Shown here: piece after piece, positions 1 to 32,497 of the stretch
How the letters are laid out: the number at the start of each line of letters is the position of its first letter
Position numbering within the stretch: position 1 is the stretch's first letter
NCBI GenBank assembly: GCA_001798595.1
Contig: MGSS01000011.1
Span: forward strand, 1 to 32,497
Direction: 5' to 3'
From: Deltaproteobacteria bacterium RIFCSPLOWO2_12_FULL_60_19
Lineage (GTDB): Bacteria; Desulfobacterota; Binatia; UBA9968
DNA: 32,497 nucleotides
Notes under the pieces: generated by a model
The model's input: only the letters and a program-made list of their open reading frames with translations
What the model was told of the DNA's origin: nothing
Databases searched by the model: none
Position numbers and translations under genes: made by a program

Positions 1-1656
1 GTCGAGGCTGGCGCAGCCGTCGCTGCTCTGCTTCATCTGCCCGTAATAAGCGGCGATCTTCCCGCATACCTCGGCAAAGAGAGAGAGTTCGAGTTTCTCA
101 ATCTCCTCTTCCGAGTTCAGAACTTTCGTCTCGTATTCCTTAAGCTCCGCCGTAATGTAGCGTTCCCCGTTCACCAGCGTCTGCTTGCGGATATAGTCTT
201 GCGGGACCGATTTGAGATTTGCCCGCGTGATTTCGATGTAGTAGCCGAAGATCCGGTTGTATCTGACCTTGAGCGACTGGATGCCGGAGCGCTTGCGCTC
301 ATCGCTCTCGAAGCGGGCGATCCAGTCTTTGGCGTTCTTCTTCACGGAACGCAGCTCGTCCAGCTCGGCGCTGAATCCGCCGCGGATGCATTCCCCCTCG
401 CTCACGGCCCTGGGCGCGTCATCCACAATCGCGCGTCCTACGAGCTCGACAAGTTCGGGCAGATCGAATAACTCTCGCCCCAGTTTGGCGAACACGGCCG
501 CGCGACGCGGCGCGAGCAGCGCCTTGATCGGCTTGAGGGCGCTGAGACTTTGTTTGACCGCGACCACATCCCTGGGCTGCGCGCTGCCGGCGGCCACTCT
601 CGCGGCGAGCCGTTCGAGATCTTGCACGCCTTTGAGCGCATCTCTGAGATCGCGACGCCCGGCAAAATCCTCGACCAGCTCCTCGATTCCCTCCTGCCGC
701 TCCGCGATGGCGCTCGGGTCCAAAAGCGGATAGAGCAGCCACTGCTTGAGCCGCCGCGCTCCCATCGGCGTCAGCGTTTCGTCCAGCAGGCCGAGAAGCG
801 AATTTTTTCTGTTGCCTTGAAAATCCGCGATGAGTTCCAGATTACGCCGGCTCGCCTCGTCAAGGACAAGATACTGCGAAGTCGAATAAGGCTGGAGGCT
901 CTGAAGAGCCTTAAGCGACGCCGGCGAGTTGTCCTCCAGAAACGTGACAAGAGCCCCGGCGGCAGCGACCCCCTGCTCCCATTCGTCGTCAACTTCGCCC
1001 AACCACAGGCCCAGTCTCTTGAGCCTTCCCCGCGCCGCCTCGGAAAACGCGAGCGCCGAAACCGGGCTTCGGTGAACGGCGGGAAAATCTTTTTCAAGCT
1101 GCTCTGCAAGCTTTTCATCCGTCGCGGCAAAGAGCGCCTCGCGCGGCCGGATGCGCGCGATCTCGTCCCACAATGCGGCGGTGTCGGCCAGCCGGGCGAA
1201 GCGGAACTCCCCCGTCGTCACGTCGGCCAACGCCAGGCCATAACCTCGCTTGCCGCTCGCGATGGCGACCAGGAAACTGTTGTCGCTCGCATCGAGCGCC
1301 TCTCCGTCCGTCACCGTCCCCGGAGTCACCACACGCACCACTTCGCGCTGCACCACTCCCTTGGCGAGCTTGGGATCTTCGACCTGCTCGCAGATGGCGA
1401 CTTTGCAGCCCGCGTCGAGCAGCTTGCCGATGTACGGAGTCGCAGCATGATACGGCACGCCGCAGAGCGGTACGGCCGTGTCGTCGCTCCGATTGCGGGA
1501 AGTCAGGGCGATATCGAGAATCCTCGACGCCTTCTCCGCGTCCTCGAAGAACATCTCGTAGAAGTCGCCGAGGCGAAAAAATAGAATCGCGTCCCGGTAC
1601 CTCTCCTTGATCCGGAGGTACTGGCGGATCATCGGTGTGATTTTGGCTTCTTCCAT
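1..1656 (-). CDS. mutS: DNA mismatch repair protein MutS, N-terminal 552 residues (partial)
   Basis: MutS recognises mispaired bases and recruits MutL to start methyl-directed or generic mismatch repair in the cytoplasm. The reverse-strand translation is open from the ATG at 1656 to the window edge with no stop. The N-terminus carries the mismatch-reading motif GDFYEMF, with F32-Y33-E34 matching the Phe-X-Glu wedge of E. coli MutS. CGVPYHA (domain I) follows, and the core/clamp signature YNRIFGYYIEITRANL lies near residues 465-480. I checked codons at several points (lines 241-360, 541-600, 721-900, 1441-1656) and the frame is intact. Domains I-IV are present; the C-terminal ATPase with its Walker A lies beyond the left edge, since the family is about 850-900 residues. 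It begins 5 bp after the merR stop, so the two are probably co-transcribed. Confidence 0.96.
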   Translation of the reverse strand, partial: MEEAKITPMIRQYLRIKERYRDAILFFRLGDFYEMFFEDAEKASRILDIALTSRNRSDDTAVPLCGVPYHAATPYIGKLLDAGCKVAICEQVEDPKLAKGVVQREVVRVVTPGTVTDGEALDASDNSFLVAIASGKRGYGLALADVTTGEFRFARLADTAALWDEIARIRPREALFAATDEKLAEQLEKDFPAVHRSPVSALAFSEAARGRLKRLGLWLGEVDDEWEQGVAAAGALVTFLEDNSPASLKALQSLQPYSTSQYLVLDEASRRNLELIADFQGNRKNSLLGLLDETLTPMGARRLKQWLLYPLLDPSAIAERQEGIEELVEDFAGRRDLRDALKGVQDLERLAARVAAGSAQPRDVVAVKQSLSALKPIKALLAPRRAAVFAKLGRELFDLPELVELVGRAIVDDAPRAVSEGECIRGGFSAELDELRSVKKNAKDWIARFESDERKRSGIQSLKVRYNRIFGYYIEITRANLKSVPQDYIRKQTLVNGERYITAELKEYETKVLNSEEEIEKLELSLFAEVCGKIAAYYGQMKQSSDGCASLD

Positions 1657-1661
1657 GAACC

Positions 1662-2144
1662 CTACGCCGCGGCGCTCTTTTTCCGCTCGACGCCATCGCC
1701 GCGCCTAAAGTCTCCACGCGCCGCCTGGCCCGTGATCCGGCGGACCTTGCCGTCCAGCTCATGGACGAGATTGCCGATGCCGAGCGAGAATATGAATTGC
1801 CGTTCCATCGCATCGAGGATCTGCCGCCTGTCGCTCGTCAGGACAAAAAGTTTGTCGCCGTCAGTCAGGTAGCGCAGCGATTGCAGCGGCTGTTTCTGTT
1901 CCGGAAATGATTCTCTCAGATGACCCAGGCAGCGGCGGATTTTCCGGAGGCTTAACCCGTGACTTCCAAGGTCTTTGACCACCTTGAGCTGGATGAGGTC
2001 CGAGAAGGAATAAAGTCGCTTTGTCCCTCTGCCTTCCGCCGTCTTCACCGACGGCCGGATAAAGCCCTGCTCGTCCCAGTACTGAATCTGCCTCAGACTC
2101 ACGCCAACGATCCGGCTCGCCGTCTTGCTGTCGAACGTCTCCAT
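1662..2144 (-). CDS. MerR-family transcriptional regulator upstream of mutS
   Basis: A 160-residue protein with an N-terminal MerR winged helix-turn-helix at about residues 5-75: SKTASRIVGVSLRQIQYWD, then GRGTKRLYSFSDLIQLKVVKDL. The C-terminal part (about 76-160) has no obvious ligand domain and only one cysteine (C72), so it is not a CueR/ZntR/MerR-type metal sensor or a SoxR. The effector is unknown. The start is supported by a GGGAGG Shine-Dalgarno just upstream of the ATG. The gene sits directly before mutS with a 5 bp gap and is preceded by a strong promoter and a dyad that could be its own operator, so it may regulate itself and mutS. The basic Ala-ending tail (RKKSAAA) looks disordered. 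Confidence 0.88.
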   Translation of the reverse strand: METFDSKTASRIVGVSLRQIQYWDEQGFIRPSVKTAEGRGTKRLYSFSDLIQLKVVKDLGSHGLSLRKIRRCLGHLRESFPEQKQPLQSLRYLTDGDKLFVLTSDRRQILDAMERQFIFSLGIGNLVHELDGKVRRITGQAARGDFRRGDGVERKKSAAA

Positions 2145-2160
2145 CCGTTCCTCCCTAAAA

Positions 2161-2180
2161 TGGAAACAACCTTGTTTTCA
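2161..2180. promoter_or_regulatory. Dyad operator candidate for the MerR regulator
   Basis: TGGAAACAA-CC-TTGTTTTCA is an inverted repeat with 8 of 9 arm positions matching. It starts 16 bp upstream of the merR start codon and overlaps the expected transcription start. MerR proteins usually bind between the -35 and -10 boxes; here the dyad lies downstream of -10, which would fit simple repression. The binding protein is inferred from position only. Confidence 0.6.
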
Positions 2181-2182
2181 CG

Positions 2183-2211
2183 AGGATAAGAGCGTTATGG
2201 AAGAATGTCAA
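2183..2211 (-). promoter_or_regulatory. Sigma70-type promoter for merR-mutS
   Basis: On the minus strand a perfect -35 box TTGACA (2206-2211) is followed, after a 17 bp spacer, by TATCCT (2183-2188). The predicted start is near 2176, giving a leader of about 30 nt that contains the dyad and the GGGAGG ribosome binding site. Confidence 0.7.
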
Positions 2212-2292
2212 GGAAAAGGGCTGTGGTCCTGGGACAGTGGGAAGTGTGGCTGGGTTTTCGATTTATTTTGGCGATGAGGTTATCCGTGTCGA

Positions 2293-2559
2293 TTAAGAGT
2301 CGATGCGCTCCCACCGGCGGATGTCCTCAAGGAACTCCTGATCCGTTTTAGTTCTGTCCGCTTTTCGCAGCCTTCGAACGTAAGCTGCCGCGTCTTCGAT
2401 GTCTGTGTGGCCGAAGGGATTGAACTTCTCCCTCACGAGGGATTCGAGAAACTGAGCCGGATAGAGTCCTCTCTTCTTCGCCTCTCGCAGTACGGCGCCC
2501 TTCAACCGCCGGTCAAAGCTGAGCGTCCACTTTTCCTTCTTCCCGCAAGCCTTGCTCAT
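2293..2559 (-). CDS. Small ribbon-helix-helix-like protein (possible antitoxin)
   Basis: The reading frame is open further upstream (to 2727), but the in-frame ATG at 2559 gives a coherent 88-residue protein. It starts with a basic segment and a strand-helix-helix pattern (KWTLSFDRRLKGAVLREAKK, then PAQFLESLVREKF) like CopG/Arc DNA-binding folds. The C-terminus is charged and helical (DIEDAAAYVRRLRK, EFLEDIRRWERI). It lies downstream of the DUF2442 gene on the same strand with a gap of about 100 bp, in a run of small genes that includes a VapBC pair. No toxin partner is visible next to it. Family assignment rests on pattern only; it may be a stand-alone regulator. Confidence 0.55.
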   Translation of the reverse strand: MSKACGKKEKWTLSFDRRLKGAVLREAKKRGLYPAQFLESLVREKFNPFGHTDIEDAAAYVRRLRKADRTKTDQEFLEDIRRWERIDS

Positions 2560-2660
2560 ATCAATCCCGACAAACAAGTGAGGTATTCGCAGAAAGGGTT
2601 CAATGACGAGGGAGATCCCCAGCCTTGAGTGATTGAATACACAGTCCTGAACGTTGCCGA

Positions 2661-3002
2661 TCAGCCACGCTGCGATGAGCGGCGGGTGGAGCGTTTTATC
2701 GGACGAGATCTGCGCGCTGCAAGCCATTTACTGAAGGACGCCTGGCTCTCGCCGGAAGGTTTGCCAGCCAGCAGGCCCTCGACGCTAAGATCCTCGTCGA
2801 TGTCCGGCCAATGTATACCTTGGCCCCTACCGATCAGACGCCAGTGTCTGCGCTCATCGGAGGAAGCGTGGAGCAATCTCGGGAACCAAGCCAGCGGAAC
2901 AGAAACGGTTCGCCCGTCGCTAAGATCGACGGTCAGAGTGTCTTCCGTTACGGTTACGCCTTCGACACTCGGAACCTTAATTTCAACCGCGGGAATTCTC
3001 AT
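2661..3002 (-). CDS. DUF2442 domain protein
   Basis: A 113-residue protein with the DUF2442 signature: DGRTVSVPLAWFPRLLHA, then WRLIGRGQGIHWPDIDEDLS and VEGLLAG. The frame extends upstream to 3065, but the ATG at 3002 is preceded by a GGAGG at good spacing, so that start is chosen. DUF2442 proteins are small, of unknown activity, and often paired with a DUF4160 protein in a toxin-antitoxin-like arrangement. Here the neighbour upstream is a different protein, so the gene appears unpaired. It is clearly a paralogue of the DUF2442 gene at 20066-20389, which does have its DUF4160 partner. The C-terminal tail is basic (RRSRPIKRSTRR). Confidence 0.8.
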   Translation of the reverse strand: MRIPAVEIKVPSVEGVTVTEDTLTVDLSDGRTVSVPLAWFPRLLHASSDERRHWRLIGRGQGIHWPDIDEDLSVEGLLAGKPSGESQASFSKWLAARRSRPIKRSTRRSSQRG

Positions 3003-3061
3003 CCCAAGCCTCCGTCGGCGGCGAGATATCTGTTTCGGCCTGTTAGGCATACAAAACAAAT

Positions 3062-3388
3062 TCACCCGAGCCGTGCGACCTTGCTCAGAAGATCATTTTG
3101 CGACTTCTCAAGCTCCGAGGCACGAGCAAAGATTTTGACGGCTTTGCCCCCGAGCTTCGGCACGACGATGCGAAACGGGCCGACCCATTCAGGCCGCGGA
3201 ACGATCGTGCGATAATCCGGCGGCAACCCGTCCTCGAATATTTTCCAGCAAGCGTTTGACTTGAAGTGATCGTAGGCAACGTCCGGATGTTTAGCCACGA
3301 GCCGCCAAAAACCTAACCTGCCCGGTCTGAGGACCAGGAACCAGTAGGCGGCGATACCCAGAAGAATCAGCGGTGCGATTTCTATCAT
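3062..3388 (-). CDS. Hypothetical small protein with one N-terminal membrane helix
   Basis: A 108-residue protein. Residues about 3-22 (EIAPLILLGIAAYWFLVLRP) form one hydrophobic segment, followed by a soluble part of about 85 residues with several Trp and Lys residues and a charged C-terminal helix (SELEKSQNDLLSKVARLG). A GGAG lies 11 bp before the ATG. The membrane segment suggests an anchored cytoplasmic or periplasmic domain, but I do not recognise the family. It is co-directional with the DUF2442 gene 59 bp downstream and with the VapBC pair upstream. Confidence 0.6.
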   Translation of the reverse strand: MIEIAPLILLGIAAYWFLVLRPGRLGFWRLVAKHPDVAYDHFKSNACWKIFEDGLPPDYRTIVPRPEWVGPFRIVVPKLGGKAVKIFARASELEKSQNDLLSKVARLG

Positions 3389-3447
3389 CAGACGTTTTTC
3401 TCCAAGACGGATTGGCTGTCAGAGCCACATTTTTTCCTCCACTCTTG

Positions 3448-3873
3448 TCACGCAATGGGATTTTCGATTTCTACCGTCCCGAGCCGTTGGCCCGCGGGAA
3501 AGTCTTCAGTGTAGAGCGGCGACAAGCCGTAGAACTCCGCATAGGCCCACATGTGAGCGTCAAACCAGGACAGCTGGTATGCCGCGCTACCCTGAAGAGC
3601 GAGGCGCAGCACACCCTGCGTCGGATAAAGTATGGGAAACTGCTCAAGAAGGGCTGCGGCTTGCAAGCGAGCCTCTTCTAGAGACAGGATGCTTCCTGCT
3701 CCCCCGCGCCGGCGCGTTACGGCTGCTACAAACTCGACAATTGCTTGATGAGGGAGACGAAGTTCGTCGCGTTCTAGGCCGCGACGAAGGAAATCGGTGG
3801 CGCGTGTCCGCTTTTCCGGAAAACGCTGATCAAAACGGTAGACGAGAATGTTAGTGTCTACCAGACCGGGCAT
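3448..3873 (-). CDS. vapC: PIN-domain ribonuclease toxin (VapC-like)
   Basis: A 141-residue PIN-domain protein. VapC toxins are Mg2+-dependent RNases neutralised by a cognate DNA-binding antitoxin. The acidic active-site residues are visible: D6 in LVDTNILVYRFD, E47 in AIVEFVAAV, D105 in SWFDAHMWAYA and D124 in YTEDF. The frame extends upstream to 3918, but the ATG at 3873 puts the first strand at the N-terminus as in the family. That start lies 23 bp inside the upstream antitoxin gene, and no ribosome binding site is seen, so translational coupling is likely. Confidence 0.9.
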   Translation of the reverse strand: MPGLVDTNILVYRFDQRFPEKRTRATDFLRRGLERDELRLPHQAIVEFVAAVTRRRGGAGSILSLEEARLQAAALLEQFPILYPTQGVLRLALQGSAAYQLSWFDAHMWAYAEFYGLSPLYTEDFPAGQRLGTVEIENPIA

Positions 3874-4159
3874 ATCGTTTGAGCCGGCCGGCATAGAGGT
3901 CTTCGCGGCGCCATCCACGTTTGGCGCCGGCGGGCGCGGGCTCTACGGCAGGAAAACGGTTAATACGCGCGCTCATTTTATCGAAAAGAGCGAGGCGCTT
4001 TTCAAGCGAGAGTCTAGGCCGTGGCCGCGCTTTGGGTGGCTCCATGCGGATAAGCTCGCCCGCAGGCACCAAATGAATGTTGCTCCCAGGCCGGATGCCA
4101 TACGCCTCTGCAATGGCTTTTGGAATGGTGACCTGAAGTTTTGACGTGACCTTCGCCAT
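3851..4159 (-). CDS. vapB: AbrB/SpoVT-type antitoxin (VapB-like)
   Basis: A 102-residue protein whose N-terminal 45 residues are a swapped-hairpin AbrB domain (AKVTSKLQVTIPKAIAEAYG, then PGSNIHLVPAGELIRM). It would bind operator DNA as a dimer and neutralise the PIN toxin through its C-terminal region (about 50-102), which is basic and proline-rich. It overlaps the toxin gene by 23 bp, antitoxin first, the usual order. The promoter directly upstream puts the -10 box only 6 bp from the ATG, so the mRNA is probably leaderless. Confidence 0.87.
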   Translation of the reverse strand: MAKVTSKLQVTIPKAIAEAYGIRPGSNIHLVPAGELIRMEPPKARPRPRLSLEKRLALFDKMSARINRFPAVEPAPAGAKRGWRREDLYAGRLKRYARSGRH

Positions 4160-4165
4160 GCGCCC

Positions 4166-4193
4166 ACTATACCAAGGACAACTCCCTTGTCAA
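4166..4193 (-). promoter_or_regulatory. Promoter of the vapBC pair, probably leaderless
   Basis: Minus-strand TTGACA (4188-4193), 16 bp spacer, TATAGT (4166-4171), then only 6 bp to the ATG at 4159. The spacer holds a short dyad (GACAA-GGGAG-TTGTC) that could be the antitoxin's operator. The start of transcription would fall at or next to the A of the start codon. Confidence 0.72.
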
Positions 4194-4227
4194 TTAGCTT
4201 CCCAATGGCGCGTTTTCTAAGAGAACC

Positions 4228-6450
4228 CTATCGACTCTTCAACGCCTCAAACACCTTCTCCGCCGTGATCGGCAGCGACTTGATCCTCACGCCGACGGCG
4301 TCTTCGACGGCGTTGGCGATGGCGGCGGCGGTGGGCATGATGGCGGTCTCGCCGATGCTCATGCTGTGGTAGGGGCCGCTGCCGGTGTTGGATTGCTCGA
4401 TAACGGTTTTCAGCAGCGGGATATCTTGGATGGTCGGAATCTTGTAGTCGCCGAAATTCGCCGTCGTCACCTTGCCGCCCTCGTCGATGGCGACCTCTTC
4501 CATCCGGGCCTGGCCCATCCCCATCACCACGCCACCGTCGATCTGTCCCTGGTGCGCCAGCGGATTGACGATGGTCCCGGTGTTGTGGCTGGTGGTGATC
4601 TGCCGCACTTTGACCTCGCCGGTCTCCCGGTCCACTTCGACTTCCGCCACCTGGGCGACCATCGAGGCCTCCGGCCCGTCCTTCATATTCTGGTAATGGC
4701 CCTCGGCGACGATCGGCGCGCCTTTCGCGCGAACGATCTCCGCGTAGGTCACTCTCCGCTCCGCGTGGGCATGAATCGCCGCGCCGTCGTGGAGCATCAC
4801 TTCCTTCGGCGACGCGCCCAGCATCTTGGCCGCCGCCAGGACGATTTCCTCTCGCGCCATCTTCGCCGCTTCGTAGGCGGCGCTTCCGTGAACGCGCGTG
4901 CTGCTGCTGCCGCGCACGCCCGTGTCTTTGACGACTTTTGTGGTATCGAGCGCTTCGACCTGCACCGACTCCAGCGGAACCTTCAGCTCCTCCGCGACAA
5001 ACTGGCGCATCACCGTGTAAGCGCCGGAGCCCACGTCCATCACGGCGGACGATAACGTCACGCCGCCGTCTTCGCCGATCTTCACATAAACGTAGGATTC
5101 CCCACCTTTCGATACCCATTGCGCGACCGCCAGGCCGCGCCCGACATTCTTCGGCTTCGCCGTTGAATACCCGGATTCTCGCAGCGCGCGCTTAAGCGTC
5201 TCCTCCGCCCGGATGTGGCCGATGGTCTCTCCGGTCGGCGATACGTCGCCGTCGCGCATGACGTTTTTAAGCCTGAACGCGACCGGCTCCATACCCAGCT
5301 TCTTGGCGATCAAATCCATCTGGCTTTCCGTCGCGAAAAAGCCCTGCGTGTGGCCCGGCGCGCGCATGTAACCGCACGGGACACGGTTCGTGTAAACGTA
5401 TTTTTCCTCGATCAACACGTGCGGAATGCGGTACGGTCCGGCGGAATCGTGCGCGCCGACGAGAAATCCTTGCGGCCGGAACGAAGCGTAGGCGCCGCTG
5501 TCGAAGACAAACTCGATCTGCTGCGCGACGATCGTCCCGCTCCTCTTGACCCCGGTTCTGACGCGAATCACCGCCGGGTGGCGCGGGTTGCCCGCCATGA
5601 ACTCTTCGTTATAGTCCATGATGAATTTCACCGGCCGGCCGGTTTTCAACGACAACGCATAGCAGAGCGCGGCGTCGTTGTGATCGCCCTTGCCGCCGAA
5701 GTCGCCGCCGATGTAACAGGGATGGACCACGAGCTTTTCGGCGGAAGTCCCAAAGGCGTTCGCCAGTTGATCGCGCAAATTGAATGGGTTTTTGGTCGAG
5801 GCCCAGGCGTCCGCGCGCCCGTCGCCGTGCGCCTGCACCACGCACGAGTGCGGCTCGATGTAGGCCTGATGCACGCGCGAGGCGTGAAACGTATTCTCCA
5901 CCACCGTGTCGACCTGCTGGAAACCGGCGGCGATGTCGCCCTTTTTCCACGAGAGATGGACCATGACGTTGCTCGGCTTCTCGAGCGGATGAGGCAGACC
6001 GACGTAGCGCGTCACTTCGCGATGGAGCAGCGGCGCGGCCGGCTGCATGGCGTCGAGTGGATCGAGCACAGCGGCCATCTCCTCGTATTCGACTTCGATG
6101 AGATCGATCGCCTGAGAAGCGATCTCTTCGCTCTCGGCGGTGACGGCAGCGACCTTTTCGCCGATAAAGCGGACTACATCCTGGGCCAAAATCGGCATGT
6201 CGATAATCTTCTTGCCGATCTTGGCGCCCGGAATATCTTCGCCGGTGAGAACGGCGCGGACGCCGGGAAGTTGGAGGGCTTTGATGGAGTCGATCTTTTT
6301 GATGCGGGCGTGGGGCAGCGGGCTGCGAAGGACTTTCGCCCAGAGCATGTTCGGGAGCGTCACGTCGAGAGCATAGACGGCCTGGCCGCTGACCTTCTGC
6401 TCTCCTTCGACACGAGGTGTCGGAACACCGATGACACTTCTCTCAGCCAC
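4228..6450 (-). CDS. Molybdenum hydroxylase large subunit (xanthine dehydrogenase/CoxL family), orphan
   Basis: A 740-residue molybdopterin-binding subunit of the xanthine oxidase family. These enzymes hydroxylate heterocycles, aldehydes or aromatic acyl-CoAs at a Mo-cytosine or Mo-pterin centre. Visible features are the N-terminal hammerhead domain (VEGEQKVSGQAVYALDV), the cofactor loop GGDFGGK (248-254), the loop YMRAPGHTQ (361-369) where CO dehydrogenases carry AYRCSFR, and the catalytic glutamate E701 in MSIGETAIMP. It is therefore not a form I CO dehydrogenase. Unlike the complete set at 24635-28298, no FAD or 2Fe-2S subunit gene is adjacent. It is the last gene of the long minus-strand run, 21 bp after the vWA gene. 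The substrate cannot be told from sequence. Confidence 0.9.
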   Translation of the reverse strand: MAERSVIGVPTPRVEGEQKVSGQAVYALDVTLPNMLWAKVLRSPLPHARIKKIDSIKALQLPGVRAVLTGEDIPGAKIGKKIIDMPILAQDVVRFIGEKVAAVTAESEEIASQAIDLIEVEYEEMAAVLDPLDAMQPAAPLLHREVTRYVGLPHPLEKPSNVMVHLSWKKGDIAAGFQQVDTVVENTFHASRVHQAYIEPHSCVVQAHGDGRADAWASTKNPFNLRDQLANAFGTSAEKLVVHPCYIGGDFGGKGDHNDAALCYALSLKTGRPVKFIMDYNEEFMAGNPRHPAVIRVRTGVKRSGTIVAQQIEFVFDSGAYASFRPQGFLVGAHDSAGPYRIPHVLIEEKYVYTNRVPCGYMRAPGHTQGFFATESQMDLIAKKLGMEPVAFRLKNVMRDGDVSPTGETIGHIRAEETLKRALRESGYSTAKPKNVGRGLAVAQWVSKGGESYVYVKIGEDGGVTLSSAVMDVGSGAYTVMRQFVAEELKVPLESVQVEALDTTKVVKDTGVRGSSSTRVHGSAAYEAAKMAREEIVLAAAKMLGASPKEVMLHDGAAIHAHAERRVTYAEIVRAKGAPIVAEGHYQNMKDGPEASMVAQVAEVEVDRETGEVKVRQITTSHNTGTIVNPLAHQGQIDGGVVMGMGQARMEEVAIDEGGKVTTANFGDYKIPTIQDIPLLKTVIEQSNTGSGPYHSMSIGETAIMPTAAAIANAVEDAVGVRIKSLPITAEKVFEALKSR

Positions 6451-6471
6451 CCCTACCCCTTATGATTTGAG

Positions 6472-8064
6472 CTAGACCCTTTTTCTGCGGTGCGAGACGT
6501 AATCGATCAGCAGGTATTCGCCGAGGCGGTCGGGGCGCGTGTAGAAGGCGCGCCCGCGGTTGATCTTGGTCAGCTCGTCCACAAAACCTTTGAGCACCGG
6601 GCTGTCGTCCAGCATGAAGGTGTTGATCGTGATGCCGCGCCGGGTCACCCGCTCCGCTTCTCTCAGCGTCTCCTCCGCGGCGCGCTGGCTGATGCCGCCG
6701 AAGCTGAGCGGCCACTCGCAATAGAGCCGTCCCTGGCGGCAGTAGGCAGTCGGCTGGCCGTCGGTGATCACGATCATCTGCTGATTCGGGCTCGGCCGCT
6801 TGTCCAACAGCTCAGCGGCGAGGTGAAGCCCGTCCTGCAGGTTGGTAAACGGATCGCCCATGTTCCAGGTCGCCTCCGGCAGATCTTTGGGCTTCAGCTC
6901 GATGGCGCGCGTAAAAAATCCGACAATGCCGAAATAGTCTCGCGGGTGGAGCGAGCGCATCAGCGTATCCATCGCCAAGGCGACCTTCTTGGCCGCCGCG
7001 AACCGGCCGTCCCAGCTCATCGACCAGCTCATGTCCAAGAGCAGGACGGTCGCCGCGCGCGTCGAGTGCTCGGCGTCATACACCGTAAAGTCCTTGGGAG
7101 TAAGCCGGAGCGGCACGGTGCCGCCGTTGAACAGGGCGTTTTTCAGCGTCTGAATGATGTTGAGATGAAGCGCGTCGCCGTACGCGTAAGGGCGGCTCTG
7201 TTCGGTCATCATCTCCTGAGAGCCGCGCCGCCGAACCGGATGGCGCCCGAGCGCGTCGCGCCTGAGCTGGAGGTAGATATCGCGCAGCGCTAGCTGGCCG
7301 ATCCTGCGCACTCCGCGCGGCGTCAGCTCGAAGTGATCGCCGCGATTGAGCACGTAGCCGCCTTCTTCAAGAGCGGACTCGAGCCGCGCAACGCCCTTAA
7401 AGTCTTCGAGCACATCCTTGCCCAGGAGCTGCTCCAGCAGCTCCTGGTCCACTTGATCCAGCTTCATGCTCGAAAGCTGGCTTTCCAGCCGTCTCAGGGC
7501 TTCGAGCTGGTCGAGCATCTCCTGGGCTTGATCGAAATCGAGCGGCGTCTGGCCGCGAAAGAGATTGCCCTCGCGGCGGGCGGAGGCTTCGAGCCGTTTC
7601 AGCCGGTCCAGCTTGGAGAGCAGCTCCTGAAACTGGGAGCCCGCCTCCGCGTCCTCGAACTGATAGCCGGCGAGCTTTTCAATTGCCTCGCTCGATTTTC
7701 CCGGCAGGCGGTCGAGGAATTTTTGTTTCTCCTCGATTTCGGACTTTGTCCGGTCGCGCCGATCGAGAGTCCGCCGCTCCCGGTCGACGATCTCGTCCAG
7801 CGCCTCCCGCACTTCATCGAGCGCGGACTGCAAGCGGTAGCGCTCGTAGAGCTTTCGCATCTCGCGCGCGACCTGAGAAAGGAGGTCTTCCACCCCCTTG
7901 ACCTGCTTCTCTCCGTCCTTGAGGCCGCGCTGCATCAGGCGGCGCATCGCCTGCTGCAAGTCGCCCGTGTCGCTCATGTAGTCGTTGAGCTGCTGGAAGA
8001 CGCTGTCCGCCCCGACCTCTTCCGAAGCGCCGTCGTTCCACCGACTATAGCGAATCTTACGCAT
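6472..8064 (-). CDS. vWA-domain protein, partner of the BchI-like ATPase
   Basis: A 530-residue protein. The N-terminal 300 residues are charged and largely helical (coiled-coil-like runs such as RDRTKSEIEEKQKFLDRL). The C-terminal 200 residues form a von Willebrand A domain with an intact metal-ion-dependent adhesion site D344-x-S346-x-S348 (LLLDMSWSMSWDGR) and a later VITDGQPT. Such proteins act with an AAA+ ATPase, as ChlD with ChlI or CoxE with CoxD, in metal insertion or remodelling. The frame extends 10 codons further upstream, but those codons fall in an inverted repeat; the ATG at 8064 starts the conserved part. No Shine-Dalgarno is visible because the repeat ends 4 bp from the start. 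The AAA+ gene lies just upstream and the Mo-hydroxylase gene just downstream. Confidence 0.85.
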   Translation of the reverse strand: MRKIRYSRWNDGASEEVGADSVFQQLNDYMSDTGDLQQAMRRLMQRGLKDGEKQVKGVEDLLSQVAREMRKLYERYRLQSALDEVREALDEIVDRERRTLDRRDRTKSEIEEKQKFLDRLPGKSSEAIEKLAGYQFEDAEAGSQFQELLSKLDRLKRLEASARREGNLFRGQTPLDFDQAQEMLDQLEALRRLESQLSSMKLDQVDQELLEQLLGKDVLEDFKGVARLESALEEGGYVLNRGDHFELTPRGVRRIGQLALRDIYLQLRRDALGRHPVRRRGSQEMMTEQSRPYAYGDALHLNIIQTLKNALFNGGTVPLRLTPKDFTVYDAEHSTRAATVLLLDMSWSMSWDGRFAAAKKVALAMDTLMRSLHPRDYFGIVGFFTRAIELKPKDLPEATWNMGDPFTNLQDGLHLAAELLDKRPSPNQQMIVITDGQPTAYCRQGRLYCEWPLSFGGISQRAAEETLREAERVTRRGITINTFMLDDSPVLKGFVDELTKINRGRAFYTRPDRLGEYLLIDYVSHRRKRV

Positions 8065-8068
8065 GGTC

Positions 8069-8152
8069 AGGCACCAGGCGAGAGGCGTAAGCAAGAGAAA
8101 AACCCGAGCGGAGAAGCTTGCGGCGAGAGTCTCCTCCTCTCGCCTGTTGCCT
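8069..8152. repeat. Inverted repeat between the AAA+ and vWA genes
   Basis: Two 17 bp arms, AGGCACCAGGCGAGAGG (8069-8085) and CCTCTCGCCTGTTGCCT (8136-8152), are inverted copies with one mismatch, around a 50 bp loop. The loop holds a further GGCGAGAG that can pair with CTCTCGCC. It fills nearly the whole 104 bp intergenic gap. It could be a REP-like mobile palindrome and would fold in the transcript. Confidence 0.75.
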
Positions 8153-8168
8153 CACGCCTAACGCCTTC

Positions 8169-9566
8169 CTACTTTCCGTAGGTGATTCGTCCGCCCTCCA
8201 TCTCCTTATTCAGCTTCTGATGCAGGTGCAGCCCCTCGAGGACGAATTCGGTGGCCGACGCCATCAGCGCCGGGGACTCCATCGGCCCGAGCGTGCCGAT
8301 CGCTTCCTTGAGACCGGGAATTTCCTTGATGCCCTCGAGGTAGTCCTGCGAGGCCATGACATCGGAAACCTCCACGCCCCAGCCGGAGTTGAAGTAGTCC
8401 ACGACCTTTTGCAAGCCGTTGACGGTGAAATACTGGTCGAAGACCTTCAAGATGGCGCGGTTGAACAGCTTGTCGACCAGGTCGTCCTCTTTTCTCTCCT
8501 CGCCGACGTATTCCATCTCGATCTTTCCGCCGGTCGAGGCGAGCATCGCGTGAAAATCGCTGACGCGCGGCACCACCTCTCCTTCTCTGAGACGCAGCGC
8601 CCGCTTTTCCGCGTTGCTGATGAGGCTCTCGTAGTTGTTGATCGTCACGCGGACGCTCACGCCCGAGGACTGGTTGATCTCGCTCGACTTGCGCGCCTCG
8701 AACGTCATGTGCGCCAGAATTTCTTTGATGAATTGCGGAACGGTGACCGCCCGGCCGCGCTGCTTCATCGGCGCCGCCTCCTGCTCCATGATCGCGATCT
8801 CATCCTTGATCTCCCGCGGGTAGTGGGTGCGGATCTGGACATCGAAGCGGTCTTTGAGCGGGGTGATGATCCGCCCGCGGCTGGTGTAGTCCTCCGGGTT
8901 GGCGCTCGCCATGATCACCACGTCCAGCGGCAGCCGGATCTTGTATCCTTTGATCTGGACGTCCTTCTCCTCCATCAGGTTGAACAGGCCGACCTGGACT
9001 TTTTCCGTCAGGTCCGGCAGCTCGTTCACCGCAAAGATCCCCCGGTTGGTCCGCGGGATCAAGCCGTAGTGGATCGTCTCCTCGTCCGCGAGATACCTTC
9101 CCTCGGCGACTTTGATCGGATCGATCTCGCCGATCAGATCCGCGATCGAGACGTCCGGCGTCGCCAATTTCTCCCCGTAGCGATGGTCCCGGTCGACCCA
9201 TTCCAGCGGAAGGCTGTCGCCCTGCTCCTCCAGGCGTCTGCGGCAACCCCGGCAGATCGGCGCGAACGGGCTGTCGTTGATTTCGCAGCCCTGGACGATC
9301 GGGATTCTTTCGTCGAGCAGCGAGACCAGCCCGCGGATGATGCGCGACTTCGCCTGCCCGCGCTCCCCGAGAAAGACCATGTGATGGCCCGACAGGATGG
9401 CATTTTCAATGTCCGGAATCACCGTCTCATCGTAGCCGACGATGCCGGGCAGAATCCGGTTGCCGGTTTCCAGACGGTGGACCAGATTCTTGCGCATCTC
9501 TTCGCGCACCGTCAGCGCCGAATAGCCGCTCTTTTTAATCTCGCCTAAAGTCTTTGCCTCTTTCAC
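8169..9566 (-). CDS. AAA+ ATPase of the magnesium-chelatase ChlI/BchI-like family
   Basis: A 465-residue protein. It has a Walker A-like GERGQAKSR (68-76), a Walker B GIFAVNELPDL (about 176-186) in which Asn-Glu replaces the usual Asp-Glu, and the family segment MASANPEDYTSRGRIITPLKDRFD (split over 219-242) with sensor and arginine-finger residues. A cysteine-bearing insert (C94, C105, C108) between Walker A and B could bind a metal. The start is GTG at 9566, overlapping the lapA stop as GTGA and preceded by GGAGG; the longer upstream frame is only an overlap with lapA. It probably works with the vWA protein downstream as a chelatase or MoxR-like remodelling pair. The context with a Mo-hydroxylase recalls CoxD/CoxE, which mature CO dehydrogenase. 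No chlorophyll or cobalamin genes are present. Confidence 0.88.
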   Translation of the reverse strand: MKEAKTLGEIKKSGYSALTVREEMRKNLVHRLETGNRILPGIVGYDETVIPDIENAILSGHHMVFLGERGQAKSRIIRGLVSLLDERIPIVQGCEINDSPFAPICRGCRRRLEEQGDSLPLEWVDRDHRYGEKLATPDVSIADLIGEIDPIKVAEGRYLADEETIHYGLIPRTNRGIFAVNELPDLTEKVQVGLFNLMEEKDVQIKGYKIRLPLDVVIMASANPEDYTSRGRIITPLKDRFDVQIRTHYPREIKDEIAIMEQEAAPMKQRGRAVTVPQFIKEILAHMTFEARKSSEINQSSGVSVRVTINNYESLISNAEKRALRLREGEVVPRVSDFHAMLASTGGKIEMEYVGEERKEDDLVDKLFNRAILKVFDQYFTVNGLQKVVDYFNSGWGVEVSDVMASQDYLEGIKEIPGLKEAIGTLGPMESPALMASATEFVLEGLHLHQKLNKEMEGGRITYGK

Positions 9567-9904
9567 GCGTTCATGCCTCCCTCCGATAAATTCGCCGTTC
9601 CCCGATCTTTCGCTTCCCCTTGTTCCCGATTCCTGTAAGCCGCCAACTCGCTTTCCATCTGCGCGATCTTCCGCTCCTGCTCCCGCAGGCTCCTCTTCAA
9701 AGAAAGCTCGTCGAGGAAAAAACCGACTCCCGCCAGGCAGACGCCGAGTAAAATAGAAAAGAGCACGATCAGAAACAGCGGAACCGGCGGAGATTCGAGC
9801 CCAAAATAGTACCGGAGCACGACCCAACTCGTGTTCTCCATCGCCAGGGTGATGCCGAGGATGAACAGCAGGGTGAAAGAAATCGCCTTTAGCACTTTCC
9901 GCAT
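9563..9904 (-). CDS. lapA: LapA/DUF1049-type inner-membrane protein
   Basis: A 113-residue protein with two membrane helices (about residues 5-22 and 42-64) joined by a short loop with WVVLRYYFGLESPPVPLFL. A coiled coil follows (DELSLKRSLREQERKIAQMESELAAYRN). This is the LapA layout; in E. coli LapA works with LapB in control of lipopolysaccharide synthesis. No lapB is in view. It starts 4 bp after the HIT gene stop and overlaps the AAA+ gene by 4 bp. Family recognition is good; the role here is inferred. Confidence 0.8.
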   Translation of the reverse strand: MRKVLKAISFTLLFILGITLAMENTSWVVLRYYFGLESPPVPLFLIVLFSILLGVCLAGVGFFLDELSLKRSLREQERKIAQMESELAAYRNREQGEAKDRGTANLSEGGMNA

Positions 9905-9908
9905 ATTC

Positions 9909-10397
9909 TTAAGCCAGGACGTTCTTGAATAACGGGCTCAACCGATCGTAGCTGTCGAGCAGGTGTTGCGGGATGACCCGGACCTCGCCGACGAGCGGCA
10001 TGAAATTGGTGTCTCCCTCCCACCGCGGAACCACGTGCCAGTGGAGATGGTCCTCCACGCCGGCGCCCGCGCAGCGGCCCAGGTTCATTCCCAGATTGAA
10101 GCCGCCGGGCCGAAGCTCGTCCCGCAGAACGTCAACCGACATTCTAAGCGTCTCGCAGAGATCCTGATGCTCCTGCGGAGAGAGGGAGGAGAGCTGATCG
10201 ACGTGCCGCTTGGGCGCGACCAGCAGATGGCCGCTGTTGTAAGGATACTTGTTGAGCATGACCACCGCGTGCGCGCTCTGCGTCAGGACCAGGCCCGCCC
10301 GCGCGTCCACCGCCCGCGGCTGATCGCAAAAGATGCAGCCGGCGGTCTTTCCCTGCTCGATATAAGTCATCCTCCAGGGGGCCCAGAGCGACTTCAT
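9909..10397 (-). CDS. HIT-family hydrolase/phosphorylase
   Basis: A 162-residue histidine-triad protein. HIT enzymes act on dinucleoside polyphosphates or nucleoside phosphoramidates. The triad HLHWH (H117, H119, H121), followed by VVPRW, is complete. A CIFC pair (C21, C24) near the N-terminus and KYPYNSGHLLVAPKRH upstream of the triad match the Ap4A-phosphorylase-like branch. The start ATG overlaps the IHF gene's stop as ATGA, so translation is coupled to that gene. Confidence 0.9.
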   Translation of the reverse strand: MKSLWAPWRMTYIEQGKTAGCIFCDQPRAVDARAGLVLTQSAHAVVMLNKYPYNSGHLLVAPKRHVDQLSSLSPQEHQDLCETLRMSVDVLRDELRPGGFNLGMNLGRCAGAGVEDHLHWHVVPRWEGDTNFMPLVGEVRVIPQHLLDSYDRLSPLFKNVLA

Positions 10398-10702
10398 TCG
10401 CCCTCTTCCTCGAGCAACGGCGCCTTGCCGTCCACCCGCAGGCGGAGATCCTTGCCGACCTTGAAAAAGGGGACTTTCTTCGCCGCGACTGAAACGACCT
10501 CGCCGCTCTTCGGGTTCCTGCCCTCGCGCGCGCGCCGGTGCTTCACGACAAAACTGCCCAAGCCGCGGATCTCGATTCTTTCGCCGCGCCGCATCGCGTC
10601 CACCATCGAATCAAAGATCGCGTTGATGATGACCTCGGCATCTCGATGGGAGAGATGCGGAAATCTCCTGTTGACCTCGTCGATCAAATCCCTTTTTGTC
10701 AT
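10394..10702 (-). CDS. ihfB: IHF/HU-family DNA-bending protein (IHF beta-like)
   Basis: A 102-residue nucleoid protein. The N-terminal helices begin MTKRDLIDEV, the body is IEIRGLGSFVVKHRRAREGRNP (about 43-65), and the intercalating proline sits in GRNPKSGE; the fold ends with VPFFKVGKDLRLRV. An acidic tail (LLEEEGE) follows. IHF and HU bend DNA for regulation and recombination. The position directly after rpsA-sppA matches the ihfB (himD) location in delta-proteobacteria and E. coli (rpsA-ihfB), which supports the IHF-beta name over HU. It overlaps the HIT gene by 4 bp. Confidence 0.9.
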   Translation of the reverse strand: MTKRDLIDEVNRRFPHLSHRDAEVIINAIFDSMVDAMRRGERIEIRGLGSFVVKHRRAREGRNPKSGEVVSVAAKKVPFFKVGKDLRLRVDGKAPLLEEEGE

Positions 10703-10729
10703 ACCGTCCCCCCTGACAAGTCGATCAGA

Positions 10730-11629
10730 TCACGGCAGCAGCGAAGGCGACCACTCGTAGCGCAGTCCCAGGCTCTCGTGCCGGACTTTGCTCAGGCCGT
10801 AGAGCGAAAAAAGCAGCTTCTCCCACCAGCGCTTCTCCTCCACCCGGGAATAGACCACCTGCGGCGCGCCCTTGATCCCGCCGCTCTTTGCGGCCAGCTC
10901 GATCGCGTCTTCCAGAGTTCCCAGCACATCGACCAGCCCCAGCTCTTTCGCTTGCTCGCCGGAGTAGACCCGCCCGTCGGCCAGCGTCCTGACCCGCGCC
11001 TCCTCCATCTTTCGACCTTTAGCGACGGCGCGCACGAACTGTGCGTGGACGTTGTTGACCAGCGCCTGAAGAATCGCCTTCCCCTCCGGCGTGAGCGGGC
11101 GCAGCGGCGACCCGATATCTTTGTTCGCGCCGCTCTTGACGTTGTAACCCTGAATACCGAGCTTCTTCATCAGCTCTTCGACGTTTCCCAGCTCCATGAT
11201 GACGCCGATCGAGCCGGTGAGAGTTCCGGGATTCGACACGACCTGATCGCAGATGCTGGCGATATAATAGCCGCCCGAGGCCGCGATTCCGCCGAACGAT
11301 GCGACCACCGGCTTTTTCTTGCGCAGCTTCTCGATCTGTTCGTAAATCTCCTGCGTCGGGGCGACCGCTCCTCCGGGAGAATCGATCCGCACCACCACCG
11401 CCTTGATCCCCTTGGCCTCGCCGAATTGCTTCAAGCTCTGTATCGTCTCGCGCGAATCGCCGATCGTGCCTTCGACCAGCACCACCCCGACCGCGTCTCC
11501 GCCGAACAGCGCGAGGATCCCGGCCTCACCTCCCGCCAAATAGGCGTAAAAAAAGACCGCAAACGAAAAAACGATCACCGACAGAAAAAGAATCCCTAAC
11601 CCTTTGAGCAGGGAACGTCCCTTGGCCAT
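10730..11629 (-). CDS. sppA: Signal peptide peptidase SppA (short, 36K type)
   Basis: A 299-residue membrane serine protease that degrades cleaved signal peptides. Residues about 8-31 form the signal anchor. The catalytic pair is visible: S118 in IAASGGYYIA and K170 in SGANKDIGSP, the arrangement of the single-domain Bacillus-type enzyme rather than the tandem E. coli form. IDSPGG (82-87) is the family signature. It is 18 bp after rpsA and 27 bp before the IHF gene, a conserved delta-proteobacterial neighbourhood. Confidence 0.95.
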   Translation of the reverse strand: MAKGRSLLKGLGILFLSVIVFSFAVFFYAYLAGGEAGILALFGGDAVGVVLVEGTIGDSRETIQSLKQFGEAKGIKAVVVRIDSPGGAVAPTQEIYEQIEKLRKKKPVVASFGGIAASGGYYIASICDQVVSNPGTLTGSIGVIMELGNVEELMKKLGIQGYNVKSGANKDIGSPLRPLTPEGKAILQALVNNVHAQFVRAVAKGRKMEEARVRTLADGRVYSGEQAKELGLVDVLGTLEDAIELAAKSGGIKGAPQVVYSRVEEKRWWEKLLFSLYGLSKVRHESLGLRYEWSPSLLP

Positions 11630-11647
11630 CGATCGGCGTCAATCCGC

Positions 11648-13402
11648 CTATTGCGGATTGCCTCCTTTGGTTTTATCGGCGGGCTGCGGCTCTTCGTCGC
11701 GGTCGAGCTTCAGCTCCTCGTTCAAGATCGTCTCGAGAGAGAACCGGCCCCCTTCTTTCTCCCGCTTGAGATAATTTTCCATCTCGAGCCGCTCTTCGGT
11801 CTTGCGCAACGCGCGAATGCTGAGGCCGAGCTTTCTGTCGTGAGGCTCCACCTGAATCACTTCGGCTTCGATGGGATCCCCGACTTTAAAAAGACTTGAC
11901 GGCTTGTCCACCCGCTCGGTGCTGAGCTGCGACACGTGGATCAACCCTTCAATCCCCTCTTCCAGGCGAACGAACACTCCGAAATCCGGCACGCTCGACA
12001 CCTCGCCCTTGACCTTCGATCCCACCGGATATTTCTGCGCGATCACCTGCCACGGGTCCACCGCGAGCTGTTTGATCCCGAGGGAGAATCGCTCGTTTTG
12101 GACATCCACTCCCAACACCTTGGCCTCGACGATATCGCCCTTCTTGTACAACTCCGAAGGATGCTTGACCTTCTTCGTCCAGTGCATGTCCGAGACGTGC
12201 ACGAGGCCGTCGATCCCCTCCTCGAGGCCGACGAAAATCCCAAAGTCCGTCACGTTCTTCACCGGACCCCGGATCACGCTGCCCACCGGATATTTTTGCT
12301 TCACCTGCTCCCACGGATTGGGCATGACCTGCTTCAGCCCGAGAGAGATGCGACGATGGTTCGGGTCGGCGTTCAACACCTGGACTTCCACCAGCTCGCC
12401 CACCTGAACGAGTTTGGAAGGATGAGCGACCTTTCTCGTCCAGGACATCTCCGAAATGTGAATCAGCCCCTCGATTCCCTTCTCCAGCTCGACAAACGCG
12501 CCGTAGTCCGCCAGGCTCACGACCTTCCCCTGCACGCGCGTTCCGACCGGAAATTTATCGAGCACCATGTTCCACGGATCGGGTGCGATCTGTTTCATCC
12601 CCAGCGAGATGCGCTCGCGCTCCGCGTCGAACTTGAGCACCACCACTTTGATCCGATCCCCCACGTTGACCAGCTCCGAGGGATGGGCGATGCGTCCCCA
12701 CGACATATCGCTGATGTGGAGGATTCCGTCGATCCCGCCGAGATCCACGAACGCGCCGTAGCTGGTGATGTTCTTGACCGTGCCTTCCAGGATGACGCCT
12801 TCCTCCAGAACTTTGAGGATCTCTTTCTTGAGAACGTCCCGCTCTTTCTCCAGCAGCACGCGGCGGGAGACCACCACGTTGCCGCGCGCGCGGTTGTACT
12901 TGAGCACCGCGAAGCGGTCTTTTTTCCCGACGAATTTATCCAGATTACGCGTCGGCCGGATGTCCACGTGGGAGCCGGGGAGAAATCCCGGCACTCCGAC
13001 GTCCACATTGAAGCCCCCCTTCACCTTGCCCAGGATGGTCCCTTCCACGCCCGTGCCCTCGCGGCAGGACTTTTCGATCTCTTCCCAAATCTTGAGATTC
13101 TCCGCCCGCTGGCGCGACAGCACGATATTGCCCTGTTCGCTCTCGGAGGAGTCGAAGTAGACATCGACCTCATCGCCGACCTTGACCTGGACGTTGCCCT
13201 GCCGGTCCAGAAATTCGTGCAACGAAACCTGCCCCTCGGACTTGTAACCCACGTCGACCATGACGTGCGTGCTGGTGATCCCGACGACCGTTCCCTTGAC
13301 GACTCCACCCGGCTTGACCGTGCGCAGGCTCTCCTCGAAAAGGCTCTCAAAGTCCTCACCGCTCGCGCTCTCTGTTGGTTTGTTTTCGTCTCTTTCCGCC
13401 AT
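11648..13402 (-). CDS. rpsA: 30S ribosomal protein S1
   Basis: A 584-residue protein with six S1/OB repeats at about residues 32-98, 117-182, 203-271, 288-357, 375-444 and 462-531. Repeats 3-6 each carry the GAFV-x-L ... GLIHIS pattern. Six repeats match the Gram-negative protein that helps the 30S subunit bind structured or leader-poor mRNA. The acidic N-terminus (ESASGEDFESLFEESL) is also typical. GAAGGGA lies upstream of the ATG. The gene is 24 bp after cmk; the ispH often found between them in related bacteria is absent. Confidence 0.97.
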   Translation of the reverse strand: MAERDENKPTESASGEDFESLFEESLRTVKPGGVVKGTVVGITSTHVMVDVGYKSEGQVSLHEFLDRQGNVQVKVGDEVDVYFDSSESEQGNIVLSRQRAENLKIWEEIEKSCREGTGVEGTILGKVKGGFNVDVGVPGFLPGSHVDIRPTRNLDKFVGKKDRFAVLKYNRARGNVVVSRRVLLEKERDVLKKEILKVLEEGVILEGTVKNITSYGAFVDLGGIDGILHISDMSWGRIAHPSELVNVGDRIKVVVLKFDAERERISLGMKQIAPDPWNMVLDKFPVGTRVQGKVVSLADYGAFVELEKGIEGLIHISEMSWTRKVAHPSKLVQVGELVEVQVLNADPNHRRISLGLKQVMPNPWEQVKQKYPVGSVIRGPVKNVTDFGIFVGLEEGIDGLVHVSDMHWTKKVKHPSELYKKGDIVEAKVLGVDVQNERFSLGIKQLAVDPWQVIAQKYPVGSKVKGEVSSVPDFGVFVRLEEGIEGLIHVSQLSTERVDKPSSLFKVGDPIEAEVIQVEPHDRKLGLSIRALRKTEERLEMENYLKREKEGGRFSLETILNEELKLDRDEEPQPADKTKGGNPQ

Positions 13403-13426
13403 GAACTGTTTTTTCCCTTCTCTATC

Positions 13427-14107
13427 TCAGTTGGATATAAACATTTTTTTTTCGATTTCTCGCCGGACTATCGCCATCACCTCATCGACGCTGTGGCGCG
13501 TGGAGTCGATGGCGATCGCGTCGTCGGCCTTGCGCAGCGGCGCCAGGGTACGCTGCTCGTCCCGCCGGTCCCGTTCGTTCATCTCTTCCAAGGTCTCTTC
13601 CAGCGTAACCTCTTTTCCCTGCCCTCTCAACTCATCGAACCGCCGCTGCGCCCGCTCCTCGGAGCTGGCCGTTAAAAAAATCTTCACTTCCGCCCGGGGA
13701 AAGACGACGGTCCCGATGTCTCTCCCCTCCGCCACAACGCCGCCGCGCGCGCCCATCGCGCGCTGCAGCTCGACCATCCGCTCGCGCACGGGCCGGAGCG
13801 CCGACACCTTCGACGCCGACTGGCTCATCTCCGGCGCGCGGATCTGAGTCGTAACATCAACTCCGTCCAGCATAACTTTGAGACCGCCCGGCTCTTCCAG
13901 CAGCTCAATCCGCGTCTCGCGGAGCGCCGCCATCAGCGTTGCTTCGTTTTCCAGGTCGATGGCGCTCTCCTTGACCTTCCACGCAAAAGCCCGGTACATC
14001 GCGCCGGTATCCATATATGTGTAGCCTAACTCTTTTGCCAGCCGTTTGGCTACCGTGCTCTTCCCGGCTCCCGCCGGCCCGTCAATCGCCACAGTGAGTT
14101 TCTTCAC
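13427..14107 (-). CDS. cmk: Cytidylate kinase
   Basis: A 226-residue enzyme that phosphorylates CMP and dCMP with ATP. It has the P-loop GPAGAGKST (10-18), the CMP-binding YMDTGAMYRAFAWK, VAEGRDIGTVVFP and the lid-region arginines RDRRDEQR. The length is normal. It sits 14 bp after aroA and 24 bp before rpsA; the aroA-cmk-rpsA order is widely conserved. Confidence 0.97.
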   Translation of the reverse strand: MKKLTVAIDGPAGAGKSTVAKRLAKELGYTYMDTGAMYRAFAWKVKESAIDLENEATLMAALRETRIELLEEPGGLKVMLDGVDVTTQIRAPEMSQSASKVSALRPVRERMVELQRAMGARGGVVAEGRDIGTVVFPRAEVKIFLTASSEERAQRRFDELRGQGKEVTLEETLEEMNERDRRDEQRTLAPLRKADDAIAIDSTRHSVDEVMAIVRREIEKKMFISN

Positions 14108-14121
14108 CTGCCCAACACATT

Positions 14122-15426
14122 CTACGACGCGCGCAGCCCTTCAAGCAATCGAAAAAATCCCGGAAATGAGATATCGGCGCAGCCCGTGTCGTCGATCTCG
14201 ACGCCGCCGCTGGCCGAAAGGCCCGCCACGGCAAGAGCCATCGCGACCCGGTGGTCGCCGTAGCTCTTGAGCGATGCGCCTTCCAGCCGCTTCCCGCCCT
14301 CGATGGTCATGCCGTCCTCGCGCTCCTCGACCCGCGCGCCGAGCTTGCGCAGTTCTTTGGCCATGGCGGCGATCCGGTCGGATTCCTTATAACGCAACTC
14401 CCTGGCGCCGCAAATCGTCGTCACACCTTCCGCCAGAGCGGCGGCGACCGCCAGCGCCGGGTACTCGTCGATCGTGCGCGCAACCATTTCCGGGGCAATC
14501 TCAACTCCGTTCAATTTTCCACCGACCACCCGTAAATCCGCAACCGGCTCTCCGGCCTCCTGCCTGAGATGAGTTCTCTCAATGTTTGCCCCCATCCGTC
14601 TCAGGACATCGATCGCGCCACTGCGCGTGGGATTGCAGCCCACGCCCCGTATCGTTACGTCCGAGCCGGGCACCATCGCGGCCGCAACCAGAAAAAACGC
14701 CGCCGAGGAGAGATCGCCAGGCACGCGGACATCTTTCGCTGAAAGCTCCTGCGGACCTTTGAGCGACACTGTCCGGCCGCCGCTGACGACTTCGATTTTC
14801 GCGCCGAAGGCGGGCGCCATGATCTCGGTATGGTCGCGCGACTGCTGCGGCTCCTCGACCACCGTGAGCCCTTCGGCCTGAAGCGCGGCCAAGAGAATCG
14901 CCGACTTGACCTGCGCGCTGGCGACCGGCGTCGCGTAGCGAATCCCTTTGAGCTTTCCGCCGTGCACCTCAAGCGGAGCGCTGCCCTTGCCGTTGCGGCT
15001 TATGATAGAAGCGCCCATTTGCCCGAGCGGTTCGATCACCCGCTTCATCGGTCGTTGCCGCAGCGAGGCGTCGCCGTCGAGAGTCGTGACAAAAGGCCTT
15101 CCCGCGAACACGCCGGAGAGCAGCCGCATCGTTGTGCCCGAATTGCCGCAATCGATAACACGGCTCGGCGGTTGAAGTCCTTCCCATCCTCGCCCCTCGA
15201 TGACCAGAATACCGTCCTGCTCCGAAATCCCGACTCCAAGATTTCTGAATGCCTCGACCGTCCTTAAGTTGTCCTCGCCGCCCGAGAGATTGTAAACCCG
15301 GCTCGTGCCGCGCGCGATGCTCGCAAAGATCACCGCCCGGTGGCCGATCGACTTATCTCCCGGAACGACGATCTCACCGTGGAGCGGGCGCTGCGCCTGT
15401 TCGATTCTCTTCACTTGCGTTTTCAC
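14122..15426 (-). CDS. aroA: 3-phosphoshikimate 1-carboxyvinyltransferase (EPSP synthase)
   Basis: A 434-residue enzyme that joins shikimate 3-phosphate and phosphoenolpyruvate in the chorismate pathway. Visible motifs are GDKSIGHRA (23-31), CGNSGTTMRLLSG, QRPMKRVIEPL, SAQVKSAILLA, RDHTE and NPTR, and a C-terminal KESDRIAAM and GDHRVAMAL. The set GDKS/SAQxxK/RxHxE/NxTR fits the class II subfamily (Bacillus, Agrobacterium CP4-like) rather than the E. coli class I enzyme. The glycine of GNSGT that fills the glyphosate pocket is kept. It starts 2 bp after tyrA. Confidence 0.97.
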   Translation of the reverse strand: MKTQVKRIEQAQRPLHGEIVVPGDKSIGHRAVIFASIARGTSRVYNLSGGEDNLRTVEAFRNLGVGISEQDGILVIEGRGWEGLQPPSRVIDCGNSGTTMRLLSGVFAGRPFVTTLDGDASLRQRPMKRVIEPLGQMGASIISRNGKGSAPLEVHGGKLKGIRYATPVASAQVKSAILLAALQAEGLTVVEEPQQSRDHTEIMAPAFGAKIEVVSGGRTVSLKGPQELSAKDVRVPGDLSSAAFFLVAAAMVPGSDVTIRGVGCNPTRSGAIDVLRRMGANIERTHLRQEAGEPVADLRVVGGKLNGVEIAPEMVARTIDEYPALAVAAALAEGVTTICGARELRYKESDRIAAMAKELRKLGARVEEREDGMTIEGGKRLEGASLKSYGDHRVAMALAVAGLSASGGVEIDDTGCADISFPGFFRLLEGLRAS

Positions 15427-15428
15427 CG

Positions 15429-16283
15429 TCAGGTCATTTGCCGGCGGGTTTCATTCGCCGACGCGAACTCCCGTTCGAGCAACGCCCCCTGCCCCTTACG
15501 AATCAACCTGTTCATGCGCTCAAGGCTCTTGATGTAATCTGCGAGACTTCCGCTCACAGCCTCGCGATTGAGCAAGCAGATGTCGCGCCAAAGCTCGGGC
15601 CGGCTGGAAGCGATCCGCGTGAAGTCCTTGAAGCCGCCGCCACAGTACTCTTTCAGGTCCACCCTGTCCACCTTCGTGCGGCTCAAGAGATTGACCAACG
15701 CGTAGACCAAAACATGCGGGAGATGACTCACCACGCCGAGGATGCGGTCGTGAAGTTGCGGGTCCATGATCTCCACTTTCGCCCCGACCTTGCGCCAAAA
15801 AGACTTGAGCTTTTTCAGCGCGGCTCTGTCCGTATGGCGCGTGGGAGTGAGGATACAGCGCTGGCCGATGAAGAGATCGGCCCGCGCCGGCGCCGCGCCC
15901 CATTGCTCGCCGCCGGCGATCGGATGCGCGCCGACGAAAGGAAGCGTATCAGGCAGCAACTTCTCCATATCGCGTACGATCTCAGCCTTGACGCTTCCGA
16001 CGTCGCTTACAACGCAACCCGGGTGCAGACTGCCCATAAACTCTTCCATAAGCGGAACGGTGGATCGCACCGGCGTGCCCAGAACGAGAAGATCGGTTTC
16101 AAACGGAATTTCATGAGAGCGCAAAAAATAGCTGTTAATCATTCCCTTCTTCAAAGCCACCCGCAGGTTTTTCTCTCCCCGCCCGTAGCCGATCACTTCC
16201 TCAACCAGCCCGCGCTTTCGCGCCGCGAGCGCGAGCGACCCGCCGATCAACCCTACGCCGGCAATCACCATCCGCCGAAACAT
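15429..16283 (-). CDS. tyrA: Prephenate dehydrogenase
   Basis: A 284-residue NAD(P)-dependent enzyme that oxidises prephenate to 4-hydroxyphenylpyruvate for tyrosine. A Rossmann GVGLIGGS (9-16) opens the protein. VGAHPIAGGEQWGA, VVSHLPHVLVYALV and GGGFKDFTRIASS are family motifs. The open frame runs upstream to 16358, but residues before 16283 lack family character. A GGGGAGGGAG suits either this ATG (long spacing) or a GTG at 16292. The 80 bp gap after hisC holds a minus-strand TATTAT that might belong to an internal promoter, without a good -35. Confidence 0.95.
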   Translation of the reverse strand: MFRRMVIAGVGLIGGSLALAARKRGLVEEVIGYGRGEKNLRVALKKGMINSYFLRSHEIPFETDLLVLGTPVRSTVPLMEEFMGSLHPGCVVSDVGSVKAEIVRDMEKLLPDTLPFVGAHPIAGGEQWGAAPARADLFIGQRCILTPTRHTDRAALKKLKSFWRKVGAKVEIMDPQLHDRILGVVSHLPHVLVYALVNLLSRTKVDRVDLKEYCGGGFKDFTRIASSRPELWRDICLLNREAVSGSLADYIKSLERMNRLIRKGQGALLEREFASANETRRQMT

Positions 16284-16363
16284 CACCGCCACGACATCTC
16301 CCTCCCCTCGCCCCCGATCGGTCCGACCATGCTGTTTTCCCTTATAATAGCGTCGCACTTCAT

Positions 16364-17473
16364 CTACTCGTTCTCTTTAACTACCGTTTTTAACTCTTCG
16401 ATAAATCGGCTGTTTTCCATCATCGTTCCGACCGTCACTCGAATGTAGTCGGGGAGATCGTAGGCGCCCATCGGCCGGACGATCACGCCGCGCCGGAGCA
16501 GCTTCTCGAACACCGCGCGGCCGTCGCCGACGCGCAGCAGAATAAAGTTCGCCTGGCTTGCCACCCGCTTGAGGCCGAGCTTGTCGACCTCGCGTTCGAG
16601 ATATTCCATCCCCTCGCGGTTGACCTCCAGCGTGCGCCTTATGTGCTCGGCGTCGTCGAGCGCCGCAAGCGCCGCCCACTGAGCCGCCGCGTTGACGTTG
16701 AACGGCTGTCTCACCCGCTGCATCAATCCGACAATCTCTTTCGGCCCGACCGCGTAGCCGATTCGCAGACCGGCGAGGCCATAGAGCTTGGAGAACGTTC
16801 TGAGGGTCAGGATCGTTCTGCCTTCGCCCTGGTAAACTTGATAAGCGATCGAATTCGGATAGTCTGCGTCGCCGACGTATTCGAAGTATGCCTCATCGAC
16901 GATCAGCAGAATCTCCGCCGATATGCGCTCAAGAAATCTCTCGAACTCGCGCCTCCGATAAATCGTCCCCGTCGGATTATTCGGATTGGCCAGAAACACA
17001 ACCCTCGTCTTCGGCGTGATCGCCTGCGCCATCGCCTCTAAGTCGTGGGTAAAATCCTTGAGCGGGACGATTTTGCTCGCGCCGCCCGCCGCCTGCACCA
17101 CAAGCCGATAAATCACGAACGCGCGGTGCGCCACGATCGCTTCATCGCCCGGACGCATGAACGTGCGCACGGCCAGCTCGATCAGTTCATTCGACCCGTT
17201 GCCGAAGATGAGGCGGTCTTGCGAAACGCCGAGTTTCGCCGCCAGCGCGCGCTTGAGATAAAAGCTGTCGCCATCCGGGTAGAGATGGAGATCGCTTACC
17301 CGCTCGGCGACCGCCTTGACCGCTTTGGGCGACGGGCCGAGCGGATTCTCGTTCGAGGCGAGCTTGATCGAACCTTCGATTCCGTACTCCCGCTCCACCT
17401 CTTCGATCGGCTTGCCCGGCTCGTAAGGAACGAGCGAGCGGATGTATTCGGGCACCCGATCCAAAAGACTCAT
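16364..17473 (-). CDS. hisC: Histidinol-phosphate/aromatic aminotransferase
   Basis: A 369-residue fold-type I PLP aminotransferase. The Schiff-base lysine is K229 in RTFSKLYGLAGLRIGYA. ASNENPLGPSP (39-49), NPNNPTGT and DEAYFEYV are HisC signatures. Because it lies between pheA and tyrA and no other his gene is near, it probably also, or mainly, transaminates phenylpyruvate and 4-hydroxyphenylpyruvate to Phe and Tyr, a known activity of several HisC enzymes. It is 7 bp after pheA. Confidence 0.94.
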   Translation of the reverse strand: MSLLDRVPEYIRSLVPYEPGKPIEEVEREYGIEGSIKLASNENPLGPSPKAVKAVAERVSDLHLYPDGDSFYLKRALAAKLGVSQDRLIFGNGSNELIELAVRTFMRPGDEAIVAHRAFVIYRLVVQAAGGASKIVPLKDFTHDLEAMAQAITPKTRVVFLANPNNPTGTIYRRREFERFLERISAEILLIVDEAYFEYVGDADYPNSIAYQVYQGEGRTILTLRTFSKLYGLAGLRIGYAVGPKEIVGLMQRVRQPFNVNAAAQWAALAALDDAEHIRRTLEVNREGMEYLEREVDKLGLKRVASQANFILLRVGDGRAVFEKLLRRGVIVRPMGAYDLPDYIRVTVGTMMENSRFIEELKTVVKENE

Positions 17474-17480
17474 ACGTCGC

Positions 17481-18557
17481 TCATACGGCGCAGGGATAAG
17501 AGCCTAAAATTTTCATGAACAGGCATCTCTTCTCCAGTTTTTGTATCGCGCGCTGGACCCGCGGCTCTTTCACGTGCCCCCGAAGATCGAGGAAGAAGAG
17601 ATACTCCCAGGGCTTGTTCTTGAGCGGGCGCGACTCGATCTTGGTCAGATTGATCCGGTTTTTAGCGAACGGATCGAGCATCCGGTGCAGCACCCCGACC
17701 TCGTCCTTGACGGAAAAAACCAGCGAGGTCTTGTCGTCCCCGCTCGGCTTGGTCGTCTGATTCCCGATCACCAGGAAGCGCGTGATGTTGTTGGCATTGT
17801 CTTCAACGTTCTCTTCCACCGCCTCCAAACCGTAAAGCTCTTTCGCCAGCCGGCTGGACACCGCCGCCAGATTCGGATCTGCGGCCGCGAGCTCGGCGGC
17901 GTGCGCGGTGCTGGAGACCTCTTCCACCGGAATCTTTGGCAAGTGGCTCGTCAGCCAGCCGCGGCACTGGGCCAGCGCCTGGGGATGAGAGACGATCTTG
18001 CGAATGTTGGCGGCCTTCCCGGACCGCGACAGGAGGTAGAGGTGGATGTCGAGATAGGCCTCGGCGCAGATCTTCACCTCAGCTTCGACCAGGAGATCGA
18101 GCGTATGTGTCACGGCGCCCTCCGTGGAATTTTCGATCGGCACGACGCCGTAGTTCGCCCGCCGTTGGCTCACTTCCTGGAATACTTCCGGGATGCTGGC
18201 GGCGGGAATAAACGTCGTCGATGAGCCGAAGCGCTCGCGCGCCGCCAGGTGCGTAAACGTCGCCTCCGGGCCGAGATAGGCGATCCGCAGCGGCGCTTCC
18301 AACGAACGTGAGGCGGAGAGAATTTCTCGATAGACGGCGTGGATCGATTTTTCGGGAAGCGGGCCGCGATTTAATTTAGAGAGTCGCTGGAAGATTTCTT
18401 TCTCGCGGCTGGGGACAAAAACCTCCTCGCTACCCAGGCTCTTCGTTCGACCGATTGCCTGGGCCAGCGAGGCCCTTTGGCTCAGCAGCTCTACGATTTT
18501 CTCATCGACCTGATCGATTTTTTTCCTGAGATCATCGACGGACTCTCGACGTTTCAA
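17481..18557 (-). CDS. pheA: Chorismate mutase-prephenate dehydratase (P-protein)
   Basis: A bifunctional enzyme converting chorismate to prephenate and then to phenylpyruvate. Domains are an AroQ chorismate mutase (about 5-85, DDLRKKIDQVDEKIVELLSQR), a prephenate dehydratase (about 90-268, with IAYLGPEATFTHLAA, VPIENSTEG and the catalytic TRF at 259-261) and a C-terminal ACT domain with ESRP (308-311). GVLH stands where GAL(V) is usual, and phenylalanine feedback control is likely. Two TTG codons, 18563 and 18557, are possible starts; the second has GGCGAGG 6 bp upstream and is chosen. It is the first gene of the long minus-strand run; upstream TTGCTA-17 bp-TAGGTT is a weak promoter candidate. 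Confidence 0.95.
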   Translation of the reverse strand: MKRRESVDDLRKKIDQVDEKIVELLSQRASLAQAIGRTKSLGSEEVFVPSREKEIFQRLSKLNRGPLPEKSIHAVYREILSASRSLEAPLRIAYLGPEATFTHLAARERFGSSTTFIPAASIPEVFQEVSQRRANYGVVPIENSTEGAVTHTLDLLVEAEVKICAEAYLDIHLYLLSRSGKAANIRKIVSHPQALAQCRGWLTSHLPKIPVEEVSSTAHAAELAAADPNLAAVSSRLAKELYGLEAVEENVEDNANNITRFLVIGNQTTKPSGDDKTSLVFSVKDEVGVLHRMLDPFAKNRINLTKIESRPLKNKPWEYLFFLDLRGHVKEPRVQRAIQKLEKRCLFMKILGSYPCAV

Positions 18558-18658
18558 TGACAACCTCGCCTGAACGCTTCATTTTTAGACCGTGAAAAAC
18601 TTGCATGGAGTGATGTAACCTAGCTTAATTCCAAGGAAATAGCAAATTTGGCCGACCC

Positions 18659-18686
18659 TTGACGAATCCTCGGATAGACCTATATG
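18659..18686 (+). promoter_or_regulatory. Promoter of the pseudouridine synthase gene
   Basis: TTGACG (18659-18664), 16 bp spacer, TATATG (18681-18686), then 8 bp to the ATG at 18695. If used, transcription would begin about 2 nt before the start codon. The same TTG could be read as a longer start codon, but the downstream ATG fits the family better. Confidence 0.5.
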
Positions 18687-18694
18687 AGGATGCC

Positions 18695-19402
18695 ATGTCC
18701 CGGGAAATCGTCGCGCCCGACGCCGAGAGCGCCAAGGCCGCTCCGCGCGCGCCGTTTGAAATCATCTTCGAAGACCCCGATCTGCTGGTCATCGACAAGC
18801 CGGCGGGACTCTCCGTGCAGGAAAGCGATGCGACCCTGCGGCGCCACACCCTGGAGGGAATGCTGCAACTCGCCTACCGCGCCAAGGGCATCGTCCCCCG
18901 GCTGGTCCATCGAATCGACAAAGAGACATCGGGCCTTATCGTCGTCGCCAAGCGCCCGCAAGTCGCCGACGAGCTGGAGCGACAGTTCGAAACCCGCGCC
19001 GTGGAAAAAGAGTATCTCGTTCTGGTCGTGGGACGGCTCTTTCCCACGCAGGGAGCGATCGACTTTCCCCTGCCCGGCAGGGACGGCCGATTGGTCGGCG
19101 CAAGAACACTCTACCGGGTCGAAAAGGAATTCTCCGAAACGACGCTGGCGCGCGTCAAGACCGAAACCGGCCGGATGCACCAGATCCGCCTCCACTTCGC
19201 CAGGCTCGGCCGCCCCGTGGTCGCCGACCGCCAGCACGGCGACTTCGCTTTCAACAAACGCTTCAACCGGCGCTACCACCTGAGGCGCCAATTCCTCCAC
19301 GCGGCGATGATCGCGTTCGAGCACAAAGGAAAGAAGCGGAAATGGACCGCTCCGCTGCCGGAGGATTTGGCGAGGGTGTTGAAGGCGTTGGAAGTCGGTT
19401 GA
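18695..19402 (+). CDS. RluA-family RNA pseudouridine synthase
   Basis: A 235-residue enzyme that isomerises uridine in rRNA or tRNA. The catalytic aspartate is D75 in HRIDKETSGL. IDKPAGLSVQES (34-45), EKEYLVLVVGR and GRMHQIRLHFARLGRPVVAD are family signatures, and RRQFLHA is the C-terminal motif. No N-terminal S4 domain is present, so it is a short RluA/RluC-type form whose target site cannot be named. An in-frame TTG at 18659 would add 12 residues, but it coincides with a promoter -35 box. It is divergent from pheA. Confidence 0.92.
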   Translation: MSREIVAPDAESAKAAPRAPFEIIFEDPDLLVIDKPAGLSVQESDATLRRHTLEGMLQLAYRAKGIVPRLVHRIDKETSGLIVVAKRPQVADELERQFETRAVEKEYLVLVVGRLFPTQGAIDFPLPGRDGRLVGARTLYRVEKEFSETTLARVKTETGRMHQIRLHFARLGRPVVADRQHGDFAFNKRFNRRYHLRRQFLHAAMIAFEHKGKKRKWTAPLPEDLARVLKALEVG

Positions 19403-19465
19403 AGTGGCTGCGCCGGTGGCTGTTAAGCGCCATGCCAACCGCGTGGTGGGTGGTTGACGCTCCAA

Positions 19466-20011
19466 TCAAGGCTTGCTGCTACCGCTGCCTTTGCATGCAG
19501 ATTTTGTTACGATAACGCCGGTCTGTTTGTCCTTGAGCAGCACCTCTACCGGATCACGGCCCCGAGGGGCTTCGAGAATATATTGTTTCCCCTCCTGCGC
19601 CTCGAACTGGAGATCATCATAGCAACTCCTGGCCCAGAGCCCCCACCACCGGGGATATATCAAGATATACTCCACAACGTGCATCGCCGGCCCTACTGCA
19701 TACGGATCTGGGTAACTCGGCACGGTTTTTTCTCCATCTATACTCCCTATCATTACGGTATGACGGGTCGAGGGTGGGACGCCGAAGAGGTGAGCATCTA
19801 CCTCGCTCCCCTCAATAGTTGCAAGCCTTGCCTCAGGCAAATCCATTGCGCTTTTCATGCGTTGAGCGGAACACCCCGAAACGAACACGAGGACGATCGC
19901 GAGCAACATCATGCGCCGGCCGACGCATGCTAACGTTCGAATGACGCTCCAAAAACCGGCAGAAGATAGATCGCGTGAGTTCACTAACTCCATCCGAGCT
20001 GCCTCTTTCAT
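19466..20011 (-). CDS. Predicted lipoprotein of unknown function
   Basis: A 181-residue protein. A hydrophobic stretch, MMLLAIVLVFVSGCSAQ, preceded by GRR ends in a lipobox with C47, so the mature protein should be lipid-anchored. The remainder is a soluble domain of about 135 residues with YPRWWGLWARSCYDD and LEAPRGRDPVEVLLKDKQTG. I do not recognise the family. GAGGG lies 8 bp before the ATG at 20011, which gives an unusually long 33-residue segment before the hydrophobic core; an internal ATG at 19912 would give a shorter signal without its basic residues. It is convergent with the RluA-type gene. Confidence 0.68.
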   Translation of the reverse strand: MKEAARMELVNSRDLSSAGFWSVIRTLACVGRRMMLLAIVLVFVSGCSAQRMKSAMDLPEARLATIEGSEVDAHLFGVPPSTRHTVMIGSIDGEKTVPSYPDPYAVGPAMHVVEYILIYPRWWGLWARSCYDDLQFEAQEGKQYILEAPRGRDPVEVLLKDKQTGVIVTKSACKGSGSSKP

Positions 20012-20065
20012 TTTTCAGCCCTCAGGAGGAAAGAGATAGATGTTCGCGGTTGCTGTTAAGAATGC

Positions 20066-20389
20066 TCAGGGGCGCGGGCTTTGACGCCGAAGCGTAACAG
20101 ACCGCTTTTTGCGCGCCGGCTGCAGGGGATCAGGCAGGCGCATAAAGTTCTCCGGCTGCAGGAGACTCGCAACCGAGATGTCTTCGTCGATAGATTCCCA
20201 ATGAATGCCGATGCCCCCGCCGATGAATTCCCAGTCAGCCCGCTGCGTAGGTGTGGCTCCGAGGAGGCGGGGAAACCATGCAATGGGGACAGAAACTGTT
20301 CGCCCATCGGCCAGGAGCACCGTCAGCGTGTCCGCAGTGCAAGAAACCTCAATCGCTAAAGCTTCACTTCTTTTCGGTAAAGTACTCAT
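20066..20389 (-). CDS. DUF2442 domain protein paired with DUF4160
   Basis: A 107-residue protein with ADGRTVSVPIAWFPRLLGA, WEFIGGGIGIHWESIDEDIS and VASLLQPE, the DUF2442 signature. It starts at the ATG at 20389, inside the upstream DUF4160 gene (26 bp overlap); an alternative start at 20422 is further inside. The overlap suggests translational coupling, as in toxin-antitoxin operons, but no activity is established for these families. The protein is about 60% identical by eye over the core to the DUF2442 protein at 2661-3002. The tail is basic. Confidence 0.82.
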   Translation of the reverse strand: MSTLPKRSEALAIEVSCTADTLTVLLADGRTVSVPIAWFPRLLGATPTQRADWEFIGGGIGIHWESIDEDISVASLLQPENFMRLPDPLQPARKKRSVTLRRQSPRP

Positions 20390-20606
20390 GCCACTTCTCC
20401 AGGAAAAACCGTCGATGCTCAAAAACTAGCCGTCGAATTTCAGTGATCTCATGACTTCTAAAGCCCCGCACATCCGCAAGGGTAACAGGCTCAAGCCAGA
20501 ACTTGGCATACCGGCCAGCGTGGGCTACGTGGATGTGAGGCGGCTCCCGTCCTTCCATGCTGAAGAAGAAGAATCGGTATCCACGAATCCTCAGCAGCAC
20601 CGGCAC
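20364..20606 (-). CDS. DUF4160 domain protein
   Basis: An 80-residue protein with the DUF4160 pattern: MPVLLRIRGYRFFFFSMEG, then EPPHIHVAHAGRYAKFWLEP and a C-terminal helix IRRLVFEHRRFFLEKWHEYF. The PPHIHV histidines are the conserved core. The start codon is GTG (20606) without a visible Shine-Dalgarno; a TATACT -10 box lies about 25 bp upstream with no clear -35. It is the first gene of a two-gene unit with the DUF2442 gene, with a 26 bp overlap. Confidence 0.82.
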   Translation of the reverse strand: MPVLLRIRGYRFFFFSMEGREPPHIHVAHAGRYAKFWLEPVTLADVRGFRSHEITEIRRLVFEHRRFFLEKWHEYFTEKK

Positions 20607-20676
20607 AAAAAGCAGTTTACCGCAGTTCCGAGTATAATAGAAGCGCTCGGTGATTCGATGGTACGGTTGACAGCTA

Positions 20677-21678
20677 TCAAACTATCTTGAATAGCCCTGC
20701 CGCTGTCTTGCCCAGCATCGCCGCTCGTTCTTCCGGCGAGCGCGCCGCTTCGCGGACGACGGCGAGCGATTCGAGAATGTTCGCCGCCGTTTTGCACTCC
20801 AGCGGGTAGTCGGTGCCGAACATGATGCGGTCGGCGGAGGCGATGTTGAAGGCGGCTTCCAGCGCGGGACGCCACGCGCCGGTGCCGGCGGTGTCGAAGT
20901 AGAGCGCGCGGAAAAGCTTTTCGAAGCGCTCCGCGAGACCGAAGCGCTTCTGCTCCGACTGGGTCTTCAAGTATCCCTTTAACTCCGTCGGAACCTCCGC
21001 GTCCTCCGGCTCGAAGAAGGCCATCATTCGCCCCTTGAGCGACGACGCGCCGCCGCCCAGGTGCGGCATGACGAAGCGCAGCCCGGGAAAGCGGGGCAGC
21101 ACGCTGGCCATCACCCGCACGATCGCCTGCGTCGTCTCGAACGGACGGAAGACGCAACGGTCCAGGTTGTAGATCGTGTCCGAGCCGACGGGCTTGGACT
21201 GCGGGTGGATTATGATGGGCAGATTGTGGCGCTGGATGCGCTCGTAGAGCGGGTTCATGATCGGGTTGTCGAGCTGCACGTCGAGGTGACAGGCGAGCAG
21301 CGCCACTGCACGCAAACCCAGCTCGTCGATCCCGCGCCCGAGCTCGCGCTCGGCCGCCTTCGGCTCATGGATCGGCAGATGGATGGCCCCGAGAAATCGC
21401 TTGGGGTTTTTCTTCTCCACAGCGGCGATGCCATCGTTCAACATTCGCGCGACCTCCACACCCATCACCTGCACCTGGTCGGTGAGGATCGCCATGTTCA
21501 CGCCGGCCTCGTCCATGACTCTCAGATGGGCTTCGAGGTCTTTGCGCGACGGATTCAAAGTCAGGCTGAGCTCGTTGGTAACGATCCGCCGGCCTCCCGC
21601 CTGCGCGGCCAAGCGGTCGAACAGCGGCGCCGGCATGTAGTGATGATGGACGTCAACGATCAGTTCGGTGGACGCCAT
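20677..21678 (-). CDS. Amidohydrolase-2 (ACMSD-like) family protein
   Basis: A 333-residue TIM-barrel amidohydrolase of the PF04909 type, whose members include 2-amino-3-carboxymuconate semialdehyde decarboxylase and gamma-resorcylate decarboxylase. Metal ligands are visible: D9 and the His pair H11/H13 in VDVHHHYMP, a mid-protein IIIHP, MPHLGGG, and D in FGTDYPLE near the C-terminus. It lies 16 bp downstream of the MaoC-like gene, so the two are probably one operon. The substrate is not determined by sequence; an aromatic acid or ring-cleavage product is likely from the family and the neighbours. Confidence 0.88.
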   Translation of the reverse strand: MASTELIVDVHHHYMPAPLFDRLAAQAGGRRIVTNELSLTLNPSRKDLEAHLRVMDEAGVNMAILTDQVQVMGVEVARMLNDGIAAVEKKNPKRFLGAIHLPIHEPKAAERELGRGIDELGLRAVALLACHLDVQLDNPIMNPLYERIQRHNLPIIIHPQSKPVGSDTIYNLDRCVFRPFETTQAIVRVMASVLPRFPGLRFVMPHLGGGASSLKGRMMAFFEPEDAEVPTELKGYLKTQSEQKRFGLAERFEKLFRALYFDTAGTGAWRPALEAAFNIASADRIMFGTDYPLECKTAANILESLAVVREAARSPEERAAMLGKTAAGLFKIV

Positions 21679-21694
21679 AGCCAGCGACTCCTCC

Positions 21695-22183
21695 TTACTT
21701 GTTCTCCATGTTGTTCCGGCTGCTCACGAAGTTCACCATCTTTAAGCTCATTACGCCCTCGCGCTTCTGGTTCAACACCTCGACAAACGAGCGAACGATG
21801 CCGCGGTCAGGCTTGGATTGGGAAACTCTCGTTTCCAGAACCGTCACGCGGATCGACAGCGCATCGCCGGGAAAGACCGGCTTGTCCCAGCGGAGCTCAT
21901 CGACGCCCGGAGAACCCAGGTTCGCCACTTTCGAAAGATAGTTGTCGGTGTAAAGCCGCATCATCAGACTCGCCGTGTGCCAGCCGCTGGCGATCAAGCC
22001 GCCGTAGATGCTTTGCTTCGCCAGTTCGGGGTTCGTGTGGTAGGTGAGCGGAACGAAGCGCTTGCCGAATTCGATGACCTCTTCAAGCGCGACGGCGATC
22101 GGCCCGAACTCGTGCACCGATCCTGCGACGTAGTCTTCAAAGTAGCGATTCTCAACCGAAGTCGTGAAGTTGGAGCTGTTCAT
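21695..22183 (-). CDS. MaoC-like hot-dog dehydratase/hydratase
   Basis: A 162-residue hot-dog fold protein of the MaoC group, which hydrate enoyl-CoA or dehydrate hydroxyacyl thioesters. YFEDYVAGSVHEFG (N-terminal) and SIYGGLIASGWHTASLMMRL (the central helix) are typical. The canonical R-hydratase Asp/His pair (D-x-N-P-x-H) is replaced by HTNPELAKQ, as in many MaoC-like proteins of uncertain activity. The frame opens at 22219, but the ATG at 22183 has an AAGGA 6 bp upstream and is used. It is divergent from the solute-binding-like gene, 77 bp away. Confidence 0.86.
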   Translation of the reverse strand: MNSSNFTTSVENRYFEDYVAGSVHEFGPIAVALEEVIEFGKRFVPLTYHTNPELAKQSIYGGLIASGWHTASLMMRLYTDNYLSKVANLGSPGVDELRWDKPVFPGDALSIRVTVLETRVSQSKPDRGIVRSFVEVLNQKREGVMSLKMVNFVSSRNNMENK

Positions 22184-22260
22184 GGTTGTCCTTCCGGAAA
22201 TGTGGTTGTTGTAGCGCAAGAAATGGATTAAGTGAAGGGATCGAAGAGAAAGGGACGCTT

Positions 22261-23187
22261 ATGGCTGAAGATCTCATCCGGCTGGGGACGCTCAACAAGG
22301 ACGCGGTGATCCTCGCGGCGGATCAGCGGGGATTTCTCAAAGCGGAAAACATCCGCATGGAGATGAACATCGTCACCGACTCCCCCACTCTGCTGCGGAA
22401 TCTCATCGGCGGCAGAACCGATCTCATCGTCAACAACGCCGACAACGTCATCGCCTGGGCCGAAGGACAAGGGGCGGACCCGAACCCCAACGACTTCGTC
22501 ATTTTCCTCGGCGGAAGCCAGGGGCTGCGGCAGAAGCTGGTCGTGCTGTCGAGCGTCAACGATTTCTGCGACCTCAAGGGGAAGGTGCTCGCCGTGGACG
22601 CTCCGACCACCGGATTCGCCATCGTGATGATTTACATTCTCAAGCAGCGCGGCCTGGAGCTGAACCGCGACTATACGTTTAAAGCCTTCGGCAACACGCC
22701 GAAGAGGGCGGAGGCCTTGAGCCGGGGCGAGGCCTGGGGCGGCATGATGAACCTGCCGGACGACGAGATCCAGGCGCGGGGTTTTAAGGTCCTCGCCCGC
22801 TCCGAGGATTATGTTACCCACTACGCTCGAGGGCTCGGCGCGACGCGGCGCGAGTGGGCTAATGCGAACGAGGAGCTGCTGGTCCGCTTCATCCGCGCCT
22901 TTGTGCGCGCGACCGACTGGGTGACGGACGGAAAGAACAAAGAGGACGTGATCGAACTTCTGCTGCCGGAAAATAACAATTCCAAACTCAGGGCCGAAGA
23001 GGCCTATGAGGAGAGCGTCAGTCCAAGATTCGGCTTCACCCCGCGGAGCCGGATCGATCTCGAAGGGATACGCGCGATATTGGAGCTGCGCCGGACGGCC
23101 GGATTGATGAAGCCGCCGCTTCCCAAACCGGAAAAGTACGTCGACGACCGCTTCTACAAAAAAGCCGTCGCCGGCCTCGCCGGTTAG
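22261..23187 (+). CDS. NMT1/SsuA-like solute-binding protein without a signal peptide
   Basis: A 308-residue periplasmic-binding-protein fold of the nitrate/sulfonate/thiamine-precursor group: IRLGTLNKDAVILAADQRGF, LIGGRTDLIVNNADNVIAW, DLKGKVLAVDAPTTGFAIVM and VRFIRAFVRATDWV are characteristic. The start ATG at 22261 follows an AGGGA. No signal peptide or lipobox precedes the domain, so it should stay in the cytoplasm, and there is no ABC permease or ATPase gene near. It may be an intracellular binding or sensor protein, or an enzyme. It is convergent with the next gene, with overlapping stop codons. Confidence 0.85.
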   Translation: MAEDLIRLGTLNKDAVILAADQRGFLKAENIRMEMNIVTDSPTLLRNLIGGRTDLIVNNADNVIAWAEGQGADPNPNDFVIFLGGSQGLRQKLVVLSSVNDFCDLKGKVLAVDAPTTGFAIVMIYILKQRGLELNRDYTFKAFGNTPKRAEALSRGEAWGGMMNLPDDEIQARGFKVLARSEDYVTHYARGLGATRREWANANEELLVRFIRAFVRATDWVTDGKNKEDVIELLLPENNNSKLRAEEAYEESVSPRFGFTPRSRIDLEGIRAILELRRTAGLMKPPLPKPEKYVDDRFYKKAVAGLAG

Positions 23188-24455
23188 TTCTCCAACCCCG
23201 GATTCGCCATGAACACCGACGGCGCGAGCTTTTGCCGGGTCTGAGGGTGGCGCATGGTTCGCTTGAGCACAAAGTCGAACAGCAGCGGATTGTAATCGTA
23301 GATTTCGTTGAGATAGCCGCGCTCTTCTTTGGTGATGAAACCGTCCCGCTCCATCTGTCCGGTGTGGATCAGGAAGTTGATCGCGGGTAGCGGATAATCG
23401 CTGCCGTTTACCAGCCGGCGATGCAAATCCTGGCGCTTTAAAAGAGTCGAAATCGGCCCCGGCATTCGATTGAACTGAAGCTGCGCCGATATCTCGCCGA
23501 AGAGTAATCCGTCGTATTTTTTCTCATCCACCAGACGCAGGAACAGATCGAAACATGAGACTTCGACTTTGGCCGGGCTGTCGAGGTCGCTGCAGCTGCC
23601 GAGGCCGGCGCCGTGAGCCATAATCACTCGCAGCCCATAGTCCAGCGGTTTCCTCAACAAGAGCGGATTTCCCAACCGTTGATCCTCCTCCGCCTCGACC
23701 GCCTGCTCCTCTCCGGCGTGAGACAGAAGAATCATCCGGTGCTCTTTCATCTTCTTATAAAAGGGATCGAGGCGAGGACTGGCAGGGTCTATGCCCATGG
23801 CGTTCGGCAACCACTTAACGTATCTCGCCCCTCTGTTGGCCCATTTTTCCAACTCCTCCAGCGCATCGGGGCGATAGGGATGAACCGAGATGACCGGCAA
23901 AAACAGATCGGGATAGTCCCGGACCAACCGAAAAATGTACTCGTTCGGAACGTAAAAAGCGGTCTTTTCCAAATTGACCGACCCGTCGGAATTGTAATGC
24001 TTATCGAAGGCTAAAATACGATATTTCCCCGGCGCCGGGATGTTGCGGGCCAGTCGCGCGAAGCGTGAAACGTACTCCTGATCGGCGTTGTCGAGGCTCT
24101 TGATTCCCGCGGCGCTGGCATAGACGCTGAATTTCAGCCGCTCGATCAAATGGAGCCCGCTCCTCATCTTCGAATTCACAAACGCCCCGCTGCCGTCGGT
24201 TCCTAGAGCCACGATATGCACGTGATGATCGACCGAAGGTTGCGGTTGGATTCCTTCGAACGCTTGGTCAATGAGCTTTTTTGCGCCGGCCGAGGCGCTT
24301 TTCTGCAGATCCTCCGGCTCTTTTGAGAAAGCCCCTCCGAACTGCCGAATAAGACAACCGGAGAAAAACATCGAAACGGCCAGACACGAGGACAGAAATA
24401 GGAGGGCATTCCAAGCTTGGCTGACGGATGGGTTTATCCGAGATCCGCGAATCAT
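23184..24455 (-). CDS. Predicted lipoprotein amidohydrolase
   Basis: A 423-residue protein. A hydrophobic signal ends in a lipobox MFFSGC (C34), so the enzyme should be lipid-anchored outside the cytoplasm. The rest is an amidohydrolase-2-like barrel: DHHVHI (76-81), LLSHAGEEQ, VIMAHGAGLG, and a late NGSDYPLPA with the usual C-terminal Asp. The ATG at 24455 is used because the frame to 24497 overlaps a promoter. Amidohydrolases with lipoprotein signals are uncommon. Activity and substrate are unknown. The stop codon overlaps that of the convergent solute-binding-like gene by 3 bases. Confidence 0.84.
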   Translation of the reverse strand: MIRGSRINPSVSQAWNALLFLSSCLAVSMFFSGCLIRQFGGAFSKEPEDLQKSASAGAKKLIDQAFEGIQPQPSVDHHVHIVALGTDGSGAFVNSKMRSGLHLIERLKFSVYASAAGIKSLDNADQEYVSRFARLARNIPAPGKYRILAFDKHYNSDGSVNLEKTAFYVPNEYIFRLVRDYPDLFLPVISVHPYRPDALEELEKWANRGARYVKWLPNAMGIDPASPRLDPFYKKMKEHRMILLSHAGEEQAVEAEEDQRLGNPLLLRKPLDYGLRVIMAHGAGLGSCSDLDSPAKVEVSCFDLFLRLVDEKKYDGLLFGEISAQLQFNRMPGPISTLLKRQDLHRRLVNGSDYPLPAINFLIHTGQMERDGFITKEERGYLNEIYDYNPLLFDFVLKRTMRHPQTRQKLAPSVFMANPGLEN

Positions 24456-24467
24456 AACCGTAAGCGA

Positions 24468-24497
24468 AGGGTATTCGACAAGCGCGCGCGTAGTCAA
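24468..24497 (-). promoter_or_regulatory. Promoter candidate for the lipoprotein amidohydrolase
   Basis: Minus strand TTGACT (24492-24497), 18 bp spacer, TACCCT (24468-24473), 12 bp to the ATG at 24455. The spacer is one base long and the -10 match is moderate. The predicted leader is only about 5 nt and no Shine-Dalgarno is seen. Confidence 0.45.
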
Positions 24498-24591
24498 GCA
24501 CCAAGCGGCATAGTTTTCCGCAATCGCCGCCCCGGAGGATTGCCATTAAGACGCAGGTGAAGTATGAGGACTCCGAGGAGCCACAAAAGAG

Positions 24592-24620
24592 TTGACGGGT
24601 TCATCGGCTCCGAATAAGAG
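24592..24620 (+). promoter_or_regulatory. Weak promoter candidate before the Mo-hydroxylase operon
   Basis: TTGACG (24592-24597), 17 bp spacer, TAAGAG (24615-24620), upstream of the ATG at 24635. The -35 is good and the -10 poor. A GGAGCC/GGCTCC pair flanks the -35 and might be a regulator site. The 137 bp gap is the only place upstream for the operon's control region. Confidence 0.35.
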
Positions 24621-24634
24621 TGAGGGCAACAGTT

Positions 24635-25504
24635 ATGGATTATTTCAAACCTGAATCGGTCAGCGAGGCGCTTTCACTGCTTGCCAAATATGGCAACGAG
24701 GCCAAGATCATCGCCGGCGGCACGGATGTCATGGTGGACATCAAATATAAGGAAGAGCCCGGCTGCCTGGTCAATATCAAGCGGATTCCCGGCATGAGCG
24801 CCATCGAAGAAAGCGGCGGCAGCCTGCGCATCGGTCCGCTCGTGACCATACGGGAGATCGAAACCAGCAAGCTCGTGCGCGAGCGGCTGCCGCTCCTTTG
24901 GGAGGCCTGCCATCAGTTCGCCTCGCTGCAGATTCGCAACACCGCCACCATCGGCGGCAACATCTGCCGCGCCTCCCCTTCCGGCGAGACGCTCGCGCCT
25001 CTGCTGGTGCTGGGAGCCAAAGCCAAGCTCGCGTTCTCCGACGGCGAGAAGACCGAGCCGTTCAACTCCCTGTTCCAGGGTCCGGGCAAGACCAGCTTGG
25101 GTTCCAAGGGACTGCTCGCGGCAATTGAAATCCCCTACCCGCCGAAAGGAAGCTCAGGCGTCTATCTGAAACATGCGGTGAGAGGTCCGATGGATATCGC
25201 CGTCGTCGGCATCGCCGTCCTGGTCGTGCCCGATAGCGCTGCAAAGACATTGCAAGAGGCGCGGATCGGATTGGGCGCCGTCGCGCCGACGCCGATCCGC
25301 GCGATCAAGGCGGAGGCGATGTTGCGGGGGAAGCCGCTGGATTCGAAGTTGGTCGAGCAGGCAGCGCAAATGGCGGCCGCCGAGTCGAGTCCGATCACCG
25401 ATCAGCGCGGCAGCGCGGAATATCGCAGATGGATCGTCGAAGCCCTGACCCGAAGAGGACTGGAGCAGACCTGGAAAGCAGCGACAGGCAAGGAGGTTGC
25501 GTGA
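24635..25504 (+). CDS. Molybdenum hydroxylase FAD-binding subunit (CoxM/XdhB-like)
   Basis: A 289-residue FAD subunit of the xanthine dehydrogenase family, which passes electrons from the iron-sulfur subunit to the acceptor. IIAGGTDVMVDIK (25-37) and TIGGNICRASPSGE (105-118) are the two FAD-binding signatures. A GTG at 24620 would add five residues, but GAGGG sits 9 bp before the ATG at 24635, which is chosen. It overlaps the next gene by one base (TGATG), so translation is coupled. Medium-small-large gene order matches coxMSL. Confidence 0.93.
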   Translation: MDYFKPESVSEALSLLAKYGNEAKIIAGGTDVMVDIKYKEEPGCLVNIKRIPGMSAIEESGGSLRIGPLVTIREIETSKLVRERLPLLWEACHQFASLQIRNTATIGGNICRASPSGETLAPLLVLGAKAKLAFSDGEKTEPFNSLFQGPGKTSLGSKGLLAAIEIPYPPKGSSGVYLKHAVRGPMDIAVVGIAVLVVPDSAAKTLQEARIGLGAVAPTPIRAIKAEAMLRGKPLDSKLVEQAAQMAAAESSPITDQRGSAEYRRWIVEALTRRGLEQTWKAATGKEVA

Positions 25505-26007
25505 TGACTCTCACGATCAATGTTACCGTCAACGGCAAATCCGTCAGCGCGGATGCGGAACCGTCCACGTCGCTGTTGGAGTTCCTGCGCGACGTTTTGA
25601 ACTATAAAGGCACGAAGCTCTGCTGCAACACCGGCGAATGCGGCGCCTGCACGGTCCTGTTCAACGGCAAGCCGGTGAATTCGTGCGTCGTGCCGGCCGC
25701 GGACGCCGTCGGCGCTCAAGTCGTCACGGTGGAAGGGTTGGCCGACGGCGAAAAGCTCCATCCGGTGCAGCAGGCGTTCATCGATACCGGAGCGGTGCAG
25801 TGCGGCTACTGCACGCCCGGATTCATCATCTCCGTCAAAGCGCTGCTCGACCGCACGAAGCGTCCGACGCCGGCCGAGATCGAAGAGGCGGTCTCAGGCA
25901 ACATCTGCCGCTGCACGGGCTACGCGAAGATCGTTGACGCGATCGCGCTCGCCGCTGAGCGGATGGAAGGTTCGACCTTGGGGATCGCCTCGGGAGGAAG
26001 GAGTTAA
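25504..26007 (+). CDS. Molybdenum hydroxylase 2Fe-2S subunit (CoxS/XdhC-like)
   Basis: A 167-residue two-domain iron-sulfur protein. The plant-ferredoxin-type cluster ligands are C41, C46, C49 and C61 (LCCNTGECGACTV and NSCVV). The helical domain cluster ligands are C100, C103, C135 and C137 (VQCGYCTPGF and GNICRCTGY). All eight are intact. The open frame begins at 25429, but the ATG at 25504 overlaps the FAD gene stop and gives the usual length. It is the electron relay between the Mo and FAD subunits. Confidence 0.95.
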   Translation: MTLTINVTVNGKSVSADAEPSTSLLEFLRDVLNYKGTKLCCNTGECGACTVLFNGKPVNSCVVPAADAVGAQVVTVEGLADGEKLHPVQQAFIDTGAVQCGYCTPGFIISVKALLDRTKRPTPAEIEEAVSGNICRCTGYAKIVDAIALAAERMEGSTLGIASGGRS

Positions 26008-26012
26008 TCGTC

Positions 26013-28298
26013 ATGGCAAAAGCTGAACACAGCGTCCTCGGCACGAGCATTGCCCGCCAGGGCGGCGTCGAACGGGTCACCGGCGCGGGCATCTACGGCA
26101 TCGATCTCGACCTGCCCAACGCCGTTCGCGGCGGCATTCTCCGCAGCCAACATGCACACGCGAAAATCGTCAGCATCGACACCAGCCAGGCGAAAGCGCT
26201 GCCCGGAGTTTACGCCGTCGTGACCGCCGCCGATGCGCCGGACGTGAAATACGGCCGCACCACGATCGACAGGTACATGCTCGCGAAAAATAAAGTCCGT
26301 TACATGGGCGATCCGGTCGCGGCGGTGGCGGCGGAGAGCCAGGCCGTCGTCAAACAGGCGCTTAAAAAGATCAAAGTCGTTTACGAACCGCTGCCGGTGG
26401 TGCTCGATCCCGAAGAGACGATGAAAGCCTCCGCGCCGACGCTGCACGAGGAGGTGCCGCTGCCGGCCAATCTCCCGAAAGACGCGAACGTGAAGAACGT
26501 CTGCAGCTACACCGGCGTTCATGCCGGCGACCCGGAAAAAGCGATGGCCGAGGCGGACGTGGTGGTTGAGGAAGTCTACGAAACCAAAATGATCCACCCG
26601 CAATATCTTGAGCCGCGCATCGCCGCGGCCCGGCAGGAACCGGACGGGCGCATCACGCTTTGGGCCAACGCGCAAGCGCCTTTCGGCGTGCGCACCGACG
26701 TGGCGCGGCTGCTCAAGGTGCCGCTGAACAAGGTCCGCGTCTTGAGCACTGAGCTGGGCGGCGGCTTCGGCGGCAAGGCCAGCGGCATCACCTCCGGCGC
26801 GGCCATCGAGCCGATCTGCGCATTACTCGCGGTCAAAGCCAGGCGTCCGGTGATGATCGTGCTCGACAAGGCCGAGGAGACGATCTCCACCACGATCCGC
26901 TCCGGCGCGAAGATGTACATCAAGACCGGCGTGAAGAAAGACGGCACGATCGTCGCGCGCACCGGCAAAGTGGTCTACGACGCGGGCGCCTATTCGGGCT
27001 TCGGCGCGATGGCCGGCGCGCGCTGCACGCAGATGCTCGGCGGCTGGTATCTCACGCCCAACGTGCATATCGACGGCTACGTCGTCTATACGAACAAGCA
27101 GGTTTGCGGGCCGGTGCGCGGGCCCGGCGGGCCGCAGGCGGCCTTCGCCGTGGAATCGCACATGGATTCGATCGCCGCAAAGCTCGGCATCGACCCGGTG
27201 GAATTCCGGCTCAAAAATGTCCCGAAGAGCGGCGACAGAATCGTCGGCGTGCCGAAGCTGCGCGACATTTCGCTCGGCGAGACGGTTCGCATCGCCGCGG
27301 AAAAAATCGGCTGGGGAAAAACCAAACTCGGCAAGAACCAGGGCATCGGCATCGCCACCGGCTCCTGGATCGAAAGCTCGGGCCCCGGCGGCGGCGCGAT
27401 GGTCAAAGTCAATGAAGACGGTTCGGCGACGGTCCATATCGGGAAGATCGACATGGGCACCGCCCCGAGGTTCGGCATTCCCATGATCGTCGCCGAAGAG
27501 CTTGGCATTCCGGTAAACGACGTGATGGTGGTGAACGTCGACACTGACGCCAGCCCGTGGGACGCTGGCACCGTCGGTAGCCGCTCGATCATCGTTTCAG
27601 GCACCGCGACCCGCCTCGCCGCCATCGACGCGCGCAATCAGATATTCAAGCTCGCCGCGAGCCAGCTCGAAGCCAGCCCGGACGATCTGGAGATCAAGGA
27701 CAAGCAGATTCGCGTCAAAGGAACGCCGGCGAAGTCGGTTCCCCTCGCCACCGTCGCCACCGCCGCGCACAACGTGATCGGCGAAGTGGTCGGCCACGGC
27801 TACTGCGATTCCAAGCTGATGGCGGCCGAGGAAAAGGCCCACGGCAATTCGCCGCCGTTCACGGCGCACGCCTGCATCGTCGAAGTCGACCCCGATACCG
27901 GCAACGTGAAAATCTTAAAGTACGTCGCGGTCCACGACGTGGGCTTCGTCATCCATCCCGTGGCGGTCGAAGGCCAGGTGGAAGGCGCCGCCGCCATGAG
28001 CATCGGCCAAGCGCTCTGCGAGCAGGTGGTCTTCGACACCAACGGCCGGACCATGAACCCCTCCTTCGTCGATTACCTGATGCCGACGATCAACATGATG
28101 CCGCGCATCGAAACCACGCTCGTCCACGGTTATCCCGGCGCCGGCCCCTACGGCGCCAAAGGGGCCGGCGAGATCGGCTGCGTGCCCCCGATGGCGGCGA
28201 TCGCCAACGCGATTTGCAACGCGACCGGCGTGCGGATTCGCACGTTGCCGTTAAGCCCGGAGAACGTCCTGCGGGCGCTGAGAGCAGCGAAACGATGA
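26013..28298 (+). CDS. Molybdenum hydroxylase large subunit (CoxL/XdhA-like)
   Basis: A 761-residue Mo-cofactor subunit. It has the hammerhead domain (VERVTGAGIYGIDLDLP), the cofactor loop GGGFGGK (249-255), the loop PVRGPGGPQ (367-375) and the catalytic glutamate E720 in KGAGEIGCVPP. The loop is of the xanthine dehydrogenase/aldehyde oxidase type and lacks the Cys of form I CO dehydrogenase, so CO oxidation is unlikely; an aromatic, heterocyclic or acyl-CoA substrate is more probable. GGAGG precedes the ATG, 5 bp after the 2Fe-2S gene. It ends in an ATGA overlap with the amidohydrolase gene, a strong sign of shared function. Confidence 0.94.
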   Translation: MAKAEHSVLGTSIARQGGVERVTGAGIYGIDLDLPNAVRGGILRSQHAHAKIVSIDTSQAKALPGVYAVVTAADAPDVKYGRTTIDRYMLAKNKVRYMGDPVAAVAAESQAVVKQALKKIKVVYEPLPVVLDPEETMKASAPTLHEEVPLPANLPKDANVKNVCSYTGVHAGDPEKAMAEADVVVEEVYETKMIHPQYLEPRIAAARQEPDGRITLWANAQAPFGVRTDVARLLKVPLNKVRVLSTELGGGFGGKASGITSGAAIEPICALLAVKARRPVMIVLDKAEETISTTIRSGAKMYIKTGVKKDGTIVARTGKVVYDAGAYSGFGAMAGARCTQMLGGWYLTPNVHIDGYVVYTNKQVCGPVRGPGGPQAAFAVESHMDSIAAKLGIDPVEFRLKNVPKSGDRIVGVPKLRDISLGETVRIAAEKIGWGKTKLGKNQGIGIATGSWIESSGPGGGAMVKVNEDGSATVHIGKIDMGTAPRFGIPMIVAEELGIPVNDVMVVNVDTDASPWDAGTVGSRSIIVSGTATRLAAIDARNQIFKLAASQLEASPDDLEIKDKQIRVKGTPAKSVPLATVATAAHNVIGEVVGHGYCDSKLMAAEEKAHGNSPPFTAHACIVEVDPDTGNVKILKYVAVHDVGFVIHPVAVEGQVEGAAAMSIGQALCEQVVFDTNGRTMNPSFVDYLMPTINMMPRIETTLVHGYPGAGPYGAKGAGEIGCVPPMAAIANAICNATGVRIRTLPLSPENVLRALRAAKR

Positions 28299-29428
28299 AA
28301 GACGGATTCAAAGTGATCGACGCCGACCGGCACGTTTTGGAGCCGTCCGATCTTTATACGCGCTACCTGCCCGAGAAATTTCGCGGGCGCGTGCGGCTCG
28401 AAGGGCCTAATCAGACGGTTCGCATGGTCGATGGAAAACCGGTGTCCGATTCCGCGTTGAGGCCGGGACGGTCGATGGAGGACTACGGCTACATTTTTTC
28501 TTCGTCGAAGCGCTGGCGTGAATGCTTCGCGGACGCGTACGCGAACAGGTTCGATCCCGCCTCGAACCTCCGCGACATGGACCGCGAGGGAATCGACGTG
28601 AGCGTGCTGTTTCCGACCATCGGCCTCTATATCATCTGGCGCGAGGATATCGACCCGGAACTCAGCGCCGCCATCTGCCGCGCCTACAATACCTGGCTGT
28701 CGGAATATTGCAGCTACGATAGGAAGCGCCTCCACGGCGTGATGCTGATTCCCTTGCAGGACCCGGCGCCGGCGGTCGCCGAACTGAAGCACGCGAGAGA
28801 AAAGCTGGGGCTCGTCGGCATCTTCTGGCGGCCCAACAAGTTCTGCGGCCGCACTTTTTCCAGCCCGGACTATTATCCGATCTACGAGACCGCATCGGAC
28901 CTCGGCGTAACGGTTTGCGTTCATGAGGGCGCGCGCACCATCCTGCCGCAGGCCGGCTCTGACCGCTACAGCGAGTTCGGCCGCCACGTCGCCTGCCACC
29001 CGTTGGAGCAGATGCTCGCCTGCCTCAACTTCTGCGGCGACGGCGTGCTGGAGAAATTTCCCAGGCTCAAGGTCGCCCATCTCGAATCCGGCTGCGGCTG
29101 GGTCCCCTTCTGGCTCGAGCGCATGGACGAGCACTGGGAACACGAATCGCACGGCTCGGCCAAAACGACCAAAGAGAAACCGAGCTACTATTTCAAGCGC
29201 CAGTGCTGGACCAGCACCGAAGCCGGGGAAAAGTTGGTGCCCACTTTCATCGAGCACGTCGGCGAGGACTATCTGACGATCGCGACCGACTACCCGCACA
29301 GCGACGCCATCGACAAGTTTCCGGACAAAACCGTCGGCGCGCTCAGCGGCAACAATAAACTGTCTCCTGATGTCCGGCGGAAGATTCTATGGGATAATCC
29401 AACACGATTGTACGGACTGGGAGCTTAG
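28295..29428 (+). CDS. Amidohydrolase-2 family protein coupled to the Mo hydroxylase
   Basis: A 377-residue metal-dependent barrel of the PF04909 type. DADRHVLEP (9-17), VTVCVHEGA, VAHLESGCGWVPFWLERM and IATDYPHSD carry the predicted metal and catalytic residues; DADRH stands in place of the common D-x-H-x-H. The ATG is shared with the hydroxylase stop (ATGA); a longer frame from 28214 is an overlap artefact. The coupling suggests it acts on the hydroxylated product, by hydrolysis or decarboxylation. A nested repeat follows 26 bp after its stop. Confidence 0.9.
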   Translation: MKDGFKVIDADRHVLEPSDLYTRYLPEKFRGRVRLEGPNQTVRMVDGKPVSDSALRPGRSMEDYGYIFSSSKRWRECFADAYANRFDPASNLRDMDREGIDVSVLFPTIGLYIIWREDIDPELSAAICRAYNTWLSEYCSYDRKRLHGVMLIPLQDPAPAVAELKHAREKLGLVGIFWRPNKFCGRTFSSPDYYPIYETASDLGVTVCVHEGARTILPQAGSDRYSEFGRHVACHPLEQMLACLNFCGDGVLEKFPRLKVAHLESGCGWVPFWLERMDEHWEHESHGSAKTTKEKPSYYFKRQCWTSTEAGEKLVPTFIEHVGEDYLTIATDYPHSDAIDKFPDKTVGALSGNNKLSPDVRRKILWDNPTRLYGLGA

Positions 29429-29454
29429 TCGAATTTTCAAAACATTGTTGTTTT

Positions 29455-29729
29455 CAGGTCGGTCAAAAAGGTCCCAGATACAAGGCGCGTGAAGGTCCGC
29501 GAGCGGAGGCGTACTCGTCTAGTACGTTGACGCGAAGCGGGCCGAGCGCAACTATCGCTACCGCCCGCCTGGGGGTCTCTCGAAGGGCCTATGCGTGGGA
29601 CGAGGAGCTGCAACCGTAGCTCAGAGAGGCACACAGTTCCTGGGGGCAGCGTACCAGCGACGTATCGCATCGGCCCGGAGAGAGATTCGCAGGCGGGCTG
29701 ACGGTAGATGGGCCTTTTTCACCGACCTG
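29455..29729. repeat. Nested palindromic repeat (MITE/REP-like), no gene
   Basis: The 310 bp gap 29429-29738 is mostly an imperfect inverted repeat. The outer arms are 29455-29481 and 29704-29729: CAGGTCGGT(C/G)AAAAAGG with 18 of the first 20 positions matching, opening outward. Inside the left part is a smaller hairpin (CGTACT 29510-29515, AGTACG 29521-29526, with flanking GC-rich pairing). Inside the right part is a second large palindrome: CTACCG..CCCGCCT at 29558-29570 with 29691-29707, and GGGCCTATGCG 29585-29595 with 29666-29676. No transposase or protein-like frame is present. The layout suggests one palindromic element inserted into another. Confidence 0.75.
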
Positions 29730-29738
29730 GGAGGAGAG

Positions 29739-30764
29739 ATGGCTAAGTTTCGTGTCAAGTATTTCGGCAGCAACGACGTTCCAGTGGACCTCATTAAGCC
29801 GATCCTCGATGAGATCGACGCCGAGCTGGTGATCGCGCAGCCTAAAACCGACGCCGAGGTGGCGGAAGCGGGCCGCGACGCCGACGCGATCATCATGCAC
29901 GGATCGGTTCCCTTCACGCGCGAAATCATCGCGCAGTTAAAGCGCTGCAAGGTCGTCTGCCGGACCGGCGTCGGCGTGGACCGGATGGACCTCGAGGCCG
30001 CCGCGGAATTCGGCGTAATCGTGTGCAACGCAGCGGGTGGCAACTCGATCGAAGTCGCGGAGCAGACAATCGGCCTGCTCATCGCCGTCTCGCGTAAGCT
30101 CGTCCGCATGAACCAGTACGTGCGCGACGGCAAATGGCGGCGTCACACCGCCGAGCTGCACGCTTATCGCGGACCCGTCTCGCGCATCACGGGGCGAACC
30201 CTCGGCATCGTCGCTCTCGGTCACGTCGGGCGTCAAGTTGCGCCACGCGCGCAAGGTTTGAAACTGAACGTACAGGCCGTCGATCCCTATCTCGATCCTA
30301 AGATCGCGCACAGCCTCAACGTCAAGCTTGTATCTCTGGACGAACTGATCCGAACTTCCGACTTTATCAGCGCGCACGCTCCGCTCACCTCGCAGACCCG
30401 TAAGATGTTCGGCAAGGCGCAGTTCGCGGCGATGAAGCCGACGGCTTATTTGATTAATTGCGCCCGCGGCGGCCTGGTGGACACCGACGCGCTGTACGAC
30501 GCCCTGCTCGCCGGTCAAATCGCCGGCGCGGCGCTCGATGTCACCGACCCCGAGCCGCTGCCCGCCGACCACAAAATCCTCACCCTCCCTAACGTCATCG
30601 TCACCTGCCACACCGCCGGCAACTCGAACGAATCCTATGTCGATTGCCAAACCCACGCCGCCCGCGAAGTCGCGGGAGTCTTGAGCGGCAAGCCGCCGAC
30701 TACAGAGGTGAAAGACCCGTGGCTTTTGGCGGAAGCGCAGGACGAAGGGTTTGGCGGTGTGTAA
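29739..30764 (+). CDS. D-isomer-specific 2-hydroxyacid dehydrogenase family protein
   Basis: A 341-residue NAD-dependent oxidoreductase of the phosphoglycerate/D-lactate dehydrogenase family. Catalytic R243 (NCARGGLVD), E272 (TDPEPLP) and H291 (VTCHTAGN) are in place. The nucleotide-binding fingerprint reads A159-L-G-H-V-G, with alanine at the first glycine of GxGxxG. The frame opens at 29595 inside the repeat, but the ATG at 29739 has GGGAGGAGAG immediately upstream and begins the conserved fold. That ribosome binding site lies directly against the repeat's right end. It was probably part of the hydroxylase-amidohydrolase unit; the substrate is unknown. Confidence 0.91.
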   Translation: MAKFRVKYFGSNDVPVDLIKPILDEIDAELVIAQPKTDAEVAEAGRDADAIIMHGSVPFTREIIAQLKRCKVVCRTGVGVDRMDLEAAAEFGVIVCNAAGGNSIEVAEQTIGLLIAVSRKLVRMNQYVRDGKWRRHTAELHAYRGPVSRITGRTLGIVALGHVGRQVAPRAQGLKLNVQAVDPYLDPKIAHSLNVKLVSLDELIRTSDFISAHAPLTSQTRKMFGKAQFAAMKPTAYLINCARGGLVDTDALYDALLAGQIAGAALDVTDPEPLPADHKILTLPNVIVTCHTAGNSNESYVDCQTHAAREVAGVLSGKPPTTEVKDPWLLAEAQDEGFGGV

Positions 30765-30791
30765 AGCGGCGAGGATATCTCGCCAGTCGTG

Positions 30792-30819
30792 TCACGTTTG
30801 CTCAATTGCGCAAACGTGA
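30792..30819. promoter_or_regulatory. 28 bp near-perfect palindrome
   Basis: Arms TCACGTTTGC (30792-30801) and GCAAACGTGA (30810-30819) are exact inverse copies around TCAATTGC, which itself contains the palindrome CAATTG. It lies 27 bp after the dehydrogenase stop and 125 bp before the antitoxin gene. There is no following T-run, so a rho-independent terminator is not supported; an operator or recombination site is possible. Confidence 0.55.
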
Positions 30820-30905
30820 TAAATGAGCCGCATGGAAGAACCGGCCTACAGGCAATCGCGCCTCTGCCGTCTCTTGGGCCTTGCTCTGCCGCCCGGCGGG
30901 CAAAG

Positions 30906-30934
30906 TTGACGCAGGGAGAATTTAAGGCTAGGAT
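30906..30934 (+). promoter_or_regulatory. Promoter of the MazE-like gene, probably leaderless
   Basis: TTGACG (30906-30911), 17 bp spacer, TAGGAT (30929-30934), then 9 bp to the ATG at 30944. The start of transcription would be within 3 nt of the ATG. No convincing ribosome binding site is seen. Confidence 0.55.
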
Positions 30935-30943
30935 GTTTTCGTT

Positions 30944-31129
30944 ATGACGGCAATTGCCAAGAAACTGGACGAAAAGCTTAGCCGGTGGTCGCCCGAAACG
31001 GCTGAGCAAGTTGAGCGACTCGTGGCTGAAATCATCGACCTAGCCGATCATGATGCGCTGGACCTGGCTCGTTCCCGCCAGGTTGAGCAGGAAGTGCTCG
31101 ACATCATCGATGAACCCAAAGCCCGGTGA
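30944..31129 (+). CDS. Small MazE-like antitoxin candidate
   Basis: A 61-residue acidic, mostly helical protein (MTAIAKKLDEKLSRW, then ETAEQVERLVAEIIDLADHD, ending EQEVLDIIDEPKAR). Short acidic proteins of this shape are common as the first gene of MazF-type toxin-antitoxin pairs. The stop overlaps the next frame's GTG start as GTGA, as expected for such a pair. The AbrB fold of classical MazE is not visible, so the family is tentative and rests largely on the neighbour's MazF-like C-terminus. Confidence 0.6.
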   Translation: MTAIAKKLDEKLSRWSPETAEQVERLVAEIIDLADHDALDLARSRQVEQEVLDIIDEPKAR

Positions 31130-31323
31130 AGTGTGGAGGAGACCGTCGTAGCCCTTACGAAATCGCCCTGGGCAAACTAAGGTTTTTAAACGAAGCGTCG
31201 GTCGCAAACGTCCAAGGCATCGGCTCTATCCCCCTGCCCCGCTTGCAGCGCCGACTCGGCTCACTCCCTGCCGAGATTCTGGACAGGATCAAACAGGCCA
31301 TCCGCTTCTCATTGACTCTGTAA
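31126..31323 (+). pseudogene. MazF/PemK-type toxin remnant lacking the N-terminal half
   Basis: A 65-residue frame starting at GTG 31126, overlapping the antitoxin stop. From about residue 23 it follows the C-terminal half of MazF endoribonucleases: ASVANVQGIGSIPLPRLQRRLGSLP, then EILDRIKQAIRFSLTL. MKCGGDRR at the start recalls the MKRGD opening of MazF, but the intervening strands with the RGDVYxVDL region and catalytic arginine are missing (family length about 110). An internal deletion of about 45 codons fits best. The toxin is probably inactive. Without a database comparison a different small protein cannot be excluded. Confidence 0.6.
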
Positions 31324-31372
31324 TAGCTCTGACTGGTTTCTTCCGCGCAAGTCTTAAATAGCTTGATTCTCT

Positions 31373-31405
31373 GCGGGCTTCTATTCCATGATGGGAGAAG
31401 CCCGC
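31373..31405 (+). promoter_or_regulatory. Stable hairpin in front of the EamA-type transporter gene
   Basis: Perfect 10 bp arms GCGGGCTTCT (31373-31382) and AGAAGCCCGC (31396-31405) with a 13 nt loop, ending 7 bp before the ATG at 31413. The right arm and loop hold GGGAG, the only ribosome-binding-like sequence, so the stem may mask it. No U-run follows, so it is unlikely to be an ordinary terminator. Confidence 0.55.
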
Positions 31406-31412
31406 ACAACGT

Positions 31413-32282
31413 ATGACCTTCCTGCCTCAAATCGTGGCCATCGCCTGCGCCATGTCCTACGCCGCCTGCAACATCGCCGCGCGGTTCGGGCTCAAATATT
31501 CCAATCCGGTCACCATGACGCTGGTCTCGTTTACCACGCAAACGTTGGTCCTGGGATCCATTGTGTTGCTTTCCGGAAGCATTCCCCCTCTAACCTACTT
31601 TCCCGCCGTCTTGTTCATAGCGATCGGCTTCGTCATGCCGATCATCCGAACGCTCACCTACATCGGCGTCGTGAAGATGGGCGTGTCGCGCAGCGTCTCT
31701 CTGAGATCGAGCTATCCCCTGTTCGGCGCGCTCTTCGCGCTGATTTTTCTCGACGAAGAGCCCCAACCGCTGGTTTTGGCGGGCACCGTCCTGGTTGTCG
31801 CCGGAAGTTGCTTCATCACCTGGCAGCGAGACGCCAGTCCGTCGGCAGGCCGTTGGTGGTATGCCCTCTTTCCTCTAACCGCGGCGATCATATCGGGCCT
31901 GATCCAGCCGGTCGTTCGCTACGGGCTTAGCTTCTCCCGTTACCCGCTTTTCTTCACGGCGCTGGTCGGCGCAACGTCGCTCTCGGTCAACCTCACCGCC
32001 CTGCCGCTCATCCGCCGGGTCCAACGACCCGTCTGGGACCGCAAAGGCTTAAAGAGTTTGATCGTCGCTTCGCTGTTCGAGAATCTGGGATTTCTCCTCT
32101 TTGTCACCGCGTTCGGCATGGCCCCGGTCGCCAGCGTCTCCCCGCTGATCGCAACCAGCCCGATGTTTGTCGTGTTCGCAACCTTGCTGATCTTTCGCGA
32201 TCTCGAACACGTGAGCCGGGGAACGATCGTCGGCACACTGCTGACCGTCGCCGGGACGATTGCCATCACGTTGAGCCGGTGA
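31413..32282 (+). CDS. EamA-type (DMT superfamily) ten-helix transporter
   Basis: A 289-residue membrane protein with two five-helix EamA repeats. Helix segments are seen at about residues 5-25, 33-55, 62-80, 93-113 and 117-135 in the first half, and 147-170, 176-198, 213-235, 240-260 and 265-285 in the second. The short interhelix loops and SPLIATSPMFVVFATLLIF are typical of drug/metabolite exporters. The substrate is unknown. The ATG at 31413 is preceded by a hairpin that may control translation. It may be expressed separately from the toxin-antitoxin-like pair about 90 bp upstream. Confidence 0.88.
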   Translation: MTFLPQIVAIACAMSYAACNIAARFGLKYSNPVTMTLVSFTTQTLVLGSIVLLSGSIPPLTYFPAVLFIAIGFVMPIIRTLTYIGVVKMGVSRSVSLRSSYPLFGALFALIFLDEEPQPLVLAGTVLVVAGSCFITWQRDASPSAGRWWYALFPLTAAIISGLIQPVVRYGLSFSRYPLFFTALVGATSLSVNLTALPLIRRVQRPVWDRKGLKSLIVASLFENLGFLLFVTAFGMAPVASVSPLIATSPMFVVFATLLIFRDLEHVSRGTIVGTLLTVAGTIAITLSR

Positions 32283-32301
32283 AGCAGGCTGTTGAAAAAC
32301 T

Positions 32302-32391
32302 CCGTTCATCCTTCGACCCTTCGAGGGGCCTCAGGGCAGGCCCCCTCGACAGCCTTTAGTCCCGAGCCTGTCGAGGGGTCAGGACGAACGG
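32302..32391. repeat. REP-like palindromic repeat near the right edge
   Basis: Outer arms 32302-32326 (CCGTTCATCCTTCGACCC...) and 32367-32391 (ending GGACGAACGG) are imperfect inverse copies. An inner hairpin pairs TCGAGGGGCCT (32321-32331) with AGGCCCCCTCGA (32338-32349), with one bulge. TCGA-rich palindromes of this kind are dispersed between genes in many uncultured bacteria. The rest of 32283-32497 shows no gene; GGAAAATTTCC at 32411-32421 is a short palindrome, and a TACAAT at 32475-32480 has no good -35. Confidence 0.65.
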
Positions 32392-32497
32392 AGGATGGAT
32401 TGAAATCATTGGAAAATTTCCGTTCGTGCTGAGACTTGTATGATGGATGTCGGGGCTCACACCGAGTGCTCTGGTACAATGGTTTCAACGAAAACCA

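Follow-up and report, generated by a model that had tools for sequence, protein, structure and literature searches.

What do three genes have in common that lie in line on one strand and encode an AAA+ ATPase, a vWA protein and the large subunit (LSU) of a Mo-hydroxylase? The original prediction was that they form one module in which the first two proteins mature the active site of the third. The order and the shared strand are as predicted: within the window (the whole stretch of 32,497 nucleotides that was analysed), the AAA+ (8169..9566), vWA (6472..8064) and LSU (4228..6450) genes all lie on the minus strand. The LSU start follows the vWA stop after 21 bases, and the three genes are presumably co-transcribed. 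The AAA+ gene starts with a GTG at 9566 that overlaps the stop of an ORF for a LapA-domain protein (9563..9904). Further upstream on the same strand are genes for a HIT-domain protein (9909..10397) and the signal peptide peptidase SppA (10730..11629), both often found upstream of the AAA+/vWA pair. Downstream of the LSU, also on the minus strand, is a PIN-domain ORF (3448..3918) that had no match in 40 relative loci searched with a single-sequence PIN profile.

We favour the view that two separate things probably meet here, namely a housekeeping AAA+/vWA couple and a relocated solo LSU with distant FAD and 2Fe-2S partners. The genome holds 26 matches to the MoCoBD_2 domain, so a Mo-hydroxylase gene close to some other gene is no rarity in it. 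In such a genome adjacency can mislead, and separating the two components avoids assigning a false role to the couple.

The solo large subunit and its probable relocation

The window LSU is a member of the XOR family with an a/b hammerhead and both MoCo-binding domains (Ald_Xan_dh_C, 1e-29; MoCoBD_1, 4.4e-72; MoCoBD_2, 8.3e-64). Glu701, kept in all 46 aligned rows with a residue at that position, is taken to be the active-site glutamate, a role that we transfer from the XOR family. The best PDB match is the alpha subunit of 4-hydroxybenzoyl-CoA reductase (1rm6 chain A, E 7.7e-83), which is also the best NCBIfam match, and the second-best is 4zoh chain A, from the GAOR2 structure. Because the LSU scores 468.5 bits where the cut-off is 994.55, it does not belong to the reductase alpha equivalog, and unlike that enzyme it has no adjacent beta and gamma genes.

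No FAD or 2Fe-2S gene adjoins the window LSU, as had been anticipated, and its relatives are likewise orphans in the flanks seen. The possibility that this hydroxylase is elsewhere always paired with small subunits of its own does not hold: in a tree of 48 rows, it falls inside a clade of 36 (100/100) that is solo in the sense that no FAD or 2Fe-2S genes are adjacent in those flanks. Most rows of this order-wide clade carry the signatures GGDFGGKGD and GYMRAPGH or GHMRAPGD, whereas LSUs with their own small-subunit sets mostly have GGGF/YGxK and xxRGxG. In the window genome, 7 of the 26 LSUs are without a nearby small-subunit gene, and a further one is truncated at the end of its contig.

The window LSU gene seems to have been relocated, since the orthologous LSU lies behind the gene for the Lhr helicase in 11 relatives and the lhr locus of the window genome itself (L265) contains no LSU. 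All 11 lhr-linked LSUs belong to a 19-row group (100/97) nested in the solo clade, and within it the two LSUs linked to an AAA+/vWA pair group together (100/99). Four members of this group from another family (L251, L252, L256 and L257) are not behind lhr. Most likely, the LSU moved from behind lhr to behind the pair in the window lineage, a direction that we infer.

The idea that solo LSUs have a conserved partner gene next to them was also considered and rejected: across 18 loci, the most widespread clusters of neighbours occur in 5, and lhr is one of the two that reach this number. Among 19 chosen neighbours that were scanned, the others include MlaC, UbiD, parts of ABC transporters, SDR, ADH, an amidohydrolase, CoxG and a 4Fe-4S protein. 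The gene for the 4Fe-4S protein, which lies 144 bases downstream of the LSU in L251 and 178 bases in L252, suggests that solo LSUs might dispense with FAD and 2Fe-2S subunits altogether, either using another electron partner, such as a 4Fe-4S ferredoxin, or acting as non-redox Mo enzymes. The distinct signatures of the solo clade are compatible with this alternative, which we nevertheless consider unlikely, given that the cluster of neighbours with the 4Fe-4S gene covers only 2 of the 18 loci, that no neighbour exceeds 5, and that the LSU domains and the active-site glutamate are intact. In the reading that we prefer, the LSU probably bears the molybdenum active site and would hand its electrons on to a FAD/2Fe-2S pair whose genes lie at another locus.

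The AAA+/vWA pair

The pair was scanned against Pfam, NCBIfam and PADLOC. The AAA+ protein exceeds the cut-off for Mg_chelatase (7.3e-6, 26 bits; cut-off 20.3), falls far below that for BchI-ChlI (1.8e-11, 43.8 of 466.95 bits) and remains below that for bpMoxR (20.4 bits; cut-off 27). It also shows sequence-profile matches to ChlI. A fold search with the predicted model, in which pLDDT is below 50 in residues 1-33, 169-187, 189-202, 235-243 and 259-268, placed CbbQ2 (Z 14.2) and NorQ (Z 14.1) first, with other AAA+ families within 1 Z; the matches take in BchI/ChlI and RavA as well. Residues G100, G103, K106, N214-E215, N256, R273 and R339 are the same in all 45 aligned proteins, and we take all of these except N214 to be the Walker A, Walker B glutamate, sensor and Arg-finger residues. 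These invariant residues include the Asn-Glu pair that the original prediction had read in Walker B, with Asn in place of Asp. C127, C138 and C141 are each found in 39 of the 45 proteins, so that the Cys-bearing insert exists as predicted but is not shared by every member.

The vWA protein consists of a helical N-terminal part and a domain with a complete MIDAS, whose residues D344, S346, S348, T407 and D435 do not vary among the 41 proteins aligned. The domain scan detected VWA_2 (4e-9), no more specific Pfam family and no further domain. The two VWA_CoxE (PF05762) matches in the genome are on contigs C1 and C31, with none on the window contig C11. Because its vWA protein lies outside the CoxE family, the pair represents a branch other than CoxD/CoxE, as had been proposed. 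An anti-phage role gained no support, the PADLOC scan having yielded no match at 0.01. With regard to the MoxR-vWA conflict (ternary) systems, characterised by a third component and diversifying effector domains, the observations are this PADLOC result, the bpMoxR score below its cut-off and the single domain of the vWA protein.

The pair resembles the MoxR couples (NorQ/NorD, CbbQ/CbbO and RavA/ViaA) and ChlI/ChlD in its adjoining AAA+ and vWA genes and complete MIDAS. It differs from them in the Asn-Glu Walker B, where theirs is Asp-Glu, in the Cys-bearing insert, in a vWA protein that matches VWA_2 alone, and in being without a known client. With CoxD/CoxE of Oligotropha carboxidovorans, which serve CO dehydrogenase, it shares the combination of an AAA+/vWA pair and a nearby Mo-hydroxylase gene, but its vWA protein is not VWA_CoxE, it shows no recurrent Mo-hydroxylase linkage, and the genome has a CoxD-like/CoxE/XdhC set elsewhere (on C1). 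The pair is probably a housekeeping couple that remodels proteins in the manner of MoxR/ChlI systems: the ATPase would build a hexameric ring, which the vWA protein would plug, holding a client through the MIDAS metal site, and ATP hydrolysis would remodel this client, probably admitting a metal or cofactor.

The distribution of the pair implies that its client cannot be Mo-hydroxylases alone. Of 58 related genomes, 55 have the AAA+ gene, which behaves as a housekeeping gene of the class, and every one of the 8 genomes lacking a MoCoBD_2 match (93-100% complete) is among them; in the 6 of these 8 for which flanks were fetched, the vWA gene adjoins it. The vWA gene is its regular neighbour, with the same orientation and within the sequence retrieved at 40 of 40 and 77 of 80 loci (the misses being L166, L190 and L208), although at 4 kb distance in L096. 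A Mo-hydroxylase LSU, by contrast, lies within 2.5 kb downstream of the pair at none of 32 and none of 55 loci (overlapping sets) with at least 2 kb of room there. Most assemblies of the relatives are fragmented, and some gene absences are therefore due to contig ends.

The survey of neighbourhoods that had been suggested as a check on the predicted module thus revealed linkage by exception only. Apart from the window, the sole relative seen with an LSU directly downstream is a close one (L060 and L129, a single record), whose LSU is 78% identical to that of the window over 259 residues, with an apparent GTG start 20 bases past the vWA stop. As the arrangement is also kept in a second genus, it has lasted some time. 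In Desulfotignum sp. (L204), FAD, 2Fe-2S and LSU genes directly precede the pair in the order FAD-FeS-LSU-AAA-vWA, and therefore a functional link to Mo-hydroxylases is possible in some lineages. The L204 arrangement and the richness of the window genome in Mo-hydroxylases would suit a metal-centre chaperone of general function that serves several clients, among which Mo-hydroxylases would be locally recruited in some lineages. We judge this distinctly unlikely, as the fetched flanks of seven other pair loci (L197, L199-L201 and L206-L208, labelled Sphaerobacter, Thermomicrobium or Chloroflexi, with L199 only as Bacterium HR28) contain no LSU despite 6-11 MoCoBD_2 matches in each genome.

A machine dedicated to the adjoining LSU in the manner of CoxD/CoxE, for which one could cite the tight vWA-LSU spacing kept in G002, the gene order in L204 and the help in metal-centre assembly known for MoxR/vWA couples (PMC9976466), is barely credible and was rejected on the distribution of the pair, including the genomes without a MoCoBD_2 match, on gene order, on the location of orthologous LSUs elsewhere and on the CoxD-like/CoxE/XdhC set on C1.

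For the housekeeping couple that we favour, mycobacteria may offer a point of comparison: Rv0958/Rv0959 are, we assume, members of the same AAA+/vWA family. Among the transposon hits listed for a vitamin B12 screen, one lies upstream of mmar_4541, which corresponds to Rv0958 and is called magnesium chelatase (PMC11237697).

Electron-transfer cassettes without a large subunit

The window carries a separate, complete Mo-hydroxylase set on the plus strand, consisting of a FAD subunit (24620..25504), a 2Fe-2S subunit (25429..26007, an ORF whose true start is probably further in) and an LSU (26013..28298). That the solo LSU may borrow the two smaller subunits of this set, as the original prediction had it, would suit their XOR type and their location on the same contig. 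We regard it as very unlikely, because these genes directly precede an LSU of their own, which is merely 37% identical to the solo LSU, and cassettes with no LSU exist in the same genome.

Two such cassettes, both of the composition CoxG-FAD-FeS, are located on contigs C69 and C144, neither of which has a MoCoBD_2 match anywhere; theirs are the only 2 of the 19 2Fe-2S genes in the genome on contigs of this kind. Since the set at 24620-26007 has its own LSU, these cassettes are the better partner candidates for the window LSU and would be the likeliest donors of its electron-transfer pair. In relatives, LSUs are absent from 20 of 20 loci of the C69 type and 17 of 20 of the C144 type. A search of 34 genomes found one or both cassette types at E<=1e-100 in 29 of the 30 from the order and in none of the 4 from outside it. 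We infer a partnership between the solo LSU and the C69 and C144 cassettes, although shared ancestry could be another cause of their matching distribution.

A precedent comes from Sulfolobus tokodaii, where the glyceraldehyde oxidoreductases GAOR2 and GAOR3 share one FAD/2Fe-2S gene pair and have their LSU genes at distant loci (PMC4726530). The window genome is similar in having both LSUs without partner genes and small-subunit pairs without an LSU. It differs in that the solo LSUs form an order-wide clade, that the cassettes also carry CoxG and that sharing is proposed from gene order only. Our search of open-licence papers brought up none on solo Mo-hydroxylase subunits in Binatota.

Tentatively, and with rather less than even expectation, we extend this idea to a combinatorial molybdo-hydroxylase system in an order of Binatota, in which scattered solo LSUs plug into a few shared, CoxG-equipped FAD/2Fe-2S cassettes devoid of an LSU. 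One electron-delivery module would therefore serve many substrate-specific active sites, and because of their CoxG the cassettes are possibly membrane-docked. This offers a testable replacement for the module first proposed: in Binatota, molybdenum subunits and reductase cassettes that each stand alone would be two halves of shared enzymes. If so, counts of complete operons underestimate the active Mo-hydroxylases, and a genome could broaden its substrate range by duplicating the large subunit alone, a principle shown, in the portion of the literature seen, for two Sulfolobus enzymes.

Other kinds of solo LSU may also be cassette partners, because the LSUs beside the C144-type cassette in G006 and G019 are nearest (50-57%) to window-genome LSUs without small subunits, on C10, C152 and C142. 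In the tree, which does not include the LSU on C10, those on C152 and C142 fall outside the solo clade. In genus g7, the C144-type cassette adjoins LSUs outside the solo clade; membership of the g7 LSU in that clade was considered and rejected on sequence comparison. The corresponding LSU of G014 shows 81% identity to one that is accompanied by a full set. We give no weight to an arrangement in five genomes of one genus (G026, G028, G029, G032 and G033), where an LSU close to that of the window lies 9-22 kb from the C144-type cassette, since it may represent a single event.

Distribution of the AAA+/vWA pair

On the minus strand of the window, genes for SppA (10730-11629), a HIT protein (9909-10397), a LapA-domain protein (9563-9904), an AAA+ ATPase (8169-9566) and a vWA protein (6472-8064) are followed by the gene for a Mo-hydroxylase large subunit (LSU; 4228-6450) and a PIN gene (3448-3918), in a genome of 4.19 Mb that is 97% complete. 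Domain searches and alignment confirmed both the domain matches and the key residues on which the original prediction relied. Among 45 aligned AAA+ proteins, the Walker B Asn-Glu is invariant (45/45) and each Cys of the Cys triplet is present in 39, the triplet being absent from the ATPases of L182, L195, L197, L199, L201 and L206. Directly upstream of the SppA-to-vWA run, 11648-18563 (minus strand) holds genes for aromatic amino acids (EPSP synthase, prephenate dehydrogenase, aminotransferase and chorismate mutase/prephenate dehydratase), one for cytidylate kinase and one for an S1-domain protein, the last matched over six stretches.

The AAA+ gene was found in 55 of 58 genomes sampled from family to class level. 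MoCoBD_2, the Mo-hydroxylase domain used to count LSUs, had matches in 50 of these genomes and none in the other eight (G036, G040, G041, G043, G046, G047, G051 and G054; completeness 93-100%). All eight encode the ATPase (E 4.7e-199 or better), and the vWA gene adjoins it in all six for which the flank was examined (L083, L084, L086, L091, L095 and L097). The pair is thus retained in MoCoBD_2-free genomes and is therefore not Mo-hydroxylase-specific. The AAA+ gene is missing from G021, G023 and G049, which have 22, 22 and 1 MoCoBD_2 matches, respectively, and two of which are split into more than 600 contigs. Four of 13 additional genomes, chosen via named loci and so AAA+-positive by construction, have no MoCoBD_2 match. 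In the order of genome G058, 7 of 116 genomes gave a strong AAA+ match (E <1e-100) and 29 any match at 0.001.

Linkage of the pair to an LSU proved exceptional: one of 40 relative loci (L060 of G002) and two of 80 named loci (L129 and L204), in sets that share organisms and with L129 taken, from its matching length and layout, as the same record as L060. No LSU lies within 2.5 kb downstream in the 32 and 55 pairs of the two sets with at least 2 kb present beyond the vWA gene, counts that leave out L060/L129, where just 802 bases follow. Upstream, among pairs with enough sequence there, an LSU lies within 2.6 kb in 0/39 and 1/70, and none was seen in the examined stretch of L202 or of L239-L244, six loci of the G058 order. 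The single upstream case, L204 from a Desulfotignum MAG, has FAD, FeS and LSU genes followed by AAA+ and vWA genes on one strand (1929-11431), the LSU and AAA+ genes being roughly 0.2 kb apart. This order, the sole such case seen, is the main result against independence of pair and LSU, and may reflect chance or local recruitment. The genes ahead of it look, on inspection by eye, like those of an ABC transporter.

The proposal that the pair and the LSU form one cofactor-maturation module was thus not borne out, and we consider a dedicated Mo-hydroxylase maturase very improbable. A set that fits this role was located elsewhere in the same genome, on contig C1 (L287), and comprises an AAA_5 ATPase in the CoxD place, a VWA_CoxE protein and two XdhC-type ORFs; the window vWA protein falls outside the CoxE family. 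The structure model of the ATPase (mean pLDDT 76.5) leads with CbbQ2 and NorQ (Z 14.2 and 14.1), BchI/ChlI and RavA are also among the Foldseek matches, and the first sequence profile match is ChlI. Because the Z values are tied across AAA+ families, the fold does not decide the family. In NorQ/NorD, as described in PMC9976466, the ring is plugged by the vWA domain, and the MIDAS is required for client activation. By analogy, the window vWA protein would plug the AAA+ ring, with its MIDAS serving client activation, and the pair is probably a remodelling couple of the NorQ/NorD kind, which, as a finding on the pair alone, is ordinary.

Solo large subunits and the origin of the window LSU

The orphan status of the LSU holds and extends beyond the window. 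In its genome, 7 of 26 LSUs lack a FAD or 2Fe-2S gene nearby (C11:4417, in the window, C2, C93, C82, C152, C142:2669 and C10); for C142:2669, the closest small-subunit gene is 4.6 kb off, within a divergent full set. An eighth LSU (C5) is truncated by the contig end, and the C57 LSU pair has a 2Fe-2S gene and no FAD match. In a 48-row tree, C2, C93, C82 and the window LSU belong to a 36-row clade (100/100) separate from rows with their own sets; a caution flagged by the tree software is that C93 and C82 are long branches that join each other. With the two pair-linked loci excluded, one of 33 clade loci has a small-subunit gene (L246, 6 kb away, beside another LSU), several of the contigs being short and absence not proven locus by locus. 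The active-site Glu is kept in all 46 rows with a residue at that position. Homologues of the window LSU (E 1e-150 or better), including members too distant to count as solo uninspected, occur in 35/35 genomes of the order (G000-G034) and 3/23 others.

Over 259 residues, the LSU fragment of G002 shares 78% identity with the window LSU, and the distance from vWA stop to LSU start is 20 bases there (apparent GTG start) and 21 in the window. The next-best homologues (61-70% identity) are on other contigs or distant from the pair, one in G008 lying 11 kb away on the opposite side. An orthologous LSU directly follows an Lhr-type helicase gene at 11 loci in 11 genomes (L245-L249, L267, L268, L270, L271, L272 and L275); none is present at the lhr locus of the window's genome (L265) or G016 (L266), and that of G002 (L280) reaches the contig end. 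The two pair-linked LSUs cluster (100/99) within a 19-row group of the tree (100/97) that includes all 11 lhr-linked LSUs. Most simply, the LSU moved once, from behind lhr to behind the pair, in the common ancestor of the window's genome and G002, a direction we infer because the lhr arrangement is more widespread. A caution is that another family has this group's LSU away from lhr in four genomes (L251, L252, L256 and L257).

Several other genes lie behind solo LSUs: MlaC genes, directly, in three genomes (lhr-linked; L246, L248 and L249); a UbiD gene at 0.6 kb (L247); a CoxG gene at about 0.8 kb in G007 (L254:7392-7844); and, in two genomes of one genus, a gene for a 4Fe-4S-motif protein of 276-284 aa, at 144 and 178 bases (L251:10431-11258; L252:6942-7793).

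Candidate small-subunit partners

The window's genome has 19 Fer2_2 matches, two of which sit in cassettes with FAD and CoxG genes on contigs C69 and C144, where MoCoBD_2 has zero matches. In 20/20 relative loci of the C69 type and 17/20 of the C144 type, CoxG, FAD and 2Fe-2S genes are present and the examined stretch lacks an LSU, the three exceptions all being from genus g7, with LSUs outside the solo clade. Matches to the FAD gene at E 1e-100 or better were obtained for the C144 type in 26/30 genomes of the order and for the C69 type in 25/30, with at least one type in 29/30 and in 0/4 outside it. This distribution agrees with that of solo LSUs, an agreement that shared ancestry alone could explain. 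In Sulfolobus tokodaii, GAOR2 and GAOR3 have one M/S pair in common and L genes at distant loci (PMC4726530). The proposed function of CoxG is to recruit CO dehydrogenase to the membrane (PMC4240915). Given the LSU-less cassettes, the Sulfolobus precedent and the proposed membrane role of CoxG, solo LSUs would use shared CoxG-FAD-FeS cassettes. Solo LSUs and LSU-less cassettes are a testable and moderately interesting variation on an assembly principle that is already known. A UbiD-type gene lies beside the C144 cassette (L290:6299-9719).

Borrowing of the subunits at 24635-26007, as first suggested, is a weaker candidate, because those subunits (24620-26007) are directly followed by their own LSU (26013-28298). 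This complete three-subunit Mo-hydroxylase (24620-28298, plus strand) is flanked by three amidohydrolase-family genes (20677-21678 and 23184-24497, minus strand; 28214-29428, plus strand); with the gene for an NMT1-type binding protein (22186-23187), the arrangement is suggestive of a catabolic cluster.
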